Below are positions 1 to 64,000 of a stretch of 64,000 bases of DNA, in pieces. Every line of letters begins with the position of its first letter. Positions within the stretch are counted from its first letter, which is position 1. The translations under genes and the position numbers were made by a program. The notes beneath the pieces are model-generated. The model made no database searches. It had not been told where the DNA came from and worked only from the letters and a program-made list of their open reading frames with translations. This DNA is from Gammaproteobacteria bacterium. GTDB taxonomy: Bacteria; Pseudomonadota; Gammaproteobacteria; GCA-001735895. The stretch lies in assembly GCA_030066085.1 (NCBI GenBank), contig JASJCI010000006.1, positions 62,001 through 126,000 on the forward strand, given 5' to 3'.

Positions 1-691
1 CGAAGTAGTAACCGTCGGTGGCCGGATCGTAGGTCGTGCAGAACAGTTTAATCCTGGCCACCAGGTTATCCAGCAATGGCTGTTCGGGCGGCGCGCGGCC
101 GAGCACCAGTTCGATCAGCGGATCGACCAGCAGGGGCGTATCGAACACCTGGCCGTAGACCTGGCGATACACGATGCCGTCGGCATCGACGATAGTGGCC
201 TGGATCAAATGGTCGAAACCGCTGGGTGACGGGTAAAACAGGAAACCGGTTTGCCGCGCCAGCGCGTCGACCGCGGCCGGCGTTCCCGACAGCAGGTACC
301 AGCCGTCATCACCTACCCCCTGCCGATCCCCGAAGTAAGCCATGGCAGCTGGTGTATCCATCGGGCTATCGAAACCGACCAGGGCGACATTGAAACTGGT
401 GTCGCCGAGCGCGTCACGCGCCTTGTCGATCACGTCGGCGAGATAACGCGTCGTCATCGGACATATCTGGTAACAGCTGGTGTACACCATGCTGATGACC
501 AGCGGTTTGCCGCGCAACTCGACGAGACTAATCCTGTCACCTTCCGCGGTCACGAATTCGTGCTGGCCGACGGGTCCGCCGATGACTGCCTGGCTGGTTG
601 CGAGCGCGTTTTCATAATCGAATACCGACTCCTGCGCCAGCGCCGCGCCGACGCTCAGCAGCCAGGCGGCGACCAGCAACAGGCGGCGCAC
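1..691 (-). CDS. senC: SCO1/SenC family copper chaperone (partial, cut by window edge)
   Basis: This periplasmic thioredoxin-fold protein is of the type that delivers copper to, or reduces, heme-copper enzyme metal sites. A GTG start at 691 gives a signal peptide (VRRLLLVAAWLLSVGAALAQ). It is followed by a SCO core with the copper-binding CYQICP motif (CxxxCP) and a C-terminal part still running at base 1, so the 3' end is missing. The start lies 10 bases after the ctaB stop, so it is the last visible gene of the operon that begins near 4080. The CuA-site partner is presumably the subunit II encoded at 3348-3887. In nitrifier norSY operons a senC gene has the same position, which supports the NO-reductase reading. 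The family is certain; the exact client protein is inferred. Confidence 0.85.
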   Translation of the reverse strand, partial: MRRLLLVAAWLLSVGAALAQESVFDYENALATSQAVIGGPVGQHEFVTAEGDRISLVELRGKPLVISMVYTSCYQICPMTTRYLADVIDKARDALGDTSFNVALVGFDSPMDTPAAMAYFGDRQGVGDDGWYLLSGTPAAVDALARQTGFLFYPSPSGFDHLIQATIVDADGIVYRQVYGQVFDTPLLVDPLIELVLGRAPPEQPLLDNLVARIKLFCTTYDPATDGYYF

Positions 692-701
692 GGGTACGGC
701 C

Positions 702-1628
702 TCAGCCCAGCAACCAGACGTCGAGCACCGCACCCGAGAGCAGCAGAACCAGCTGCAGCAGTGACGCGGCGAAGCAGCGCATCGCGACCCGTGGCGAAGG
801 ATCGCCGACCATCAGCACATTGTGGTAGATGAAATACCCCCCGCCGCCGATCGCGGCCAGCGCGTAGATCCAGCCCATGCCATAAAACACCGGCGCAATC
901 GCGCAACCCACCAGCATCAGCGTGTTGAGCAGCACGATCTCGGCACAACGCTGGTTACCGACGACGATCGGCAGCATGGGTACGCCGGTCTTGGCGTAGT
1001 CCTTGTGCTTCGCGATCGCAAGTGCCCAGAAATGCGACGGTGTCCAGAAGAACAGTGCGAGTGCGAGCCAGATCGGGATCGGGCTCAGATCGGGATCAAC
1101 CGCAGCCGCGCCGGCGAGCACGGCGAAGCTGCCCGATGCACCGCCGATGACGATGTTGGTCCACGAGCGACGCTTGAGCCAGACGGTGTAGACGATCGCG
1201 TAGGTGAAGGCGCCGAGAAAAGTATACAGCGCGCTCGACAGGTTCAGCCACCAGGCCGCCGGCAGCAGGCCCGCCGCCAGCAACAGCAGGATGACACCGA
1301 GCCAGAGCGGGCGTTTCTCGAAATAGCCGGTCACGAACGGCCGCCGGCAGGTGCGCGGCATGCGCCGGTCGAGATCGACTTCCCAGTACTGGTTGAACGC
1401 ACCCGCGGCACCGGAAGCGAGCAGAATCGAGAAGCACAGGACCGCCATCTCGAAACTGCTCGGCGCCGGGCCCGGGGTCGCGATCATCGCCGCCAGTGCG
1501 GTCAGCACCATGATGATGCCAATACGCAGCTTGAGCAGGCTCGAGACCTGGCTCCAGAGCTGCCGCAGGCGCGCCGGCGCGGTGGCCGGCGCGCGTGGCG
1601 CGGTTTCGGGGATCAGCTGAGCGGCCAT
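702..1628 (-). CDS. ctaB: Protoheme IX farnesyltransferase (heme O synthase)
   Basis: This is a membrane prenyltransferase that adds a farnesyl group to heme b to make heme O, the precursor of heme A. It is 308 residues long, the usual family length, starting at the ATG at 1628. The prenyl-diphosphate motif is visible as NQYWEVDLDRRMPRT followed by CRRP, together with several hydrophobic helices. A longer open frame runs upstream to 2732 but is only an out-of-frame shadow of the subunit I gene. The start overlaps the subunit I stop by 16 bases, indicating translational coupling. Its presence suggests that the adjacent heme-copper enzyme, or another one in the cell, uses a farnesylated heme. 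Confidence 0.93.
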   Translation of the reverse strand: MAAQLIPETAPRAPATAPARLRQLWSQVSSLLKLRIGIIMVLTALAAMIATPGPAPSSFEMAVLCFSILLASGAAGAFNQYWEVDLDRRMPRTCRRPFVTGYFEKRPLWLGVILLLLAAGLLPAAWWLNLSSALYTFLGAFTYAIVYTVWLKRRSWTNIVIGGASGSFAVLAGAAAVDPDLSPIPIWLALALFFWTPSHFWALAIAKHKDYAKTGVPMLPIVVGNQRCAEIVLLNTLMLVGCAIAPVFYGMGWIYALAAIGGGGYFIYHNVLMVGDPSPRVAMRCFAASLLQLVLLLSGAVLDVWLLG

Positions 1629-3346
1629 ACCGATGCCAGGTAATCCCAGTTGATGAAGTAGTAGACGACGAAACACACCAGCAGAAACATCGCCAGCACG
1701 AAGGTCCCGGGCGCCTCGAAACCCGCCGAACCGTGCTCTTCCACCGCCAGTTTTGGTGCCATCGGCAAACGCTCCGGCTGCTCCACCGTGTACGAAGACG
1801 GTGCCAGCGGCACGCCGAATCCCTGCAACAGGCCGGCGGACTCGTCGAGCTTCTTGCCGAACAGCAGCGAACCCACGGTAACGACCAGGTACATCACGCC
1901 GCCGAGCACGCCGAGTACGCCGCCGATACCGGCGACGGCCATCATCGTGTAGGCCGTACCCGGATATTCGAAGGCCAGCATCGCGCCGGTGAAATCCATA
2001 TCCCAGTGCCGTCGCGACACCCCGAGCGTACCCGCGCCGAGCATGAACAGGATCATCAGCGTCATACCGGCCGAAAACACGTAGGGCTGCCACTTCGCCA
2101 TCCACGGCAGGAAGGTTTGCCGGCGGAACAGCACCGGGATCAGCAGGTAGGTCAGCGCCATGAACGCGAGCGTGGTGCCGACCGCGACCGTGGCGTGGAA
2201 ATGAGCCGGGACGTAGATCGTGTTGTGAATGATCAGGTTGATCTGTTCGGTACCCATGACCACGCCGGTGATGCCGCCGAGGAAGCCGAAGATGACCAGC
2301 GACAGAAAGAAGCCGGAGAACACCGGGTTGCCCCAGGGCGCCTTGCGCAGCCATTCGAACATGCCCTTGGTCAGGCCCTTCTGCCGCTGCGCGACCTCCA
2401 TCGAACCCGGCACCGTCAGGCCGTGGATCATGCTCGCGAGCACCGCGAGATACATCGCGTAGGAGGTGTTGAACACCTTGAATTCGGCCGACAGGCCCGG
2501 ATCGACCAGCACGTGGTGCGCGCAGGCCAGCTGCAGGAACAGGATGTAGAGCAGGAAAGCCATGCGGCTGACCTTTTCCGACATCGGCCGCGCGCCGAAC
2601 AGCACGCCGACCAGCAAGTACCAGACCGACACGTGCGCGGCGACGTTGATCTGCTGCGACGAGTGTCCCATGCCCCACCAGATCACGCGATACATGGCCG
2701 CGTCGATGTGGCCGACGTAGCCGATCGACCACAGGAAGGTCGGGATCAGGATGATGGCGCCGGACGCAATCGTGAACACGGCGATGATCGCCGCGGTAAT
2801 GGCGCCGAAGGTCACCAGCGGCACCGAGCCCTCGTAGGTCCGATCCTCTTTCGCGATCACCAGCGTGCCGAAGAACACCATGCAGCCAATCAGCGCGCCG
2901 ACCGCGAACAGGATCAGGCCGAGGTAAAAATGCGGCGCGGCCTGCATCGGCGCGTAAGACGTCATCATCACGCTCGAATTACCCTGCAGCACCGCGATGT
3001 TGTTCATCAGCGCACCGATAATCATCAACGCAAAGCCGAGCCAGGCCCAGCGCGGCGCGGCCAGCCGCGTGCGCAATAGCGTCGACGAGGCGAAGTACAG
3101 GATCGCGATCTCGAAGAAAATGATCCAGAAGATCAGCGCGTTGATACCGTGCCCGGTCAGCACCTGGTAAAAGACATCCGCCGGCAGCAGGTGGACTTCC
3201 TGCCAGCGCGTCAGGATCACGCCGAGACCGAGCAGCCCCGCGATCAGCAGGAACACCGCACCCGCCACCGCGTTGGCCTTCATCAGGCTTTCGGCGTTTT
3301 TATCGAAGTAAAAACCGGAATCGGGACAGACTCTGAACTGTGCCAT
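1613..3346 (-). CDS. norS: Heme-copper oxidoreductase subunit I, probable sNOR-type nitric oxide reductase (NorS)
   Basis: A 577-residue polytopic membrane protein of the heme-copper superfamily. The low-spin heme ligand is in LTGHGIN (H66). The active-site metal ligands are H228 in GMGHSSQQIN and the H278-H279 pair in CAHHVLVDPG. The heme ligands are in VPAHFHATV (H382, H384). In oxygen reductases of the A and B types the residue four after H228 is the cross-linked tyrosine (GHPEVY/GHPVVY). Here it is Gln232, so O2 chemistry by the normal mechanism is unlikely. The family known to combine a CuA subunit II, no tyrosine and a senC neighbour is the sNOR NO reductase (norSY). An FNR/Dnr-like box upstream of the operon agrees. 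The activity itself is inferred; an automated pipeline would call it cytochrome c oxidase subunit I. Confidence 0.8.
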   Translation of the reverse strand: MAQFRVCPDSGFYFDKNAESLMKANAVAGAVFLLIAGLLGLGVILTRWQEVHLLPADVFYQVLTGHGINALIFWIIFFEIAILYFASSTLLRTRLAAPRWAWLGFALMIIGALMNNIAVLQGNSSVMMTSYAPMQAAPHFYLGLILFAVGALIGCMVFFGTLVIAKEDRTYEGSVPLVTFGAITAAIIAVFTIASGAIILIPTFLWSIGYVGHIDAAMYRVIWWGMGHSSQQINVAAHVSVWYLLVGVLFGARPMSEKVSRMAFLLYILFLQLACAHHVLVDPGLSAEFKVFNTSYAMYLAVLASMIHGLTVPGSMEVAQRQKGLTKGMFEWLRKAPWGNPVFSGFFLSLVIFGFLGGITGVVMGTEQINLIIHNTIYVPAHFHATVAVGTTLAFMALTYLLIPVLFRRQTFLPWMAKWQPYVFSAGMTLMILFMLGAGTLGVSRRHWDMDFTGAMLAFEYPGTAYTMMAVAGIGGVLGVLGGVMYLVVTVGSLLFGKKLDESAGLLQGFGVPLAPSSYTVEQPERLPMAPKLAVEEHGSAGFEAPGTFVLAMFLLVCFVVYYFINWDYLASVWPLS

Positions 3347-3347
3347 C

Positions 3348-3887
3348 TCAATTCTCCTTGACGTAGATTTTGCCGAGCATCACGTGGTGCCCAATGCCGC
3401 AGAACTCGTTACAGACAACGGTGAATTCGCCCGCCTGGTCCGGCGTGACCGTCAGCACCATTTCGTAACCCGGGATGATCTGCAGGTTGATGTTGACCGG
3501 CTGCAACGAGAAACCGTGGTTCCAGTCCATCGACGACAGGTGCAGTCGGTAGGGCTGGTCCTTTTCCAGCTCCAGGATCGGGTACCACTGCCACAGGCGG
3601 CCCAGCATGTAGACGTCGCTGCCGACCGGCGGCTTGACGATCGGCATGCCGGCTTCCTCGCCGACCTGGTATTGCGCGACCATTTCGTCGACCCGCTGCT
3701 GGAATTTCGCCGGCGTGGTCTGGTAAGCCTCGCTCGACAGGTTCTGTTTTCCGTAGAGGTGCCAGTAAGGCATCATCAGGAACATGATCAGGCACCAGAC
3801 CAGCGCGATGCCGACCCAGATGACTTCCTGCTTACCGACTGGCGTGCTCCACCAGTTGCGTTCGGCGGGTGGTAGGAATGAACTCAT
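3348..3887 (-). CDS. norY: Heme-copper oxidoreductase subunit II with CuA site (NorY-like)
   Basis: A 179-residue protein with one N-terminal membrane helix (about residues 22-42) and a periplasmic cupredoxin domain that receives electrons from cytochrome c. The CuA site looks complete: an upstream His in MDWNHGFSL and the CNEFCGIGHHVM motif with the standard spacing C, E+2, C+4, H+8, M+11. It is much shorter than A-type CoxB and close to the single-helix subunit II of B-type enzymes. The start is set by a strong GGGAGG ribosome site at the end of the preceding small gene. One base separates it from subunit I. Together they form the electron-entry and catalytic pair of the putative sNOR. Confidence 0.85.
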   Translation of the reverse strand: MSSFLPPAERNWWSTPVGKQEVIWVGIALVWCLIMFLMMPYWHLYGKQNLSSEAYQTTPAKFQQRVDEMVAQYQVGEEAGMPIVKPPVGSDVYMLGRLWQWYPILELEKDQPYRLHLSSMDWNHGFSLQPVNINLQIIPGYEMVLTVTPDQAGEFTVVCNEFCGIGHHVMLGKIYVKEN

Positions 3888-3900
3888 TTCGATACCTCCC

Positions 3901-4080
3901 TCAAGGTGCGACCGGCAGGGTCGCGATCTCCATGATGCCCCACATGATGTAGAACACGGTCGGCATCACGACGCCGAGGAACAGCAGTAAAAAGGGATTG
4001 TCGAGCAGCCGCTGGAAAAAGGGCACGCGTTCGGGCCGCGGCAGATCGTCCTGGGGCGTTACGGTTTCTTCTTGGGACAT
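3901..4080 (-). CDS. Small single-helix membrane protein, first gene of the norYS operon
   Basis: A 59-residue protein with ATG at 4080 and TGA at 3901-3903. It has an acidic N-terminus (MSQEETVTPQDDLPRP) and one membrane span (NPFLLLFLGVVMPTVFYIMW). The subunit II gene begins 13 bases after its stop, and the ribosome site for subunit II lies across its end. Codon third positions are GC-rich as in neighbours, so it is very likely translated. Small one-helix subunits such as subunit IIa of ba3 oxidases accompany B-type heme-copper enzymes, and this is the most reasonable role. I do not recognise a named family. Confidence 0.75.
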   Translation of the reverse strand: MSQEETVTPQDDLPRPERVPFFQRLLDNPFLLLFLGVVMPTVFYIMWGIMEIATLPVAP

Positions 4081-4215
4081 GGCACACCTCGTCTTTTGAT
4101 TGATGCCTTCGCAATCACCCGCATCCGCGCCGGCCTTTCAGCCCATGCCGTCGCCTGCACCCACCACGGGAGATATCGGCTCACGTCACACTACGCCCGC
4201 GCCCGTCGAATTGGT

Positions 4216-4229
4216 TTGATAAAAGTCAA
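4216..4229. promoter_or_regulatory. FNR/Dnr-like binding box upstream of the norYS operon
   Basis: TTGAT-AAAA-GTCAA is a near-perfect match to the FNR/Dnr consensus TTGAT-N4-ATCAA. Its centre is about 142 bases upstream of the first operon start at 4080, far enough to allow a leader. The window itself encodes a Dnr-like regulator (14144-14872). Confidence 0.7.
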
Positions 4230-4271
4230 ATCGTCCAGGCCGCCGCAATCCGCAGGTCCTGCACCCGCGGC

Positions 4272-4440
4272 CTCATCGTCATCCCCGCGCAAGCGGTGAA
4301 CCCACTAGCGCTCATCGTCATCCCCGCGCAAGCAGTGAACTTACTAGCGCTCATCGTCATCCCCGCGCAAGCGGGGATCTTGTAATGCCGGCACCGTCAG
4401 CAGATCCCCGCCTGCGCGGCGGTCCGCCGATGCGGGATGA
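4272..4440. repeat. Tandem 39-bp repeats and GTCATCCCCGC hairpin sequences
   Basis: Three head-to-tail copies begin at 4272, 4311 and 4350. The unit is 39 bases and starts CTCATCGTCATCCCCGCGC. The first two are full length and differ at a few positions; the third is truncated and passes into CGCAAGCGGGGATCT, which can pair with the ATCCCCGCG of the repeat. A further palindromic stretch follows (4406-4440). The array fills the space between the divergent norYS and hemerythrin promoters. It has no spacers, so it is not CRISPR; it resembles dispersed REP-like hairpins. Confidence 0.8.
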
Positions 4441-4474
4441 CGGTTGCCACCGGACCCGCCGCCTGTATATGGCA

Positions 4475-4488
4475 TTGACATTAATCAA
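4475..4488. promoter_or_regulatory. FNR/Dnr-like binding box upstream of hemerythrin 1
   Basis: TTGAC-ATTA-ATCAA matches the FNR/Dnr dyad very well. It is centred about 67 bases before the ATG at 4549, compatible with class II activation if transcription starts about 40 bases downstream of the box. Confidence 0.75.
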
Positions 4489-4548
4489 TCCCCGCTAACG
4501 CACCGCGTGTTAGCGTGGCCCTTATTTTCTCAAGCGGAGCATCGCTGC

Positions 4549-5025
4549 ATGCCGTTGCTCGAATGGCGCGACGAATACCGCACCGGTATTCGTGGTGTCG
4601 ATTACGAACACGAAGAACTGATCGCCAGGATCAACGCGGTTTACGCCCTGGTCGAGGCCGCGGCTGAACGCGACGAAGTCATCGACGGCCTGGGTGAAAT
4701 TTACGGCAGCATCGCGGCGCACTTTGCGCTGGAAGAGCAGATGATGCGACGCTACGAGTATCCCGAGTACGACGCTCATCGCGCCGATCACGAGCGCCTG
4801 CTCGACGAGATCCGCGATATTTCCGACGCCTATGAACAGAACGTGCTAACCGATCGACAGGCGTTCGAGTGCCGCCTGCGCGACTGGTTCCAGAATCACT
4901 TCAGCACGCACGATGCGCGCCTGCATCGCATGTCAGGTATGCGCGAACACGACCCGGTCAGCGACTCGACGCTGCGAGGAATGATTCAGAATGCCAAGTA
5001 CAGACTACTCAATCGCAGGCGCTGA
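4549..5025 (+). CDS. Bacteriohemerythrin-like protein
   Basis: A 158-residue cytosolic four-helix protein with a hemerythrin di-iron site. The start MPLLEWRDEYRTGI at 4549 is preceded by CGGAG and gives the classic N-terminus. Ligand residues are seen in VDYEHEEL, AHFALEEQMM, AHRADHERLL and FQNHFSTHD. Hemerythrins of this type bind O2 or NO. The FNR/Dnr box just upstream and the NO-reductase neighbours make NO binding, delivery or defence the likely role. The downstream gene starts 1 base after its stop, so an operon with the 5027 gene and the SCO gene is expected. Confidence 0.88.
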   Translation: MPLLEWRDEYRTGIRGVDYEHEELIARINAVYALVEAAAERDEVIDGLGEIYGSIAAHFALEEQMMRRYEYPEYDAHRADHERLLDEIRDISDAYEQNVLTDRQAFECRLRDWFQNHFSTHDARLHRMSGMREHDPVSDSTLRGMIQNAKYRLLNRRR

Positions 5026-5026
5026 C

Positions 5027-5515
5027 GTGTTCCGCCGCCTGTTGCTGGCACTGCTTCTGCTGCTCCCGGCAGCCGCCGCCGGTGCTGATACCCGGCTTGG
5101 GGAAAGGCTGGACGGTTTCTACGCGCGCGAGGGTAACGACAGCAGCCCGGCCGCCGCCGCGGGTAACAACATCTACCTCAAGTTTTTCGAGGATCGCTGG
5201 ATTGGCCTGCTGTTCCTGCCCTACCCCTACGCGGTCGGCATGGACGTGGCGCGTATCGAGCGCGCATTCGGGGTGGCCCGTGCGCGTACCGACAGCGCGG
5301 CTTACCTGCGCGACAGTTTCGGTGAGTTCGATCAACTCGCGACGGCTCAAATCGAACGCTACGGCTACCTCGGCGATCGCATCGCCTTCGAATGTGGTGC
5401 GATGTCGGCCTGCACCCTGCGTTTTGGCGACGGATACATCGAGCTGGTCAAACCCGGCGTCATCAACGAGCACATCGTGCGTTATCACCACGTTGCCACG
5501 GGGAACGGCTCTTGA
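5027..5515 (+). CDS. Exported protein of unknown function
   Basis: With the GTG start at 5027 the protein is 162 residues and begins with a clear signal peptide (FRRLLLALLLLLPAAAAGA). The mature part is periplasmic, with two cysteines in ECGAMSACTLRF near the C-terminus and no recognisable domain. An ATG 36 bases earlier (4991) is possible but would overlap the hemerythrin gene and place charged residues before the signal peptide. It sits between a hemerythrin and a SCO protein and overlaps the SCO start by 4 bases, so a role in assembly of the nearby heme-copper enzyme is a reasonable guess, nothing more. Confidence 0.75.
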   Translation: MFRRLLLALLLLLPAAAAGADTRLGERLDGFYAREGNDSSPAAAAGNNIYLKFFEDRWIGLLFLPYPYAVGMDVARIERAFGVARARTDSAAYLRDSFGEFDQLATAQIERYGYLGDRIAFECGAMSACTLRFGDGYIELVKPGVINEHIVRYHHVATGNGS

Positions 5516-6171
5516 ATCACCAGGACCACGAGCGTCACGCCTTTCCGATCGGCAGCATCGTGCTCGCGCTGGGTTTTGCCGGCGTCATGCTGCTGACCTG
5601 GCTGCTGGTAAAACCGACGCCACCACCGGACGAGCTGAAAGCCGTGCTGCGGCCGGAATTCAGGCCGATCGCACCGTTTGTGCTGAGCTCCGGGGGTTAC
5701 GGACCGATCACCGAGAAAAACCTGCGTGACCGCTGGACCTTCGTATTCTTCGGTTACCTGTCCTGCCCGGATGTGTGCCCGAACACACTACACGAGCTGA
5801 ATACCCTGTGGAATCGACTGCGCGACGAGACCAGTACCGAGCCCGAGCAGGTACAGGTACTGTTCGTATCGGTGGATCCTGATCGGGACTCGACCGACCG
5901 GCTCGCATCCTACGTCGCGCACTTCAACCGGCGCTTTATCGGTGCTACCGCGGGCAAGGGCCAGATAGACCGTTTCGCGCGCCAGTTCGGCGCCGGCTAC
6001 GAATTCGAAACCGAACTGGCGCCCGGGCAGTACCTGGTGGCGCACACCAGCGCAATTTTCCTCGTCGACCCCCACGCCCGCGCGGTGGCAACCTTTTCCC
6101 AGCCGCACTACGCCAGCACGATTCATCGGCAGTTCCGCCAGATCGAGGACTGGTTCGAGGGCAGGACGTGA
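5512..6171 (+). CDS. SCO1/SenC/PrrC family protein, second copy
   Basis: A 219-residue membrane-anchored thioredoxin-fold protein with an N-terminal helix (GSIVLALGFAGVMLLTWLLV). It carries the SCO copper motif CPDVCP (in FFGYLSCPDVCPNT) and the distal His in VAHTSAIF. The best start is TTG at 5512, which overlaps the previous stop as TTGA and gives the anchor directly. SCO proteins supply or reduce copper for CuA or related sites. The nearest possible client is the divergent heme-copper subunit at 6491, which has no CuA partner in the window, so another redox role is also open. It is distinct from the SCO gene at 1-691. Confidence 0.88.
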   Translation: MNHQDHERHAFPIGSIVLALGFAGVMLLTWLLVKPTPPPDELKAVLRPEFRPIAPFVLSSGGYGPITEKNLRDRWTFVFFGYLSCPDVCPNTLHELNTLWNRLRDETSTEPEQVQVLFVSVDPDRDSTDRLASYVAHFNRRFIGATAGKGQIDRFARQFGAGYEFETELAPGQYLVAHTSAIFLVDPHARAVATFSQPHYASTIHRQFRQIEDWFEGRT

Positions 6172-6214
6172 CCGGCCTGTGCCCGCACTGCATCTCGAGT
6201 TACCTCAACCTGTC

Positions 6215-6237
6215 ATCCCGTGGTTTGACCACGGGAT
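6215..6237. repeat. Perfect hairpin, possible terminator or REP-like element
   Basis: ATCCCGTGG (6215-6223) and CCACGGGAT (6229-6237) form a perfect 9-bp stem with a 5-base loop. It is preceded by GTC, as in the GTCATCCC repeats elsewhere. A second imperfect stem follows (about 6271-6301). It lies between the converging ends of the SCO gene (6171) and the small minus-strand gene (6309), where a two-way terminator would fit. No other feature is seen in 6172-6308. Confidence 0.6.
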
Positions 6238-6308
6238 CCATGGCCGAAGTTTCGGTTCTATGCTTATTGGACCCCGCGGTTATCAGGCCGTGGGGTGACA
6301 GAGTCGGA

Positions 6309-6413
6309 TTACTCGTCCGGGCGGTCGCGTTTCTTACCCTGCCGGTACGCCCACACGAAATAGGCCGTGATCAGCAGCAGGTTGATGACCAGGCCGATCC
6401 CGAAAAACATCAT
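6309..6413 (-). CDS. 34-residue single-helix membrane peptide beside divergent heme-copper subunit
   Basis: ATG at 6413 is preceded by GAGG with 8-base spacing and encodes 34 residues: one membrane helix (GIGLVINLLLITAYFVWAY) and a charged tail (RQGKKRDRPDE). Third codon positions are strongly G/C, as in real genes here. The frame stays open upstream to an ATG at 6506, but that start would overlap the divergent subunit I gene. Size and shape resemble the 34-residue subunit IIa of Thermus ba3 oxidase. It probably belongs to the enzyme encoded at 6491-7891, but is transcribed away from it. Confidence 0.55.
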   Translation of the reverse strand: MMFFGIGLVINLLLITAYFVWAYRQGKKRDRPDE

Positions 6414-6490
6414 CGACGGTCCCTCGGCGCCGGCCGCGGGCGTTGGTACCTCGATCTGCGGGGTCGTGGTTTCGTTCAAGGGCCAGGCTC

Positions 6491-7891
6491 GTGAAAGCGG
6501 TTGCAAACCAGTTTACCCTTCCGACGCCTGATGGCAATGCCCGCCGACTGGTCACCGGCTGGCTCGCACTCGGTTTGGCCGCACTCGTCATCCCGGGTCT
6601 GTTCGCGATACTCATCGTGCTGTCACGCACACCGTTTTTCCAGGATCTCATTCCGTGGAAGGATTTTTTCAAAACAGCGCTGGTCATTCACGTCGACCTG
6701 ACCGTGCTGGTCTGGTTCATCGCTTTCGCCGGTGTGTTCTGGAGTTACAACAATTCACCGCGCGGGTTGCGCATCGGCTGGGCGGCTTTGTGGCTGGCCG
6801 CGATCGGCACCCTGGTCATCGTCGTCGCGCCGTTCACCGGCGAAAGCCGACCGTTGATGAACAACTACGTACCGGTGCTGCAAAACACGACTTTTTTCGC
6901 GGGCCTGATCGTTTTCGGCTTCGGTTTCCTGTTGCTGATCCTGCGCAGTTGTTTCACCGCGTTCGATACCGATAACCGCAGCAGCGGTGAAACCAGCCTG
7001 CGTTTCGGCCTGTTCGTCGCCGTAATCGCGTCGCTGTTCGCGCTCGGCGCGCTGGTGCTCTCCTGGCTTGGGATCGACGACGGCTTCGAGGGACTTGCCT
7101 ACTACGACAGACTGTTCTGGGGCAGCGGCCACATCATCCAGTTCAGCCATACCCAGCTCGTGCTGGTAGCCTGGCTGTGGCTGGCGTCGGTCAGCGGCAA
7201 TCGCCTGCGTATCTCGCCAAGGGTTGCGCTGTTCCTGTTCATCCTCGGGCTGCAGCCGGTACTCGCGTCGCCGGTTATCTACCTCGCCTTCGACGTCAGT
7301 TCGGGAGAGCACCTGTTCTGGTTTATCCAGTTGATGAAATTCGGCGGCGCCATCGCGGCGGTACCGATCGGCCTCGCGGTGCTATTGTCGATCATCGAAC
7401 AACCGCGCCCCGAACCCGGCAGCGAAATTGAGCGCAATGCACTGATCTACTCGGTGCTGTTGTTCGGCATCGGCGGCGGTATCGGCTTTTTGATCAGCGG
7501 CAGCAATGTCACCGTGCCGGCACATTATCATGGCTCGATCGTCGGCATCACGATTGCGTTCATGGGCATCACCTACCACCTGCTGCCACGTCTCGGTTTC
7601 GCGCGGGTCGAAGGCCGCCTGGCGCGCTGGCAACCCGGCATCTACGGCATCGGCCAGATCCTCCACGTCGCCGGCCTCGCCTGGTCGGGCGGCTACGACG
7701 TGGCGCGCAAATCGACCGAGGCCAGCCGCAGTTTCGAGCAGGTCGCGGGTATGGGATTGATGGGTTTCGGTGGCCTGGTATCGATCGTTGGCGGCATTAT
7801 TTTCCTGCTGCTGGTATTCCGCGCCATGCACCGGGGACACGCTCCGGCCGCGCTCGCGGTTAGCGACGAGTCCGCAGCGCAACGTCGGTAA
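6491..7891 (+). CDS. Divergent heme-copper oxidoreductase subunit I, candidate non-canonical NO reductase
   Basis: A polytopic membrane protein of about 466 residues (GTG start at 6491; an in-frame ATG at 6443 gives a longer, less likely form). The low-spin heme ligands appear to be H67 (VIHVDL) and one His of VPAHYHGSI (H345, H347). The helix with the first active-site His reads FWGSGHIIQFSHTQ: H214 is present, the tyrosine position is Phe218, and extra polar residues Q217, H220 and Q222 follow. The canonical His-His pair is absent where expected; the region reads LQPVLASPVIYLAF. It therefore cannot be a standard oxidase. Lineages with altered sites (gNOR, eNOR, nNOR) have been described as NO reductases, and one of these, perhaps gNOR, is my best guess. 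No CuA or cytochrome subunit is adjacent. Confidence 0.72.
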   Translation: MKAVANQFTLPTPDGNARRLVTGWLALGLAALVIPGLFAILIVLSRTPFFQDLIPWKDFFKTALVIHVDLTVLVWFIAFAGVFWSYNNSPRGLRIGWAALWLAAIGTLVIVVAPFTGESRPLMNNYVPVLQNTTFFAGLIVFGFGFLLLILRSCFTAFDTDNRSSGETSLRFGLFVAVIASLFALGALVLSWLGIDDGFEGLAYYDRLFWGSGHIIQFSHTQLVLVAWLWLASVSGNRLRISPRVALFLFILGLQPVLASPVIYLAFDVSSGEHLFWFIQLMKFGGAIAAVPIGLAVLLSIIEQPRPEPGSEIERNALIYSVLLFGIGGGIGFLISGSNVTVPAHYHGSIVGITIAFMGITYHLLPRLGFARVEGRLARWQPGIYGIGQILHVAGLAWSGGYDVARKSTEASRSFEQVAGMGLMGFGGLVSIVGGIIFLLLVFRAMHRGHAPAALAVSDESAAQRR

Positions 7892-7945
7892 GGCCTGCCG
7901 CCAGGGGCAATCCGACGCGCAGCCTGCGCTACTGCCCGCAGAATA

Positions 7946-8512
7946 CTAGTGTACGCCGCGAGCGATCAGAAACTCGCTGTACTGCTGGTCGGTGCCGTTG
8001 ATGTGATTGATCAGCCAGGCCTTCAGAAAGGCCAGCGCCTCCTGCAGCGCGCGATCCTCGTCGGCGCGATAGGCCTGCTGCAGTTGCTCCACTTTCGCCA
8101 CCATCTTTTCGTGTTCGGCGCGATGCGCCTGCAACGACGGATAACCATGTTCCTGCATGAGCTCTTCCTCGTAGCGAAAATGAATGCGCGTGTAGTCGAC
8201 TACCGCATCCAGGGCGGCACGCTCGTAGTCGCCGCCCGTGGCATAGTCGACCGTATTCTGCAGCCGGTTGATCAGTTCGATGAGCTGTCGGTGCTGTGCA
8301 TCGATCGATTCGATGCCGACGGAATACTCCGGTTTCCAGTGCACCAGGCGCGCCGCCGAGAGTTTGCTGTTGAAGAACGGCAACAGGACGAGAGACGCAA
8401 TGACCAGCCAGGTCAACGGGTGCCCCGGCGCGGTCGCGAGGCCCAGTATTGCGGCGGTCAGCAGCGCCAGGATCAGCACCGCCAACACGAACATGCGTAA
8501 CTTGTGGTTCAT
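7946..8512 (-). CDS. Membrane-anchored hemerythrin
   Basis: A 188-residue protein with two N-terminal membrane helices (about residues 6-26 and 33-48) followed by a hemerythrin domain. Ligand motifs are SIDAQHRQLIELI, HFRYEEELM, AHRAEHEKM and WLINHINGTDQQ. It is divergent from nirE, and the FNR/Dnr box at 8586-8599 lies 74 bases from its start, so both are likely switched on together under low oxygen or NO. Membrane location beside NO-producing and NO-consuming enzymes suggests trapping or handing over NO or O2 at the membrane; function is inferred from the family. Confidence 0.87.
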   Translation of the reverse strand: MNHKLRMFVLAVLILALLTAAILGLATAPGHPLTWLVIASLVLLPFFNSKLSAARLVHWKPEYSVGIESIDAQHRQLIELINRLQNTVDYATGGDYERAALDAVVDYTRIHFRYEEELMQEHGYPSLQAHRAEHEKMVAKVEQLQQAYRADEDRALQEALAFLKAWLINHINGTDQQYSEFLIARGVH

Positions 8513-8585
8513 GCGTCAGGCCTCGCTTCGCTCGCAGGCATCTTGGGATCGGCTTCATTCTAGCCACGCGCACCCCGGGGTGTGG

Positions 8586-8599
8586 TTGACATTTATCAA
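8586..8599. promoter_or_regulatory. FNR/Dnr-like box between hemerythrin 2 and nirE
   Basis: TTGAC-ATTT-ATCAA is an excellent dyad. It lies 74 bases from the hemerythrin start and about 109 bases from the nirE start, so one box could serve both divergent promoters. Confidence 0.75.
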
Positions 8600-8707
8600 A
8601 TACAAACTGGCCGAGTCTCCCAATAATCGTTTCGTATCCGGCGCTGCCGCCGTTGCCGCAGACAGGCCGGCGACAGGTTTCACAGCCCGCTGCAACAGGT
8701 GTTCCAG

Positions 8708-9514
8708 ATGACTAAAAAAGGCTTCGTTTCACTGGTGGGTGCAGGCCCCGGCGACCCCGACCTGCTCACCGTCAGGGCGCTGCGCTGTCTGCAAAAGGCA
8801 GATGTGGTCGTCTTCGACCGGCTCGTCAGCGACGCGGTCATGGCGCTGGTTCCAGCGGGCGTCAGCCGTATCTCGGTGGGTAAATCGCGCGCCTGCCACA
8901 CGCTGCCGCAGGATCAGATCAACGAGCTACTGGTCGACCTGGCGACCCCCGGACGTCGGGTTGTTCGACTCAAGGGTGGTGACCCCTATATTTTCGGCCG
9001 CGGCGGCGAGGAGGCACTCGAACTGCGCCGTAACGATATCGATTTCGAAGTGATCCCCGGTATCACCGCCGCTGCCGGGATCAGCTGTTATGCCGGTATT
9101 CCACTGACCCATCGCGGCCTGAGCCAGGGAGTGCATTTCGTCACCGGCCAGCTGCAGCATGGCGACGCGGCCGCGATCGACTGGCGCTGCCTGGCCAAAC
9201 CCGACACCACGCTGGTCATTTACATGGGGCTCGGCAACCTGCCCTACATCTGCGCCGAACTCATCGCCGCCGGGCTCGACACCTCGACCCCGGCAGCGGC
9301 GATACACCGCGGCACCCAGGCAACCCAGCAAAAGGTGATCTCGACCCTGGCCGGCCTGCCGGTGGAAGTGTCGCGCGCCGGACTGCGCTCGCCGGTTGCC
9401 ACCATCGTGGGCCAGGTGGTAAGCCTGTCGGAAGAGCTCGACTGGTTTACCAACCGGGGCGAGCCGGCCATCGAGGATTTCGATCATGAAAGCCTGGACC
9501 TGGCTCGCGCCTAG
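8708..9514 (+). CDS. nirE: Uroporphyrinogen-III C-methyltransferase for heme d1 synthesis
   Basis: A 268-residue SAM-dependent methyltransferase that converts uroporphyrinogen III to precorrin-2, the first committed step toward heme d1. The N-terminus shows the SUMT signature VSLVGAGPGDPDLLT, then RLKGGDPYIFGRGGEE and VVPGIT-like EVIPGITAAAGI. ATG at 8708 is preceded by AGGTG; a GTG at 8699 is possible but less likely. It lacks the CysG N-terminal oxidase/ferrochelatase part. It heads a tightly packed nir operon and overlaps nirC, so NirE is a better name than CobA. Expression probably depends on the box at 8586. Confidence 0.92.
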   Translation: MTKKGFVSLVGAGPGDPDLLTVRALRCLQKADVVVFDRLVSDAVMALVPAGVSRISVGKSRACHTLPQDQINELLVDLATPGRRVVRLKGGDPYIFGRGGEEALELRRNDIDFEVIPGITAAAGISCYAGIPLTHRGLSQGVHFVTGQLQHGDAAAIDWRCLAKPDTTLVIYMGLGNLPYICAELIAAGLDTSTPAAAIHRGTQATQQKVISTLAGLPVEVSRAGLRSPVATIVGQVVSLSEELDWFTNRGEPAIEDFDHESLDLARA

Positions 9515-9818
9515 ACTCATGTCCGGCCTGGTGCTCGCCGCCCCGGTATTCGCGGCCGATTTACCGACCGCCGAACGGGCGCGGGAATTGCAAAACCTGC
9601 TGATACAGGACTGCGGCTCCTGCCACGGTCTGAAAATGCGCGGCGGTCTCGGGCCGGGCCTGCTGCCCGAGCAGCTGTCCAGTCGTTCGCCGGAATACCT
9701 GACGACGATCATCCTGTACGGCAAACCGGGCAGTGCCATGCCGGCCTGGCGCGGGCTGTTGACGCCATCCGAGGCACGCTGGATCGCGCAACGCCTGCTA
9801 GAGGGTCCCGACTCATGA
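9486..9818 (+). CDS. nirC: Small periplasmic cytochrome c, NirC-like
   Basis: A 110-residue protein with a signal peptide (about 22 residues ending VFAAD) and one heme c site, CGSCH, with a likely axial Met in GSAMPAWRGLL. It overlaps the nirE end by 29 bases and the nirF start by 4. In denitrifiers NirC is a monoheme cytochrome that can donate electrons to cd1 nitrite reductase and takes part in heme d1 maturation. The name rests on size, motif and position; other small cytochromes would look similar. Confidence 0.8.
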   Translation: MKAWTWLAPRLMSGLVLAAPVFAADLPTAERARELQNLLIQDCGSCHGLKMRGGLGPGLLPEQLSSRSPEYLTTIILYGKPGSAMPAWRGLLTPSEARWIAQRLLEGPDS

Positions 9819-10978
9819 AACGCTGCCTGCTATTCGTCGCCCTGCTGATCAGCGCATCGACGCTGCAGGCACGCGGCACCGGGGATCTCGGCGTACTGAT
9901 CGAGCGTGCCAGCAGCAGCGTGCAAATCGTCGAGACCAGCAACAATACCAGCCTCAAGCGCGTCGCCGGTCTCGGCGATTTGTCGCATGCATCAGTGGTG
10001 TACTCACGCGATGCGCGCTACGCCTATGTTTTCGGCCGTGATGGCGGACTCAGCAAGGTCGACCTGCTCGACGGCAGCATCGCGGCTCGAAGGCTGCAGT
10101 CGGGCAACAGTATCGGCGGCGCCATTTCCCAGGACGGGCGCCTGATCGCGGTTTCGAATTACGACCCCGGCGGAGTGCGGGTGTTCGATGCGCACAGTCT
10201 CGAGCCGGTGGCCGACATCCCCGCTACCTACGGCGACGACCGGGCGCGCTCGAAAGTCATCGGCCTGGTCGATGCCCCCGACGACCGGTTCGTATTCGCG
10301 CTGTGGGACGCCGGCGAAATCTGGGTGCTGGATATGTCCGACCGCGACCGGCCGCAGGTGACTCGTTACCGCAACATTGGCCGCCAGCCTTACGACGCAC
10401 TGATCACCGGCGACGGCCGCTACTACATCGCCGGACTGTTCGGCGAGGACGGCATGGCTTTGCTCGATCTGTGGAATCCGGACCGGGGTGTGCGCCGGAT
10501 TCTGTCCGGCTACGGGCGCGGCGAGCAAAAGTTGCCGGTGTACAAGATGCCGCATCTCGAGGGCTGGGCAGTGGCCGGCAATTACGCCTTTGTACCCGCC
10601 ATCGGCCGCCACGAAGTCCTCTTGATCGATATGCAGAACTGGACCGAGGCCGGCCGAATCGCGGTGCATGGGCAGCCGATATTCGTCATGGCGCGGCCCG
10701 ACGGTCGCCAGGTCTGGGTCAATTTTGCGCTGCCCGATAACGACACCATCGAGGTGATCGATACGCAGTCGCTCGAAATCGTGCACCGGCTGCGGCCCGG
10801 CAAGGGCGTGCTGCACATGGAGTTCGAACCGCGCGGCGAGGAAGTCTGGCTGTCGGTGCGCGACGAAAATCGCGTCGAGGTGTACGACACGCGCAGCTTC
10901 GAGCGCAAGGCAGCCATACCCGCAAGCAAACCCAGCGGCATCTTTTTCACCGCGCGCGCGCACCGGATCGGCCTGTGA
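9815..10978 (+). CDS. nirF: Heme d1 biosynthesis protein NirF
   Basis: A 387-residue periplasmic beta-propeller protein, the usual length for NirF, with a short signal peptide (RCLLFVALLISASTLQA). The propeller resembles the d1 domain of NirS/NirN (for example VYSRDARYAYVFGRDG and MPHLEGWAVAGNYAF), but there is no cytochrome c domain, which separates NirF from NirN and NirS. NirF acts in a late periplasmic step of heme d1 formation, dehydrogenation of the precursor. It is translationally coupled to nirC and nirD through 4-base ATGA/GTGA overlaps. Confidence 0.9.
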   Translation: MKRCLLFVALLISASTLQARGTGDLGVLIERASSSVQIVETSNNTSLKRVAGLGDLSHASVVYSRDARYAYVFGRDGGLSKVDLLDGSIAARRLQSGNSIGGAISQDGRLIAVSNYDPGGVRVFDAHSLEPVADIPATYGDDRARSKVIGLVDAPDDRFVFALWDAGEIWVLDMSDRDRPQVTRYRNIGRQPYDALITGDGRYYIAGLFGEDGMALLDLWNPDRGVRRILSGYGRGEQKLPVYKMPHLEGWAVAGNYAFVPAIGRHEVLLIDMQNWTEAGRIAVHGQPIFVMARPDGRQVWVNFALPDNDTIEVIDTQSLEIVHRLRPGKGVLHMEFEPRGEEVWLSVRDENRVEVYDTRSFERKAAIPASKPSGIFFTARAHRIGL

Positions 10979-11433
10979 GACAGTTTTCCCCTCTCGAGCA
11001 ACAGCTGCTCAATCAATTTCAGCGCGGCATCCCGCTCACGCCGACACCATGGGCCGACATCGCCCAGCAGCTCGGGGTTTACGAAACCACGGTACTGGAG
11101 ACCTTCAGACGACTGCAAACCGAGGGCGTCATCAGCCGTATCGGCGCAGTGTTTCACCCCAACCGGGTTGGCGCCAGCACGCTGGCGGCAATGGCCGTAC
11201 CGGAGGCGCAACTGGAATCGGTGGCGGACAAGGTCAACCAGTTCGTCGAGGTCAATCACAACTACGAACGCGAACACGAATACAACCTGTGGTTCGTCGT
11301 GGTCGCCGACAATGAAACCCGCCTCGCGACGGCGCTGGACGAGATCGAGGCCGAATGCGGTTACCCGTTGCTGAACCTGCCGCTGGAATGCGAGTTTTTC
11401 ATCGACCTGGGATTCGATCTGCAATGGACATGA
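10975..11433 (+). CDS. nirD: Siroheme decarboxylase subunit, NirD/NirG type
   Basis: A 152-residue Lrp/AsnC-like protein: an N-terminal winged helix (LLNQFQRGIPLTPTPWADIA) and a C-terminal ferredoxin-like domain with the family motif HNYEREHEYNLWFVV. NirD, NirL, NirG and NirH form the complex that decarboxylates siroheme to didecarboxysiroheme. A GTG start overlaps the nirF stop. The motif assigns it to the NirD/G half of the pair; whether it is D or G cannot be settled by eye. Confidence 0.87.
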   Translation: MRQFSPLEQQLLNQFQRGIPLTPTPWADIAQQLGVYETTVLETFRRLQTEGVISRIGAVFHPNRVGASTLAAMAVPEAQLESVADKVNQFVEVNHNYEREHEYNLWFVVVADNETRLATALDEIEAECGYPLLNLPLECEFFIDLGFDLQWT

Positions 11434-11933
11434 AACGTGACGACGAGCTGACCCGGGCGCTGATCGCGGCTATCGGCAAGGGCCTGCCGCTGGAGCAAAA
11501 ACCCTATGCAGCGCTGGCCGAGCAACTCGGTTGCGGGGAGGCGGAGGTCATCGACGGCATCCGGCGGCTGGCCATGCGCGGCGATCTCAAACGCTTCGGC
11601 GTGGTCGTCAGGCACCGGAAACTCGGTTACCGCGCCAACGCGATGGTGGTGTGGGACATTCCGGATACGCGCGTCGCCGAGATCGGCCATGCAATCGGCG
11701 AATTTACCTTCGTGACCCTGTGCTACCAGCGCCCGCGCCGCCTGCCGGACTGGCCCTATAACCTGTTCTGCATGATTCACGGCCGCGACCGCGACGCGGT
11801 CAGCCAACAGGTTGACCAAATTGCCGCGGAATTGGGCCTGCAGCAGGTCAACCACCGCATCCTGTTCAGCGGGCGCTGCTTCAAACAACGCGGCGCGGCT
11901 TATCGGCAGCCCGCGCAGGCTCTCGATGGATGA
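11424..11933 (+). CDS. nirL: Siroheme decarboxylase subunit, NirL/NirH type
   Basis: A 169-residue partner of the preceding protein with the same two-domain layout. It carries the NirL/H signature VTLCYQRPRRLPDWPYNLFCMIHG. Two start codons are close together: ATG at 11424 and ATG at 11430, the second giving an ATGA overlap with the nirD stop. It should form the heterodimer that removes the acetate carboxyl groups of siroheme. It was named L because it follows the single-domain NirD. Confidence 0.86.
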   Translation: MDMKRDDELTRALIAAIGKGLPLEQKPYAALAEQLGCGEAEVIDGIRRLAMRGDLKRFGVVVRHRKLGYRANAMVVWDIPDTRVAEIGHAIGEFTFVTLCYQRPRRLPDWPYNLFCMIHGRDRDAVSQQVDQIAAELGLQQVNHRILFSGRCFKQRGAAYRQPAQALDG

Positions 11934-12903
11934 GCTGGCGCGCCAGTTCCTGAATCGCTACCAGGGAGGTTTCCCGATTACCGAGCAACCGTTCGCCGAG
12001 GTTGCACGCGAACTCGAAACCGACAGCAAAACGCTGATCGAAACCATCCAGCGCCTGCTCGACGATAAGATCCTGAGCCGTTTCGGGCCGCTTTACGACG
12101 CCTCCAGCATGGGCGGCAGCCTGACGCTGGCCGCACTGTCGGTGCCGGCGGAACGCTACGACGCCGTTGCCGAAAAGGTCAACGACATGCCGGAGATCGC
12201 ACACAACTACGAGCGCGAACACGAACTCAACATGTGGTTCGTGATCGCCACCGAAACCCCGGAGCGCCTGCAGCAGACCATCGACCGCATCGAGCAATCG
12301 GTCAACCTGCCGCTGTACAACTTTCCCAAGCTGCAAACCTTTTATCTCGGGTTATGGCTCGAGATCGATGCCGATGGCGCGGTGCGGACACGGCCTATCC
12401 CGGGACCGGTCAAGCAGGGCGGCATGATCATCGATGAACTCGATCGCGCCATCGTGCAGGCCAGCCAGGCCGGACTGCCGCTCGAAATCGCGCCCTATAC
12501 CGTGATCGCCGGCGCCTGTGGCTGCGATACCGCAAGCGTACTGCGACGCATGCAACACATGCTCGATCGCGGCGTGATCCGCCGTATCGGCGCGGTGCCG
12601 AATCACTATCGACTCGGACTCGAAGCGAACGGGATGTCGGTCTGGGACGTCGAGGATTCGCAGCTGCAGGAACTCGGCGCCCGCGTCGGTCGCCTCGATT
12701 TCGTCAGCCACTGCTACGAACGGCCGCGCCATGAGCCGCTGTGGCCATACAACCTGTTCGCGATGGTGCACGGTCACGATCGCAGCGAAGTCGAAGAAAA
12801 ATTGCCTGAAATCAAATTCTTGCTCGGCAGGCACTGCCGCCGACACGAGGTGCTCTACAGCAGCCGTATTCTGAAAAAAACCGGAATGAGGATCATAGCC
12901 TGA
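11926..12903 (+). CDS. nirGH: Fused siroheme decarboxylase, NirG-NirH (or NirD-NirL) type
   Basis: A 325-residue protein made of two complete siroheme-decarboxylase units in one chain. Residues 1-150 are NirD/G type (HNYEREHELNMWFVI); residues from about 170 are NirL/H type (SHCYERPRHEPLWPYNLFAMVHG). So the operon has one split pair and one fused pair. In P. stutzeri a NirDL fusion exists, so the fused copy here could equally be called NirDL. The start at 11926 overlaps the end of nirL and the stop overlaps the nirJ start. Confidence 0.87.
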   Translation: MDELARQFLNRYQGGFPITEQPFAEVARELETDSKTLIETIQRLLDDKILSRFGPLYDASSMGGSLTLAALSVPAERYDAVAEKVNDMPEIAHNYEREHELNMWFVIATETPERLQQTIDRIEQSVNLPLYNFPKLQTFYLGLWLEIDADGAVRTRPIPGPVKQGGMIIDELDRAIVQASQAGLPLEIAPYTVIAGACGCDTASVLRRMQHMLDRGVIRRIGAVPNHYRLGLEANGMSVWDVEDSQLQELGARVGRLDFVSHCYERPRHEPLWPYNLFAMVHGHDRSEVEEKLPEIKFLLGRHCRRHEVLYSSRILKKTGMRIIA

Positions 12904-14171
12904 TGTTTCGCCTGAGCCGTTATCTGCACGCACTGGGACGCCCCGTCCCCGTCGCCGCCATGCCCGGATCGGTTCGCGCCGGTACCGGTCCCGTCGTCAT
13001 CTGGAACCTGATCCGGCGTTGCAACCTCGCCTGCAAACACTGTTACGCGACCTCGGCCGATATTCATTTTGCCGGAGAACTGTCGACCGCCGAGGTATAC
13101 GCGGTCATGGACGACCTGCATGAATTCGGTGTGCCCGTGCTGATCCTGTCGGGTGGAGAACCGCTGCTGCGACCCGATATCTTCGAGATTTCACAACGCG
13201 CCCGGGATATGGGTTTTTATGTCGGCCTGTCGAGCAACGGTACGCGTATTACCCGCGACAACATTGCCGAGCTGGACGCGATCGGTTACGACTACGTCGG
13301 TATCAGTATCGACGGCATGCGCGCAACCCACGATCGATTCCGGCGCAAGCAAGGCGCTTTCGACGAAGCCATGCGCGGCATCCGCCTGTGCCGGGAGCGC
13401 GGTATCAAGGTCGGCCTGCGTTTCACCCTGACCCAGGACAACGCCGCCGAGCTGCCCGATCTGCTGCAGCTTATGGCGGATGAAAACATCGACAAATTTT
13501 ACCTGTCGCACCTGAATTATGCCGGGCGGGGCAACCGTAATCGGGACAGCGATTCGCATCACCGCATGACGCGGGCGGCAATGGACCTGCTGTTCGAAAC
13601 CTGCTGGCAGGATGTACAGGCCGGTCGGCGGCGCGAGTTCGTCACCGGCAACAACGACGCCGACGGCGTTTACCTGCTGCAGTGGGCGGCACAACACATG
13701 CCTGAACATGTCGATCGACTGCGCGCGCAGCTGCTGCGCTGGGGCGGCAATTCCTCCGGCGTCAATATCGCGAACATCGATAATCTCGGCAACGTCCATC
13801 CGGACACCATGTGGTGGGACTATTGCCTCGGCAACCTGCGAGAGCGTCCGTTTTCCGCGATCTGGCAGGATACTTCGGATCCGCTGATGGCCGGGCTCAA
13901 GGCGGAAAAACGCCCGCTCGAAGGCCGCTGCGCTGCCTGCCGCCAGCTTGCCATCTGCGGCGGCAACTCGCGCACGCGCGCCTGGCAGCTAACCGGTAAT
14001 CCCTGGGCCGAAGACCCGGGCTGTTATCTCAGCGACGCCGAAATCGGAGTCAGCGATCAGCCCGAACGGATCGCGGTAACGCCCTATCGGCGCCTTGGCG
14101 AAGCCGACAAGCAACTGCCGCTCCGGGGTGATTACCAGCGGGATCAGTCGGCGAGACAGCGTACCGGCTGA
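12903..14171 (+). CDS. nirJ: Heme d1 biosynthesis radical SAM protein NirJ
   Basis: A 422-residue radical SAM enzyme that replaces the two propionate side chains with oxo groups to give the heme d1 dione. The SAM [4Fe-4S] motif is CNLACKHC, followed by LSGGEPLLRPDI. A C-terminal SPASM-like cluster region has CAACRQLAICGGNSRTRA and a further Cys in DPGCYLSD. Length and motif order fit NirJ. It is the last gene of the nirE-C-F-D-L-GH-J operon and converges on the dnr-like gene with a 28-base overlap at the 3' ends. Confidence 0.92.
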   Translation: MFRLSRYLHALGRPVPVAAMPGSVRAGTGPVVIWNLIRRCNLACKHCYATSADIHFAGELSTAEVYAVMDDLHEFGVPVLILSGGEPLLRPDIFEISQRARDMGFYVGLSSNGTRITRDNIAELDAIGYDYVGISIDGMRATHDRFRRKQGAFDEAMRGIRLCRERGIKVGLRFTLTQDNAAELPDLLQLMADENIDKFYLSHLNYAGRGNRNRDSDSHHRMTRAAMDLLFETCWQDVQAGRRREFVTGNNDADGVYLLQWAAQHMPEHVDRLRAQLLRWGGNSSGVNIANIDNLGNVHPDTMWWDYCLGNLRERPFSAIWQDTSDPLMAGLKAEKRPLEGRCAACRQLAICGGNSRTRAWQLTGNPWAEDPGCYLSDAEIGVSDQPERIAVTPYRRLGEADKQLPLRGDYQRDQSARQRTG

Positions 14172-14872
14172 TCGGCCGACTCGGTTGTCATACTGGTGCC
14201 GGCACAGGCTTCGAACATCGCGTCGCGATCGTGGATCGTGACCCGACGACCCTCGATCGTTACGATCTTGTTGTCCTGCAGGTTCTTGAGAATGCGTGAA
14301 AAAGTTTCCGGCTTTACCGACAGGCGCGAGGCGATTACGCTCTTGGCAATCTTCAGATCAAAACTGTCGCTGTCGGCCGGCGCCTCCCGCAACAGGTAGG
14401 AGATCGTGCGTGCGGTGCCGGTTTCCAGGCTGAGCGCGTCAATTTCACGGATCAGGGTACGCAGGCGAAAGCTCATTGTGCCGAGCAGCAGAAAGCAGGT
14501 CTCGACCGATTCGTGCAGCATCGCCTTGAAGTCGCGACAGTTGATACTGATCACGCGGCTGGGCACCAGCGCGGTGGCGGTCACCGGGTAGTGCGGTTCG
14601 TCCATGAACATCAGCGCTTCGGCGAAGGTGGCGCCCGCTTCCATGATTTCGACGACCTTTTCCTTGCCGTCCGGCGAGACGCGGAACAGCTTGATGCGGC
14701 CGCTGACCACGAGATAGAAACTGACCGCGTCATCACCCTGGAAAAACAGCGACTCGCCCTCGACCATATCGGTCAGGTGCGAGTGCCGACGTACGCGCTC
14801 GAGCTGTTCGTCGCTGAGCGCGGAAAACAGGTGGGAACCGTTGAGAGCCGGCAGTATGTCAGGCGATTTCAA
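14144..14872 (-). CDS. dnr: Crp/Fnr family regulator, Dnr/NnrR-like
   Basis: A 242-residue transcription factor: cyclic-nucleotide-type beta-barrel (SHLFSALSDEQLERV through about 130), dimer helix, and C-terminal winged helix with the recognition segment SVKPETFSRILKNL. No ATG suits the family start; TTG at 14872 with GGAG 9 bases upstream gives the normal length, while the ATG at 14998 adds an unlike extension overlapping the next gene. There is no N-terminal cysteine cluster, so it is not an oxygen-sensing FNR. Location next to nirJ and the three boxes at 4216, 4475 and 8586 suggest it is the NO-responsive regulator of this island. Confidence 0.85.
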   Translation of the reverse strand: MKSPDILPALNGSHLFSALSDEQLERVRRHSHLTDMVEGESLFFQGDDAVSFYLVVSGRIKLFRVSPDGKEKVVEIMEAGATFAEALMFMDEPHYPVTATALVPSRVISINCRDFKAMLHESVETCFLLLGTMSFRLRTLIREIDALSLETGTARTISYLLREAPADSDSFDLKIAKSVIASRLSVKPETFSRILKNLQDNKIVTIEGRRVTIHDRDAMFEACAGTSMTTESADQPVRCLAD

Positions 14873-14937
14873 ACCGAGCTGCTCCGTTGTTGCATTGCGC
14901 CGATATTGACACGAAACCCGCGGTGCTGCATCGCTTT

Positions 14938-15735
14938 TTAATCGAGCAGCCGCCGCCGGATCGCGGCGAGGCGGCAGGCATGATTGGAGTAAATCCACTC
15001 GATACCGCGATTGAGCTCGCGATACAGGCAGAAACGCGAAGCGATGAATCCCGTGCCCACGTGCTGACCCCGCGTCGCGTGCCGCTGTACCAGCCGGTTG
15101 CCCAGTAACAGGTACTGGCCGCCGATACCGCCGAAGTCACGCTGCATGGCCTGCGCGCTGATGGCGGCCACGTTCAGTTCGGCCACGACGATGAATGCCG
15201 GCTCGCCGGCAAAGTCCATCGGCGTGAACAGCTCGGGCGCAAGCGCGAGCACGTGGTAATCCTCGCCCGGGGTCAGCGGCGCAAACAGCGCCTGCAACGT
15301 GGCTCGCTTGCGCGCGTGATCGGTCAGCGAGTCTCGCTTGAGTTCCATCATCAGGTGCATGGCGCGGCCATAACGTTCGATGACCTCGGCCAGCGTCGGT
15401 ACCTCGGGCAGGCGGCGGCGCAGTTCCGCGAAATCGACCTCGGCCACGGCAAGGTCGACGCCGAATACGCGCCTGGCGTCGGGATCGTGGATGACCACGG
15501 GCTGGTAGTCACGCGTCCAGCGCAGGTCGAACTCGATTCCCCAGACTCCGCCCGCGCGGGCCGCATCGAACGCGGCCAGCGTGTTTTCACGCACGCGCCG
15601 GTTATCGTGTTCACCGCGATGCGAAATGATCTTGCAGGCCTGCAGGCGCGCACGTGAAGGCCGCGACCGCGGCCAGGCCGCGAACAGTTGATCGGCCAGC
15701 CACTGCGCGGCGAGTTCGAGTCGAAACCTCAGCAT
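14938..15735 (-). CDS. Glycerophosphodiester phosphodiesterase family protein
   Basis: A 265-residue TIM-barrel protein that would hydrolyse glycerophosphodiesters to glycerol-3-phosphate and an alcohol. GDPD motifs are clear: SHRGEHDNRRVRENTLAAF, then GIEFDLRWTRDYQPVVIHDP and LMMELKRD. The start MLRFRLELAAQW at 15735 is chosen because upstream sequence in the same frame is unlike the family. There is no signal peptide, so it is probably cytosolic. It stands alone between dnr and a small hypothetical gene. Confidence 0.85.
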   Translation of the reverse strand: MLRFRLELAAQWLADQLFAAWPRSRPSRARLQACKIISHRGEHDNRRVRENTLAAFDAARAGGVWGIEFDLRWTRDYQPVVIHDPDARRVFGVDLAVAEVDFAELRRRLPEVPTLAEVIERYGRAMHLMMELKRDSLTDHARKRATLQALFAPLTPGEDYHVLALAPELFTPMDFAGEPAFIVVAELNVAAISAQAMQRDFGGIGGQYLLLGNRLVQRHATRGQHVGTGFIASRFCLYRELNRGIEWIYSNHACRLAAIRRRLLD

Positions 15736-16054
15736 CGCGTGACTCCCGCGCGGTGTTGCGTCAACTTGCCGCTTGCACGCCGCTGGCAAAGATCGCGCGC
15801 ATGCGGCGCGCGCGGCAACGGGCCCATGGTATCGCGGACGACGGTTCTCATGCGCCAACTCTACCCCGCATCGCGGGTCGAGGTCTAACGAATCGCTTGC
15901 GGCGAACCGGGGCTGGCGAATCAGCCGGGCAATGTCGGCAAAGCCCAACCGGTTCGCCGCGGGGATCGGTGACAAAAAATATCCCCGCGCGCGCGGGGAC
16001 AAAACGTTGCTTGCGCGGGCAGGCGCAAACTACGAGGGATCAGGAAAGAGTGCG
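15736..16054. other. Intergenic stretch with GC-rich hairpins
   Basis: No convincing gene. Between 15958 and 15998 there are two overlapping palindromes: CGCGGGGAT paired with ATCCCCGCG (15958-15966 and 15981-15989), and CCCCGCGCGCGCGGGG (15983-15998). These belong to the same ATCCCCGC hairpin type seen near 4350. They could act as a terminator for the minus-strand gene ending at 16055. Confidence 0.6.
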
Positions 16055-16288
16055 TCAGCCGCTGCGAGCTTTTTCGCGCACTGACTGCAGGCGTTTGTTG
16101 AGGAAACGCAGTTCGGACACCAGGTAGCGCCTGCGACCCGATTCGAGCTGCGACGCGTTGGCCATGTCGACCTGCTCGTTGAGGCTGTTGATCGAGCGCA
16201 CCAGCTTGATTTCATCGATCGCAAGACCGATTTGGCGCAGCACGCAGCGGGTCGTCAGCGGATCGATGTGGATGTTGACCTGGCCCAT
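16055..16288 (-). CDS. Small conserved-looking protein of unknown function
   Basis: A 77-residue soluble, charged and mostly helical protein (MGQVNIHIDPLTTRCVLRQI at the start). There is no membrane segment or metal motif. Codon use is normal for the region and the frame is the only sensible one between the GDPD and sirtuin genes. I do not recognise the family. Confidence 0.6.
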   Translation of the reverse strand: MGQVNIHIDPLTTRCVLRQIGLAIDEIKLVRSINSLNEQVDMANASQLESGRRRYLVSELRFLNKRLQSVREKARSG

Positions 16289-16441
16289 TATTGTTCTCGC
16301 GGTATCGTTACGAACGGGCTTTATATGCGGCAGCGCGAGCGGGAACTGTGACTCAATTCCGATCCGGGCCCGTTTTGCCGCCCTGGCACGGCCGCAATTC
16401 GCGTCGCTGTGATTCGGGTCAGGTTTATTTCGCGCAGCGCG

Positions 16442-17251
16442 TCACGTTTTTGCGAGCGCCGCGGTCAGCGCCCCGGCACAGTCCTGCTCGATCTTGTGCG
16501 TCAGCAGGTCATCCGCGCGCGTCTTGCCGAGGTTGATCGCAACCAGCGGCATATCCAGCTCGGCCGCGCGCCGGGCGAAGCGAAATCCCGAGTAGATCAT
16601 CAGTGACGAGCCCACCACCAGCATTGCATCGGCGCGTTCGAGCGCGGCGAAACTCTCGCTGACGCGCGCGGGCGGCACGGTTTCGCCGAAAAAAACCACT
16701 TCGGGTTTGAGCACGCCCCCGCAGGCTTCGCAGGCCGGCAGGCGCAGCGTCGCGCTATCGAAGGCATCGAGCCGGGCATCGCCGTCGGGCAGGCTGATCG
16801 CGTCGAGACCGGCGAGACCCGGGTTGAGATCCAGCAGGCGTCGCTGCATGACTTCGCGCGCCAGCGAGTTGCCGCAGTCGATGCAGGCCACGCGCGCCAG
16901 CGATCCGTGCAGCTCGGTGACCGCGTGACTGCCGGCGCGCTGCTGCAGGCCATCGACATTCTGGGTCACGATGCGCTCCACCCTGCCACGGCGCTCGAGT
17001 TCGGTCAGCGCGTGGTGCGCGGCGTTGGGCTCGGCGCGGCGAAAGTGCTTCCAGCCGACCCAGGAACGCGCCCAGTAGCGCTGGCGCGCGCTTTCGCGAT
17101 CGACGAACTCGCGGTACTCCATCGGCCGCCGGTGCTTCCACTCACCACGCTCATCACGGTAATCCGGTATACCGGACGCGGTGCTGATACCGGCGCCGGT
17201 GAGCACAAAAATCGACTCGTGTTGCTGCAGGAAATCGGTCAGTTCAAGCAT
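16442..17251 (-). CDS. cobB: NAD-dependent protein deacylase, Sir2 family
   Basis: A 269-residue sirtuin that removes acyl groups from lysine using NAD. The Rossmann signature is FVLTGAGISTASGIPDYR, the catalytic region TQNVDGLQQRAGS with ELHGS, and the zinc finger CIDC...CEAC. The sequence also has VVFFGETVP and GSSLMIYSG for NAD binding. Compared with E. coli CobB the zinc-finger insertion is longer, as in sirtuins of class II type. No operon partner is apparent. Confidence 0.92.
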   Translation of the reverse strand: MLELTDFLQQHESIFVLTGAGISTASGIPDYRDERGEWKHRRPMEYREFVDRESARQRYWARSWVGWKHFRRAEPNAAHHALTELERRGRVERIVTQNVDGLQQRAGSHAVTELHGSLARVACIDCGNSLAREVMQRRLLDLNPGLAGLDAISLPDGDARLDAFDSATLRLPACEACGGVLKPEVVFFGETVPPARVSESFAALERADAMLVVGSSLMIYSGFRFARRAAELDMPLVAINLGKTRADDLLTHKIEQDCAGALTAALAKT

Positions 17252-17508
17252 GCGCCAGGCCCGTTTATCGAAGGTAGTTGATCCACCACTGCATACGTTA
17301 TGCCGGCAATTCCGGACTCATTCGCCAGCGCGACCACAGCGTAATTTCCGCGACAGCGCCGGGCCGTGGCCGCTCGCCCAGATCCGCATCGACCAACCGC
17401 TGATCCCGCAAGCTCGAGTCCGTCTGCCGGAACGTCGACCAGTTTGCCCGCGCGGGCACCGCTCGAACAAGGCTTTTATTCCCGCGAGGCAGTCATTATG
17501 ATGCCGCT

Positions 17509-18558
17509 ATGAGCCTTGCGACGACCTGCATCGGCGCCTATCCCAAACCCGGCTACGTGGCGATCGGCAACTTCAGCGAGACCGACCACCAGGACGACGG
17601 CGTCACGCGCGCGTTCACCTATACCCAGGACGACGCCGACCAGGTACCGGAAGCCTTGCTGCAGCGCGCCACCCGCGAAGCGCTCGAGGACCAGATTGCC
17701 TGCGGTATCGATGTTCCGACCGATGGCGAACAGCGACGCGAAAACTACATCCACTATCATTGCCGGCACCTGCGCGGCATCGATTTCGACCACCTGACCA
17801 CGCGCGTGCATCGCAACGGCGCGGCGGTGGCGGATCTGCCGACCATCAGCGAACGAATCGAGCCTCGCGGCGAGCACTTTCTCGACCGCGACTTCCGCCT
17901 GGCCCAGTCGTTTTCGTCCCGCCCGGTAAAGCTGACGGTGCCGGGACCGCTGTCGATCATGGATACCACCGCCAATACTTACTACCGGGACGAGCGCCGG
18001 CTGGCGTTCGATCTCGCTGCTGCACTGAACTACGAAATCCGCGCGCTGGCCGCGGCCGGCTGCCGCTATATCCAGGTCGACGAACCGCTGTTCGTGCGCC
18101 AGGTCGACGCGGCGCTCGACTACGGCGTCGAGGCACTCGAACTTTGTTTCGACGGTATCGATGCCGACGTTACCCGCGTCATGCATATGTGCTGCGGTTA
18201 TCCCGGACACCTCGATGACAACGACTATCTCAAGGCCGATCCCGGGTGTTATTTCCGCCTTGCCGACGCGATCGACCGCAGCAGCGTGCAACAGGTTTCG
18301 ATCGAGGATGCGCACTGCCTGAACGATTTGAACCTGCTCGAGCGTTTTACCGATACCACGGTGCTGCTCGGCGTGATTGCTATCGCCAGCAGCCGGATCG
18401 AATCGGTCGAAGCGATCGCGGCACGCCTCGCGGCAGCCCTCGAGCATATCGACCGCGAGCGCCTGGTCGCGGCGCCCGACTGCGGCCTGACCATGCTGGA
18501 CCGCGAACTCGCGATGGCCAAGCTGAGCAACATGTGCGCCGCGGCCGCGGCCGTGTGA
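17509..18558 (+). CDS. Cobalamin-independent methionine synthase-like protein (MetE C-terminal domain)
   Basis: A 349-residue protein that matches only the catalytic half of MetE. Zinc/homocysteine-site features are visible: YIQVDEPLF, HMCCGYPGH and a terminal AAPDCGLTML with the last zinc Cys. The N-terminal MetE domain is absent, which is typical of archaeal-type core MetE and of stand-alone methyltransferases acting with other methyl donors. It overlaps the next gene by 4 bases (GTGA). Methyl donor and acceptor are not determined. Confidence 0.85.
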   Translation: MSLATTCIGAYPKPGYVAIGNFSETDHQDDGVTRAFTYTQDDADQVPEALLQRATREALEDQIACGIDVPTDGEQRRENYIHYHCRHLRGIDFDHLTTRVHRNGAAVADLPTISERIEPRGEHFLDRDFRLAQSFSSRPVKLTVPGPLSIMDTTANTYYRDERRLAFDLAAALNYEIRALAAAGCRYIQVDEPLFVRQVDAALDYGVEALELCFDGIDADVTRVMHMCCGYPGHLDDNDYLKADPGCYFRLADAIDRSSVQQVSIEDAHCLNDLNLLERFTDTTVLLGVIAIASSRIESVEAIAARLAAALEHIDRERLVAAPDCGLTMLDRELAMAKLSNMCAAAAAV

Positions 18559-19562
18559 GCAGGATCGTGACCGAAAAGCTGGCGCAGAAGCGAATCATCT
18601 ACGTCCACGGCCTCGGCTCCAAACCGCCGCTGGCTGTCTCGCACGACCTCTGGCGCCACGCGCTGACCGAGAACATCCGGGTGGTAAATCCGCTGCTGGC
18701 CGCCGAACTCGACCACCTGCCCGAAGTGTTCGAATCGGCCTACTGGGCCGACGTGATCCCGCACCACATCCCCGACACCGCCGACTACTGCCGTAAGCTG
18801 CGGGTACAGGTCGAACGCGTAATCGCCGAGCGGCGCGACATCCGCGACGCCTTTCACGTCGGCCTGGGTGAAAAGCTGGGCGGGTTCTTCCAGGATCGCG
18901 GCCTCGACCTGGTCAAGTTGATCGCCGGCGCGCTGGCGGTCAAGGACGACGTGATGACCGGTTTCCTGCGCGAAACCGAACTCTACGCGGAGGACCAGTA
19001 CATCTCCGACCAGATGCGTGCGCCGCTGGAACAGGCGCTCAGGCGAGCCTGGAACGAGGGGCGCGACGTCGCGGTATTGACTCACAGCATGGGAAGTTTC
19101 ATCGCCTACGACGTGCTGTGGCGCTTTTCCCACCGGCAGACCGACGGTTTCGCCGCCTACCGCAACCGGCGCGTGCAGATGTTCGTCACGCTCGGTTCAC
19201 CGCTCGGTGATAGCAGCGTGCGCGACCTGCTGTTCGCCAGGCATCACGCGCGCCACGGCATGCGGCAGTTTCTGACCAACATCGATTTCTGGCACAACTA
19301 TGCCTGTCTCGGTGACGTGGTCGCGCATCAGAAGAATTTCGCCGAGATATTTTTCGCCCCGATGCGCGAACTCGGCCTGTTCCCGCGGCGCAAACGCTTC
19401 CGCAGCATCGACTACGCCGACCTGCACAACCCGTTCGAGGTCGTCAGCCACAGGGGCAACCGCAACCGCAACCGGCGCAATCCGCACAAGTCCTTCGGTT
19501 ACCTCGTGCAGCCCCGGCTCGGCACCTGGATCGAGGATTTCCTGCTCGGACGCCTGCGCTGA
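18555..19562 (+). CDS. Alpha/beta-hydrolase-like protein of unknown function
   Basis: A 335-residue cytosolic protein beginning RIIYVHGLGSKPP, a typical alpha/beta-hydrolase start. The nucleophile elbow is LTHSMGSFIAYDVL, with VTLGSPLG and DFWHNYACLGDVV further on. Start is GTG at 18555 overlapping the MetE-like stop; GTG at 18567 is an alternative. The C-terminus is very basic (RGNRNRNRRNPHK). The substrate is unknown; coupling to the MetE-like gene suggests a shared pathway, but I cannot name it. Confidence 0.75.
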   Translation: MSRIVTEKLAQKRIIYVHGLGSKPPLAVSHDLWRHALTENIRVVNPLLAAELDHLPEVFESAYWADVIPHHIPDTADYCRKLRVQVERVIAERRDIRDAFHVGLGEKLGGFFQDRGLDLVKLIAGALAVKDDVMTGFLRETELYAEDQYISDQMRAPLEQALRRAWNEGRDVAVLTHSMGSFIAYDVLWRFSHRQTDGFAAYRNRRVQMFVTLGSPLGDSSVRDLLFARHHARHGMRQFLTNIDFWHNYACLGDVVAHQKNFAEIFFAPMRELGLFPRRKRFRSIDYADLHNPFEVVSHRGNRNRNRRNPHKSFGYLVQPRLGTWIEDFLLGRLR

Positions 19563-19818
19563 GCGTTTACGTCACGCGCTGTTAACGCGCGCCAGGATGC
19601 AACGCGCGCGAAGATGTTTGCGGTGGATTGAATTGCGCGGTGCTTGCTCAGCCTGATCAAACCGACAAACTGGCTCGATGTTTCTCCGTCATCCCGCATC
19701 GGCGGACCGCCGCGCAAGCGGGGTCTCGTGCGGACCTCGGGGGGCTCGCCTATGTCGGAGAACAACAAACCGGGAGACGAGGAAAAAGGGGCTCGGATCC
19801 GGCAGGCGGATATCGGAA

Positions 19819-21378
19819 TCAGTCGTTGAAACTGCAGATCTTGTTGCGGCCGGTCTGCTTGGCCTGGTAAAGGCTGATGTCGGCCTGCTCCAGCAACAGG
19901 GTGGAACTCTTGTCGTACAGCGGCATCATCGCCGCGACGCCGATGCTGACCGTGACCACCGGCGCGACATTCGAGGATACGTGCGCGATCGCGGCTTCTT
20001 CCACCGAGCTTCGACAGTACTCGGCGACGGCAATCGCTCCCTCGGTATCGGTCTCCGGCAGCAGCGCGACGAATTCCTCGCCGCCGTAACGCGCCACCAG
20101 GTCGCCCGAACGCTGCATGCAGTCGCTGAGGATACGCGCCACCGATACCAGGCAATCGTCACCCTGCAGGTGCCCGTGCTGGTCGTTGTATTCCTTGAAG
20201 TGGTCGACGTCGATCATCAGCAGCGCCAGCGACTTGCCCGCGCGCGCGCTGCGCCCCCACTCCGACATCAGCCGCAGGTCGAACTCGCGCCGGTTGCAGA
20301 TCGACGTCAGCGCATCGATGCGCGCGATATTGTTGAGCTGAATCTGCGAACGCCGTGCCTTGAGGTGCATGTTGAGACGCGCCTGCAGCACGCGTGGATG
20401 AAACGGCTTGGCGATGAAGTCGGCCGCACCGGCGTCGAACGCGGATACCTCGGCCTGGGTCGACGGATCGTCGGACACGAAAATGACCGGCACCGCGATA
20501 TCGAGGTCGGAATCGGTCGAATCGCGCCACCAGTCGGTACTGTCCACGTCACCCAGCAAATCGGTATCGACGATGACCAGGTCCGGCATATCCTGCTGCA
20601 CCGCGGTTGCTGACAGCGTACTGAAATCCGGCACGATCTCGACCTGGGTATTGCGCATCTGCTCGACGATCATACGCACGCTGGCCTCGTCGCTATCGAG
20701 TACCAGGATGCGCGGCATATCGGTAATTTCCGAGGCCACCCGCCAGCCATCACCCGCGATCAGCGAACCGCTCTGCAGGAACGCGTCCAGTTCGGGCTCC
20801 AGTGGAAAGCCCACGACGGTCTCGCCGCGGCCGTTGATCAGTATCGGCAGCTGGCGATCAAAACCGTCGTTCTCGTTCCAGCAACGCTGCCATGCCATCA
20901 GTTCGTCGTCCAGGTCCCCTTCCACGGCGACCTGCACCCCGAGCTGCTCGACCAGCGCATCGAGCAATGCTGCATCGGATATGTCGGCGCCGTCGATCCA
21001 GAGCGCGCGGAAAATGCGACGACGCAGCTCCGCGGCCTTGTCCGGGTGACGCCGGTTGACCGCGGCATACAGTTTCGAAGCGGCCGCGCTGGCAGGCCGA
21101 AAAACGGGAACATTGATCGCGGTCGACGGCGCCCGGCTGCGCACTTCGGCGATCTCGGCGGTGAGTTCGCTCAGCACCTCGAAACCGGTCCTTCGGCTCG
21201 ACGCGCGCGGCGCGTGATCGACCACGCGAAAATCGACGCGGTCGTCCAGCCCGAGCGCATGCAGGCGTTCGTTCAGGGCGTGACAGAACGGGCAGTTGAA
21301 ATCAGCATAAACGATAAAGCTGCCGACTTCCGAATCCTCGATCCCCGCCTCGCTCGGTGTTGGATTTTCTATACCCAT
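19819..21378 (-). CDS. DsbA-like / response receiver / GGDEF fusion, probable diguanylate cyclase
   Basis: A 519-residue protein with three parts. Residues 20-200 form a DsbA/HCCA-isomerase-like thioredoxin domain with CPFC at 29-32 (VYADFNCPFCHALN) and the cis-Pro-like DRQLPILING. Residues about 213-335 are a receiver domain (RILVLDSDE, then DLVIVDTD with a likely phospho-Asp, and AKPF). Residues 350-519 are a GGDEF domain with an intact GGEEF and the inhibitory RSGD five residues upstream. There is no signal peptide or membrane helix, so it is cytosolic. It should make cyclic di-GMP under phosphorylation and perhaps thiol-redox control. The fusion is unusual. Confidence 0.88.
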   Translation of the reverse strand: MGIENPTPSEAGIEDSEVGSFIVYADFNCPFCHALNERLHALGLDDRVDFRVVDHAPRASSRRTGFEVLSELTAEIAEVRSRAPSTAINVPVFRPASAAASKLYAAVNRRHPDKAAELRRRIFRALWIDGADISDAALLDALVEQLGVQVAVEGDLDDELMAWQRCWNENDGFDRQLPILINGRGETVVGFPLEPELDAFLQSGSLIAGDGWRVASEITDMPRILVLDSDEASVRMIVEQMRNTQVEIVPDFSTLSATAVQQDMPDLVIVDTDLLGDVDSTDWWRDSTDSDLDIAVPVIFVSDDPSTQAEVSAFDAGAADFIAKPFHPRVLQARLNMHLKARRSQIQLNNIARIDALTSICNRREFDLRLMSEWGRSARAGKSLALLMIDVDHFKEYNDQHGHLQGDDCLVSVARILSDCMQRSGDLVARYGGEEFVALLPETDTEGAIAVAEYCRSSVEEAAIAHVSSNVAPVVTVSIGVAAMMPLYDKSSTLLLEQADISLYQAKQTGRNKICSFND

Positions 21379-21579
21379 TCCCCTTGCTTCGGCTTTTTTG
21401 ACGACATTCTCCAGATGCGCTGGCGCCGCATTATATGCGATTCCAGCCAGCTTGTTTAGAAGCGGACAGCTACGGCATCAGCCTGGTTTCGATAACAGGC
21501 CGATACCTCCGCCAGGCTGCGCAGCGACAGGCGCCTGTGGTATCTTGTTGGCGGCAGGCTACCCGCACAGACGCTCGTC

Positions 21580-22890
21580 ATGGCAATCAGGCATATCATC
21601 GGACCGCTTTTACTGACGCTCCTGCTGGGCCTGTTACTCTACCTGCTGGTTGCGCAGCAACTGCCGCCGGCGCCGCCCAACACGACCAGCGACAGGCCGC
21701 CGGCGCCGCCCGCGGTCACCTCGTCGGCAGTCAGCGACCAGGCCGCGATCAAGCCCGCAAGCGCTATCGCCAGGGCGATACCGGGCGAGGTGCCTGCCGC
21801 GCAAACGCCGGGGCGCAAAACCCTCGAAATCCACGGCCGCATCGTCGATCGCGACGGGCGGCCGCTCGAATCCGTGGTAGTTGCCGAGGAACGCTACCAC
21901 CAGCGCACGCACAGTGACAGCGACGGTCGCTACCGCTTGCGGCTCGAGTTTCCGCGCCATCGCTACCCGGTGCTGCACTTCCTGCGTAGCGGTTACGCTG
22001 GTGCGCGCATCGAGCTCGGTCAGCGGGAGCTCGATCCCGCGGCGACCTTTCGGCTCGACGTCGAGCTGGTCGACGCGCTCGACTCGGTCACGCTGGCGGG
22101 CTGGGTGAGCGATCAAAACGGCATCGGTATCGGTGACGCGCGGGTCGAGCTCAGCGTCGCTGACGCGCCCGACCAGGAGAGTTTTTATCTCACCGATTTT
22201 ACCGATGCACGCGGCAACTTCAGCTTCGAAGGCGTACGCGCGGGCCAGGCCTACGCTCTCGTGGTCGATCACACGCCGCATCATCCGCGCTACCGCGACA
22301 GCGCTCTCGTCGTTGGCCCTGACCCCGCGCCGCTGCACATCGAGTTGCCGGCACTGCGCTTCGTCGATGTCGAAGGCATGCTGCTGACGCGCGACGCGTT
22401 GCCGGTAAGCAACTATGAAATCCACGTCACCAACCTGACCACGGGTACCCACAAAAGCACGATCGTCAGCGACTCCAGCGGTTATTTCCGCCTGCAGCAG
22501 TTTCCGACGGGCGAAATCGACCTGTCGACTCGCGGACCCGAGCTTTACCGCATCACCGGCCTACGTATCGACGCCGACAATTACCAGAACCTGGTACTGA
22601 CGATCGATCGCGGGGACTATTACCTGTCCGGCTGGGTCAGCGACGAGAACGGCATAGCGCTGGAAAATGCCATGGTCACGGTGGATCGTGAGTTCAGCCA
22701 GGGGTCCTTACAGTATCAGAGCTATCGCTCCGGCGGTACCGACCGCGACGGCGCTTTTGCCTTCGACAATCTCGGCGGCGGCGAACACCGCGTAACTGCC
22801 TACGCCTGGGGATACGAAAAACAGGAGACCAGCCTGCGTTTCGACAGCCCGGCCAGGACCCTGCATTTTCGCCTGCGGCCATCGCCGTAA
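21580..22890 (+). CDS. Membrane-anchored protein with carboxypeptidase-regulatory-like repeats
   Basis: A 436-residue protein with one N-terminal helix (IIGPLLLTLLLGLLLYLLV), a Pro/Ala-rich linker (residues 30-75), then several beta-sandwich repeats of the CarboxypepD_reg type. The repeat signature is seen as IHGRIVDRDGRPLES, LAGWVSDQNGIGI and LSGWVSDENGIAL, each followed by TDxxGxFxF. The repeats lie in the periplasm and probably bind ligands or stiffen a structure. There is no catalytic motif and no close neighbour to suggest a partner. Confidence 0.78.
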   Translation: MAIRHIIGPLLLTLLLGLLLYLLVAQQLPPAPPNTTSDRPPAPPAVTSSAVSDQAAIKPASAIARAIPGEVPAAQTPGRKTLEIHGRIVDRDGRPLESVVVAEERYHQRTHSDSDGRYRLRLEFPRHRYPVLHFLRSGYAGARIELGQRELDPAATFRLDVELVDALDSVTLAGWVSDQNGIGIGDARVELSVADAPDQESFYLTDFTDARGNFSFEGVRAGQAYALVVDHTPHHPRYRDSALVVGPDPAPLHIELPALRFVDVEGMLLTRDALPVSNYEIHVTNLTTGTHKSTIVSDSSGYFRLQQFPTGEIDLSTRGPELYRITGLRIDADNYQNLVLTIDRGDYYLSGWVSDENGIALENAMVTVDREFSQGSLQYQSYRSGGTDRDGAFAFDNLGGGEHRVTAYAWGYEKQETSLRFDSPARTLHFRLRPSP

Positions 22891-23321
22891 CCGACACCCG
22901 CGGCCGACGCTGATCGGCGAGGCGGTAAAAGTCGTATACTGCAGCGGCCGGTCCGCCAGGCACACCGCAAGCGGCCGGTGCGGTGCAACCGATCTGGTAC
23001 AGGCCGGGTACTGGCGCCCCGGCCGGTTTAATCGCCGTGTCCACGGACGCGGACGTCGAAGCAGGAACAAGAGAGAGACATTGCGGGTATCCAGGCGTTA
23101 CCAGTTCGAATTCAGGCACCCGGTCGAGCGGCTGCAAGGTTGCGGCCGCGCTGGCGAAATCACGATGCCGCACAGCCTTATCGAGGATCCCGTGGCAGCC
23201 GAACTGCTGCGTAACCAGGCCGTCGACACTCGCGCCATCGAGCTCAAGGGTTGCGAGCGCCCGCAGCCAGCGGTCGGTTTCAGCCCGGTCGTGCAAATGC
23301 CATCGCGGGCAGCGGCAGGCG
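22891..23321. other. Intergenic stretch without convincing gene
   Basis: Open frames on both strands cross this stretch but have poor composition and no recognisable motif. The frame that runs into the GIY-YIG gene from 22983 is not supported before the ATG at 23322. No strong hairpin was noticed. Confidence 0.5.
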
Positions 23322-23588
23322 ATGCCGGCTAACTGGAGCGTATACATCATCGAGGCCAGTGACGCATCGCTGTACACCGGGATCTCGACCGACCCCGAGC
23401 GCCGCTTTGCCGAGCACGTGGAGGGGGCGAAGGGCGCACGCTATTTCGGCGGGCGCGCGCCGGTACGTATCGTCTACCGCGAGGACGGCCACGATCGCAG
23501 CAGCGCCAGCCGGCGCGAGGCGGAAATCAAGCGACTGTCGCGCGCGCAAAAGCTCGGCCTGATTGCCGGCTGGAGCGGGCGCGACTGA
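23322..23588 (+). CDS. GIY-YIG nuclease-superfamily protein (UPF0213/YhbQ type)
   Basis: An 88-residue single-domain protein. The GIY-YIG motif appears as VYIIEASDASLYTGIS, followed by RRFAEHVEGAKGARY and the conserved EAEIKRLSRAQK. Family members are small nuclease-fold proteins involved in DNA metabolism. ATG at 23322 gives the normal N-terminus. Confidence 0.85.
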   Translation: MPANWSVYIIEASDASLYTGISTDPERRFAEHVEGAKGARYFGGRAPVRIVYREDGHDRSSASRREAEIKRLSRAQKLGLIAGWSGRD

Positions 23589-23672
23589 CGTGTACGCCGG
23601 GCAGCAAAAACAGGCACTTGCGCCGGTAACGCACCGTATACTGCACGGACAACCGATATCGGCTCACCCGGC

Positions 23673-24311
23673 ATGAAGCAGACACCCGACCTTTACCTCG
23701 ACCCGGACGGAGAGAAAATACCTTTGCCCGACGCCGACCTTACCCTGTGGCAGCAGGTCGATCTCGGTATCGCTCCGGCCGATCTGCTGGCAGCGCTGAT
23801 CGACGAGTGCAACTGGCGGCAGGACTCGGTGACGCTGTTCGGCAAGACCCACCCGCAACCGCGCCTGACCGCCTGGCACGGCGACGCCGCGTATCGCTAT
23901 TCGGGACTCACGCTGCAGCCGGCAGCATGGACCACGCGCCTGCAGCAGATCCGCGAGCGGGTCGAGCGGCTGACCGGGCATGACTTCAACAGCGTGCTGC
24001 TCAATTATTACCGCGACCAGCAGGACTGTATGGGTATGCACAGCGACGACGAGGCCGAGCTCGGGCCGCGGCCGGCGATCGCGTCGCTGAGCCTGGGTGC
24101 CGAGCGCGATTTCCGCTTCAAGCACCGCGCCCGCCGCGATCTCGCAACCGTCAAGCTGCCGCTGCGGTCGGGCAGTCTGCTGCTGATGGCCGGCGATACC
24201 CAGCGCCACTGGCGTCACGGCATCGCCCGTCAGCGTAAACCCTGCGGCCCCCGTATCAACCTGACCTTTCGCCGCATTATCGCCGCGCCCGGGGAAAAGC
24301 CGCGAGCATAA
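23673..24311 (+). CDS. AlkB-like 2-oxoglutarate/Fe(II) dioxygenase
   Basis: A 212-residue enzyme of the AlkB family, which oxidatively removes alkyl groups from damaged bases. Substrate- and iron-site motifs are LLNYYRDQQDCMGMHSDDE (HxD), the distal His in QRHWRHGI, and the 2-oxoglutarate signature RINLTFR. The layout NYYRDGxDxxxxHxD is like the ALKBH2/3-type bacterial group rather than E. coli AlkB. It stands alone, followed by a palindromic repeat. Confidence 0.9.
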   Translation: MKQTPDLYLDPDGEKIPLPDADLTLWQQVDLGIAPADLLAALIDECNWRQDSVTLFGKTHPQPRLTAWHGDAAYRYSGLTLQPAAWTTRLQQIRERVERLTGHDFNSVLLNYYRDQQDCMGMHSDDEAELGPRPAIASLSLGAERDFRFKHRARRDLATVKLPLRSGSLLLMAGDTQRHWRHGIARQRKPCGPRINLTFRRIIAAPGEKPRA

Positions 24312-24340
24312 AAACCAGGCCGATCCGACCCTGGCCTGTA

Positions 24341-24400
24341 AACCGGGGTCAGAGCGCAGTTTTTACTAATATAAGCGGAAACCGTGCTCTGACCCCGGTT
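24341..24400. repeat. Inverted-repeat element, copy A (AACCGGGGTCAGAGC ends)
   Basis: Perfect 15-bp inverted ends, AACCGGGGTCAGAGC at 24341-24355 and GCTCTGACCCCGGTT at 24386-24400, around a 30-base core. The core (TTTTTACTAATATAAGCGGAAAC) matches copy B at 55053-55110 in the reverse orientation. It sits between convergent genes. The GGGGTCAGAG type of palindrome is common in proteobacterial genomes and is reminiscent of elements moved by REP-associated transposases. Confidence 0.85.
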
Positions 24401-24459
24401 ATCGATCCGGTTATCGATCAGGTTGCACTGGCGCTGCTTGCGCCGGTATTCCGGGGGTA

Positions 24460-25008
24460 TCAATGAGGCTCGTCGGCGTAGCCGCTGCCGATAGCCGAGA
24501 ACGGCAGGTCGAGTTCGAGCTCGGGGACTTCGCGACCGATCCAGGCAACGAAGGTGTTGCTGTTGGGACCCGGAAAGGCCTTGTAGGTATTTGCCCAGGG
24601 ATAGGCGCGGGCGGCGTTGTCGACGCGATCGATCAGCGCTTCGGCGTCGGCACCGGTATGCGCCTTGATCAGCTGCGGACGCGCGCCGTACCAGAAGCGG
24701 TCGGGGACGTCGCGATAGATCCGCACCACCCTGCCGCCGTAACGTCCGCGCCAGCCGACGACGTCGTAGAGCGTATAGTGATCTTCCTCGGCGCGCTTGG
24801 CCGCGATCCAGGTATGAATCGCGAACCAGCCACGCCAGCCGAAGGCGTCGGCACCGTAAACATGCAGTACCGCCTCGTCGGTCATCGCGGGATCGGGGGC
24901 GATGCCGGCGGACTCGCGGCTGGCGGTAGCCCAGTCGTTGCGACCGCTGCAGCCGTAGAGCACCGCACCGACAAGCAGCGCCAGCAGGAGCGACCTGGTG
25001 ATCTTCAT
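24460..25008 (-). CDS. DUF3750 family exported protein
   Basis: A 182-residue protein with an N-terminal export signal ending in LLVGAVLYGCSG; the Cys may be a lipidation site although the lipobox is weak. The body contains AIHTWIAAKR, ARPQLIKAHTG and the family hallmark FPGPNSNTFVAW. Function of the family is unknown. It is a single gene, divergent from the acyl-CoA ligase operon. Confidence 0.8.
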   Translation of the reverse strand: MKITRSLLLALLVGAVLYGCSGRNDWATASRESAGIAPDPAMTDEAVLHVYGADAFGWRGWFAIHTWIAAKRAEEDHYTLYDVVGWRGRYGGRVVRIYRDVPDRFWYGARPQLIKAHTGADAEALIDRVDNAARAYPWANTYKAFPGPNSNTFVAWIGREVPELELDLPFSAIGSGYADEPH

Positions 25009-25198
25009 GCCGACATCCTAATTCAAAGCGGACGCCTGGCAAAGGGGTCGATCGGCTCCTTGCACCCGGTACCGCTGGCCGGAACCCGCCTCGGCACCGA
25101 CGGGGTAAAGTTCCTCGAACGCCGCTCCGACTGGCCGATAGGTCGTGAAATCCCCGCCGGCCTCGCTTAAAATCGAGCTGCAAAATTGAGGACAGCAG

Positions 25199-26728
25199 TT
25201 GCCGATTACGCTCGAAAACCTGATTGCACATCACGCGCGTCACCTCGGCGACTGCCCGGCGGTGAGCTTCGGCGGGGAAACGCTCAACTGGCGCGAGTTC
25301 GACTCGCAGGTCAACCGGCTCGCCAACGCGTTACACAGAGCAGGCATCGACAAGGGCGACAAGGTCGCGACCGCGCTGCCCAACAGTCTCGAGCTGCTTA
25401 CGATCTACTGGGCAAGCGTGTCCATCGGCGCGGTGCTGGTGCCGCTGAGCCCGCTGCTGAACGCCACCGGGCTCGCCAACCTGCTCGAAAATGCCGAGGT
25501 ACGCCTGGTCTTTCTGACAGCGGCGCTGAATTCGGATCTCGCCCGCGAGCGCGAGCGGCTGCCGCTGATCGAGGCGCGCAATTACATCGTGCTCGGCGAG
25601 GACGGAGGCCCCGCCTGGAGCGCTTTTATCGCCGACAGTCCGACTACCCCGCCGCCGCGCCCGGCGATGGACGAGCAGGACCTGTTCAACATCGTCTATT
25701 CCAGCGGCACCACGGGTTTACCCAAGGGCATCATGCACAGTCACCTCGTCCGTGCCCACTACGGCAGTCACTGCGCGGGCTGGTTCCGCATGACGCGCGA
25801 CAGCGTCGTGCTGCACACCGGCTCGATCGTGTTCAACGGCGCATTCGTGACGCTTATGCCATGTTTCTTCCTCGGCGCGCACTACATCCTGCACCCGCAG
25901 TTCGACGTCGAAAGCATGATCGAAACCGTGCGCCGCGACCGGGTTACGCACATCATGATGGTACCGGCGCAGATCATCGCGCTGCTGCAAAGCGAGAACT
26001 TCACGGCCGAAAACATGGCCTCGCTGGAGATGCTGCTGACGATCGGCGCACCGCTGCAGCAAACCTACAAGGAGCAGGTCAACGCGATCATCCCGCGCCG
26101 CTTTTACGAGCTCTACGGCCTGACCGAGGGCTTCGTCACGGTACTCGATCGCAATGACTTCGATCGCTATGCCGACTCGGTCGGCTGCCCGCCGCCGGGC
26201 TTCGACATGCGCATCGTCGACGACCAGGGTGTCGACCTGCCGCCGGGCGAGGTCGGTGAAATCGTCGGTCGAGGACCGGCACTGTCGAGCGGCTACTACC
26301 GCCAGCCGCAACTTACCGCCGAAACCTTCCGCAAGGGCTGGCTCTACACCGGCGATCTCGGCTACGCCGACGAAGACGGCTTTCTCTACCTCGCGGGCCG
26401 CAAAAAAGAACTGATCATCTCCGGCGGCGTCAATGTCTTCCCGCAGGACATAGAGGCCATCGCCGCGCGCCACGAGTCGCTGCTCGAGGTCGCCGTGTTC
26501 GGGATCGAATCCGACAAGTGGGGCGAGAGTCCGGTCGCGGCCGTGGTGCTGAAAGCAGGCGCGCAGGAATCACCGGCCGAGATCGCCGCATGGATCAACG
26601 CGCGGGTGGAAGCCCGCTTTCAGAAGGTGGCCGATGTCTACCCGGTCGACCAAATGCCGCGCAACGTCGCCGGCAAGACACTCAAACACGAATTGAAGGA
26701 CAGGTATCTTGCAGATCGAAAACAATAA
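25199..26728 (+). CDS. AMP-dependent acyl-CoA synthetase/ligase
   Basis: A 509-residue ANL-superfamily enzyme that activates a carboxylic acid as the acyl-AMP and then the CoA thioester. Core motifs are VYSSGTTGLPKGIMHSH, YELYGLTEG, LYTGDLGY and KELIISGGVNVFPQDIE, with the catalytic Lys near the end in NVAGKTLKHEL. The start is TTG at 25199. It overlaps the downstream dehydrogenase by 20 bases, so the two act together, probably in activation and processing of an aromatic or fatty acid. The substrate is not predictable by eye. Confidence 0.9.
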   Translation: MPITLENLIAHHARHLGDCPAVSFGGETLNWREFDSQVNRLANALHRAGIDKGDKVATALPNSLELLTIYWASVSIGAVLVPLSPLLNATGLANLLENAEVRLVFLTAALNSDLARERERLPLIEARNYIVLGEDGGPAWSAFIADSPTTPPPRPAMDEQDLFNIVYSSGTTGLPKGIMHSHLVRAHYGSHCAGWFRMTRDSVVLHTGSIVFNGAFVTLMPCFFLGAHYILHPQFDVESMIETVRRDRVTHIMMVPAQIIALLQSENFTAENMASLEMLLTIGAPLQQTYKEQVNAIIPRRFYELYGLTEGFVTVLDRNDFDRYADSVGCPPPGFDMRIVDDQGVDLPPGEVGEIVGRGPALSSGYYRQPQLTAETFRKGWLYTGDLGYADEDGFLYLAGRKKELIISGGVNVFPQDIEAIAARHESLLEVAVFGIESDKWGESPVAAVVLKAGAQESPAEIAAWINARVEARFQKVADVYPVDQMPRNVAGKTLKHELKDRYLADRKQ

Positions 26729-27473
26729 CTTCGTCGTCACCGGCGCGGCCCAGGGCCTCGGCGCCGCGGTCTGCCTGGCGCTCGCCCGGCGCGGCGCCAG
26801 GCTGGCGCTGCTCGACGTCAATCCCGACCGCATCGACGAAGTGGTCGTCGACTGCAAACGCGCCGGCGCCGCCGATGCTTACGCCTTTACCTGCGACGTC
26901 AGCGACGAAATCAGCGTACGCCGCAGCTTCGCCTCGATCGAGGAGCACCTCGGCCCGATCGCGGGACTGGTCAACAACGCCGGCGTGCTGCACGACGGCA
27001 TGCTGGTCAAGGTCAAGGACGGTGAAATCGTCGACCGCATGCCGCTGGAACAGTGGCAGCGCGTCATCGACATCAACCTGACCGGGGTATTCCTGTGCGG
27101 CCGCGAAGCCGCGACCAGCATGATCCGCAACGGCCAGGGCGGCGTGATCATCAACATCTCGAGCATCAGCCGCGCGGGCAATATCGGCCAGTCCAATTAC
27201 GCCGCGGCCAAGGCCGGCGTGGTCGCGCTGTCGACCACCTGGGCGCGCGAACTCGCGCGCTACGGCATTCGCAGCAACTCGATCGCGCCGGGCGTATTCG
27301 AGACCGAAATGGTCGCATCGCTCAAAGCAGAGGCCCACGACCGCATCACCCGCGGCGTTCCGCTGCAGCGCACCGGGCGGGTCGAGGAACTCGCGCACGC
27401 GGTCGAGTTCATCATCGAAAACGACTACTACACGGGCAGGATCATGGAACTCGACGGCGGGCTGCGCCTGTAA
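26709..27473 (+). CDS. Short-chain dehydrogenase/reductase
   Basis: A 254-residue NAD(P)-dependent oxidoreductase. The dinucleotide motif is VTGAAQGLGAAV, the structural motif NNAGVLHDG, the catalytic Ser in INISSISRAG, and the YxxxK pair in SNYAAAKAG. The Asp after beta-2 (LLDVNPDR) favours NAD over NADP. Start is TTG at 26709, inside the ligase gene. Probably oxidises a hydroxyacyl-CoA made from the ligase product, or reduces the corresponding ketone. Confidence 0.9.
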   Translation: MQIENNNFVVTGAAQGLGAAVCLALARRGARLALLDVNPDRIDEVVVDCKRAGAADAYAFTCDVSDEISVRRSFASIEEHLGPIAGLVNNAGVLHDGMLVKVKDGEIVDRMPLEQWQRVIDINLTGVFLCGREAATSMIRNGQGGVIINISSISRAGNIGQSNYAAAKAGVVALSTTWARELARYGIRSNSIAPGVFETEMVASLKAEAHDRITRGVPLQRTGRVEELAHAVEFIIENDYYTGRIMELDGGLRL

Positions 27474-27554
27474 TCCCGAGCGACATAGCCGTACCCGCAA
27501 AACGGCGTCCTGATACACTGTCGTCTCAGATAGCGGTTTCCTGGCTCCCGTCGC

Positions 27555-29354
27555 TTGAGCTTCGAGTTTGCAGCATCCCGGACCGGCACCTCCGGTCCTT
27601 GCCCCGTAGAGCACGCCCGGCTCAGCGCCGGCCTGCTGCTGTGGCTGGTTCTGGTCTCGCTGTCGCCACCGGCCGTCGGCGACGGGCTGGACCTCAGGAT
27701 CGAGATAAGAGGGCTTGATAGCGAACTCGCGACCAACGTGCGCCTGTACCTCGGCATCGAACAGAAAAAGGACAGCGCGCTGCTCAGCACGGCCAGCCTG
27801 CGACGCCTGCATCGGCAGGCGCGCGGCGAAATCGCCGAGGCGCTCAAGCCCTTCGGCTACTACCGGCCCACGATCGAGGCGGAGCTGGTTCGCGAAACCG
27901 ACGGCAGCTGGCTGGCGGCGTACACGATAGACAAGGGACCAGCGATCCCGATCGAGACGGTCGAGTTTTCCCTCGGCGGCGAGATGCAGGACGATCCTGC
28001 GTTCCATTCCCTGCTCGAACAGAATCTGCCGCAAAGCGGCGCCGCGTTTTCACATCTCGATTACGAAAAGCTCAAGTCGAGCCTGGTCAGGCTGGCCAAA
28101 GAACGCGGTTACTTCGACGCGGTGTTCGAGCGCCAGCGCGTCGAAATCGATCTCGAAGTCTACCGCGCGCGCGTGTTCCTCGATTATGCCGGGGGAGCAC
28201 GCTATCGTTTCGGCGATATCGAAATCGAGCCGACGGACCTCGACGATGACCTGCTGCGGCGATTTGCATCGTTCGAGCGTGGCGATGTGTACCTGGTCGA
28301 CAAGGTCATCGATTTTCAGCGCGCGCTGAACGCCAGCGGTTATTTCCAGACCGTCGATGTGTCCCCCGGGGTGCCCGATCCGGTCAGCACCGAGGTACCG
28401 ATCGTTGCCGAGCTGGTACTGCGCAAGCGCCATCGTTACGACTTCGGCCTGGGATACGGCACCGACACTCGCCTGCGGGTGCTGTTCGGCTGGCGCATGC
28501 CCAGGATCAACGAACGCGGACATCGACTGAATACCCGGCTGCGCGTATCCGACATCGGCTACACCGCCGCTGTTCGTTACAGCATCCCGGTCCTCGATCC
28601 GCGCACCGACGAGCTGTTTTACCGTGCCAGCGAGGGCGAAGAAGAATTCGAAAACGGCGACAGCACGGTGCGCGCGTTCGGCGTCGGGCTGAATCACAGT
28701 CGGGACGGGTGGCGCGAAACCCTGTCACTGGAGTACCGCCGCGAGGAATACCCGGTCGACGACGATACCAATGATTCCGATCTGCTGATCCCCGGCGTCA
28801 GCTGGACCCGCACCTGGGGCAATAACTTCATCAATGTGCTCGACGGCCTGCGCTTCGACCTGTCCCTGCGCGGCGCAAACAAGGACATCAGTTCCGATAC
28901 CAGCTTCGGCCAGCTGATCACGAGCCTGAAGTTCATCACTTCCTTCGGGGCGCGCGATCGTATCCTGATGCGCGGCACCTACGGCACGATAGACACGGAC
29001 GATTTCGCGAAAATACCGTCGTCGATCCGCTTTTTCGCCGGCGGCAGCCGAAGCGTCCGCGGCTACGCCTATAATTCACTCGGGCCTACCGACGACGACG
29101 GGGACGCCGTCGGTGCCGAACACCTGTTGCTCGGCAGCGTCGAGTACGAGCATTATTTCGACGAGCGCTGGGGCATGGCCGTGTTTTACGACGTCGGCAA
29201 CGCGATCGATGATTTCGACGAAGACCTCGAAAGCGGTGCCGGTTTCGGAGTTCGCTGGAAGTCGCTGATCGGCCCCGTGCGCATCGACCTGGCCAACGCG
29301 ATCAGCGACGACGAAGACTGGCGACTGCATGTCGATATAGGTCCGGACCTGTGA
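27555..29354 (+). CDS. tamA: Outer-membrane translocation/assembly protein TamA
   Basis: A 599-residue Omp85-family protein: signal peptide (AGLLLWLVLVSLSPPAVG), POTRA domains (from about residue 45, including ALKPFGYYRPTIEAEL and KERGYFDAVFERQRVEI), and a C-terminal beta-barrel. Barrel hallmarks are RFFAGGSRSVRGYAY and the final strands with GFGVRWKSLIGPVRIDLA. With TamB it forms the TAM complex linking inner and outer membranes. TTG at 27555 is the only reasonable start ahead of the signal peptide. It overlaps tamB by 4 bases. Confidence 0.92.
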   Translation: MSFEFAASRTGTSGPCPVEHARLSAGLLLWLVLVSLSPPAVGDGLDLRIEIRGLDSELATNVRLYLGIEQKKDSALLSTASLRRLHRQARGEIAEALKPFGYYRPTIEAELVRETDGSWLAAYTIDKGPAIPIETVEFSLGGEMQDDPAFHSLLEQNLPQSGAAFSHLDYEKLKSSLVRLAKERGYFDAVFERQRVEIDLEVYRARVFLDYAGGARYRFGDIEIEPTDLDDDLLRRFASFERGDVYLVDKVIDFQRALNASGYFQTVDVSPGVPDPVSTEVPIVAELVLRKRHRYDFGLGYGTDTRLRVLFGWRMPRINERGHRLNTRLRVSDIGYTAAVRYSIPVLDPRTDELFYRASEGEEEFENGDSTVRAFGVGLNHSRDGWRETLSLEYRREEYPVDDDTNDSDLLIPGVSWTRTWGNNFINVLDGLRFDLSLRGANKDISSDTSFGQLITSLKFITSFGARDRILMRGTYGTIDTDDFAKIPSSIRFFAGGSRSVRGYAYNSLGPTDDDGDAVGAEHLLLGSVEYEHYFDERWGMAVFYDVGNAIDDFDEDLESGAGFGVRWKSLIGPVRIDLANAISDDEDWRLHVDIGPDL

Positions 29355-32300
29355 AGCGCAAGCTAATCATTCTCGCCTCTGTCCTGCTGCCAGTCGTGCT
29401 GGCGCTCGGCTGGCTCGGTTACAGCGATACCGGCCTGCGCTGGGCCTACGCGCGCCTCGCAACCGGTCTTCCCGGCGAACTCAGGATCGGATCGCTCGAG
29501 GGCGGCCTGCTCGGACCGATAACGCTGCAGGACATCGATTACGCCGATGCAGACACCCGGATTACGGCCCGGCGGCTCGTGCTGCGCTGGCGCCCGACGA
29601 GACTGGTGCTGCAGGGCGCGCTGCATATCGATGCGCTCGAAATCGACACGCTGTCGGTGGAAACCGAGGCCGAGGACAGTACCGAGGTCGCGGACGAGGT
29701 TTTCCTGTCGCTGCCGGCGATCGATCTGCCGATCGACCTGCGCGTCGACCGCTTCGCTGTCGATGGTTTCGCCTTCCATCACCCCGCCGGGGTACACCAT
29801 CTCGATCACCTCGAAGTCAGCGGCGACCTGGACGCACACGGGGTCGATATCGAGTCCGCTCGCCTGGCCGCTGCCCGGGGCGAGCTATCGCTCCACGGCA
29901 GACTGCGCCCCGAGGACGCCTACAGCCACGATCTCGGCCTCGAATGGCGCCTGCAGCCGCCAACAGGCGAGGAACTGCGCGGCAGCGGCAGGCTGCAGGG
30001 AGACCTGCGGCAAACGAGGCTGCAACAGCAGGTTGAAGGTGCCGCGAGCTTCGATCTCGATTTCGCAGTCGAGGACCTCGAAAAACGCCCGGCCTGGCGT
30101 GCCCGGCTGCTGCTCACCGACTTCGACACGGCCCGCCTGGCCGAGGGCCTGGTGCCGCTTTCCGGCAGCGCCAAGATCAGCGCGACAGGCGACCTGCAAA
30201 GCCTTGGCGCCAGCGGTGACCTGCGGCTGCAATCGCAGTTGCCCCGGCCGCTGGCAGCCAGTTTCGAACTCGGCCGAATGAGCACGACCCTCGATTACCG
30301 CGCACTCGTTTTCGAACACCTGCACCTGCGCACGGACGGCGGCGAACTGCGCGCCAACGGCAGGGTCGACCTGGCCGAAACCGTTTCCTGGGACCTGCGC
30401 CTGGGACTGGAAAACTTCGACCCGGCAAAGCTATTTCCGGAGTGGCCGGGTGAAATCGCCGCCACAATCGAGACGCGCGGCGATCTGCTCGAGGGGGGTC
30501 CGGATGCGCATTTTCGGATCGGCGGGCTGCGCGGAACGCTGCGCGGTTACCCGGTTGCACTCGACGGCGGGTTGCGCTGGCAAGGTGACGCCATCGAGCT
30601 GCAGCGAATCGATTTAACCTCGGGATCGAGCCGGGTCGCCGTGAGCGGATCGATCGACCGCCGGGTCGAGCTGGAATGGAGCCTCGACAGTCCCGACCTC
30701 GGGCAACTCTTCCCGCGGGCCTCGGGTCGCCTGCAGGCGCGGGGCCAGTTGTCCGGTGCGCGCGAGGCCCCGGGAATCACCGCCGAATTCTCCGGTGAAC
30801 GTCTCCAGGTGGGCGCCTACGCGGCCGAACGCCTTGCCGGACGATTGCGGCTGGCGCAAGTTCACGAGTGGCAGATCGGCTACCTGGCAAGCAATCTCGA
30901 GATACGTGCCGATGCCGATGCAGTGCTGCTCGACGACACCCGTTTCGAGCGCGTCGAAGTCGATGCCAGCGACGGTGACATCGCGCTGCGCGCCAACAGC
31001 GGTGCAAGCCGCCTGCAGTTGCGCCTCGATGGCACGGTCTCCAATTCCGGCTGGAGCGGTCACCTGGCCACCGTGCGCGTGATCCATCCCGATATCGGTG
31101 ACTGGCGCCTGGCTCGACCCGCGGCACTGGAACTGTCAGCGGCAAAAATGCTGCTGCAAGATGCCTGCATCACGGAAAGCGTCCAGGGCAAGCTGTGTAT
31201 CTCGGCCGCAGGCGGTAATGGTGACTGGCGCGTCGACGGCGAGCTGCGCGAAGTTCCGCTGACCCGCCTGCAGCCCTGGCTGCCGCCAGACCTGGAATTG
31301 GCCGGCGTCGCGGACGCCGATGCGCACCTGCGGCTCGCCGCCGGCGACCGCCTGCTGGGCGAACTCGGGCTTCGCTTCTCGCCGGGAGTCATGCGCTATC
31401 AACCGCGAACCGGGCAAAGCGAGCTGGTCAGCTACCGCGGCGGCAATATCGATGTCGAGTTCGGCGAGTCCGGTATCCGGGCGCGCGCCGCCCTCGGTCT
31501 GCGCCCGCGCGAATTCGTCGATATCGAGCTGGCGCTACCCGGCGCCAGCTTGCTTTCGCTGGATTCGGCCACGCAGGAGCTGAGCCTCGATGCGCGGGTG
31601 GCCCTGGCCGACATCGGCATCGCGGAATCCCTGTTCGCCGACGTCAGCGATCTGCGCGGTGGCCTCGAAATCGAAGCGCAGGTGGCCGGCAGCGTTGCAC
31701 GGCCGCGGGTCCGCGGTAGCGCGCGCCTGGTCGATGCCGGATTCAACCTGCCACAACTGCATTTGCGGGTCGATCAGCTGCACGGCGAGGCGCGCAGCGA
31801 CGGGCTCGAGTCCACCGACTACCGTTTCACCGCGCGCATCGCCGGCGGCGACGTCGAACTCGAGGGCAGTACCCGCCTGGCCGCCGACGCCGGCTGGCCG
31901 AGCCGCTTGCGCCTGCGCAGTACCGGAGCCGCGCTGGCACCGCTGCTGCGTGAACATCTGCCGGCCGGCATGCAGGTCGCGGGCGACCTCGATGTCGATG
32001 CCGGGCTCGAGCTGGCCCTGCCCGACCGCCTGACCGGTGACCTGCTGCTTGGCGTCAGCAACGCGAGCCTGGCTTACCCGCTACTCGACGACACACTCGA
32101 ACGCTGGGCGGTATCCGATACGGAGGTGCGAATCAGGCTCGACAGCGACGGGGTGCGCGCGGATACCGATCTGCGAATCGGGGAAAATCGCGTGCAGGGC
32201 ACGGTCACGTTGCCGGGCGCGCAAATCCTCGTTATCGAGCCGGCGCGGCAGGCTTTACGAGGCGACGTCGATTTCGAGTTCAGAGACCTGTCGCTGCTGG

Positions 32301-33508
32301 CGACACTACTGCCGGAGATGCAGCAACCGCGCGGGACGCTGGACGGCGGCGTCGATCTCGGCGGCACGCTGGCCGCGCCCGAATTGAGCGTCGACGCTCG
32401 CCTGCGCGACGCTACCCTGCAGGCCCCGCGGCTCGGAATCGAAATCGTTGCGCTCGAGGCCGAGGCGCGCACCGATGCGCCGGGGCAGCTGCAATTCTCC
32501 GCGCGGGGCGAATCCGGCGACGGCTATCTCGTGATCGACGGCAGCAGTCGACTGGATGCCGCCAGCGGCTGGCCGACCGAACTGCGTATTCGCGGCGATA
32601 ACTTCACTATCGCGAACATCCCGGAGGCGGCCGTTAGCGCGTCACCCGACCTCACCGTCAGGATCGACGACTACAACATCGACATCCGTGGCGAGGTTTT
32701 ACTGCCCTCCGCGCGCCTGCAGCCACGCGACCTGTCCTCCGCCAGGCGAGTATCGGCCGATGCGGTCGTCATCGGCGGGGAACAGCCGCAGCAACGTCGC
32801 TGGCAGATCAATTCCAGCGTCCGTCTCGTGCTGGGCGATCGCGTCTCGTTTTATGGTTACGGCTTCGACGGTCGTATCGCGGGATACCTGACCATCGAGG
32901 AGCGAACCGGGCAACCGACCAGCGGCAGAGGGGTCATCGACGTGGTCGAGGGTCGCTACCGCGCTTATGGCCAGCAACTGGACATCCTCGACGGGCGCCT
33001 GTTGTTCGCCGGTGGTCCCCTGAGCAATCCCGGCGTGGATGTGCGCGCGGTGCGCGACACCGGCGATGTCATTGCCGGTGTCAGCGTTAGCGGGCTGCTG
33101 CGGCAACCGCAGGTCGAACTGTTTTCCGATCCGGCGATGGGGCAGACCGATACGCTGTCCTACCTGCTGACCGGCGGACCGCTCGAAACCGCGACCTCGG
33201 AACAGGGTGCGATGATGGCGAACGCGGCGGTCGCACTCGGCCTGACGGGGGGCGACAGCATGGCGCGTTCGCTGGCGGCGCGCTTCGGCTTCGAGGACAT
33301 GCGGGTCGAAAGCGGCAGCAACGGCGAACAGGCATCGCTGATCATGGGGCGTTACCTGTCATCCGACCTCTACGTCAGCTACGGTATCGGCCTGATCGAA
33401 TCACTGAACACGCTCAACCTGCGCTACCGGCTGTCGCGGCGCTGGCGTATCGAGGCCGAAAGCGGCCAGGAACACGGCGCCGACCTGCTCTACACCATAG
33501 AGCGCTAG
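29351..33508 (+). CDS. tamB: Translocation and assembly module protein TamB
   Basis: A 1385-residue AsmA/TamB-family protein with an N-terminal inner-membrane anchor (KLIILASVLLPVVLALGWLGY), a very long repetitive beta-helical periplasmic body, and the C-terminal DUF490 domain. The C-terminal signature includes GVIDVVEGRYRAYGQ, LDGRLLFAGG and YLLTGGPLE. It partners TamA, and proteins of this class also act in phospholipid transport to the outer membrane. GTG start at 29351 overlaps the tamA stop. Length is slightly above E. coli TamB (about 1259). Confidence 0.93.
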   Translation: MKRKLIILASVLLPVVLALGWLGYSDTGLRWAYARLATGLPGELRIGSLEGGLLGPITLQDIDYADADTRITARRLVLRWRPTRLVLQGALHIDALEIDTLSVETEAEDSTEVADEVFLSLPAIDLPIDLRVDRFAVDGFAFHHPAGVHHLDHLEVSGDLDAHGVDIESARLAAARGELSLHGRLRPEDAYSHDLGLEWRLQPPTGEELRGSGRLQGDLRQTRLQQQVEGAASFDLDFAVEDLEKRPAWRARLLLTDFDTARLAEGLVPLSGSAKISATGDLQSLGASGDLRLQSQLPRPLAASFELGRMSTTLDYRALVFEHLHLRTDGGELRANGRVDLAETVSWDLRLGLENFDPAKLFPEWPGEIAATIETRGDLLEGGPDAHFRIGGLRGTLRGYPVALDGGLRWQGDAIELQRIDLTSGSSRVAVSGSIDRRVELEWSLDSPDLGQLFPRASGRLQARGQLSGAREAPGITAEFSGERLQVGAYAAERLAGRLRLAQVHEWQIGYLASNLEIRADADAVLLDDTRFERVEVDASDGDIALRANSGASRLQLRLDGTVSNSGWSGHLATVRVIHPDIGDWRLARPAALELSAAKMLLQDACITESVQGKLCISAAGGNGDWRVDGELREVPLTRLQPWLPPDLELAGVADADAHLRLAAGDRLLGELGLRFSPGVMRYQPRTGQSELVSYRGGNIDVEFGESGIRARAALGLRPREFVDIELALPGASLLSLDSATQELSLDARVALADIGIAESLFADVSDLRGGLEIEAQVAGSVARPRVRGSARLVDAGFNLPQLHLRVDQLHGEARSDGLESTDYRFTARIAGGDVELEGSTRLAADAGWPSRLRLRSTGAALAPLLREHLPAGMQVAGDLDVDAGLELALPDRLTGDLLLGVSNASLAYPLLDDTLERWAVSDTEVRIRLDSDGVRADTDLRIGENRVQGTVTLPGAQILVIEPARQALRGDVDFEFRDLSLLATLLPEMQQPRGTLDGGVDLGGTLAAPELSVDARLRDATLQAPRLGIEIVALEAEARTDAPGQLQFSARGESGDGYLVIDGSSRLDAASGWPTELRIRGDNFTIANIPEAAVSASPDLTVRIDDYNIDIRGEVLLPSARLQPRDLSSARRVSADAVVIGGEQPQQRRWQINSSVRLVLGDRVSFYGYGFDGRIAGYLTIEERTGQPTSGRGVIDVVEGRYRAYGQQLDILDGRLLFAGGPLSNPGVDVRAVRDTGDVIAGVSVSGLLRQPQVELFSDPAMGQTDTLSYLLTGGPLETATSEQGAMMANAAVALGLTGGDSMARSLAARFGFEDMRVESGSNGEQASLIMGRYLSSDLYVSYGIGLIESLNTLNLRYRLSRRWRIEAESGQEHGADLLYTIER

Positions 33509-33533
33509 CACCATACGCGCGGAGCGAGTGGCG

Positions 33534-34271
33534 TTAGCGGTTGCGGCGCCAGCGAGGCTTCGATTGCGTCTCGATACGCTTCAGCTCGAGCAGGCTGGCC
33601 GATGAGTTCTCCAGGTGACGCGCGAGTTGCGCGAACTGTTCGGGCGCGGCCGCGAGCGGCGCCAGCAGGCGTCCTACCGGCGCGAGATAGCGGGCATAAA
33701 TGAACCAGGCCACCGCGATCAGCGCCAGCGCCAGTAACGCCACCAGGATCAGCGTATACGCGGATACCCGGAGCAGCACCGAATCGACGACTTCGTCTAC
33801 CAGTCGGCGCGCGTTGGCGGTCGCCTCGGGCAGCGAGCGGGCAAGCGTGAGCACGCCATCGCTCGCGGATTTGAGCCCGCTCGACAGTTCGGCAATCGGC
33901 GCACGCGCGTTTTCGACGACTTCGGGCAGGCGATCGGCCAGGTTCTGCGCGCTGCCCGGCAACGCCTCGGCCAGCTCCGCAACGGCGTTACTGGCGCGTT
34001 CGACACTTTGCACCGCGCGCGCGAGATCGGCCTTTTCGGCGTCGCTCAGCGCCTGCTCGCTGCGCGCGAGCGTATCGATCGCTAGCGCGAGGCGCTCGAT
34101 CGACTGCGACAGCCGCGCCGACGCCGCGGCCAGCCCGGCGCTGTCGACCTCGATACGCTCCACCCGCAGCTCGATGTAAGCACTATCCGCCGACCGGCCT
34201 GCAGCGGCCGGCGTTTCGGCGGCCTGCAACGACAACACGGGTAACAATAACAACAGCAAAGCTATACGCAT
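33534..34271 (-). CDS. Exported coiled-coil membrane protein of unknown function
   Basis: A 245-residue protein with signal sequence (RIALLLLLLPVLSLQAAE), a long Ala/Glu-rich helical region (about residues 40-165) likely to form a coiled coil, one membrane helix (YTLILVALLALALIAVAWFIYA) and a short basic cytoplasmic tail. ATG at 34271 places the signal peptide at the N-terminus; the ATG at 34310 adds 13 unlikely residues. No domain recognised. Confidence 0.7.
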   Translation of the reverse strand: MRIALLLLLLPVLSLQAAETPAAAGRSADSAYIELRVERIEVDSAGLAAASARLSQSIERLALAIDTLARSEQALSDAEKADLARAVQSVERASNAVAELAEALPGSAQNLADRLPEVVENARAPIAELSSGLKSASDGVLTLARSLPEATANARRLVDEVVDSVLLRVSAYTLILVALLALALIAVAWFIYARYLAPVGRLLAPLAAAPEQFAQLARHLENSSASLLELKRIETQSKPRWRRNR

Positions 34272-34373
34272 GGGGACCCTCCGCAACGGAACTGGAATCA
34301 TCGGCAACAATCCTAACCCCTGGCGCGCGGAAATGCGCCGCGATTGTTAGAATAGCGCCGCAGGAAATCGAGC

Positions 34374-35567
34374 ATGATCAAGACCAGACTAACCCAGGGC
34401 AAGATACCCGTTCTCGCCTGGACCGACGAAATCGAAGCCTCGGCCCGCGACCAGCTCAAACGCATGGCCAACCTGCCGGTGGTGCACGGGCACATCGCGG
34501 TCATGCCCGACGTACATACCGGCAGGGGCGCTACGGTCGGTTCGGTCATCCCGACCCGCGGCGCGATCATCCCGGCCGCGGTCGGGGTCGACATCGGCTG
34601 CGGCATGTGCGCGGTTCGCACCACGCTGCGGGCATCCGCACTGCCGGAATCGCTGCGCGAAGTTCGCGCGCGTATCGAGCGCGCGGTGCCGGTCGGCTTC
34701 GACATGCACAGCGGTCGGCGGGCACGGGCGCGCGCGGCCAGCGCGGTCGAGCCCGGACTGCGGCGAATCCTCGACAAGCACCCCGGGATCGAAAACCGCA
34801 AGGCACGCCAGCGCGACGCCTGGGCGCGTCAGCTCGGCACGCTCGGCGGCGGCAATCACTTTATCGAACTCTGCCTCGACGAGTCCGACCGCGTCTGGGT
34901 GATGCTGCATTCGGGTAGCCGCGGCATCGGTAACAGGATCGGCCAGTACTTCATCGACAGGGCCAGGGAAGCGATCGCGCGCAGCGGTGTCCAGCTGCCG
35001 GACCGCGACCTCGCTTACCTGGTCGAGGGCAGCGGCCTGTTCGTCGACTACTGGGAAGCGCTCAACTGGGCGCAGGTTTATGCCGCGCGCAACCGCGAGG
35101 AAATGCTCGAGCTCGTGCTCGACGCGATGGCCAGATGCCTGCCGCGGTTCGAGCTGGAGGACGCGGCGATCAACTGTCACCACAACTACAGTGCAATCGA
35201 AACCCACGACGGCAGTGAAATGTATATCACGCGCAAGGGCGCGATCCGCGCCGGCGCCGGCGAACTCGGCATCATCCCCGGATCGATGGGTGCGCGATCC
35301 TACATCGTGCGCGGCCTCGGCAACCGCAAGTCTTTTTGCTCCTGTGCGCACGGCGCGGGCCGGCGCATGTCGCGCAGCGCCGCGCGCCGGCGCTACAGTC
35401 GCGACGACCTGGTGGCGCAAACCGAGGGCATCGAGTGCCGCAAGGATCCGGCGGTCATCGACGAGATACCGGCCGCCTACAAGGATATCGACACGGTCAT
35501 GGAGAACCAGCTGGACCTGGTCGAAACCGTCGCCACGCTCAAACAGGTTGTCTGCGTCAAGGGCTGA
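34374..35567 (+). CDS. rtcB: RNA-splicing ligase RtcB
   Basis: A 397-residue GTP/Mn-dependent RNA ligase joining 2',3'-cyclic phosphate or 3'-phosphate ends to 5'-OH ends. Metal-site motifs are VGVDIGCGM, GGGNHFIE and INCHHNY, and the guanylylated His is in CSCAHGAGRRMSRSAA. Length is that of the shorter bacterial RtcB group. No RtcA or RtcR partner is adjacent. Confidence 0.95.
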   Translation: MIKTRLTQGKIPVLAWTDEIEASARDQLKRMANLPVVHGHIAVMPDVHTGRGATVGSVIPTRGAIIPAAVGVDIGCGMCAVRTTLRASALPESLREVRARIERAVPVGFDMHSGRRARARAASAVEPGLRRILDKHPGIENRKARQRDAWARQLGTLGGGNHFIELCLDESDRVWVMLHSGSRGIGNRIGQYFIDRAREAIARSGVQLPDRDLAYLVEGSGLFVDYWEALNWAQVYAARNREEMLELVLDAMARCLPRFELEDAAINCHHNYSAIETHDGSEMYITRKGAIRAGAGELGIIPGSMGARSYIVRGLGNRKSFCSCAHGAGRRMSRSAARRRYSRDDLVAQTEGIECRKDPAVIDEIPAAYKDIDTVMENQLDLVETVATLKQVVCVKG

Positions 35568-35608
35568 ATCCGGGCGGATCCCGCCGCTACCAGCGGTCGA
35601 AAGCGATA

Positions 35609-36442
35609 TCAGGAAACACCCGGCGCGGGTGGCGGCGAGGCTTCCGGGGGATCCAGGTCGACGCGCCAGAGCAGGCGAATACCGTAATACACGCCGTAAA
35701 AAAAGAACAACGGGAACAGGATGGTCTTGAGCAGGTAGATCGCGACCAGGTTGATGAATTTCTCGATGCCTTCGCCGATGCGGCGTTCGAGTTCGTCGAG
35801 ACTGAGGCTGCGCCAGAACGCGAGCGTCGAATCGCGCAGGCTGTCGGTATCGAGCGTATCGCTGCCATCGATGCTGAACAGGTTATCCTGGAAACGCTCG
35901 ATTTCACGATCGTTCTGCTGTTGCTGCTGTTCGAGAAACAGCAGGTCCACGCCACTGTTGAGCGCCACCGCCAGGCCCAGTGCGAAGCGCACGAACACGA
36001 GGACGAGGAAGCCGCGAAAGACGGTATTCCGGGTTCGTGGCGGACCGTAGAACAGCAGCAGCAGTGCGCTCATACCCACCACCGCGACCAGGTAGAGAAA
36101 CAGTTCGTGCGATGCGATCAACAGCAACAGCTTTTGCGCCGCGAGCGATGCCAGCACCCAGGTCATGACCGTGGCGAAACGCTCGATCATGTCGTTGATC
36201 GGGTCGAGTAACTCGCCCACCGTCACCGAGCCCGATACCACGCCGATGCCGGCCTCGACGCTACTGCTCTGCATCATCGACACCAGCGCGTTGATGCCAC
36301 GCGCGGTAGCGTAACTTACTGCCGCGGCGGTAATCGCGTCGGTGGTGTAGCGATCGGTGTAGTCGTCGAGCACGCGACTGCTCGATACGGCAACCGCGAC
36401 GACGATGAAGATCGCCGCGACGACGCGCAGCCTGGCCTGCAC
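35609..36442 (-). CDS. Multi-span membrane protein of unknown function
   Basis: A 277-residue protein with an N-terminal signal-like helix and about four further membrane helices (for example MTWVLASLAAQKLLLLIA, YLVAVVGMSALLLLF, VFRGFLVLVFVRFALGLAVAL and LLKTILFPLFFFYGVYYG). A glutamine run (EQQQQQN) and a charged stretch lie between helices 4 and 5. The C-terminus is proline-rich. I do not recognise a family; a channel- or scaffold-like role is possible. Confidence 0.7.
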   Translation of the reverse strand: MQARLRVVAAIFIVVAVAVSSSRVLDDYTDRYTTDAITAAAVSYATARGINALVSMMQSSSVEAGIGVVSGSVTVGELLDPINDMIERFATVMTWVLASLAAQKLLLLIASHELFLYLVAVVGMSALLLLFYGPPRTRNTVFRGFLVLVFVRFALGLAVALNSGVDLLFLEQQQQQNDREIERFQDNLFSIDGSDTLDTDSLRDSTLAFWRSLSLDELERRIGEGIEKFINLVAIYLLKTILFPLFFFYGVYYGIRLLWRVDLDPPEASPPPAPGVS

Positions 36443-36473
36443 CTAGCGCGCCCCGGCCGCCGCTGGCAGCACT

Positions 36474-36815
36474 CTAGGGCGCATACACCTCATCGGTACG
36501 CGCCGCCAGGATCAGGTCGTTGCGATGCAGACCACGGATCTCGTGGCTCCACCAGTGAATCGTGACCTTGCCCCATTCGGTGAGTATCGCCGGGTGATGC
36601 CCGACCTGCTCGGCAATCTCGCCGACCCGGTTGCTGAAGGCCAGCGCCTCGACGAAGTTGGAAAAAGCATAGCTGCGGGTCAACTGCATGACGCCGTCGA
36701 CCACGACCACCTGCCAGTCGGGAATTTGCGGCATCAGCTCGCGCAACTCCTCGTCGCTGATCAGCGGGGCGTCGGCGCGGCAGGCCTCGCACTCCTGTTG
36801 GCTCAAACTGCTCAT
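36474..36815 (-). CDS. phhB: Pterin-4a-carbinolamine dehydratase
   Basis: A 113-residue enzyme that dehydrates 4a-hydroxytetrahydrobiopterin or equivalent pterin during aromatic amino acid hydroxylation. The active-site motif [EDK]-x(3)-H-[HN]-[PCS] is seen as [10 protein letters not shown], followed by [14 protein letters not shown]. Length is normal with a short Cys-containing N-terminal extension. No phenylalanine hydroxylase gene is nearby; such proteins also recycle molybdopterin-like pterins. Confidence 0.9.
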
Positions 36816-37069
36816 CTCGTGTCTCCTTTGCTGTGGCGCGATTTACCCGCTAGCTGCGCGTTCGCGGCCTGCGATAACGGTTTCCAGTTTAATGCTTTCG
36901 CAGCCGTATTACATCCGCGGCCGCCGGTAGCGCAGCCTGCAGGCGCGCTTACGGCCCGAATCGATCCGCGGGTTTACGTTATCACCGGCCCGCAAAAGCC
37001 GGTGCCGGCAAGGTCGTTCACCCGGCCCGGCGCAAGCCGCATCCGCGCGCGGGCAACCGTCACGAGTCG

Positions 37070-37972
37070 CTACTCCGGCAGCGGGATGAACTCGGTCTCG
37101 CCCGGCACCTTGTCGAAGCGGTTTTCGCGCCAGTCGGCACTGGCCTGCTCGATACGCTCGCGTGAACTGGCGACGAAGTTCCACCAGATATGCCGCTCGC
37201 CGGGATTGCTGCCGCCGACGACCATGACGTGGCTGTCCTCCTGCGCGGCCAGGCGCAGGGTTTTGCCGGCACGGGCAACCGCCATCTGGTGCGCGCCCAG
37301 GGCTCGATCGTCGACCTCGAGCGCACCGGCGACGACGTAGGCGCCGATCTCGTCGTACTGGTCGGGCAGCGAAAACACGCTGCCGGCAGGCAGGCGACAT
37401 TCGATGTACAGCGTCGGCAGGTACCGGGTAACCGGCGAAACATGTCCCCAGGCTTCGCCCATGATCAGCCGGATCGCAACCCCGTCGTGTTCGAAATCCG
37501 GCAGGCTGCCGGCCGGGTAATGTTCGAACGAGGCTTCGCGTTCTTCCTCGTGATCCGGCAACGCCATCCACGACTGGATACCGTGCAGACGCGACGTCGT
37601 GTGCAGGTCTTCACCGGCACGTTCGGAATGCACGATACCGCGACCCGCGGTCATCAGGTTGACGGCTTCGGCCCGTATCGGCTGTTCGTAGCCGAGGCTG
37701 TCGCGGTGCATGATTTCGCCCTCGAACAGGTAGGTCACGGTCGACAGGCAAACGTGCGGATGCGGCCGTACCTGGATCCCCTCGCCGGGCGGAAACTCGG
37801 CGGGACCCATGTGATCGAAAAAAATAAACGGCCCTACCATCTGCCGTTCGTGTGCCGGCAGCACGCGCCGGACGCTGAACCCGCCGAGATCCTTCTCCGC
37901 CGGTTCGAGCACCAGTTCGATGCTGTCGTCGGTAGACGCGGATGCCGATTCGGTCGCTTTGCTGTCACTCAT
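37070..37972 (-). CDS. Pirin family bicupin protein
   Basis: A 300-residue pirin-like protein with two cupin domains. The N-terminal metal-binding residues are in FIFFDHMGP and VRPHPHVCLSTVTYLFEGEI, with further His in GIVHSER. Bacterial pirins are quercetinases or metabolic regulators. The N-terminus has a short Ser/Asp-rich extension. Single gene. Confidence 0.9.
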   Translation of the reverse strand: MSDSKATESASASTDDSIELVLEPAEKDLGGFSVRRVLPAHERQMVGPFIFFDHMGPAEFPPGEGIQVRPHPHVCLSTVTYLFEGEIMHRDSLGYEQPIRAEAVNLMTAGRGIVHSERAGEDLHTTSRLHGIQSWMALPDHEEEREASFEHYPAGSLPDFEHDGVAIRLIMGEAWGHVSPVTRYLPTLYIECRLPAGSVFSLPDQYDEIGAYVVAGALEVDDRALGAHQMAVARAGKTLRLAAQEDSHVMVVGGSNPGERHIWWNFVASSRERIEQASADWRENRFDKVPGETEFIPLPE

Positions 37973-38088
37973 GAAACCCTCCGTTCGCTTGCGCTGCTGG
38001 TCAGTTTACGCAGGTTCGACTGCCTTCGGATCAGGCAGCGCCACTTTTGTTCGCCCTCGTCCGCGGCTGTCCGGCAGCGCGACCCGGG

Positions 38089-38508
38089 TCAACCCGCGGT
38101 TGTGCCCGCGGGTCGCCGATCCCGCCCGCCGGGCCAGAGCCCGGTCACGCCCGGCAGGCGCGCTATCCAGGGCGCTGTCCGCTGCGCCGTCGCGGCGCCG
38201 ACGTAGCGCCGCAGCCACGGCAGCAGCCTGCGCAGCCGCCGGCGCATCTCGAGTTCGCGCTCGAGGCAGCGGCCGGCCGCGTCGAAATCGACCACGCCCA
38301 GGTCGAGGCCGTGACGCGGTGTCTTGCCGGGCTCGAACCGACCGCGCGGCAAGTAACCGCAGCGCCGGTAATACTGCAGCATCCAGTCGTTGAGAAAATC
38401 GCGCTTGTCCTCCCAGGCGATACGCAAAATAGTCACTGGCGGGCACTCGCCGACGATCGTATCGACCAGCAGCCGGATTTCGAACCGTGGGTGCATCGCC
38501 GTGTGCAC
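38089..38508 (-). CDS. Small basic protein of unknown function, downstream of DUF1989 gene
   Basis: A 139-residue soluble protein. The GTG at 38508 is chosen because GAGG lies 9 bases upstream, right after the stop of the DUF1989 gene; ATG at 38496 lacks a ribosome site. The first 100 residues look structured (ILRIAWEDKRDFLNDWMLQY, YYRRCGYLPRGRF); the C-terminus is Arg-rich and low in complexity. No family recognised. The tight link suggests joint expression with the DUF1989 gene. Confidence 0.6.
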   Translation of the reverse strand: MHTAMHPRFEIRLLVDTIVGECPPVTILRIAWEDKRDFLNDWMLQYYRRCGYLPRGRFEPGKTPRHGLDLGVVDFDAAGRCLERELEMRRRLRRLLPWLRRYVGAATAQRTAPWIARLPGVTGLWPGGRDRRPAGTTAG

Positions 38509-38519
38509 AACAGAAAGCC

Positions 38520-39365
38520 TCAGAGCCCGTGACTGCGCGAGTAACCGCTACGCGGCGGTGGCGTCCAGTTTGCAAGCGCGGCTTCCGCGGGTTCGAGGAT
38601 CTCGACACGCAGGGGATAACAGGGGGTACTGTCGTCCGAATGGCTGCTGCCGCAATCGCCACCGGGACAGGCAGACAGTGCGCCGAGCAGGTCCATCTCG
38701 GCAAAAAACTCGATGAAATCACCCGGACGAACCGGGCTCGCCTTCATGAAGTACTGGTGGGTATCGAGGGTAAAGCCGGTGCACATGAATACGTTGAGCA
38801 CGTCGTGCACGTGCAGCTCCGCCTCCGCTGCCGGCAACCCGGTTGCGGCCACGAGCGCGCGGGTCAGGTTGGAATGACAGCAGTGATGGTAGTCCACGCC
38901 CTTGAGCAGGTGGTTGGTATAGGGATCGCAGCGCGTGCCGATCACGTCGTGGATGCCGCCGCCGTCCGCGTCCCAGCCGTACCAGTCGAGCGTGTCGTGC
39001 GTAATCGTCGCCATCGGGCGCAATCCCGGCAGTGAACTCCACAGGCGATCGCCGGTGCTGACGTGGGTCGCGTGCAGCTGTCGAGTCTTGCCGCTGAAAA
39101 AACGCTCGCCAAGGTCGTGCGCGTTCCACAGGTTCAGGTCACCAACCTGCGGGCCGTCAACGCTGTGGATGCGAAAAAAATGTCCGGCGGGCACCTCGAA
39201 GCAGCGCCCGTCGCGCGGCGGCACGACAACTTCGCCAACGGCCGCGGCAGTGGTGCGGGCCTGCTGGTACAGCTCCAGGTTATTGGGCGGCAGCTGCTCG
39301 ACCTGGTAACAGACGAGCGGCCTGGCCGCGCGGCGCGCGTCGGCATCGGTTGGCGCTTCGGTCAT
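38520..39365 (-). CDS. DUF1989 / urea carboxylase-associated family protein
   Basis: A 281-residue protein of the family often found with urea carboxylase. Family motifs are VPPRDGRCFEVPAGHFFRI, GPQVGDLNLWN, YHHCCHSNL and NVFMCTGF, with conserved Cys and His that could bind a metal. ATG at 39365 removes an unrelated in-frame extension. No urea carboxylase or allophanate hydrolase gene is in the window, so the usual role in urea or guanidine use cannot be confirmed here. Confidence 0.85.
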   Translation of the reverse strand: MTEAPTDADARRAARPLVCYQVEQLPPNNLELYQQARTTAAAVGEVVVPPRDGRCFEVPAGHFFRIHSVDGPQVGDLNLWNAHDLGERFFSGKTRQLHATHVSTGDRLWSSLPGLRPMATITHDTLDWYGWDADGGGIHDVIGTRCDPYTNHLLKGVDYHHCCHSNLTRALVAATGLPAAEAELHVHDVLNVFMCTGFTLDTHQYFMKASPVRPGDFIEFFAEMDLLGALSACPGGDCGSSHSDDSTPCYPLRVEILEPAEAALANWTPPPRSGYSRSHGL

Positions 39366-39612
39366 GACATGTCTCCACTTCGCTCCGCTCCCGATTCTAC
39401 TGCAATGCCGGCAACAGCGCATGCCGGGAAACCTGCGTGCACGCGGCGCCACGCGTTATAATCCGGGCATTGCAACCGACTGCCGAGGATCCAGCCGTGA
39501 CCCCTCCCGCAAAGCGTGTATGACCGGCGAGCCGTTCAGCTCCCTGCGCGCGGCGGCAAACGCCGCCAGGCTCCCCCGGCACCAGCGCCCGTCGCGGGCT
39601 TGACGAGCGCGC

Positions 39613-41067
39613 ATGTTCGACGAGATCAGCAACCTCGGGCAAATCATCGCCGTGGCCTACCTGCTGCTCGAGCTGGCGGCACTGATTGCCGCGGTCGAGG
39701 CATTGCTGAGCACGCGCACGCCGCAGGGCGCGATCGCGTGGTCGCTGTCGCTGATCATGTTCCCGATACTCGCCCTGCCGCTGTACCTGCTGTTCGGCGG
39801 GCGCAAGTTTTCCGGCTACGTTCACTCGCGTCGCAGCGGCACCGAGCCGCTGCAGCAACTGGTGCAGCGGGTCAGCGCGACCCTGCCGCCCGAGGTGATC
39901 GCCGACCTCGCTGCGCATGAAAAACCCCGCGAGGTTTTGACCCGGCTCGCGCGCATGCCGTTTTTCGCCGGCAACACCAGCCGCCTGCTGATCGACGGCG
40001 AAGCGACCTTCGACGCCATATTCGCCGCTATCGACACGGCCGAAGTCTACATATTGATGCAGTTCTACATCATCCGCGACGACGATCTCGGCCACCAGCT
40101 GCAGCAACGACTGGCGCGCAGGGCGCGCGCGGGAGTACGCGTTTACCTCCTGCTCGACGCGGTCGGCAGCCACAACCTGCCCGATTCCTGGCTGGGTTTC
40201 CTGCGCGAGGCGGGGGTCGAGTGCGAACTGTTTCGCGGCAGCAGCCGGCGCGGGGGTCACCCGTTCCGGGTCAATTTCCGCAACCACCGCAAGATCGTCG
40301 TCGTCGACGGCCACAGCGCGTACGTCGGCGGTCATAATGTCGGTGACGAATACGTCGGTCGCAGCGAGGACCCGGCGATGCGACCCTGGCGCGATACCCA
40401 TGTCGAACTGCGCGGCCCGGCGGTGCTCGGGGTACAGCTCGCGTTCGTCGAGGACTGGTACTGGATGACCCAGCAGATCCCGCCGCTGAACACCGCCGCG
40501 GCCCGCATCGAGGATGCCAGCCAGCGCGTGCTGGTATTCCCCAGCGGTCCGGCCGACGAGCTCGAAACCGCGAGCCTGCTGTTTACCGAGCTGATCAATT
40601 CGTCACGCCAGCGCATCTGGATCGTGAGCCCCTACTTCGTCCCCGACGACAGCGTGGTCAGTGCGCTGCAGCTGGCGGCACTGCGCGGGGTCGACGTGTG
40701 CATCATGCAGCCGGAACGGCCCGACCATCGGCTGGTGCACCTGGCGCGTTACAGTTACCTCGAACAGACGCTGCCGTACGGAATCAAGTTTTTCAACTAC
40801 CAGGAGGGTTTTCTGCACCAGAAGGTCGTGCTGGTCGACGACGACATCGCCGGTGTCGGCACCGCCAACCTGGACAACCGCTCGTTCCGGCTGAACTTCG
40901 AGATCACGCTGCTGTTCGTCGATCCCGGCTGCGTACGCGAGGTCGAGGAAATGCTGCTGAACGACTTTACCCGCTGCCGCGAACTGGAGCTGGCGGACAT
41001 CAGCACGCGCTCCGCCTGGTTTCGCCTCGCCACCCGCATCGCGCGGCTGTTCTCGCCGGTGCTCTAG
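39613..41067 (+). CDS. cls: Cardiolipin synthase (phospholipase D family)
   Basis: A 484-residue membrane enzyme that condenses two phosphatidylglycerols into cardiolipin. It has two N-terminal membrane helices (IIAVAYLLLELAALIAAVEA and IAWSLSLIMFPILALPLYLL) and two HKD motifs, HRKIVVVDGHSAYVGG and HQKVVLVDDDIAGVGTANLDNRSF. Length and layout match bacterial ClsA. Monocistronic. Confidence 0.93.
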   Translation: MFDEISNLGQIIAVAYLLLELAALIAAVEALLSTRTPQGAIAWSLSLIMFPILALPLYLLFGGRKFSGYVHSRRSGTEPLQQLVQRVSATLPPEVIADLAAHEKPREVLTRLARMPFFAGNTSRLLIDGEATFDAIFAAIDTAEVYILMQFYIIRDDDLGHQLQQRLARRARAGVRVYLLLDAVGSHNLPDSWLGFLREAGVECELFRGSSRRGGHPFRVNFRNHRKIVVVDGHSAYVGGHNVGDEYVGRSEDPAMRPWRDTHVELRGPAVLGVQLAFVEDWYWMTQQIPPLNTAAARIEDASQRVLVFPSGPADELETASLLFTELINSSRQRIWIVSPYFVPDDSVVSALQLAALRGVDVCIMQPERPDHRLVHLARYSYLEQTLPYGIKFFNYQEGFLHQKVVLVDDDIAGVGTANLDNRSFRLNFEITLLFVDPGCVREVEEMLLNDFTRCRELELADISTRSAWFRLATRIARLFSPVL

Positions 41068-41192
41068 CGCAGCTTGCCCGCACCGGGCGCGCACAGCGCC
41101 GCGTCCTGGTCGACGACCGCGGCACGGCCACGGTTTTGGGTTACACTGGGGCACCCAGGGAATGAATTCCGGCCGGAGGCCGCCAGACCTTC

Positions 41193-42638
41193 ATGTACGA
41201 ACTCTTACGCCAGGCCTGTGACACTGCCCGCGCGGCCGGCTGCTCATTTGCCGATGCGCGCTACCTCGAAATCGACGAGCAGACGCTGGCGTCACGCGAC
41301 CACGCGCTGGCGCACAACAACGAGAGCCGCGACCGCGGAATCGGCGTGCGCGTACTCTACCGCGGCGCCTGGGGTTTCGCGTCGGCCCCCGGATACGAGC
41401 CGGCCGCGGTGGACGGCGCGGTTGCGCTGGCACTCGACATAGCGCGCGCGTCGGCATACGCACCGCGCGCCGATGGGGTCGGCTGGGCCGACGAAGCACC
41501 CTGGCAAGCCGAGTTCCACTCCGATTACGCGCGCGACCCGTTCGCGCTGCCGCTGGCAGAAAAGGCCGACCTGCTGCTGGCGGCCAACGAGGTCATGCTG
41601 CACAACCCGGCGGTCAAGCGCGCGCAGGGCTACCTCGCGTTTCGCCGCGTGCGCCGCTGGTACGTCAACAGCGAAGGCTCCGAACTGCACAGCGACGTGA
41701 CCAGTTCGAGCGCGATGCTGTGGGCGGTTGCGGTCGGCGACAGTGATTTTCAGCAACGCAGCTGGCAGGCGCCGTCGGTGACCCGCGGTTTCGAGGCTTT
41801 CGATCGCGCGCAATTCGTCGCCGAGGCCGAGCGTATCGCCGCCGAAGCCGAGGAAAAGCTCACCGCCGCACTGGCGCCCGAAGGCACCTTCGACATCGTC
41901 ACCGACTCCGAAAACCTGTCGCTGACGATCCACGAATCGGTCGGCCACGCGACCGAACTCGACCGCGTCATGGGTTACGAGGTTTCGATGGCCGGCGGTT
42001 CCTTCGTCGACCGCGACAAGCTCGACCGCTTTCGCTATGGCAGCGAGCAGGTCACGCTGATGGCGGACAACACGCTGCGGCACGGGCTCGCGACCCATGG
42101 CTTCGACGACGACGGCGTGCCGGGTCAGCGCTGGCCCATCGTCGAGGACGGCATCTTGCGCGGCTACAGCACCGGGCGCGAGTTCGCCCACTACATCGAT
42201 CAACAGCGCAGCCGCGGCAGTTGCCGCGCCGACCACTGGTCGAGCATCCCGATCGTGCGCATTCCCAACCTGTTCCTGATGCCGGGCAAGCAGCCGCTGT
42301 CGCCCGACGAGCTGATCGGCGATATCGAGCACGGTCTCTACTTCGAGGGCATGGACAGTTTTTCGATCGACCAGTGGCGGCTCAATTTCCAGTTCGGCGG
42401 TAACGCCGTGTGGGAAATCAGGAACGGGCGCAAAACGCGCATGCTCAAGGCCGCGCTCTACCAGAGCAGCACGCCGGATTTCTGGAACGCCTGCGACGCG
42501 ACCTGCGACGAACGTTTCTGGCGCGCCCACGGCGTCACCAACTGCGGCAAGGGTGACCCGATGCAGGTCGCGCAGATGACCCACGGCGCGGCGCCGACAC
42601 GCTTCCGCGGCATTCGCATCTGCCGGGGGCGCGACTGA
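41193..42638 (+). CDS. TldD-like metalloprotease (TldD/PmbA family)
   Basis: A 481-residue protein of the TldD family with the zinc-protease motif HESVGHATELD (near residue 246) and a final cysteine-rich zone in place of the usual TldD end. In E. coli TldD and TldE form a heterodimer that degrades unfolded peptides and trims microcin precursors. This copy is divergent from canonical TldD (which has HExxGH with different flanks), and its partner follows directly with a TGATG overlap. Confidence 0.87.
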   Translation: MYELLRQACDTARAAGCSFADARYLEIDEQTLASRDHALAHNNESRDRGIGVRVLYRGAWGFASAPGYEPAAVDGAVALALDIARASAYAPRADGVGWADEAPWQAEFHSDYARDPFALPLAEKADLLLAANEVMLHNPAVKRAQGYLAFRRVRRWYVNSEGSELHSDVTSSSAMLWAVAVGDSDFQQRSWQAPSVTRGFEAFDRAQFVAEAERIAAEAEEKLTAALAPEGTFDIVTDSENLSLTIHESVGHATELDRVMGYEVSMAGGSFVDRDKLDRFRYGSEQVTLMADNTLRHGLATHGFDDDGVPGQRWPIVEDGILRGYSTGREFAHYIDQQRSRGSCRADHWSSIPIVRIPNLFLMPGKQPLSPDELIGDIEHGLYFEGMDSFSIDQWRLNFQFGGNAVWEIRNGRKTRMLKAALYQSSTPDFWNACDATCDERFWRAHGVTNCGKGDPMQVAQMTHGAAPTRFRGIRICRGRD

Positions 42639-43942
42639 TGGAACGCCAGCAGGCACAGGACTTCATCGGCGACATTCTCGAACTGCCGCGCGCGGGTGAA
42701 CTGCAGGTACTGCTCGAGGGCCAGCAGCGCCTCGGCACGCGCTTCAGCGGTTGCGCTATCTCGCAAAACGCGCTGCGGCAACAGGTTCGCCTGACGCTGT
42801 CGGCGCGTCTGGAGCAGAAAAAAACCTCGCTGACGCTGAACAGTATCGACGACCGGGAGCAGATTGCGCAGGCCATCGAGCGCGCCTTCGCTACCTGCCG
42901 TCACCTGCCCGACGACGAAGAACTGATGCCGGCCCCCGGCGAAGTGATCGCGCAGGCCGAGCATACCCGGCGCGGCGCTGCCGAGGCCATCAGTATCGAC
43001 ACCGCCGGCCGCTGGGTCGCGCAGGCCTGCGCGGCCGGTGCCGCCGCCGACATCGATCTCGCGGGCCTGCTGGCGACCGGCAACAACTTCACCGCCTACG
43101 GTGACAGCGCCGGCGGCTTCGCCCACGAACGGCACGATCGCGTCGATTACCACGTCACCGCCAGCGGCGACACGGGCAGCGGCTGGGCCGAACACCAGGG
43201 TATCGAGATCTCGCGCGACAGCCTCATGACCGCAACCCGGCGCGCGATCGACAAATGTCTCGCGGCGCAGTCACCGCGGGTGTTCGAACCGCGCGCAACA
43301 ACCGTCGTGCTCGAGCCGCAGGCGGTCGGCGACCTGCTGGCAATGACCGCCTGGTATGGCCTCGATCAGCGCGCGCGCGACGAGGGCCGCTCGGCGTTTT
43401 CGCGTTTCGACCAGCGCCTCGGCCGCCTGTCGCTCTATTCGGACCCGGCGCACCCGGCATTCCCGGCGCGCAACTTCAGCAACGACGGCGAAGCGGTCGG
43501 ACGCGGCACCTGGCTCGACCACGGCGAGCTACAGCAGCTGATCACGTCGCGCTACTGGGCGCGGCAGCAGGATCTGCCGGCCAAGCCCTGGCCCACCAAC
43601 CTGGTACTCGACGGCGACGGCACGCCGCTCGAAGAGCTGATCGGCGACGTCGACGACGGCATCCTGGTAACCCGCTTCTGGTACATCCGCGCCACCGATC
43701 CGGGCACCCTGGGATTTACCGGCATGACCCGCGACGGTACCTTCCGTATCGAGCAGGGACGGGTGACCCACCCGGTGGTGGACATGCGCTGGAACGAATC
43801 GGTACTCAACCTGCTGCAAAATGTCAGCGGCAGCGGTACACCGGTTGCCACCGGCGAGCGCTTCCCGCTGGTCATGCCACCGCTGCGGGTCGAGCGCTTC
43901 AACTTTTCGTCGCTGTCGCAGTCGCCGCCGTCGATCGGGTAA
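42638..43942 (+). CDS. PmbA/TldE-like partner protein
   Basis: A 434-residue member of the TldD/PmbA family without the HExxxH motif, as expected for the non-catalytic subunit. Characteristic parts are RDSLMTATRRAIDKCL, the C-terminal GDVDDGILVTRFWYIR and FTGMTRDGTFRIE. It overlaps the TldD-like gene by one base, so the two should assemble as a protease complex. Its substrate is unknown; no precursor peptide gene was spotted alongside. Confidence 0.87.
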   Translation: MERQQAQDFIGDILELPRAGELQVLLEGQQRLGTRFSGCAISQNALRQQVRLTLSARLEQKKTSLTLNSIDDREQIAQAIERAFATCRHLPDDEELMPAPGEVIAQAEHTRRGAAEAISIDTAGRWVAQACAAGAAADIDLAGLLATGNNFTAYGDSAGGFAHERHDRVDYHVTASGDTGSGWAEHQGIEISRDSLMTATRRAIDKCLAAQSPRVFEPRATTVVLEPQAVGDLLAMTAWYGLDQRARDEGRSAFSRFDQRLGRLSLYSDPAHPAFPARNFSNDGEAVGRGTWLDHGELQQLITSRYWARQQDLPAKPWPTNLVLDGDGTPLEELIGDVDDGILVTRFWYIRATDPGTLGFTGMTRDGTFRIEQGRVTHPVVDMRWNESVLNLLQNVSGSGTPVATGERFPLVMPPLRVERFNFSSLSQSPPSIG

Positions 43943-43957
43943 CAATCCGGACGGCGC

Positions 43958-44725
43958 CTAGCGCAGGCGCGCGAGCGGATCCTGGCGATAGAACCGACGC
44001 AGCTGTTGATAGATGTCGGGATAACTGGCCTGCAGCAGGTCCGGCGTTTCGAAGAAAACCTCGCTCAAGACCGCGAAGAACTCGCCCGGCGCGGTGGCCG
44101 CGTAGTCGTCGATACCGAGGTCCTCGCCGAGTTCGCTGCGCCGACAGAAATCGTCGTAACCGGCGCTGAAAACCCGCGACCAGTCGGCGGCGTCCATGTC
44201 GGCATGCAGCGGCGGAAAACCGTTGTCGTCGCCGTTGAGCAGGTCGAGCTTGTGCGCGAACTCGTGGATCACGGGATTGTAGCCGTCGTCGTAGCCGCCC
44301 CGGGCCGCATCGTCCCAGGCAAGCACCACCGGCCCCCGTTCCCAGGCCTCGCCCGACAGTTCCTCGTGCACCTCGTGCTCGATACCGAACTCGTCGACGA
44401 AGGTCTGCGCGCGGGCAAAACCCGAGGGATAGACGATTACCGCGGTCCAGCCGTCGTAACAATCGAGTCCGAGTTCGAGGATCGGCAGGCAGGCCTGCAG
44501 CGCGATCACCAGCTGCATGCGGCGCGTCACTTCGAGACCGCGCGCACCCTCGAAGGTCTTGCGGTGCAGGAACAGCACCGTCAGCTCCATCAGGCGCAGG
44601 CATTCGTCGTCGTCGAGGCCATCGAGCAGCGGCAGCGCGGCGAAGGCCTGCTCCCACTCGGCGGGCGCGATTTCGGCGCGCTCGAGTACGCGGCGTTCGG
44701 ACCATTCGCGCAGGAAGCGAAACAT
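43958..44725 (-). CDS. mtfA: MtfA-like zinc peptidase
   Basis: A 255-residue cytosolic metalloprotein of the MtfA/glucose-regulated peptidase family. The zinc site is HEFAHKLD with a downstream Glu in FFAVLSEVFFE. Adjacent motifs are GYNPVIHEF and LDLLNGDDNGFP. E. coli MtfA binds the glucose repressor Mlc and has aminopeptidase activity. Single gene. Confidence 0.9.
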   Translation of the reverse strand: MFRFLREWSERRVLERAEIAPAEWEQAFAALPLLDGLDDDECLRLMELTVLFLHRKTFEGARGLEVTRRMQLVIALQACLPILELGLDCYDGWTAVIVYPSGFARAQTFVDEFGIEHEVHEELSGEAWERGPVVLAWDDAARGGYDDGYNPVIHEFAHKLDLLNGDDNGFPPLHADMDAADWSRVFSAGYDDFCRRSELGEDLGIDDYAATAPGEFFAVLSEVFFETPDLLQASYPDIYQQLRRFYRQDPLARLR

Positions 44726-44928
44726 GAGACTCCGTTTCAGCGGTCAGTCGGGCCGGTATGCCCCGTCGGGCCAACCGGGATTGTTCGCATGGTAGCGCGA
44801 ATGGCGTAATTTTCGCATGTCCCGCCGGCGCCGCGAGGCGCTATACTCTTTACGGTACGGCGCCGCTTCGGGGATAATTCCCGCTGACACAGGCGCCCCG
44901 GCGGCAGCGGACTGACTGACCAGGCGAG

Positions 44929-45351
44929 ATGATAGAACACAAACAGGCACCGATAATGCAGGACGGCGAAGTCGTATTCACCGTCGACGAAAAGCTGCAG
45001 GGCCTCGTGCAGTACCTGCTCGACAACGGCTTCGAGACCTACCACTCCTGCGAAGACGACATCGATGGCATGACGTTCGTCGAGTATGCCATCGATGACT
45101 GGATCGCGATTACCGAGATCGCGTTCCGCAGCAGTAAGCGCGAACTGTACGAGTTTATTCTCGACCAGTGCGACGTCCTGCTGCAGCCGTTCGACGACGG
45201 TTACCCGGACGACCGCAACGAGCAGTGGGTCGAGGGTGACAACCTGGTATGGATCGCGTCGGTGACCTTTCCGAGCGAACACCTGCCGCGCTTCGAAAAG
45301 CTCGTCCGCAGCGTCCTGCGGGTGCAGCAGCGACCCGCGCTCATCCAGTAG
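44929..45351 (+). CDS. Small acidic soluble protein of unknown function
   Basis: A 140-residue protein rich in Asp and Glu with an alpha/beta pattern and a Cys-His-Cys-like stretch GFETYHSCEDDIDG. It is preceded by GGCGAG at the ATG at 44929; the ATG 27 bases later is an alternative start. No family recognised. Confidence 0.7.
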   Translation: MIEHKQAPIMQDGEVVFTVDEKLQGLVQYLLDNGFETYHSCEDDIDGMTFVEYAIDDWIAITEIAFRSSKRELYEFILDQCDVLLQPFDDGYPDDRNEQWVEGDNLVWIASVTFPSEHLPRFEKLVRSVLRVQQRPALIQ

Positions 45352-45374
45352 CAGGATTCGCGCGGGCGCGTCAA

Positions 45375-46037
45375 TCAGTCGATCGCGGCGGTCTTGTTGT
45401 CTTCCGCCACGCCGATCAGGAACAGCACGTGGTAGTCCTGCTTGACGCAGCCGGCGACGGGCGGCATGTCGGCGCCGGGGGCAACCCGGAACGCGTCCTG
45501 CGGTGCGTTCTTCGGCGAGCACGAGCCTTCGCCGGAAGCCGGCGTGTAGCGCGCCGAGCGACAGCGCAGGTGGGTGACGTCATGGAGTGATGCGCCGTGA
45601 TCGAGCTCCCAGCGACTGTCGCCGTTGGCATCGGGCTCGTGCACGGTCAGCACCGTCATCACCTTCCTGTTGCCGGTGACGACGTATTTACCCGGCGCAA
45701 GCGGGAACTGCGGCGCTTCCATGATCAGGCCGTTTTCCTCCAGCCACCAGTCCTCGCGGTCGAAGTTCCAGTTGGCGGGGGCGACCCCGCCCGCGGCTTC
45801 CAGCGCCTCGTAGTTTCTCAGCCAGACCCCGCGCGGGCCGGGGTCGATGGTCCACAGGCCCCAGTTCTGCGCGCCGCTGCCGGAATTTGCCTCCGGGTCG
45901 CCAAGGGCGGCGATATACTGCGTGTCGACGCGCAGGAAGCGTGTCTCCTGCTCGTCGGTAGCGGAAGCAGGCTGGATGGCCAGGCCAACAACCATCCAGC
46001 CCAGCAGGAAAAACGGCAGGTATCGTTTAAACGTCAT
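45375..46037 (-). CDS. Exported protein of unknown function
   Basis: A 220-residue periplasmic protein with a signal peptide (RYLPFFLLGWMVVGLAIQPASA). The mature protein is rich in aromatic residues (NWGLWTIDPGPRGVWLRNYE) and has three cysteines in the C-terminal third (HLRCRSARY, GSCSPK, AGCVKQDY), which may form a disulfide. No recognised domain. Single gene. Confidence 0.7.
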   Translation of the reverse strand: MTFKRYLPFFLLGWMVVGLAIQPASATDEQETRFLRVDTQYIAALGDPEANSGSGAQNWGLWTIDPGPRGVWLRNYEALEAAGGVAPANWNFDREDWWLEENGLIMEAPQFPLAPGKYVVTGNRKVMTVLTVHEPDANGDSRWELDHGASLHDVTHLRCRSARYTPASGEGSCSPKNAPQDAFRVAPGADMPPVAGCVKQDYHVLFLIGVAEDNKTAAID

Positions 46038-46120
46038 TCGGATTCAGCTCCCCCTCGCTGCGGCAGGTTGGCCGGCAAGGTCATGCGATTACGGTTGTTG
46101 CTGCACCGGCGGGCCGGTCG

Positions 46121-46537
46121 TCAGTCTTCGCCAACCCGGCCGCGCAGGGTCTTCAGTTGCCCCCGGCGCGCTTTTTGTTCGAGCCGACGCTGCTTCGAGC
46201 CCCGCGTCGGTTTGGTCGGCACCCTTGTCTTACGCACGACCGCCACGCTTCGGATCAGTTCGGCCAGGCGCTCACGCGCGGCGGCCAGGTTTTTTTCACG
46301 GGTGCGATGCTGCTGCGCCTTGATCACGATGACGCCATCCTTGCTGATGCGCCGGTCGCGCAGCGCGAGCAGGCGCTGCTTGTAAAAGTCCGGCAGCGAC
46401 GAGGCGGCGATATCGAAGCGCAGGTGAATCGCGGACGAAACCTTGTTCACGTTCTGTCCGCCGGCACCCTGGGCGCGGATCGCCGAGATCTCGATCTCGT
46501 CGTCCGCAAGCTCGACATTGCGTGAAATCTGCAGCAC
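46121..46537 (-). CDS. arfB: Peptidyl-tRNA hydrolase ArfB (ribosome rescue)
   Basis: A 138-residue ribosome-rescue factor that frees stalled ribosomes lacking a stop codon. The catalytic GGQ motif is in RAQGAGGQNVNKVSSA, and the basic C-terminal tail (KKRARRGQLK-like, ending VRKTRVPTKPTRGSKQRRL) enters the mRNA channel. GTG at 46537 gives the standard N-terminus LQISRNVELADDEIEI. Confidence 0.93.
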   Translation of the reverse strand: MLQISRNVELADDEIEISAIRAQGAGGQNVNKVSSAIHLRFDIAASSLPDFYKQRLLALRDRRISKDGVIVIKAQQHRTREKNLAAARERLAELIRSVAVVRKTRVPTKPTRGSKQRRLEQKARRGQLKTLRGRVGED

Positions 46538-46653
46538 GAATGGACACCAAATCCAAACATTATATCCGATCGAAACCAGGCTGACGCCGCCGCGGGCTGG
46601 CAAGCGTGCATGCGAACGCGCTATATTGCCGCAACCAGGCCAGGCAGAACCCG

Positions 46654-47169
46654 ATGAAGATTGTTTTTTCTCACGGCAAGGAAAGCGGCCCCTGGGGTTT
46701 CAAGATCACGCGCCTGGCGCGGATCGGCGAAGCCCGCGGCTGCAGCGTCGACAGCATCGACTATACCGACCTCGCCGACCCCGACGCGCGGGTCGAGCGG
46801 CTGGTCGCGACCGTGCGCGACGAAACCGACGCCTGCGTGCTGGTCGGTTCGAGCATGGGTGGTTACGTGTCGCTGGTAGCCGCCGGGACGCTGGCGCCCG
46901 CCGGCCTGTTCCTGATCGCACCGGCACTGTACCTGCCGGGTTTCGGCGCGCACCAGTCCTATACCGCGAACTGCGCCAATATCGAAATCGTGCACGGCTG
47001 GGCCGACGACGTGATACCACCGGAAAACTCGATTCGCTTCGCGCGCGAAGCCGACTGCGCGCTGCACCTGATACCCGGCGATCATCCGCTCAACACGTCG
47101 ATAGACCGCGTGGAGGTCCTGTTCGAACTGTGGCTGGCGCGCAGCATCGCGCGCACCGCCCCGCGGTAA
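46654..47169 (+). CDS. Alpha/beta-hydrolase fold protein (YqiA-like)
   Basis: A 171-residue small hydrolase. The oxyanion/start motif is VFSHGKESGPWG, the nucleophile Ser in VGSSMGGYVS, an Asp in GWADDVIP and a final His in GDHPLN, so the catalytic triad looks intact. The start at 46654 is supported by the family-like N-terminus. Substrate unknown. Confidence 0.83.
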   Translation: MKIVFSHGKESGPWGFKITRLARIGEARGCSVDSIDYTDLADPDARVERLVATVRDETDACVLVGSSMGGYVSLVAAGTLAPAGLFLIAPALYLPGFGAHQSYTANCANIEIVHGWADDVIPPENSIRFAREADCALHLIPGDHPLNTSIDRVEVLFELWLARSIARTAPR

Positions 47170-47249
47170 CGGCAGGTCGAACCCGGCGCGACCGGCGCGC
47201 GGCATTTCGTGCTGCGACAGTTTTCGGCGTTACCGGTATACTGGCCGCG

Positions 47250-47948
47250 ATGAAGTTATCCAGCCTGCCGAAATTCCCGGTTATCGGGCCGCTTGCCGTC
47301 GCCCTGGCCGTCGCCGTGGTCGCGCTGCCCGCCGGGTCGGCGGACGACAGCGAACAGTTCGATCCGGGCTGGTCGGACGGCGACTGGTTCGCCGACGACG
47401 TCAACGAGGGCGAGCTGGCTTTCCTCGACCAGCCGCCCGCGGAAATCGTCCATCATCACCGTAACGTCATGACGCTGGACCGCGGCAGCCTGCTCGACGG
47501 CTGGGTGAGACTGGAGCAGTGTCATCACAACATCGATGACGTTGCGCGCGCGCAGATTATCTTTCGCGCGGAGAAAATCCGCGGCCTGCGCATTACCGAC
47601 AGTATCAATATCGGCCGCGCCTGGGTCGAGGATGCCAGCGTGCAGCTCAGCGACGTCGGCAAGGATTCGAGCCTGTGCCTGGCGGCCGAAACCCGCGCGC
47701 TGGTTGCCAGCGACGACGGCGGCTACCGGATCGACAACGGCCCGTTCATGCGCCGCTTTCTCGACGGCTACTACCCGATGCGCGTGTCGCAGAGAATCGT
47801 GCTGGCCGACAGCGGCCTGCGCTTCTTCGGCATACGGCCGGAGATCCAGCCCGGTTTCGCGGTAAGCGTATCCGACGAATCGATCGATTTCGATGCCTGG
47901 TTCGAGGGCCGCCTGTTGACCGCGGTGGAGCTGGTGCCGGAGGACTGA
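47250..47948 (+). CDS. Exported protein of unknown function
   Basis: A 232-residue protein with a signal peptide (IGPLAVALAVAVVALPAGSA) and an acidic N-terminal mature segment (FDPGWSDGDWFADDVNEGE). The centre has a His-rich patch VHHHRNV and two Cys (EQCHHNID and SSLCLAAE). No recognised domain. It is followed 56 bases later by the DUF1499 gene. Confidence 0.7.
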   Translation: MKLSSLPKFPVIGPLAVALAVAVVALPAGSADDSEQFDPGWSDGDWFADDVNEGELAFLDQPPAEIVHHHRNVMTLDRGSLLDGWVRLEQCHHNIDDVARAQIIFRAEKIRGLRITDSINIGRAWVEDASVQLSDVGKDSSLCLAAETRALVASDDGGYRIDNGPFMRRFLDGYYPMRVSQRIVLADSGLRFFGIRPEIQPGFAVSVSDESIDFDAWFEGRLLTAVELVPED

Positions 47949-48004
47949 CGCAACGAGCCGCGACGGCCCGACCGGGCCGGTTGGAAAATGAGCCCAGTAA
48001 TCGC

Positions 48005-48493
48005 ATGACCCTGACCGTCAAGATTATCGTCGTTGTTGCCGCGCTGGCACTGTTGTTCCTGCTCTACCTGGCGATCCTCGGACAGGTGTCGCGTGCAGGC
48101 GAGGCACCCGGACTGGTCGACAACAGGCTGCAGCCCTGCCCCGGCAGACTGAACTGTGTCTGCAGCGAACATGGCGACAGCGGCGATCATTTCATCAGCG
48201 CGTTACCGCTGCCGGGCACGACGCTCACGGATACGATCGCGGCGCTGACCGGCGTCGTGGACAGCCTCGGCGGGCAGGTCGTGAGCGTCAGTGATACCTA
48301 CCTGGCAGCAACCTTCACTTCATCGCTGTTCGGTTTCGTCGACGATGTCGAGTTCCGCGTCGACATGCAGGCCGGCAACGTACAGGTTCGATCCGCCGCG
48401 CGCGTCGGTCACAGTGATCTCGGCGCCAACCGCAAGCGGGTCGAGTCCCTTCGCGCCCTGCTGCAGGACAGGCTGGCGAAATCCGGGCAGTAG
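48005..48493 (+). CDS. DUF1499 family membrane-anchored protein
   Basis: A 162-residue protein with an N-terminal helix (IIVVVAALALLFLLYLAIL) and the DUF1499 body: RLQPCPGRLNCVCSEH near the start, and FVDDVEFRVDMQAGNVQVRSAARVGHSDLG-like end split over the conserved Phe-Val-Asp-Asp core. The family occurs in bacteria and plastids without a known biochemical role. Confidence 0.85.
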   Translation: MTLTVKIIVVVAALALLFLLYLAILGQVSRAGEAPGLVDNRLQPCPGRLNCVCSEHGDSGDHFISALPLPGTTLTDTIAALTGVVDSLGGQVVSVSDTYLAATFTSSLFGFVDDVEFRVDMQAGNVQVRSAARVGHSDLGANRKRVESLRALLQDRLAKSGQ

Positions 48494-48612
48494 CGCCTGC
48501 CTCGATTGCGACCCGGCAACAGCCCGCGGTCTTCGCATTTAGCCGGCGAATCCTTTATCGTCTGCTAACACAGAAAAAAACCGCCCGGGTAAAGCCGCGC
48601 GATGACCGAATC

Positions 48613-49422
48613 ATGAATTACGCTTTGGAGCTGGAGCAGCGCAAGGGGATGCGCGCAAGCAACCAGGATTACGCCGCCCACGATGCGACCGACCGTGCCT
48701 TGCTGCTGGCGGTGGCCGACGGTATGAGCGGTTATCACGGCGGTGAAATCGCGGCCGAGATCGCGGTCGGCAGCCTGCTGCACAGCTTCGGCGCCGAGGC
48801 GCGGCCGGTGCTGGCCGAACCGGCGGCGTTTCTCGAGCACGCCCTCGGGCGCGCGCACGCCGCGATCCACGACTACGCGCGCGCACAGAAACTGCCTGAA
48901 ATCCCGCGCACGGTTATCGTCAGCTGCGTCGTGCAGGACAGCCACGCCTGGTGGAACCACGTCGGCGACGCCCGCCTTTACCTGGTCAGGAACGGGCGAG
49001 TCGAGGCGCAGACCCGCGACCACACGGCGGTGCAGGCACTGGTAGACGCCGGCGAAATTCCGCCGGAGCAGGCCTACGCCCATGCGGACAGCAGCCGGGT
49101 ACTGCAAGCCCTCGGCGGGCCGACCGCACCGGAGCCGGGACCGGGCGCAACCGCTAGCCTGCAGGCGCAAGACCTGCTGCTGCTGTGCTCTGACGGATTC
49201 TGGGGACCGCTGCGCACGAGCCAGCTGCTCGAGGGCCTGGATCGACCGACCCTGCGGCAATCCATCCTGGCGCTGGCGGACACCGCCGAAAGGCGCGCCG
49301 GCGCCCATGCCGACAACCTCACCGTGCTGGCGCTGCGCTGGGATAACGCGCCATCCCCGTCGCCGGACGAAGCGGAGGCCGCGCTTGCGCCGACGCAGGT
49401 TCACGCGGACCGGCAGTCATGA
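48613..49422 (+). CDS. PP2C-type Ser/Thr protein phosphatase
   Basis: A 269-residue metal-dependent phosphatase. Signature motifs are GMRASNQD, AVADGMSGYHGGE, HVGDARLYL, RDHT, CSDGFWG and DNLTVLAL, so all metal-binding Asp residues are present. It overlaps the downstream kinase gene by 4 bases (ATGA), so the pair forms a kinase/phosphatase signalling unit. Confidence 0.9.
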   Translation: MNYALELEQRKGMRASNQDYAAHDATDRALLLAVADGMSGYHGGEIAAEIAVGSLLHSFGAEARPVLAEPAAFLEHALGRAHAAIHDYARAQKLPEIPRTVIVSCVVQDSHAWWNHVGDARLYLVRNGRVEAQTRDHTAVQALVDAGEIPPEQAYAHADSSRVLQALGGPTAPEPGPGATASLQAQDLLLLCSDGFWGPLRTSQLLEGLDRPTLRQSILALADTAERRAGAHADNLTVLALRWDNAPSPSPDEAEAALAPTQVHADRQS

Positions 49423-51551
49423 CCCGCGACAGTTCGACCTCGACCGGTAACGGCCCGGATCCCGAGACGCTTACTCCAGATCCCGACGCGGGCGCGCTGC
49501 GTGCGGCCCAGGGCAGGCGCGTGCGCCAGCGCCGCATGCTGGCGCTGACCACGCTGGCCGCGACCCTCGTGCTCGGGGCGGTAGGCTGGTGGGCGCATCA
49601 CGAGGTCGAGCAATCGATGCGCGCAACCCGCGGCGACGCGCTCAGGTCGGTGCTGGATTCGGAGGCCCAGTCGCTGCGCACCTGGATCGACGACCAGAAA
49701 CTCGGGCTGCGCCGGCTCGCGCGCGACCCGGACCTGCGCGCGCAGGCGCTCGACGCGACGCGCGCAACCGGCGTGACCGATGCGGTCGACTGCAACGCAC
49801 CCGGGCTGCGCGACTTCATGGCCGAGATGGAACAAGGCCTGGCCGACAGCGGTGCACTGGTATTCAACCTCGTCAACCGCTCCGGCCGGATCATGCTGTC
49901 CAACCGTGCCGACTACTGCGGCCTGGCCTACCAGGCCGGGGAAGTCGAGCAAAACATCGCACCGGTGTTCGGTGGCGAGACGATATTCGTCACGCCCGGT
50001 GCCGAGGCAGACCGCCTGGTACCGCCGGCCCGGCTCCTGCGGCCGCTGCAACCGCTGCTCTGGTTTCGCGCACCGATTCGCAACGATGCCGGCGAGGTTA
50101 TCGCCGCACTCGGCATCGGTCACCTCGCGCAGGATCGATTTTCCGCCATCCTCGCCGCCGCCCGCGCCGGCGAGACCGACGAGGTTTATGCCTTCGGTCG
50201 CGACGGCGTAATGCTGTCGCAGAGTCGCTTCGAGACCGTGCTGCAGGAGCGCGCAACCCTGCCGCACGCCACTTCGGCCGCGGGCAGGCTGGTACTGCGC
50301 TCACCGCTGGCAGAGGCCGACTCCCGCACCCGCCTGGTCGAGGCGGCACTGGCCGCGCCAGCCGGCGAGAACGGCGCCAGCGGCATGCTGCTCGATCCCT
50401 ACCCGGGTTACCTCGCCACGCCGGTGGTCGGCGGCTGGCGGCGCCTGGCCGCGGAAGACCTGTTCATCGCCATCGAGATGAGCGCGGCGGAGGCTTACGC
50501 GCCGCTGGAGGCGCTCGACACCGTGTTCGCTATCGTATTCGGCGTGCTGATCCTGGCGGTGGTGATCGCGCTGTTCTACTGGTTCACCGCGGTACTGATC
50601 CGCGCCGAGGTCGAGAAAGACCGCATGGGGCCCTACTGGCTCGGCGAGCGTATCGGCGAAGGCGGTGTCGGCAACGTCTACCACGCGCGCCACGATCTGC
50701 TCAAGCGCCCAAGCGCGGTCAAGCTGCTAAAGCCCTCGCGCGCCACCGACGAAATGACCGCCCGCTTTCGCCGCGAGGCCAGGCTCGCAAGCCAGCTGAC
50801 CCACCCCAACATGATCGATATCTACGACTACGGTATCGGCGTCGACGGCACGCTGTTTTACGCGATGGAATTGCTCGAAGGCGACACGGTCGGCGACCTC
50901 GTGCTGCGCGGCGGCGCGATGCCGGTGGCACGCGTGGTGCACCTGTTGCGCCAGGTTTGCGCCGGGCTGGCGGAGGCGCACGGCAAGGGCCTGGTACATC
51001 GCGACATCAGCGTGACCAATATCATGGCCTGCCTGTACGGTGGCGAGTACGACTTCGCCAAGATTCTCGATTTCGGCCTGGTCAAGAGCGTGACCGGGGA
51101 GCAGTCGCAAACCGTTACGCGCTCGGTGCGCATCCTCGGCACGGTACAGTACATGGCACCCGAACGCCTGCACGACCCGTCCGACGTCGACCTGCGCGCC
51201 GATGTCTACGCGCTCGGCGCGGTCGCGTTCTTCCTGCTGAGCGGTCGCCGCATGTTCGAAACCGAGGATACGCTGGCGCTGACCAGCCGGGTGATCAACG
51301 AGGAGCCGCCACGACTGTCCGCGGTCGCCTCGCAACCGATTCCCGACGAACTCGATGCGCTGGTAGCTGCCTGCCTGGCGAAGAAGCGTGGCAATCGGCC
51401 GGCCGATATCCTGGCGGTCAAGGATGTGCTCGATCGACTCGCCGAAACGCATCGCTGGAGCCAGGCCGACGCCAGGGCCGCGTGGGAAGCCTGGCACGGC
51501 GACGTCAACGAACCTGGCGAAGAATCGTCCTCGTCGCTGCCAACAGCCTGA
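49419..51551 (+). CDS. Membrane sensor Ser/Thr protein kinase with N-terminal periplasmic domain
   Basis: A 710-residue receptor kinase. One helix near residues 42-62, a large periplasmic domain (about 65-360, cache-like alpha/beta in appearance), a second helix (TVFAIVFGVLILAVVIALFYW) and a C-terminal kinase from about 405. The kinase has the glycine loop GEGGVGNVY, the Lys in AVKLLK, HRDISVTN, DFGLVKS and APERLHDP. The HRDISVTN loop replaces the common HRDLKPxN, a small change that should keep activity. Most bacterial kinases have the reverse order with the sensor after the kinase. It likely phosphorylates cytosolic targets; the partner PP2C is upstream. Confidence 0.9.
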   Translation: MTRDSSTSTGNGPDPETLTPDPDAGALRAAQGRRVRQRRMLALTTLAATLVLGAVGWWAHHEVEQSMRATRGDALRSVLDSEAQSLRTWIDDQKLGLRRLARDPDLRAQALDATRATGVTDAVDCNAPGLRDFMAEMEQGLADSGALVFNLVNRSGRIMLSNRADYCGLAYQAGEVEQNIAPVFGGETIFVTPGAEADRLVPPARLLRPLQPLLWFRAPIRNDAGEVIAALGIGHLAQDRFSAILAAARAGETDEVYAFGRDGVMLSQSRFETVLQERATLPHATSAAGRLVLRSPLAEADSRTRLVEAALAAPAGENGASGMLLDPYPGYLATPVVGGWRRLAAEDLFIAIEMSAAEAYAPLEALDTVFAIVFGVLILAVVIALFYWFTAVLIRAEVEKDRMGPYWLGERIGEGGVGNVYHARHDLLKRPSAVKLLKPSRATDEMTARFRREARLASQLTHPNMIDIYDYGIGVDGTLFYAMELLEGDTVGDLVLRGGAMPVARVVHLLRQVCAGLAEAHGKGLVHRDISVTNIMACLYGGEYDFAKILDFGLVKSVTGEQSQTVTRSVRILGTVQYMAPERLHDPSDVDLRADVYALGAVAFFLLSGRRMFETEDTLALTSRVINEEPPRLSAVASQPIPDELDALVAACLAKKRGNRPADILAVKDVLDRLAETHRWSQADARAAWEAWHGDVNEPGEESSSSLPTA

Positions 51552-51619
51552 TTGCCATAGCGCTTGCAGTCATCGCGGCCCGCCGTTAACCTGCCCTGGT
51601 TCGGTCCGTGTGATTCGAA

Positions 51620-53014
51620 ATGTCCGTAATCGATACCCCCGACAAACTGCCGTCCGTCGATCGGCTGGTAAACCATTCCTCGCTGTCCGCGTTGCTGGTG
51701 GAGCATGGCGCGCCGCTGCTCACTCGCTGTGCCCGCGAAGTGCTGGCACAGGCGCGGGTGAGCGTGCTTGCCGGGCAGCGAGTCGAAAGCGACGAACTGG
51801 TCGAATCCGTGGACACGGAGGTTGCGCGCGCCCTGCGCCCCTCGCTGCGCCGGGTCTTCAACCTGACGGGCACCGTGCTGCACACCAATCTCGGTCGCGC
51901 ACCCCTGCCCGAATCCGCGATCGCGGCGATCGCTGCCGTCGCGCGTGGCGCAAGCAATCTCGAGTTCGACCTCGAGGCCGGCAAACGCGGTGATCGCCAG
52001 GATCACGTCGAAGACTACCTGCGCCGCCTGACCGGCGCCGAGCGCGCTTTGGTGGTCAACAACAACGCCGCGGCGGTGCTGCTGACGCTCAACAGCCTCG
52101 CGCTGCGCCGGCAGGTGCCGGTATCGCGCGGCGAACTGATCGAGATCGGCGGCGCGTTCCGCATGCCCGACATCATGGCGCGCGCGGGCAGCAAACTGGT
52201 CGAGGTTGGCACCACTAACCGCACCCGTGCGAGCGACTTCGAGGCGGCGATCAATCCGCGCACGGCGCTGCTGATGAAAGTTCATACCAGCAACTACCAG
52301 ATCCGGGGTTTCACCCAGCAGGTCGGTGAACAAGAACTCGCGGCGGTGGCGCATGCACACGACCTGCCGCTGGTGACCGATCTCGGCAGCGGCAGCCTGG
52401 TCGACCTGGAAAACCTGGGCCTGCCGCACGAACCTACCGCCAGCGAGGCGCTGCTGGCGGGCGCTGACCTCGTTACCTTCAGTGGCGACAAGCTGCTCGG
52501 CGGACCACAGGCCGGCATCATCGCCGGTCGCGGCGAGCTGGTGGCAAAAATCGCGCGTAACCCGATGGCGCGCGCGCTGCGCCCCGACAAGCTTACGCTG
52601 GCGGCGCTCGCGGCCGTGCTGCGGCTGTACGAAGACCCGGCACGGCTGGCCGCGCGCCTGCCCGCGCTGCGCTGGCTGACGCGCGAGCCGGCCGCGATCG
52701 AAGCCATGGCCGAGCGCCTGGCGCCGATCGTGCAGGCCCGCTGCAGCGGCCTGCGCGTCGGCATCGAAGCGACCCGCGGCCAGGTCGGCAGCGGCGCCCT
52801 GCCGGTCGACAGCCTCGACAGTTTCGCGCTCAAAATCGACCTGCCCGGCATACGCCGGCCGGGCAAGCGGCTGCAGGCGCTGGCGCGATCCCTGCGCGAA
52901 CTGCCGCTGCCCGTTATCGGCCGTATCGCCGACGATGCGCTGTGGCTCGACCTGCGCTGCCTCGACGACGAGGCGGAATTCATCGACAACCTGCAATACC
53001 TGGAAATCGCGTGA
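51620..53014 (+). CDS. selA: L-seryl-tRNA(Sec) selenium transferase
   Basis: A 464-residue PLP enzyme that converts Ser-tRNA(Sec) to Sec-tRNA(Sec) using selenophosphate. The PLP Lys is in FSGDKLLGGPQAG. Other hallmarks are NLTGTVLHTNLGRAPL, VNNNAAAVLL and the N-terminal tRNA-binding domain with LPSVDRL. Length matches E. coli SelA (463). It overlaps selB by 4 bases and belongs to a selA-selB-tRNA-Sec cluster. Confidence 0.95.
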   Translation: MSVIDTPDKLPSVDRLVNHSSLSALLVEHGAPLLTRCAREVLAQARVSVLAGQRVESDELVESVDTEVARALRPSLRRVFNLTGTVLHTNLGRAPLPESAIAAIAAVARGASNLEFDLEAGKRGDRQDHVEDYLRRLTGAERALVVNNNAAAVLLTLNSLALRRQVPVSRGELIEIGGAFRMPDIMARAGSKLVEVGTTNRTRASDFEAAINPRTALLMKVHTSNYQIRGFTQQVGEQELAAVAHAHDLPLVTDLGSGSLVDLENLGLPHEPTASEALLAGADLVTFSGDKLLGGPQAGIIAGRGELVAKIARNPMARALRPDKLTLAALAAVLRLYEDPARLAARLPALRWLTREPAAIEAMAERLAPIVQARCSGLRVGIEATRGQVGSGALPVDSLDSFALKIDLPGIRRPGKRLQALARSLRELPLPVIGRIADDALWLDLRCLDDEAEFIDNLQYLEIA

Positions 53015-54945
53015 TCGTCGCCACCGCGGGCCACGTGGATCACGGCAAGACCGAGCTGGTCAGGGCGCTGACCGGGGTCGACACCGATCGCCTGCCGGAG
53101 GAAAAGACACGCGGCCTGTCGATCGACCTGGGCTTCGCCTACCGGCCGCTGGCCGGCAACAGCCCACTGGGATTCGTCGACGTTCCCGGCCACGAAAAGT
53201 TCGTGCGCAACATGCTGGCCGGGGTCGGCGGTATCGACCTCGGGTTGCTGGTGGTCGCCGCGGACGACGGCGTCATGCCGCAGACCCGCGAGCACTTCGC
53301 GATCCTTGACCTGCTCGGTATCGACCAGTGCCTGGTCGCAATTACCAAGACCGACCGCGTCGATGCCGACCGCGTGCGCCAGGTTCGCAACGATGTCGCG
53401 ACCCTGCTCGGTAACGCCGGTCGCGCTGACGTGGAGGTTTTCCCGGTGTGCGCGCCCGCCAACGACGGGATCGACGCGCTGCGCATGGCGCTGGACGCAC
53501 GCGGCCGGGAACTGCCGCAACGCACGACCGAGGGCCATTTTCGCATGGCGATCGACCGCTCGTTTTCGCTGCGGGGAATCGGCCCGGTGGTGACCGGTAT
53601 GGTGTTGTCCGGCGGGGCCGCGATCGACGACGAACTGGTCGCATCCGGCAATGGCAGGCGCGTGCGGATACGCGGTATCCGCGCGCTCGACCAGGCGAGC
53701 GACCTCGCGCGGGCGGGCGAGCGCTGCGCACTGAATATCGCCGGCCGCGGTGTTAGCGAACGCAGCATGACCCGCGGCGACTGGCTGCTGCACCCGCGTA
53801 TGCTGGCACCGACGCGCAGGATCGACGTAGATCTGCGGGTACTCGAATCCGAGGCGCGCGCGCTGAAACACTGGACCGCGGTCCACCTGCACGTCGGCGC
53901 GGCACGCATCGCGGCGCGCGTCGCGGTGCTCGAGGGCGGCAGCATCGGTGCGGGCGAACGCGGGCTGGCGCAACTGGTGCTGGCGCGCGATGCCTGCGTT
54001 GCGACCGGAGACCGTTTCGTGCTGCGTGACCAGTCCGCCCGGCGGACCATGGCCGGCGGGCACGTCGTCGACCCCTTTGCGCCGCAGCGCGGACGCGCAC
54101 GATCGGCGCGGATCACGGCGCTCGGGGCGATGAACCGGCAGGATCCCGGCGGCGCGCTGCACGCACTGGCCGCATGCAGCGACGCCGGCGTGCCGCTGTC
54201 TCCGTTCGCCGTCGCGCGCAACCTGCTGCCCGCGCAGGTGACTGCCCTGCTCGCATCGCCGACGCTGATTTGCGTCGGCCCGGCTGGATCGGAACGCGTC
54301 TTCAGCACGGGAAGATGGCAAAACCTGCTGGCCCGGATCGAGGCCTCGATCGCTGAATTCCACCGCGCCCGGCCCGCGTTGCCCGGGGCGAGCCCCGAGG
54401 ACATCCAGCGACTGCTGCATCTGCCCGTCGAACGGCCGGTCATCGAGGCAGCCAGCGTGGAACTGGTGCAGGCTGGCCGACTCGGTCGACGGGGTGCGCG
54501 CTTAAATCTGCCGGCGCACGAAATGCCGATCGACGACATGGATCGGCAACTGCTCGCACGCGCGGCAACCTGCCTCGCGCCTGCCAGCGGCAGTCCGCCG
54601 AGCCTGCACCAGGCGGCGGAGGCACTGGCAGTCGACCGGAAAGTGCTCGAAGCCGTGTTGAAGCGCGCGGTCCGGACCGGCGAGATGGCATCGATTGCGA
54701 GTAACCGCTACGTGCCGAGCGCGTACCTTGCGCAGCTGGCCCGGGACGCCGAAGCCCTGGCGGCAAAAAGCACCACGGGCGGTTTCACCGTGGCCGAGTA
54801 TTGCGCCGCGACCGGGACCGGGCGAAACTTCGCCATCGATTTGCTGGAGTATTTCGACCGCCTCGGATTCACCCGGCGCAGTGACAACCGCCGACAGGTC
54901 CTGCGCCCGGCCGCGCACCTGTTCGCCGCCAAGACTCATGCATGA
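53011..54945 (+). CDS. selB: Selenocysteine-specific elongation factor
   Basis: A 644-residue GTPase that delivers Sec-tRNA(Sec) to UGA codons at SECIS-containing mRNAs. The G-domain motifs are [23 protein letters not shown] and TKTD. EF-Tu-like domains II and III follow, then C-terminal winged helices that bind SECIS. GTG at 53011 overlaps the selA stop and gives the exact family N-terminus ([13 protein letters not shown]); an in-frame ATG further upstream is inside selA. Length is close to E. coli SelB (614). Confidence 0.95.
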
Positions 54946-54948
54946 CAT

Positions 54949-55044
54949 GGAAGAGGATCGCACCCCGGTGGGGCGCCTGGACTTCAAATCCGGTGAGGGG
55001 CGTACCACGTCCCTGGTGGGTTCGACTCCCACGCTCTTCCGCCA
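54949..55044 (+). tRNA. selC: tRNA-Sec (anticodon TCA)
   Basis: A 96-base tRNA with encoded CCA, 3 bases after the selB stop codon. The acceptor is GGAAGAG paired with CTCTTCC and the discriminator is G. The anticodon stem is CTGGA/TCCGG with loop CTTCAAA and anticodon TCA at 54984-54986. The long extra arm (about 54992-55013) forms a 7-bp stem (GGGGCGT/ACGTCCC, one G-T pair), typical of tRNA-Sec. The T arm is GTGGG-TTCGACT-CCCAC. The eighth acceptor pair, normally closed in tRNA-Sec, reads G opposite G here. Confidence 0.95.
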
Positions 55045-55052
55045 CCCCCAAA

Positions 55053-55110
55053 ACCGGGGTCAGATCATAGTTTCCGCTAATATTAGAAAAAACCGTGATC
55101 TGACCCCGGT
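55053..55110. repeat. Inverted-repeat element, copy B (ACCGGGGTCAGATCA ends)
   Basis: Perfect 15-bp inverted ends, ACCGGGGTCAGATCA at 55053-55067 and TGATCTGACCCCGGT at 55096-55110. The core reads TAGTTTCCGCTAATATTAG, the reverse complement of the copy A core at 24341-24400. It lies directly after the tRNA-Sec CCA end and before the start at 55125, so it could also serve as a terminator. Confidence 0.85.
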
Positions 55111-55124
55111 ATGATCTGAGCTGA

Positions 55125-56666
55125 ATGATGGCTTTGTTTGACAACTGGCGCAGGAAAGCGCTGCTGGCCTTACTCGTCATCGCGGTGTTCGCCTCGACCT
55201 GGGGATACTGGTTCGTGACGACTCGCGAAGCGCGCGAGTTTTCGCGGGTCACCTATGCCGAACACTGCGCCGGCTGTCATGGCGATAAGCTGCAGGGGAC
55301 GGCCCGCGGCTCGAACCTGATGGCGGAGAGCCTGAAATACGGCGACGATACCGCGTCACTGGTGCGCAACATCGACGGCGGCCTGGCGGCACACGAGACG
55401 CTAAATCTGCCGCTCGACATTCCCGAAAACACCGTCAAGGCGCTGGCCCTGTTCATCTCGGAGCGGCGTCAGCAATATCCCACGATTCCGGATTCCTACG
55501 AACACTATTTTAGCGGCAGGCGCGTGGACTCCAGGTACCATCGCTTTCGGGTCGAGCTGTTCAGCGAACTCGCGAGCCGCCCCTACTCGATCGCGCCGCT
55601 GCCAGACGGGCGCATCCTGGTCAGCGAAAAAGTCCGCGGGCTTTCGATCGTGGCGCCAGACGGCAGCCAGGGAGACCTGATCGACGGCGCGCCGACCGCT
55701 TATGCCGAGTTGCTGGATCTCCGCGGCAGCTACGTCGGCTGGGGCCACCTGCTCGAGGTGGCGCTGCACCCCGACTATGCCGTCAACGGCTGGATTTACC
55801 TTTCCTACGGCGATCGTTGCCAGCTCGACTGTGCATCGCCGGTGCCGCAGTCGATGGTCAAGGTTGTCCGCGGGCGAATTCGCGACGGCCGCTGGGTCGA
55901 CGAGCAGGTGATCTGGTCGGTCCACGAGGACTATTACACCGTGGTACCGGATGCGGTGGCCGGCGGTCGCCTGGGCTTCGACCGCGACGGTCACCTCTAC
56001 ATCACGGTCGGCGGCAAGGCCGCCTACAAGCACCTGCACGATATGAACACACCCTACGGCAAAATCCACCGCGTCCGCGATGATGGCACGGTACCGGCAG
56101 ACAACCCGTTCTGGGAACCCGCCGACCGGCGCGCAGCCTCGTCGACGCGGCACACCGTCTGGAGTTACGGCCACAGGACCACCCAGGGACTCGAAGGCCA
56201 CCCGGTCAGCGGGGCAATATGGAGTTCCGAAATGGGCCCGCGCGGCGGCGATGAAATCAACCGGATCATCGGCGGGGAAAATTACGGCTGGCCGCTGTAT
56301 ACCAACGGGCTGGATTACGATTCGACCGAGATCGATATCGGCGAGGACCTGGGGCTGGACTTCCCCATCGAGGACACCCAACTGCCGGTCGTGGATTTCA
56401 CCCCGGCGCCCGCGCTGTCGAATCTCACGTTTCACCGCGGCGATCGTTTCCCCGCATGGCAAGACGACATGCTGGTGGGCAGCCTGAAAGCGCTGAGCGT
56501 CTATCGCCTGCGCTTCGACGACAACGGCGCGCCGGTCGAACAGGAAACGCTGGTGACCGGCCTGGGACGCGTGCGCGATATCGAAATGGGTGCGGACGGC
56601 CTGGTTTACATCGCGCTCGAACACGGTGAAACCGGCTCGATCGTCCGGCTCGTACCGACCGAATAA
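55125..56666 (+). CDS. Cytochrome c plus PQQ/soluble aldose dehydrogenase-like beta-propeller protein
   Basis: A 513-residue membrane-anchored protein with an N-terminal helix (KALLALLVIAVFASTWGYWF), a heme c site CAGCH (near residue 50) and a C-terminal six-bladed propeller of the glucose/sorbosone dehydrogenase type. Propeller motifs are RPYSIAPLPDGRILVSEK, GHLLEVALHPDY and GENYGWPLY. The family uses PQQ to oxidise sugars or aldehydes and passes electrons to a cytochrome; here the cytochrome is fused. The substrate is not predictable. It stands alone downstream of the repeat. Confidence 0.85.
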   Translation: MMALFDNWRRKALLALLVIAVFASTWGYWFVTTREAREFSRVTYAEHCAGCHGDKLQGTARGSNLMAESLKYGDDTASLVRNIDGGLAAHETLNLPLDIPENTVKALALFISERRQQYPTIPDSYEHYFSGRRVDSRYHRFRVELFSELASRPYSIAPLPDGRILVSEKVRGLSIVAPDGSQGDLIDGAPTAYAELLDLRGSYVGWGHLLEVALHPDYAVNGWIYLSYGDRCQLDCASPVPQSMVKVVRGRIRDGRWVDEQVIWSVHEDYYTVVPDAVAGGRLGFDRDGHLYITVGGKAAYKHLHDMNTPYGKIHRVRDDGTVPADNPFWEPADRRAASSTRHTVWSYGHRTTQGLEGHPVSGAIWSSEMGPRGGDEINRIIGGENYGWPLYTNGLDYDSTEIDIGEDLGLDFPIEDTQLPVVDFTPAPALSNLTFHRGDRFPAWQDDMLVGSLKALSVYRLRFDDNGAPVEQETLVTGLGRVRDIEMGADGLVYIALEHGETGSIVRLVPTE

Positions 56667-56749
56667 ACCACGCCGGAATCCTATCCCGGTTAATCAATCA
56701 TGGCCGGCGCGGTCTGCGCTGACCTGACTCGCCGCGAGAGTTTCCCGGG

Positions 56750-57136
56750 CTAGTCCTGGCCCAGCCGATCGATCAGCGCGCGCAGCAGGTCGGTTTCGGT
56801 CAGGATTCCAACCAGTTTGCCATCGTCCCCCAGCACGGGCAGACCCCCGAACCGGTGCTCGATCATTTGCCGCGCGGCGGCCGCCAGGTCTTCAGCGGGA
56901 CTGGTCGTAATCACCGGGCTGTGCATCACTTCCGACACGTCCACCTCTGCCTCGCGATATGCCATCGAGGCTATCTTCAGATCACGCCGCGTCAGGATGC
57001 CGACCACGGCCCCGTCACCATCGACCACGGGAATGTGATGCAGATCCTTTTCCTGCATGATCTCGAATGCCTGCCAGTAATCCGTGTCGTGCCGGAGGGT
57101 GACAGGCGCTTGCGACATGTAGCTCTCAACTCGCAT
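56750..57136 (-). CDS. Tandem CBS-domain protein
   Basis: A 128-residue protein consisting of two CBS domains (SYMSQAPVTLRHDTDYWQAF and HSPVITTSPAEDLAAA as starts), a Bateman module that binds adenine nucleotides. A GAGGAG ribosome site precedes ATG at 57136. Such proteins are sensors without an enzyme of their own. Not obviously part of the zinc locus, since a 194-base gap separates it from hisI. Confidence 0.87.
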   Translation of the reverse strand: MRVESYMSQAPVTLRHDTDYWQAFEIMQEKDLHHIPVVDGDGAVVGILTRRDLKIASMAYREAEVDVSEVMHSPVITTSPAEDLAAAARQMIEHRFGGLPVLGDDGKLVGILTETDLLRALIDRLGQD

Positions 57137-57330
57137 CGTGGGCTCCTCGTGTAGTTATAACAGCAGCATAAAGACCGCTTGTCCCTGCAACAAGTAGCGG
57201 TATTTAATCATCGGAATTAAATATGGAAATGGTGTTCAGGCGCGGGCGCGCCTGAATCGCAGCCTGTTCGAGCCAGGCAAGTGGCTACCCGGGCCAGCGT
57301 GATCGTTACCGTAAACGATTTGCTGTAAAA

Positions 57331-57750
57331 CTAAATCGCATCCTTGTTCACTCGAACCTGTTGCCGCTCCCGATCCACGCTCAGGTAAAAGCAGTCTGCG
57401 CGCCCGGTATGGCAGGCGGCGCCCTTCTGTTCGACCTGGCACAGCAGGACATCGCCGTCGCAGTCGATCGACATGGACACGAGCGCCTGGGAGTGGCCGC
57501 TGCTTTCGCCTTTCACCCATAGCTGTTCGCGGCTGCGTGACCAGTAGGTCATGCGTCCCGTGGCCAGGGTGCGATCCAGCGCCTCGCGATTCATCCAGGC
57601 AAACATGAGGACCTGCATGCTGTTGGCGTCCTGGGTGATGACCGGAATCAATCCGCGATCGTTGAACGCCAGCTGTTCGAGAACCTCCGACAGCGGCAGC
57701 GTTTCATCGCGGGCGAGGTTTTCCCTGGAAGAGAAATACGAGTTCTTCAC
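57331..57750 (-). CDS. hisI: Phosphoribosyl-AMP cyclohydrolase, HisI-type, linked to zinc uptake genes
   Basis: A 139-residue zinc enzyme catalysing step three of histidine synthesis, hydrolysis of phosphoribosyl-AMP. Zinc ligands are in [13 protein letters not shown] and DCFY, and the active-site signature is [14 protein letters not shown] and [18 protein letters not shown]. There is no fused HisE domain. It lies in a gene string with gloB, znuB and znuC under a Zur-like operator. Zur-regulated HisI paralogues that back up the main enzyme in zinc limitation are known in other bacteria, so this may be HisI2 and not the his-operon copy. Confidence 0.9.
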
Positions 57751-57769
57751 AGCCAGTCACCGGGTAGCG

Positions 57770-58549
57770 TCAATCGTAGTCCCTGTCCTTCCATTCGCGC
57801 ACCGCGTGAAACACGGCGTCGCGGCCGGACAGCGAATTCCCGCTCCAGTTCTCGGCGGCGTGGATCACGCTGTCCTGGTCCGTGCGCATGAACGGGTTGG
57901 TCTCGAGCTCGATAGCAATGGGAAACGGAACGGTCGGCTGGTCCTGCTTCCGTTTCGCGGTATCCTGCCGGTGACGCTGATGTAACGCCTCGTTGTCGGG
58001 TTCGACCCACTGCGCGAAACCCAGGTTCGCCAGCGTGTACTCGTGCGCGCAGTATGCGAGCGTATCGCCGGGCAAAGCGGCAATTTTCTGCAACGAGCGG
58101 CTGAGCTGTTGGTGGGTGCCGCTGAAAACACGGCCGCAGCCACCGGCAAAAAGCGTATCGCCGCAAAACAGCACACCGTGTCCATAGTAGGCAATATGCC
58201 CCTCGGTGTGGCCGGGCACATCGAGCACTTCGAAATCGAGCTGCAAACCCTCGAGCCGCACCCGATCGCCCTCGACCAGTCGCACTTCCAGGTCCTTGAT
58301 CGGCTCGTTTTTCGGTCCGTAGACGACCGCATCCGGCCATCGACTTTTCAGCTTGCGGATACCGCCGACATGATCGCCGTGCTTGTGCGTGATCAGAATG
58401 GCGTCGAGACGCAGTCCGCACTGCTCGATTGCCGTGATGACCGGGTCGGCGTCGCCCGGATCGACCACGGCGCAGCCGTTATGACCTTCACTTTCCAGTA
58501 ACCACAAGTAGTTGTCTTCGAACGCGGGAATCGGGGAAATTTTCAACAT
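57770..58549 (-). CDS. gloB: Hydroxyacylglutathione hydrolase (glyoxalase II)
   Basis: A 259-residue metallo-beta-lactamase-fold enzyme that hydrolyses S-lactoylglutathione. The di-metal motif THKHGDHVGG (HxHxDH), VPGHTEGHIAYY, CGDTLFAGGCGR and CAHEYT are all present. Normally stand-alone, it is here downstream of znuB by 59 bases and 19 bases before hisI, so it probably belongs to the zinc-starvation operon. Glyoxalase II can use Zn, Fe or Mn, so a copy adapted to low zinc would make sense. Confidence 0.92.
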   Translation of the reverse strand: MLKISPIPAFEDNYLWLLESEGHNGCAVVDPGDADPVITAIEQCGLRLDAILITHKHGDHVGGIRKLKSRWPDAVVYGPKNEPIKDLEVRLVEGDRVRLEGLQLDFEVLDVPGHTEGHIAYYGHGVLFCGDTLFAGGCGRVFSGTHQQLSRSLQKIAALPGDTLAYCAHEYTLANLGFAQWVEPDNEALHQRHRQDTAKRKQDQPTVPFPIAIELETNPFMRTDQDSVIHAAENWSGNSLSGRDAVFHAVREWKDRDYD

Positions 58550-58608
58550 TTGCTTTTCGGTCTAGGTTTTTTGGAGAGGCTTCAGGTAAACGGTGACTGA
58601 GTGTTGTT

Positions 58609-59421
58609 TCAAACTCGAGACCTGGATTTTCGCCGATCGGACAGATTCCAGAAAATGCTGGAAAAGGCGAACATCAACGCCACCATGCAGACTATGGTGG
58701 GACCGGTTGGCGTATCGAGTTGATAGGAAGCCCGGAGCCCGACCAGGCTGGCGGCACAACCGATGATGGCCGCGGTGACCGCCATGGCCTCCGGCGTTTT
58801 GCAAAAGGGTCGTGCGGTTGCGGCCGGGATGATCAGCATCGCGGCAATCAGGAGCACGCCGACGACCTTGATCGCCACCGCAACCACGATCGCCAGCGCA
58901 ATGGTGAGGATGAGCTGTTCGCGCCCCGGGGAGATGCCGCTGGCATGGGCCAGGTCGGGGTTCATCGTCGCCAGCAGCAAGCCGGACCAGCGATAAACCA
59001 CCAGCACGACCACCAGGATGGCGCCACCCCAGATGATCGCGAGGTCGGTCTTGCCGACCGCCAGGATATCCCCGAACAGGTAAGCCATCAGGTCGATCCT
59101 GATACCGTCCAGGAACGAGACAGCTACCAGGCCTACCGCCAGCGAGGAGTGCGCCATGACCCCGAGCAGGGTATCCATGGCATAACCTCGACCGCTGAGG
59201 CTGGAGACCAACGTGGCCATGAACAGGCACACGACCAGGACACCGGCAAAAATCGGGGTTTCCAGGGCCAGCGATAGAGCAACCCCGAGTACCGCGGCAT
59301 GCGCGGTCGCGTCGCCGAAGTACGCCATCCTGCGCCAGACGATAAAACATCCGAGCGGTGCCGCTGCCAGCGCAACGCCGACACCGGCCAAAGTGGCCCG
59401 GACGAGAAAATCATCCAGCAT
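58609..59421 (-). CDS. znuB: Zinc ABC transporter permease
   Basis: A 270-residue polytopic permease of the ABC-3 family (8 or so helices; motifs IVWRRMAYFGDATAHAAVLG and AIKVVGVLLIAAMLIIPAATA). It overlaps znuC by one base. With ZnuA and ZnuC it imports Zn(II) at high affinity. Confidence 0.94.
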   Translation of the reverse strand: MLDDFLVRATLAGVGVALAAAPLGCFIVWRRMAYFGDATAHAAVLGVALSLALETPIFAGVLVVCLFMATLVSSLSGRGYAMDTLLGVMAHSSLAVGLVAVSFLDGIRIDLMAYLFGDILAVGKTDLAIIWGGAILVVVLVVYRWSGLLLATMNPDLAHASGISPGREQLILTIALAIVVAVAIKVVGVLLIAAMLIIPAATARPFCKTPEAMAVTAAIIGCAASLVGLRASYQLDTPTGPTIVCMVALMFAFSSIFWNLSDRRKSRSRV

Positions 59422-60143
59422 CAGTTGACTCTATTATTATGGCTGTATGAATGATGATCATGGTGGTGATAGACAGCTGTCTCCATATCGTCCAGGTCGA
59501 ACAGCGACTGGTATTCGGGGGAGGCACTGACCACCTCGGGTTTCCCCTGGCAGCAGATATGTCCATTGAGACAGATGACGTGATCGGTTCTGCGCATGAC
59601 CACGTGGAGTTCGTGACTGACCATGATCACCCCACAGCCCAGTTCCTCGCGCACCGCATCGATCTGCCGGTAGAATCCCGCCGACCCCCGATGATCGAGG
59701 CTCTGGGTAGCTTCGTCCAGCAACAGCAGGTCGGGTTTTTCGAGCAACGCCCGCGCCAGCAGCACACGCTGGAATTCACCACCGGAAAGCGACATCACCT
59801 GCTGCTGATCCAGGCCTGAAATACCCGCCCCGGCCATCGCGGCATCGAGTGCTTCGGCCGATGGTCGGCGCGGTAAACTCATAAAGCGGCGCACCGGCAT
59901 GGGCAGGGTTTCGTCGATGTGCACCCGTTGCGGCACGTAACCGATTTTCAGCCCGCGGGAATGCAGTACCTGACCGGACGCCGGCTTCACGGCGCCGATC
60001 AGCGCGCGCAACAGGGTCGACTTGCCCGATCCGTTGGGACCGATGATGGTGACGATCTCGCCTCGCTCGAGGCCCATGTCGATGTCTTTTAGAACCATTC
60101 TCTGGCCCAGTTGAACACACAGGCCCCGGGTTTCTATCAGCAT
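59421..60143 (-). CDS. znuC: Zinc ABC transporter ATPase
   Basis: A 240-residue ABC ATPase. Walker A is GPNGSGKST, signature LSGGEFQRV, Walker B LLLLDEATQSLD, H-loop VSHELH. The C-terminus is His-rich (YHHHDHHSYSHNN), as is common in ZnuC-type proteins and may hold zinc. ATG at 60143 is used; the upstream frame to 60212 crosses the operator region. It starts the minus-strand branch of the zinc locus. Confidence 0.94.
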   Translation of the reverse strand: MLIETRGLCVQLGQRMVLKDIDMGLERGEIVTIIGPNGSGKSTLLRALIGAVKPASGQVLHSRGLKIGYVPQRVHIDETLPMPVRRFMSLPRRPSAEALDAAMAGAGISGLDQQQVMSLSGGEFQRVLLARALLEKPDLLLLDEATQSLDHRGSAGFYRQIDAVREELGCGVIMVSHELHVVMRRTDHVICLNGHICCQGKPEVVSASPEYQSLFDLDDMETAVYHHHDHHSYSHNNRVN

Positions 60144-60237
60144 GTCAGCACGACTCTTTTTATTTGCACATGGGTAATAGCCAGTCTGCCGGCAAATTGG
60201 GTTTGCCGTCAAAAAACGTATCGGTCATAATGGTTAC

Positions 60238-60255
60238 GTTATAACATATCATAAC
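60238..60255. promoter_or_regulatory. Zur-like operator between znuC and znuA
   Basis: GTTATAACATATCATAAC is an imperfect palindrome (14 of 18 positions symmetrical) resembling the gammaproteobacterial Zur box around GTTATA-TATAAC. It is placed in the only non-coding gap between the divergent znuCB and znuA transcripts, where Zur normally represses when zinc is sufficient. Confidence 0.75.
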
Positions 60256-60321
60256 TGAATAATTGTCATCCAGCGCGGCCTCAAGGTGACCGACGCGCTG
60301 GTTTTCGTCTGGAGAACAACC

Positions 60322-61386
60322 ATGTTTCGACTTTTCTTGTTGGGGTCATGCCTCTGCCTGTTCCTGCCGGTGACGGCAGTCGCCAGCCCGCCCAAAGTGG
60401 CCGTGGACATTGCACCCGTGCACTCGCTGGTCGCGCAGGTCATGACGGGCGTGGGGGAGCCGGACCTGGTCATTCGGCCGGGCGCGTCGCCGCACGAGTA
60501 TACTTTGCGGCCTTCCGAAGCGGAAGCACTGTCCCGCGCCGACGTGGTGTTCTGGGTCAGCGAGGAACTGACGCCCTGGCTCGAATCTCCGATCGAGAAC
60601 CTGGCTGACTCCGCCACCAAGGTGACGCTGCTGGAAGTTTCCGGTATCACCCTGCATGACTTCCGCGAAGGCGCCACGTTCGAAGCCCACGATCATCATG
60701 GCGATGAGCATGGGCACGACGACGAGCACGCCCACGAGGATGAACACGGGCACAAGGACGAGCATGCTCACGAAGACGAGCACGCCCACGAAGACGAGCA
60801 CGGGCACAAGGATGAACATGCCCATGAAGACGAGCACGGGCACAAAGACGCGCACGGGCATGCCCACGGCGAACATGATCCGCACGCCTGGCTGGACCCG
60901 GAAAACGCCAAGATCTGGCTAGAGACTATTGCCAGCGTGCTTGCCGAGGCAGACGCCGCCAATGCCGCGACCTATCGCAGCAACGCGGCGACCGCGATCG
61001 CAAACCTGGACGCCCAGATCGCTTCCATTCGCGCCCGGACCGAAAAGCTGGGCGAAATCAAGTTCATCGTGTTTCACGATGCCTACCAGTACTTCGAGCG
61101 ACGCTTCGACGTAGAGGCCACCGGCGCTATTTCCGTAGGCGATGCTTCGGAGCCGAGTCCCGCACGCGTCGCGGAAATTCGCGACACGGTTGCCGACCTG
61201 GGCGTACGCTGCGTGTTTACCGAACCACAGTACAATCCGGATATGGTGATCTCCGTATTCGAGAAAACGGAGGTCGCAACTATCGGCGTCATGGACCCTC
61301 TCGGCGCCGACATCGCTATCGGCCCGGATCATTACTCCAAACTGATGGAAGCACTGGTATCGAGCATTACGCAGTGTCAGAATTGA
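60322..61386 (+). CDS. znuA: High-affinity zinc-binding periplasmic protein
   Basis: A 354-residue substrate-binding protein with signal peptide (FRLFLLGSCLCLFLPVTAVA). Zinc ligands are in APVHSLVAQV, ASPHEYTLR (His), KFIVFHDAYQYF and a final Asp region. A long Asp/Glu/His-rich loop spans about residues 115-195, typical of ZnuA but unusually long and regular. The start at 60322 gives the signal peptide directly; the frame upstream to 60286 is not needed. Confidence 0.95.
   Translation: MFRLFLLGSCLCLFLPVTAVASPPKVAVDIAPVHSLVAQVMTGVGEPDLVIRPGASPHEYTLRPSEAEALSRADVVFWVSEELTPWLESPIENLADSATKVTLLEVSGITLHDFREGATFEAHDHHGDEHGHDDEHAHEDEHGHKDEHAHEDEHAHEDEHGHKDEHAHEDEHGHKDAHGHAHGEHDPHAWLDPENAKIWLETIASVLAEADAANAATYRSNAATAIANLDAQIASIRARTEKLGEIKFIVFHDAYQYFERRFDVEATGAISVGDASEPSPARVAEIRDTVADLGVRCVFTEPQYNPDMVISVFEKTEVATIGVMDPLGADIAIGPDHYSKLMEALVSSITQCQN
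60706..60849 (+). repeat. 18-bp tandem repeat coding the ZnuA His-rich loop
   Basis: Eight in-frame 18-base units such as GAGCACGGGCACAAGGAC run from 60706 to 60849 with a degenerate ninth. Each codes for D/E-H-x-H-x-D, so unit number directly sets the number of metal-binding His. Units differ by silent or conservative changes. Confidence 0.88.
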
Positions 61387-61390
61387 CCAT

Positions 61391-62266
61391 GTGATACAGA
61401 TACTTCCTTTGCCGGTTTCCGGAAACCGCCCGGCAGGTCGGTTTCTTGCTGCGCTGGCTTTGCTAACGCTGGCAGGTACTGGCGGCTGGCAGCCTGCGGC
61501 ATTGGCCGAATCCCTGGTGCTGGAAGGCCCCATGGTACAGGGCGGCCTGGTCAAGGGTCGCGTCCCGCCGGGAACCGAGGTCGTTTTTGCCGGTGAACCG
61601 GTCCGCGTATCCAGCGAGGGGGATTTCCTGATCGGCTTCCACCGCGACGAATCTTCCCGCTTGAACCTCGAGCTGACTTATCCTGGCGGCAAGGTGGAGA
61701 CCAGGCAGCTGGCGGTCGATAAACGGGATTACAATGTTCAGCGCATCGACGGCCTGCCCCCGAGCAAGGTCACGCCCAGCGAGAAAGACCTGGAGCGGAT
61801 TTACGCCGAGAGCCGGCTGATCAAGCAGGCCCGCAAACGGGACGACGACCGCACCGACTACCAGACCGGGTTTATCTGGCCCACCGTCGGACGCATCTCC
61901 GGGATCTATGGCAGCCAGCGGATTCTCAACGGCAAACCCAGGCGGCCACACTACGGCATCGATATCGCGGCGCCCAACGGCACCCCGGTAGTGGCCCCGG
62001 CCGACGGTATAGTCACCCTGGCCCATCCCGACACTTATTTCAACGGCGGTCTGATCGCCGTCGATCATGGTCACGGACTCAGTTCATGGTTTTCGCATCT
62101 CTCCAGGTTGCTGGTAAAAGAAGGCGCGCGAGTGAAACGGGGCGATAAAATCGCGGAGGTGGGTTCCACTGGCCGATCCACGGGACCTCACCTGGACTGG
62201 CGCATCAACCTGTTCGAACGCCGTCTCGATCCCTCGCTGCTCGTGGGACCCATGCCGTCCGAGTAA
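61391..62266 (+). CDS. mepM: M23-family peptidoglycan endopeptidase, MepM-like
   Basis: A 291-residue exported zinc endopeptidase. Signal peptide (FLAALALLTLAGTGGWQPAALA), a beta-rich central part, and a C-terminal LytM domain with HYGIDIAAPNGTPVVAPADG, VDHGHGLSSWFSHLS and TGRSTGPHLDWRIN carrying the zinc and catalytic His/Asp. GTG start at 61391, 4 bases after znuA. E. coli mepM (yebA) also lies beside znuA, and Zur-controlled M23 peptidases remodel the wall in zinc shortage. Confidence 0.9.
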   Translation: MIQILPLPVSGNRPAGRFLAALALLTLAGTGGWQPAALAESLVLEGPMVQGGLVKGRVPPGTEVVFAGEPVRVSSEGDFLIGFHRDESSRLNLELTYPGGKVETRQLAVDKRDYNVQRIDGLPPSKVTPSEKDLERIYAESRLIKQARKRDDDRTDYQTGFIWPTVGRISGIYGSQRILNGKPRRPHYGIDIAAPNGTPVVAPADGIVTLAHPDTYFNGGLIAVDHGHGLSSWFSHLSRLLVKEGARVKRGDKIAEVGSTGRSTGPHLDWRINLFERRLDPSLLVGPMPSE

Positions 62267-62395
62267 CGGCAGTCAAAGACAATCTGATACTATCTGACCT
62301 GTCGATCGGCGGGTTCACGCCAAACTACGCTGCTCGACCTGATGCAGTGACCGAGCGCCGCCTGGCCGCTGAATCGAACAAAGGGATACAACGAG

Positions 62396-62788
62396 ATGAA
62401 TACAACTGGGCAAACGCCTGTCGGCCCGAGCTGGTTTAAGTCTTGCGCCTTGCTCGTGCTGGCGAGCCTGGCAGCTACCGGTTGCGCCACCAGCTCCAAA
62501 CCGGTCATCGATCCGGCTGGCGTCGACATGGTTCAGTACGAAAAGGACCTGGGGGAGTGTGAACAAATTGCGCAACAGGTCGAACAAAAAGCCGGCGAGC
62601 AGGCGGCTGGCGGCGCGCTTGTTACCGGCGCGATCGGGGCCGTTCTCGGCGGCAGCGACGGCGCCGCGAAGGGCGCTGGCGTAGGCCTGATCGGTGGCGC
62701 CGCCAAGGGCGCCGGGGCAACCACCCGCGAGCGCGACCAGGTCGTTAAAAACTGTTTGCGCAACCGTGGTTACTCGGTACTCAACTGA
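62396..62788 (+). CDS. Glycine-zipper lipoprotein
   Basis: A 130-residue lipoprotein with lipobox LAATGC (Cys at about residue 30) and a Gly/Ala zipper region (GGALVTGAIGAVLGGSDGAAKG) typical of small envelope proteins. C-terminal NCLRNRGYSVLN resembles conserved ends in this group. No evident link to zinc. Confidence 0.78.
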   Translation: MNTTGQTPVGPSWFKSCALLVLASLAATGCATSSKPVIDPAGVDMVQYEKDLGECEQIAQQVEQKAGEQAAGGALVTGAIGAVLGGSDGAAKGAGVGLIGGAAKGAGATTRERDQVVKNCLRNRGYSVLN

Positions 62789-62956
62789 TTATCGGGCCAG
62801 GATCAAGGTTTATTGTTCAGAACAACAGCTTGCCTGACGCATCGATCTGTTCGGGGGTCATCTCGATCCGTCATTGCTAGCAGGACCCATGCCGGCCGGC
62901 TGACGGGTATCTTTCAGCCCGTGCGGTTTTTTCCAGGTCAGCGACAACGACTTCGC

Positions 62957-63997
62957 TTAAAACAGGGGATTCCCCATGCTGCTCTGCAATGCGGTCCGAT
63001 ACAGCCCCCAGCCCATCAAGATCAGCAGCGCTCCGCCTGCAAGGCGAACAGAAATGCCGAGGACGGCATGGTTGGTCGCGACCCGATTCCCATCGTCGTT
63101 GTTCGACAGCATGCTTTCGAGCCAGTGACGGGCATATTGACTGCCGAGCGCGATCGCGCTGACCGATAACCCGGTCCCCAGGCCCATAAACAGGGTCGCC
63201 GCAATGCCGTAGTGAAATACGCCGACCAGGTGGGCATAAATCAAAACCACGATTGCGCCGGAACACGGCCGTACGCCAACGGAAAAGATCACCGCCAGTG
63301 TTTGCCACCAGGAATGGTTCGCGTCGGGCACAAGCGCGTGGTTGCAGCCACAATGATCCGCCGCATGCGCATCGTGATGCTGGTGGTCATGGTCATGGTC
63401 ATGATCGTGATGGTCAGCCTGGTGCTGGTCGTTTCTGGAACGAGCAACGAGTTGCGCCAGCCTGCTCGAAGACTTCAGGCGGAATAATCGACGGATGGCC
63501 GAGAGCGAAAGCACCAGGCCGAGCAGCATGACCAGGATATAACTCACCAACGCCATTTCCTCGCCGTAGTTGTCGATGTCGGCAAATCTCAGGCGCAACA
63601 GGTTCACCGTTACACTGACCAGGGTTATTGCCACGAGCGCCTGCAGCAACGCGCTGGCCATGGAAATTCCGATACCCTTGCGAATACTCTCTCGATGGGT
63701 GCCGAGGTAGGTCGCGATAACCGCCTTGCCGTGTCCGGGACCAACGGCGTGGAACACACCGTAAGCAAAGCTCAGACCAACCAATCCCCAGCCATAGGTG
63801 GCCGTGTCTTCGCCGACGGCGCGGATATGCGTGGCCAGTTGCGCATGAAATGTCCTCTGCAATTCGATGACCAGGCTCATCAATCCGTTCCAGTACCAGA
63901 AGACCGCGATGACCAGCAGCGCGATCAGCCCGAACAGGAACAGCTTGCGCATTTTTTCGATACGCGGAGCGCGGATTACTGCGTTAAAGTGATTCAT
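62957..63997 (-). CDS. NicO/RcnA-family metal transporter with His-rich loop
   Basis: A 346-residue membrane protein with about 7 helices. Family motifs are YGVFHAVGPGHGKAVIATYLG and SVGVRPCSGAIVVLIYAHLVG. A cytoplasmic loop (residues 195-220) is rich in His and Asp (DHHDHDHDHDHQHHDAHAADH). The family moves Ni or Co, and some are near Zur genes and may move zinc. Two starts are possible: ATG at 63997 (longest, touching the window edge) or ATG at 63952. Genes beyond 64000 would help decide. Confidence 0.85.
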   Translation of the reverse strand: MNHFNAVIRAPRIEKMRKLFLFGLIALLVIAVFWYWNGLMSLVIELQRTFHAQLATHIRAVGEDTATYGWGLVGLSFAYGVFHAVGPGHGKAVIATYLGTHRESIRKGIGISMASALLQALVAITLVSVTVNLLRLRFADIDNYGEEMALVSYILVMLLGLVLSLSAIRRLFRLKSSSRLAQLVARSRNDQHQADHHDHDHDHDHQHHDAHAADHCGCNHALVPDANHSWWQTLAVIFSVGVRPCSGAIVVLIYAHLVGVFHYGIAATLFMGLGTGLSVSAIALGSQYARHWLESMLSNNDDGNRVATNHAVLGISVRLAGGALLILMGWGLYRTALQSSMGNPLF

Positions 63998-64000
63998 CAG

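Follow-up and report, generated by a model that had tools for sequence, protein, structure and literature searches.

In Pseudomonas and in betaproteobacterial denitrifiers, the DNR regulon pairs a CRP/FNR-family regulator lacking a cysteine cluster with FNR-like boxes at nitrite and NO reductase genes (PMC1274295), and the locus described here shares both features. It also resembles Anr/FNR regulons in which a hemerythrin near cbb3, hemN or nir genes is under FNR-type control, as for Mhr of P. aeruginosa (PMC12403760) and in Accumulibacter (PMC6446978). Dnr and Anr boxes have been called indistinguishable (PMC5398030), and Dnr boxes have been described as indistinguishable from those of Anr/FNR or too similar to separate (PMC5398030; PMC8510549). 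Regulon prediction in uncultured denitrifiers is therefore blocked. A literature search that covered few subscription papers found no rule for spacer discrimination between Anr and Dnr. No paper listed by further searches of the same coverage described, in its title, abstract opening or passages, either such a rule or an eNOR-type operon preceded by a Dnr box.

Two described classes of NO reductase (NOR) resemble the enzyme encoded at this locus. In eNOR, subunit I belongs to the B-family, carries Gln in place of the oxidase Tyr and follows directly on a cupredoxin subunit II, as here, and Ardenticatena carries eNOR and nirK in one operon (PMC8756737, PMC4653789). The sNOR/CuANOR enzymes likewise combine a CuA subunit with a B-family catalytic subunit near a SCO/SenC gene and, in Bacillus, a small membrane protein (PMC3475470; PMC6967387). 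Below we describe a 64-kb window of gammaproteobacterial DNA (the whole stretch analyzed) whose FNR-like boxes are probably sites of class II activation in a small regulon through which Dnr would control NO metabolism, and in which the middle letters of the boxes may tell two similar regulators apart.

Boxes with a fixed promoter geometry

The boxes and the -10-like hexamers that accompany them are as follows.

4216-4229, minus strand: Dnr/FNR-type box of the NO reductase operon, exact match (TTGATAAAAGTCAA; TTGACTTTTATCAA when read towards the operon)
4188-4193, minus strand: -10-like hexamer TAGTGT of the NO reductase operon (TA...T, offset 22, 20 of 20 genus loci)
4475-4488, plus strand: Dnr/FNR-type box of the hemerythrin 1 operon, exact match (TTGACATTAATCAA)
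4511-4516, plus strand: -10-like hexamer TAGCGT of hemerythrin 1 (TA...T, offset 22, 19 of 19 genus loci)
8586-8599, plus strand: divergent box between hemerythrin 2 and nirE, exact match (TTGACATTTATCAA)
8622-8627, plus strand: -10-like hexamer AATAAT of the nirE operon (offset 22, 15 of 15 nirE loci)
8557-8562, minus strand: -10-like hexamer TAGAAT of hemerythrin 2 (TA...T, offset 22-23; 4 of the 6 loci where hemerythrin 2 faces nirE, 1 of the 9 where it does not)

The pattern TTGAY-N4-RTCAA (TTGAYNNNNRTCAA) has just three exact matches in the window, at 4216, 4475 and 8586, precisely where the initial annotation had placed them. By chance a mean of 0.08 would be expected, and none of 100 shuffles reached three. 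A scan permitting one mismatch was dropped because its yield (7 found, 3.0 expected) was near chance. The whole-genome motif scan that the initial annotation had proposed gave 43 sites, compared with 4 for the reversed pattern; 42 of these were placed together, and the last (C72:16685) was read separately. The contig carries a fourth such box in front of nirS, 22 kb to the left of the window. There, nirS, a NapC/EB_dh fusion and nirN occupy a region about 17-22 kb from the window, and the initial annotation does not mention these genes.

A -10-like hexamer lies exactly 22 bp past the box at every genus locus counted for the NOR operon (20/20), hemerythrin 1 (19/19) and nirE (15/15), compared with 2.4% of random positions. 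The hemerythrin 1 box itself is kept in all 19 of its loci, and the nirE box is an identical 14-mer in 10 of 12. Across a wider set, boxes precede 59 of 74 NOR loci (those among 80 with at least 450 bp upstream), compared with 0 of 74 for the reversed-pattern control; 12 of the 15 loci where the box is missing fall among the 31 most distant. Relatives are non-independent samples in all of these conservation counts.

Each genus set includes the window's own genome. The norS set holds 20 of 23 loci, after removal of the truncated L077 and of L078 and L079, which belong to other genera and carry boxes TTGACGTATATCAA and TTGATCTGGATCAA. The hemerythrin 1 (hr1) set comprises 19 of those 20 (L070, with a single box shown, was dropped), and the nirE box set 12 of 14 (without L088 and L101, both boxless and cut short). 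For nirS, 14 of 19 loci were retained; L127, L129 and L136 are boxless, the box of L135 is distant, and L124, from another genus, carries box TTGATCCAGGTCAA. The hemN set covers 11 of 13 loci (without L215 and L227) and, for the other hemN flank, 10 (also without L224). The initial annotation had held that its proposal would fail if the boxes were not conserved in relatives. Both box and promoter geometry are kept in the genus, and on this evidence the boxes look like a genuine switch.

Spacer composition and two candidate regulators

Only four of the 43 genome boxes have a spacer made entirely of A and T, and these are the NOR, hemerythrin 1, nirE and nirS boxes. Expressed by region, the feature marks 4 of 5 sites in the nir/nor region and 0 of 38 elsewhere in the genome (p=4e-5), and the spacers of FNR-type target boxes carry G or C. 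Within the genus, 48 of 65 boxes have A/T-only spacers, compared with 0 of 21 hemN-flanking sites. Spacers at the NOR, nirE and nirS boxes are conserved in the genus, being A/T-only at all 20 NOR loci, own genome counted, and all 12 nirE loci.

The genome encodes just two regulators with the FNR-type recognition helix E-x2-S-R. One is an FNR with a cysteine cluster (contig C57), and the other lies in the window.

14144-14872, minus strand: Dnr, CRP/FNR-family regulator with helix KPETFSR and without the cysteine cluster, from its sequence

Among solved CRP/FNR proteins, its closest match is the DNR structure 3dkw (E 9e-46; next non-DNR chain, 1.6e-26), and the Dnr-like gene lacking the FNR cysteines that the initial annotation had recognized is borne out. 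That annotation also saw no clear box at the regulator itself, and indeed TTGA-N6-TCAA precedes none of the 14 genus dnr loci read (L160, of genome G004, ends before its upstream region); the pattern is present at a dnr locus of another genus (G043, L161). Given A/T-only spacers at four boxes and two regulators with E-x2-S-R helices, we therefore infer a Dnr regulon that is well supported.

In alignment, the window Dnr lacks both His139 and His187 of P. aeruginosa DNR. The former coordinates heme in that protein (PMC8510549), and because it is replaced, the window Dnr is no more than a putative NO sensor. Its position holds Arg in the window and in 13 of 32 aligned sequences overall, these 13 being, by the printed alignment, the window and genus rows.

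The strongest competing explanation, to which we give a little under an even chance, is that an A/T-only spacer is a promoter feature or a mark of shared ancestry, with a few old boxes kept by descent and no regulator code. There are just four such sites in the genome. The hemerythrin 1 boxes break the rule, with A/T-only spacers at just 3 of 19 genus loci and usually one or two G/C, as does an A/T-only box in front of ccoN in a relative (L197). Relatives also carry many A/T-only sites at genes other than nir or nor, and NOR boxes beyond the genus often have G/C in the spacer. Against it, the feature is common to four separate promoters of this genome (p=4e-5), and 10 of 12 genomes retain an identical 14-mer at nirE.

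Alternatively, the cysteine-cluster FNR could drive these promoters at low oxygen, with Dnr playing a minor or a redundant part, as in cases where Anr and Dnr have sites in common. The arms are identical, FNR has the same E-x2-S-R helix, Dnr and Anr boxes are called indistinguishable (PMC5398030), and in Accumulibacter motifs of FNR type stand in front of nir, nos, cbb3 and hemerythrin genes (PMC6446978). We consider this unlikely in view of the spacer split in genome and genus and of covariation farther afield. In some distant loci the box arm changes to TTCAA, and there the linked Dnr-like regulator has Tyr in place of Thr in its recognition helix (5/5 versus 0/10). Helix type thus predicts the box arm in all 15 loci having both, from a comparison of 18 linked regulators, 3 of which have no NOR box. 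Together, spacers and helix/box covariation point to Dnr rather than FNR as the protein that would bind these boxes.

Genes behind the boxes

The genes that follow the boxes are listed below.

2-691, minus strand: SCO/SenC-like gene at the window edge (named by eye; gene call, match beside NorY in 69 of 80 loci)
702-1628, minus strand: ctaB-like heme O synthase (named by eye; gene call, match beside NorY in 66 of 80 loci)
1613-3346, minus strand: B-family NOR subunit I of eNOR type, with Gln replacing the oxidase Tyr (COX1; Q232 in 78 of 78)
3348-3887, minus strand: NOR subunit II, CuA cupredoxin (COX2; CuA ligands invariant in 77 of 77)
3901-4080, minus strand: small membrane protein of 59 aa, encoded by the gene that opens the NOR operon (gene call; match beside NorY in 76 of 80 loci)
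4549-5025, plus strand: hemerythrin 1, a bacteriohemerythrin (PF01814; NF033749, 92.9 bits, cut-off 84)
5027-5515, plus strand: unknown protein (no Pfam family)
5512-6171, plus strand: SCO1/SenC (PF02630)
7946-8512, minus strand: hemerythrin 2, hydrophobic N-terminal stretch noted by eye (PF01814; NF033749, 141.5 bits)
8708-9514, plus strand: nirE, uroporphyrinogen-III methyltransferase (TIGR01469, above cut-off)
9486-9818, plus strand: small cytochrome c encoded in the heme d1 operon (PF13442)
9815-10978, plus strand: nirF (PF02239)
10975-12903, plus strand: three genes for NirDL-type siroheme decarboxylases, the last of which is a double-domain fusion (PF22451, PF17805)
12903-14171, plus strand: nirJ, radical SAM (PF04055)

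The companion counts for NorY retain all 80 loci, which are of unequal length. The solved chains closest to NOR subunit I are ba3 oxidases, and the cross-linking Tyr of oxidase helix VI is Gln232 in 78 of 78 sequences, in a stretch aligned to the ba3 oxidase without gaps. The initial annotation called the operon norYS, that is, sNOR. A B-family subunit I with a CuA subunit II, as in NorSY, is present, but in sNOR the oxidase Tyr is replaced by Asn (PMC8756737, Table A4), and we rejected the label in favor of eNOR, whose published residue is Gln. With its cupredoxin gene directly upstream, ending 1 bp before subunit I, the operon is best read as eNOR type with predicted NO reductase activity. 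The genome encodes four COX1-family proteins, and no other NOR, whether cNOR or qNOR, was found among them; for the COX1-like protein at 6491-7891, no PDB relative was found. It is improbable that this 'NOR' instead reduces oxygen with high affinity and is induced when oxygen is low, as argued for the sNOR of Nitrosomonas (PMC6967387), with the hemerythrins as its O2 supply, for although its B-family relatives are oxidases and a P. aeruginosa hemerythrin binds O2 and supports cbb3 respiration (PMC12403760), replacement of the Tyr is said to mark NORs (PMC3475470) and NorY accompanies NirS, the two co-occurring in 21 of 25 NorY genomes.

Both hemerythrins exceed the NF033749 cut-off. H21, H58, E62, H77, H81, H117 and D122 of hemerythrin 1, which we take to be the di-iron ligand set, are invariant in 23 of 23 sequences. 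The ligands of hemerythrin 2 were read by eye.

The single regulon envisaged in the initial annotation is supported for the NOR, hemerythrin 1 and heme d1 operons by box and geometry conservation, and our analysis supports adding nirS to it. Hemerythrin 2 fares less well as a constant member: it lies opposite nirE in just 6 of 15 loci, 4 of which have the full TA...T hexamer, and its promoter is the weakest link of the proposed regulon.

Proposed regulon and its described relatives

We propose that, at low oxygen with nitrite or NO present, the Dnr encoded at 14144 would bind TTGA-N6-TCAA boxes centered about 41 bp before the predicted transcription starts. It would thereby activate nirS, the heme d1 operon, the eNOR-type B-family NOR operon with its metal and heme assembly genes, hemerythrin 1 and probably hemerythrin 2. 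NirS would produce NO and NOR would clear it as N2O, while the hemerythrins probably act as O2 buffers (or NO binders) in the surroundings of these metalloenzymes. The cysteine-cluster FNR would use the same arms with mostly G/C-bearing spacers at cbb3 oxidase, hemN and similar genes.

A more encompassing interpretation, which we advance tentatively and with considerable reserve, is that the Dnr-like and FNR paralogues share TTGA/TCAA arms and are separated by a code. In the genus the code would reside in the 4-bp spacer, with A/T marking the boxes of Dnr and G/C-bearing spacers those of FNR; in a distant set of loci it would reside in the fifth arm base, paired with the Thr-to-Tyr helix change. 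Such a code would define a Dnr regulon that couples cd1 nitrite reductase with the eNOR-type enzyme as its NO reductase, and Dnr would sense its signal by ligands different from the histidine used in P. aeruginosa. If true, a poorly known B-family NO reductase joins the denitrification program of many Gammaproteobacteria, with a bearing on the prediction of N2O release.

Compared with the DNR regulon as described in PMC1274295, the proposed regulon has an eNOR-type B-family NOR, with no cNOR or qNOR found, and it includes bacteriohemerythrins, A/T-only spacers and a regulator without heme ligand His139. Unlike the Anr/FNR regulons with a hemerythrin (PMC12403760; PMC6446978), the hemerythrin here lies behind a Dnr-like box, in a promoter region that also serves the NOR operon. 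The enzyme differs from sNOR/CuANOR in having Gln rather than Asn at the Tyr position (PMC3475470; PMC6967387). Finally, whereas the eNOR of Ardenticatena is linked to nirK (PMC8756737, PMC4653789), the enzyme here, provisionally assigned to that class by residue and gene order, is linked to nirS and Dnr boxes.

Boxes and the genes beside them

The three FNR/Dnr-type boxes described in the initial annotation are exact matches to TTGAY-N4-RTCAA (three found in the window versus 0.08 expected), and this observation is confirmed as a whole. The whole-genome motif scan proposed there (4.39 Mb, 85 contigs) yields 43 sites, versus 4 for the reversed pattern. Among these, nirS carries its own box, TTGACAAAAGTCAA, at C36:39858.

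Features at the boxes (plain coordinates count from the start of the window, which spans C36:62001-126000)
4216: box; to its left, minus strand, the NO reductase (NOR) operon: orf59, subunit II, subunit I, ctaB-like and SCO-like genes
4475: box; to its right, plus strand, hemerythrin 1, a 162-aa protein of unknown family and SCO1/SenC
8586: box flanked by hemerythrin 2 (minus) and the heme d1 operon (plus; nirE, cytochrome c, nirF, NirDL-type genes, nirJ)
14144-14872, minus strand: dnr, convergent with the heme d1 operon
C36:39968, left of the window on the same contig: nirS
C36, left of the window: NapC/EB_dh fusion
C36, left of the window: nirN, named from its domains
C36:59161: boxed paralogue of hemerythrin 1
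Beside C43:52359 (another contig): boxed 99-aa hemerythrin-like protein, named by eye

The claim that these boxes tie the genes into one regulon is well supported: we infer that the NOR operon, hemerythrin and heme d1 genes would be controlled together, with nirS now added and the enzyme name corrected as described below.

Several other elements occur at these loci. The NOR and hemerythrin 1 boxes, with three tandem 39-bp repeats (4272-4388) between them, are 259 bp apart here versus 34-104 bp in 18 relatives. Between SenC and a COX1-like gene, a 56-aa protein of membrane type and no known family (6309-6479, minus) recurs in relatives. The COX1-family protein itself (6491-7891, plus) keeps His67, His214, His345 and His347, has no conserved helix VII His pair, and is a recurrent NOR-operon neighbor matched in 50 of 80 loci; no PDB relative was found for it. 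The fusion joins a NapC/NirT cytochrome to an ethylbenzene-dehydrogenase-type heme domain (13803-15545 of locus L037) between nirS and nirN. Genus nirS loci encode two NirS types, with ~85-90% and ~46% identity to NirS here, and some genomes have both.

Type of the predicted NO reductase

Subunit I (NorY) belongs to the B-family, with ba3-type oxidases as its best solved relatives, and its His sextet (H66, H228, H277, H278, H382, H384) is kept in 78/78. The oxidase Tyr position is occupied by Gln232, also in 78/78. This residue is Asn in sNOR and CuANOR and Gln in eNOR according to Table A4 of PMC8756737, and Asn in the Bacillus enzyme according to excerpts of PMC3475470. Thus, the name norYS, in its sNOR sense, fails on a defining residue, and an eNOR-type NOR would suit the enzyme better. 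Excerpts of PMC6967387 describe a debate on whether sNOR is an oxidase, which the present data do not settle because the enzyme here is not equated with that sNOR. Further sources on NOR types are PMC11388526, PMC8906906, PMC4653789 and PMC8780969. In one relative (locus L074), the subunit II gene is broken by an in-frame TAG.

Among 276 genomes of the class, NorY is present in 25, NirS in 54 and both in 21 (p=2e-13); counted by genus, the co-occurrence is 18/20 versus 26/195. The two genes lie at most 25 kb apart on one contig in 10 of the 21 genomes having both.

Conservation of boxes and promoter geometry

Boxes are conserved in relatives. Of 80 NorY loci from named public genomes, 74 have sufficient upstream DNA for counting, and 59 of these have a TTGA-N6-TCAA box no more than 500 bp from subunit II (reversed pattern, 0/74). 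The rate is 16/17 at identities of at least 84%, 24/26 at 70-83% and 19/31 below 70%, and the A/T preference of the spacer (the middle 4 bp) weakens with distance. By the same classes, hemerythrin is present in 16/20, 12/27 and 2/33 loci, and 7, 10 and 10 loci contain matches to nirS, nirJ or nirF. The loci are of unequal length, and weak nirS matches may represent other cytochromes or heme d1 proteins.

In loci of the genus, a TA...T hexamer starts exactly 22 bp beyond the box in all NOR (20/20) and all hemerythrin 1 promoters (19/19); in the 14 nirS promoters the distance is 22 (n=8) or 23 bp (n=6). The corresponding rate at random positions is 2.4%, counting a match in either direction at any of three offsets. 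FNR-type promoters of class II have this distance between box and hexamer. At box 8586, the nirE direction shows AATAAT at offset 22 in 15/15 loci; in the hemerythrin 2 direction, a hexamer is present in 4/6 loci having that gene there and in 1/9 lacking it.

Four hemerythrin genes of the genome have a box and a correctly directed -10-like hexamer at offset 22-23. The two outside the window, with boxes at C36:59082 and C43:52359, have theirs at offset 22. FNR-type control of hemerythrins is nothing new: it is reported in excerpts of PMC12403760 and PMC6446978, while excerpts of PMC1274295 note hemerythrins in HcpR regulons and those of PMC12607906, a methanotroph study, tie several to denitrification conditions.

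Two regulators and a possible box code

The new and testable part of this system is a possible spacer code and helix code. Among the proteins behind 17 cNMP-domain hits in the genome, just two have an E-x2-S-R recognition helix. One is Dnr (helix KPETFSR), whose nearest solved relative is P. aeruginosa DNR and which, as originally described from its sequence, lacks the FNR Cys cluster. The other is an FNR on contig C57 (Cys cluster CHVCDTRGGC, helix AVETVSR), which adjoins genes read by eye as a cbb3 oxidase and assembly set; a separate analysis places a COX1-family protein there. Around this FNR, C57:11833-26931 holds a dense group of five boxes with cbb3-type genes, hemN and stress genes, and looks like a classical FNR/Anr regulon.

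The split of the genome's boxes by spacer resembles this split of regulators. A/T-only spacers occur at only 4 of 43 sites, those of nirS, the NOR operon, hemerythrin 1 and hemerythrin 2/nirE, or 4 of 5 nir/nor-region sites versus 0/38 elsewhere (p=4e-5); the fifth, C36:59082 before the close hemerythrin 1 paralogue, has ATCG. In the genus, such spacers are found in 20/20 NOR, 12/12 nirE, 13/14 nirS and 3/19 hemerythrin 1 boxes, or 48/65 versus 0/21 boxes flanking hemN (p=5e-10), and in 13/20 versus 0/17 distinct 14-mers (p=2e-5; none common to both sets), although both p-values are overstated because relatives are non-independent samples. Spacer alone is insufficient to define the regulon: genus hemerythrin 1 boxes usually bear one or two G/C, one relative (L197) has an A/T-only box before ccoN, and a search for A/T-only boxes in 30 genomes of the genus (0 to 13 sites each) returned 28 loci, ~16 of them away from nir or nor genes.

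A Dnr-like gene is present in 18 NorY loci, none with a Cys cluster. Helix PEYFSR accompanies a NOR box ending TTCAA in 5/5 loci having a box, and other helices (PETFSR, PETLSR, QETFSR, PEHFSR) accompany RTCAA in 10/10, a match that supports reading of the box by the linked Dnr-like protein; the PEYFSR loci are mostly titled as Burkholderiales-type genera and may represent one lineage. In one of them (L308), nirS also has TTGAAGCAGTTCAA.

Cys126 is retained in 14/14 Dnr sequences from the genus and one genome of another genus, and the position of P. aeruginosa His187 is Arg in the window Dnr. His139 is a heme ligand in P. aeruginosa DNR according to excerpts of PMC8510549, whereas Arg occupies this position in the window Dnr and aligned genus sequences.

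Follow-up and report, generated by a model that had tools for sequence, protein, structure and literature searches.

We propose that the gene at positions 6491–7891 of the window (the whole stretch of 64,000 nucleotides analysed here), hereafter the target, encodes a CuB-less, two-heme paralogue of heme-copper (HCO) subunit I whose dedicated role is to assist heme-copper reductases that contain CuA, most likely in their maturation; we give this proposal about even probability. In the source genome the partner would be the neighbouring eNOR-like enzyme, and the target itself would not reduce NO or O2. The protein would bind two hemes, the second of them in a pocket where H214, Q217 and possibly M282, rather than copper, may face it. 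The least certain step is maturation itself, in which the target may hold, reduce or pass on heme or copper during the assembly of the catalytic subunit I and of the CuA subunit paired with it. The features of the locus and the key codons of the target are as follows.

702–1610, minus strand: CtaB-type heme O synthase frame downstream of the eNOR-like subunit I gene, 5' end approximate (translation; same family in annotated records; synteny)
1613–3346, minus strand: eNOR-like subunit I, the likely NO reductase of the locus (COX1, E 2e-60; active-site alignment; tree)
3348–3887, minus strand: CuA subunit II of the eNOR-like enzyme (PF00116/CoxB matches)
4216–4488, no strand: divergent promoter region with two FNR/Dnr-like boxes, 4216–4229 and 4475–4488 (pattern match only)
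4991–5515, plus strand: conserved 174-aa protein, an eNOR-cluster gene (synteny; no Pfam match)
5503–6171, plus strand: SCO copper chaperone upstream of the target (PF02630, E 2e-33; synteny)
6491–7891, plus strand: the target, a putative CuB-less heme-copper subunit I paralogue of 466 aa with a GTG start (ORF, Pfam, AlphaFold, Foldseek, conservation)
6689–6691, plus strand: codon of H67, low-spin heme ligand in TM2 (aligns with the TM2 His of HCOs; 108 of 108 relatives having the position)
7130–7141, plus strand: codons of H214 to Q217, the first CuB His kept and a Gln at H+3, in TM6 (invariant)
7268–7282, plus strand: codons of residues 260–264 (S-P-V-I-Y), the place of the canonical CuB His-His in TM7 (alignment with eNOR, B-type and A-type HH)
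7334–7336, plus strand: codon of M282, a near-invariant Met in TM8 (107 of 110 relatives)
7523–7531, plus strand: codons of H345-Y346-H347, high-spin and low-spin heme ligands in TM10 (109 of 109, invariant)

The target frame starts with GTG at 6491 and its stop codon ends at 7891; an in-frame TTG lies upstream at 6443. The translated protein matches Pfam COX1 above the cut-off (E 3.4e-15), while a sequence search of the PDB gave a single weak match, to cytochrome c oxidase subunit I (E 0.009), and the NCBIfam search found no relevant model, with one chance match (E 0.098). The AlphaFold model, based on 23 members of the family (pLDDT 81, pTM 0.86), aligned with heme-copper subunit I chains at Z of about 30 over 400+ residues, and its first Foldseek match was the ba3 oxidase of Thermus thermophilus (TM 0.74, about 20% identity). 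By its COX1 domain and predicted 12-helix subunit I fold, the target belongs to the HCO superfamily. A small single-helix reading frame of about 55 aa, ending in ...YRQGKKRDRPDE, lies on the minus strand at 6309–6476 between the SCO gene and the target.

Alignment with eNOR, B-type and A-type subunits I indicated that the target retains all three heme ligands (H67, H345 and H347) and the first CuB His (H214), that the CuB His-His pair is replaced by I263/Y264, and that the Tyr position is occupied by F218. These results agree with the preliminary description, which had reported that the first active-site His and the heme His are kept (GSGHIIQFSHTQ and VPAHYH are both found in the protein, and these His are invariant in relatives), that the HH pair is missing and that the Tyr is replaced by Phe. 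HH occurs nowhere in the 466-aa sequence, and none of the 111 distinct relatives has it at the TM7 pair place. A shifted His-His pair was also rejected, as the sole HH near TM7 in the relatives is a chance one at or beside residue 274, in a loop (2 of 111). On the other hand, the earlier suggestion that extra His/Gln residues one turn further could replace the ligands did not hold: residue 220 is H in 83 and N in 21 of 109 relatives and Q222 is present in 55 of 109, so they form no family-wide replacement ligand set, and H392 was rejected together with H220 and Q222 for the same lack of invariance. The family-wide residues are instead Q217 and M282. The H+3 position is Q in both the target and eNOR and V in A/B oxidases, and the position of M282 is Ala, Leu or Phe in true HCOs. 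Moreover, an eight-residue deletion has removed from the family the HN(T)/HD(T) loop before TM10, which true HCOs keep. This loop forms part of the Mg/propionate region, close to the site where electrons enter from CuA.

With regard to known classes, catalytic HCO members have been defined by six conserved His, of which three bind heme and three CuB/FeB (PMC3084760). Four of them are present in the target, and the TM7 pair is missing from the target and the 111 relatives. The residue at the Tyr position is Q in eNOR, N in sNOR, D in gNOR and N in bNOR (CuANOR), while in cNOR/qNOR the active-site residue is Glu (PMC8756737 Table A4). With F218 and no HH, the target carries neither the Gln mark of eNOR, which the neighbour at 1613–3346 has, nor the Asp mark of gNOR, nor the Glu and three FeB His of cNOR/qNOR, nor the GHxxxY and HH of B-type oxygen reductases. 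It resembles gNOR, sNOR and bNOR, which are proposed B-family NORs, in departing from the oxidase active site, but differs from them in having F rather than D or N and in lacking HH. The heme ligands correspond to those of the Thermus ba3 oxidase (B-type), while the CuB pair, the cross-linkable Tyr and the HN loop of that enzyme are absent from the target, which falls on a branch other than that of the B-type references. Compared with eNOR subunit I, which is its genetic neighbour, the target has the same fold and the same WGxGHxxQ motif (Q at H+3), and both have Y126, W75 and W228. Missing from the target are the HH, the second Gln and the HN loop; its length is less by about 110 aa, and RK stands in place of RR.

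In an IQ-TREE analysis of 70 sequences, with eNOR, B-type and A-type subunits I for comparison, the target family formed one clade (support 100/100). The eNOR subunits I formed another (95/98) that excludes the target family, and the B-type references a third (97/92). The target does not group with eNOR subunits I, and the mention of a possible new clade in the preliminary description is borne out in this respect. When the single A-type row was taken as the outgroup, the target family was sister to eNOR, though the branch of that row is very long.

The species genome collection supplied 34 loci. In a profile search, 58 of the 398 Pseudomonadota genomes proved to carry the family (the list had 59, from which G251 was left out, since it matched only through eNOR), as did 24 of 198 genomes from the phylum to which the Nitrospirae MAG belongs and 8 of 198 from that of a 'Deltaproteobacteria' MAG. 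The family is therefore present in about 15% of the sampled Pseudomonadota and 12% of the sampled Nitrospirota genomes, and the 111 distinct relatives span three phyla; none was found in plasmid records. Wherever the positions are present in these 111 proteins, R46, H67, W75, Y126, W210, G213, H214, Q217, H345, Y346, H347, R406 and K407 are invariant. The invariance of H67, H214, Q217, H345 and H347 is more than chance. Mean column identity is 64% across 23 family sequences. Selection has kept heme ligation while the catalytic features went, and the target is a member of a conserved family rather than a decayed gene. That it is a decaying subunit I pseudogene is hardly credible: the loss of active-site ligands and a few broken copies would fit, but the conservation across phyla, the invariant heme ligands and the column identity speak against it. 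The broken copies are those of G007 and L024, with internal stops or split frames. In L102, the target-family domain ends a 1542-aa open frame (5517–10145) without any other Pfam domain.

The genetic setting of the target is that of denitrification (Dnr/nir), in support of the Dnr-type island recognised earlier. The genome contains four COX1 proteins, namely two large canonical ones elsewhere (C9 and C57), the eNOR-like protein and the target, and cNOR is likely absent. The contig of the target also carries three full-length cytochrome d1-type genes, of which one falls within the window, at the nirF-type gene. The neighbour at 1613–3346 carries HxxQQ, HH and HFH, and it is likely that this protein with the CuA subunit at 3348–3887, not the target, is the NO reductase of the locus. 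The statement that no CuA subunit is adjacent is correct in the narrow sense, but on the opposite strand, at a distance of 2.6 kb, there is a CuA gene paired with the canonical subunit I. The family of the frame at 702–1610 is named heme o synthase in annotated records, and hemerythrins accompany the eNOR-like gene. The 174-aa protein gave no match in Pfam and NCBIfam searches and is conserved in eNOR clusters of several lineages. The FNR/Dnr-like boxes at 4216 and 4475, with one mismatch each, lie between the eNOR side and the SCO-target side; with up to two mismatches, the pattern has 25 matches in the window against 9.6 expected. Another box with one mismatch is found at 8586–8599, upstream of a SUMT-type gene.

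To see how the family is linked to eNOR, eNOR was called in the 398 Pseudomonadota genomes with that of the window as query (E below 1e-70). It was found in 30 genomes, 29 of which also have the target family, and another 29 carry the target family but no eNOR (Fisher p 8e-27, uncorrected for phylogeny or shared descent). Within the genus of the window, 18 genomes have both, 3 the target only, 1 eNOR only and 9 neither, and the gene order of the locus is kept. In other phyla, the target lies in the operons CuA-eNOR-target-CtaB-SCO (L032 and L215), and eNOR-target-CtaB is found in L211. The Nitrospirota have it in aa3-type operons, in the orders COX3-SCO-CuA-COX1-target (L204–L206), COX3-SCO-CuA-COX1-CtaB-target (L197 and L203; L198 is similar with COX3 not in view) and COX3-SCO-CuA-COX1-CtaA-CtaB-target-DUF420 (L213 and L214), and the COX1 of these operons retains HH. 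Two genomes have two copies each: one in an eNOR operon and one beside a COX operon in G488, one by eNOR and one by CtaA/CtaB in G291. Across the family tree, the partner label switches between eNOR and COX at least 8–9 times by a quick method. The alternating partner type and the mixed operons argue for a general partner of CuA-type HCOs over a NO-specific enzyme. Among 84 loci, the neighbours were SCO (38), CtaB (29), CuA (28), CtaA (24) and an HH-type B-family HCO (23). No labelled partner was near 31 of 105 members, partly because contigs are short. On the other hand, eNOR-like clusters without the target family nearby were found on plasmids of Defluviimonas (L106), Thermus (L107) and Thermomicrobium (L108), so that the target is not universally needed; the Thermus cluster adjoins nirS.

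A robust subclade (100/99) has ten members, several of which carry a C-terminal TPR after a predicted extra helix. These lie beside genes for an 11-CXXCH cytochrome c, ResB, a CcsA-type Cytochrom_C_asm protein and NHL-repeat proteins, so that the setting of this TPR-fused branch is heme-protein assembly or electron transfer. Fused or divergent relatives, several of them with a C-terminal TPR and with neighbours of these kinds, include L091, L092, L095, L097, L100, L133 and L136.

The accessory role is suggested by the invariant heme ligands, H214, Q217, R406 and K407 in 111 relatives that have no HH in TM7, by the loss of the HN/HD loop and of active-site residues in TM6 and TM7, by the separate clade of the family, by the repeated linkage to eNOR and aa3 operons with CtaA, CtaB, SCO and DUF420 genes, and by the presence of ResB and CcsA cytochrome c maturation genes around the TPR-fused subclade. 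Against it, the 11-heme cytochrome next to this subclade would be equally in keeping with electron transfer. Moreover, maturation genes are in any case found together with structural HCO genes, and an assembly factor, an additional subunit and an electron carrier cannot be told apart by their neighbourhood. Alternatively, the target could be an additional subunit for electron transfer: a membrane-bound cytochrome b taking electrons from quinol or cytochrome c and passing them to the CuA-type reductase, or to the multiheme cytochrome c in the case of the TPR-fused group. The two conserved heme sites, the mostly respiratory clusters, the 11-CXXCH cytochrome with ResB/CcsA and the cytochrome b/FeS protein in a nearby place of eNOR clusters are all consistent with this role. 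However, eNOR clusters have a cytochrome b already, and the HN/HD loop near the CuA electron entry of canonical subunit I is deleted in the target. Both hemes of the HCO subunit I fold lie at one membrane depth, so the target cannot carry electrons across the membrane. We regard electron transfer as fairly unlikely.

The preliminary description took NO reduction of the gNOR, eNOR or nNOR type as a reasonable guess for the target itself. This is not supported for the gNOR/eNOR type, since the eNOR-like proteins aligned keep HH, the neighbour is the eNOR-like protein of the locus and relatives also occur in aa3 operons; the NOR reading leaves their presence inside aa3 cytochrome c oxidase operons unexplained. 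A stand-alone NO reductase is unlikely. More broadly, catalysis of NO (or O2) reduction with an altered or missing second metal would be compatible with the HCO fold with both heme sites and the first His, with the nir/Dnr island and with the sister position to eNOR under the A-type outgroup; a metal with a reduced set of ligands might be bound by H214, Q217 and M282, and a reaction at a mononuclear heme is compatible with the sequence. Nevertheless, the relatives have kept neither of the TM7 ligands, nor the Tyr/Gln residue or the HN loop, and no set of His that could replace the ligands is invariant. In eNOR and COX operons, moreover, an intact HCO stands beside the target. Own catalysis is thus rather improbable in our estimate.

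A further reading is a heme-based NO/O2 sensor, in which His214 and Gln217 would form the distal pocket of the second heme and ligand binding would be signalled, through the TPR in the fused forms. Both residues are invariant and would face the vacated site, TPR fusions exist, and a Dnr-type regulator, hemerythrins and FNR-like boxes are nearby, but the members examined have no recognised signalling domain, the neighbours are mainly structural and maturation genes rather than regulators, and the TPR follows a predicted 13th TM and would hence be periplasmic (by hydropathy only). This role is improbable as well.

CtaA (COX15) heme A synthase binds two hemes. CtaA and CtaB, which act in HCO maturation, are like the target membrane proteins found in the same operons, but they belong to different Pfam families, and CtaA co-occurs with the target in Pseudomonadota. 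It is very doubtful that the target is an alternative heme A synthase replacing CtaA. CtaA or CtaB is adjacent in many genomes, and all 8 Nitrospirota genomes with one COX clade and the target family have no CtaA. However, CtaA is present in 9 of 9 tested Pseudomonadota carriers, 17 Nitrospirota genomes with A-type COX have neither CtaA nor the target family, and 3 have CtaA without the target family; the cross-table of presence and absence gives no support to a CtaA substitute. In Nitrospirota, 26 of 37 genomes with A-type COX1 show no CtaA match; in these, the oxidases may work with heme B or O, or heme A may be made in a different way.

Our literature searches for a CuB-less subunit I gave nothing relevant; the main survey of NOR diversity (Murali 2024), which defines nNOR, lay outside their scope. 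We found no description of the family in the literature searched, and the NOR classes with which it was compared were eNOR, gNOR, sNOR, bNOR and cNOR/qNOR. A lead to norSY-senC-orf1 of Nitrosomonas was dropped, as orf1 is named without description in the accessible part of the source. HCO catalogues filter on six His ligands (PMC3084760) or on conserved ligands by manual curation (PMC12569097). A CuB-less family would be dropped from such catalogues, which would explain its absence there, while Pfam still labels it COX1.

Finally, the family sits inside or beside operons of working respiratory enzymes. At somewhat less than even confidence, we suggest that it is an HCO core turned into a widespread, previously undescribed CuB-less two-heme membrane protein that may assemble or regulate true HCOs (eNOR and aa3) and, in the TPR-fused branch, multiheme cytochromes. 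In surveys of denitrification, such genes should not be counted as NO reductases. If the target is an assembly or regulatory partner, it would be a new component in the supply of heme and copper to eNOR and aa3 oxidases.
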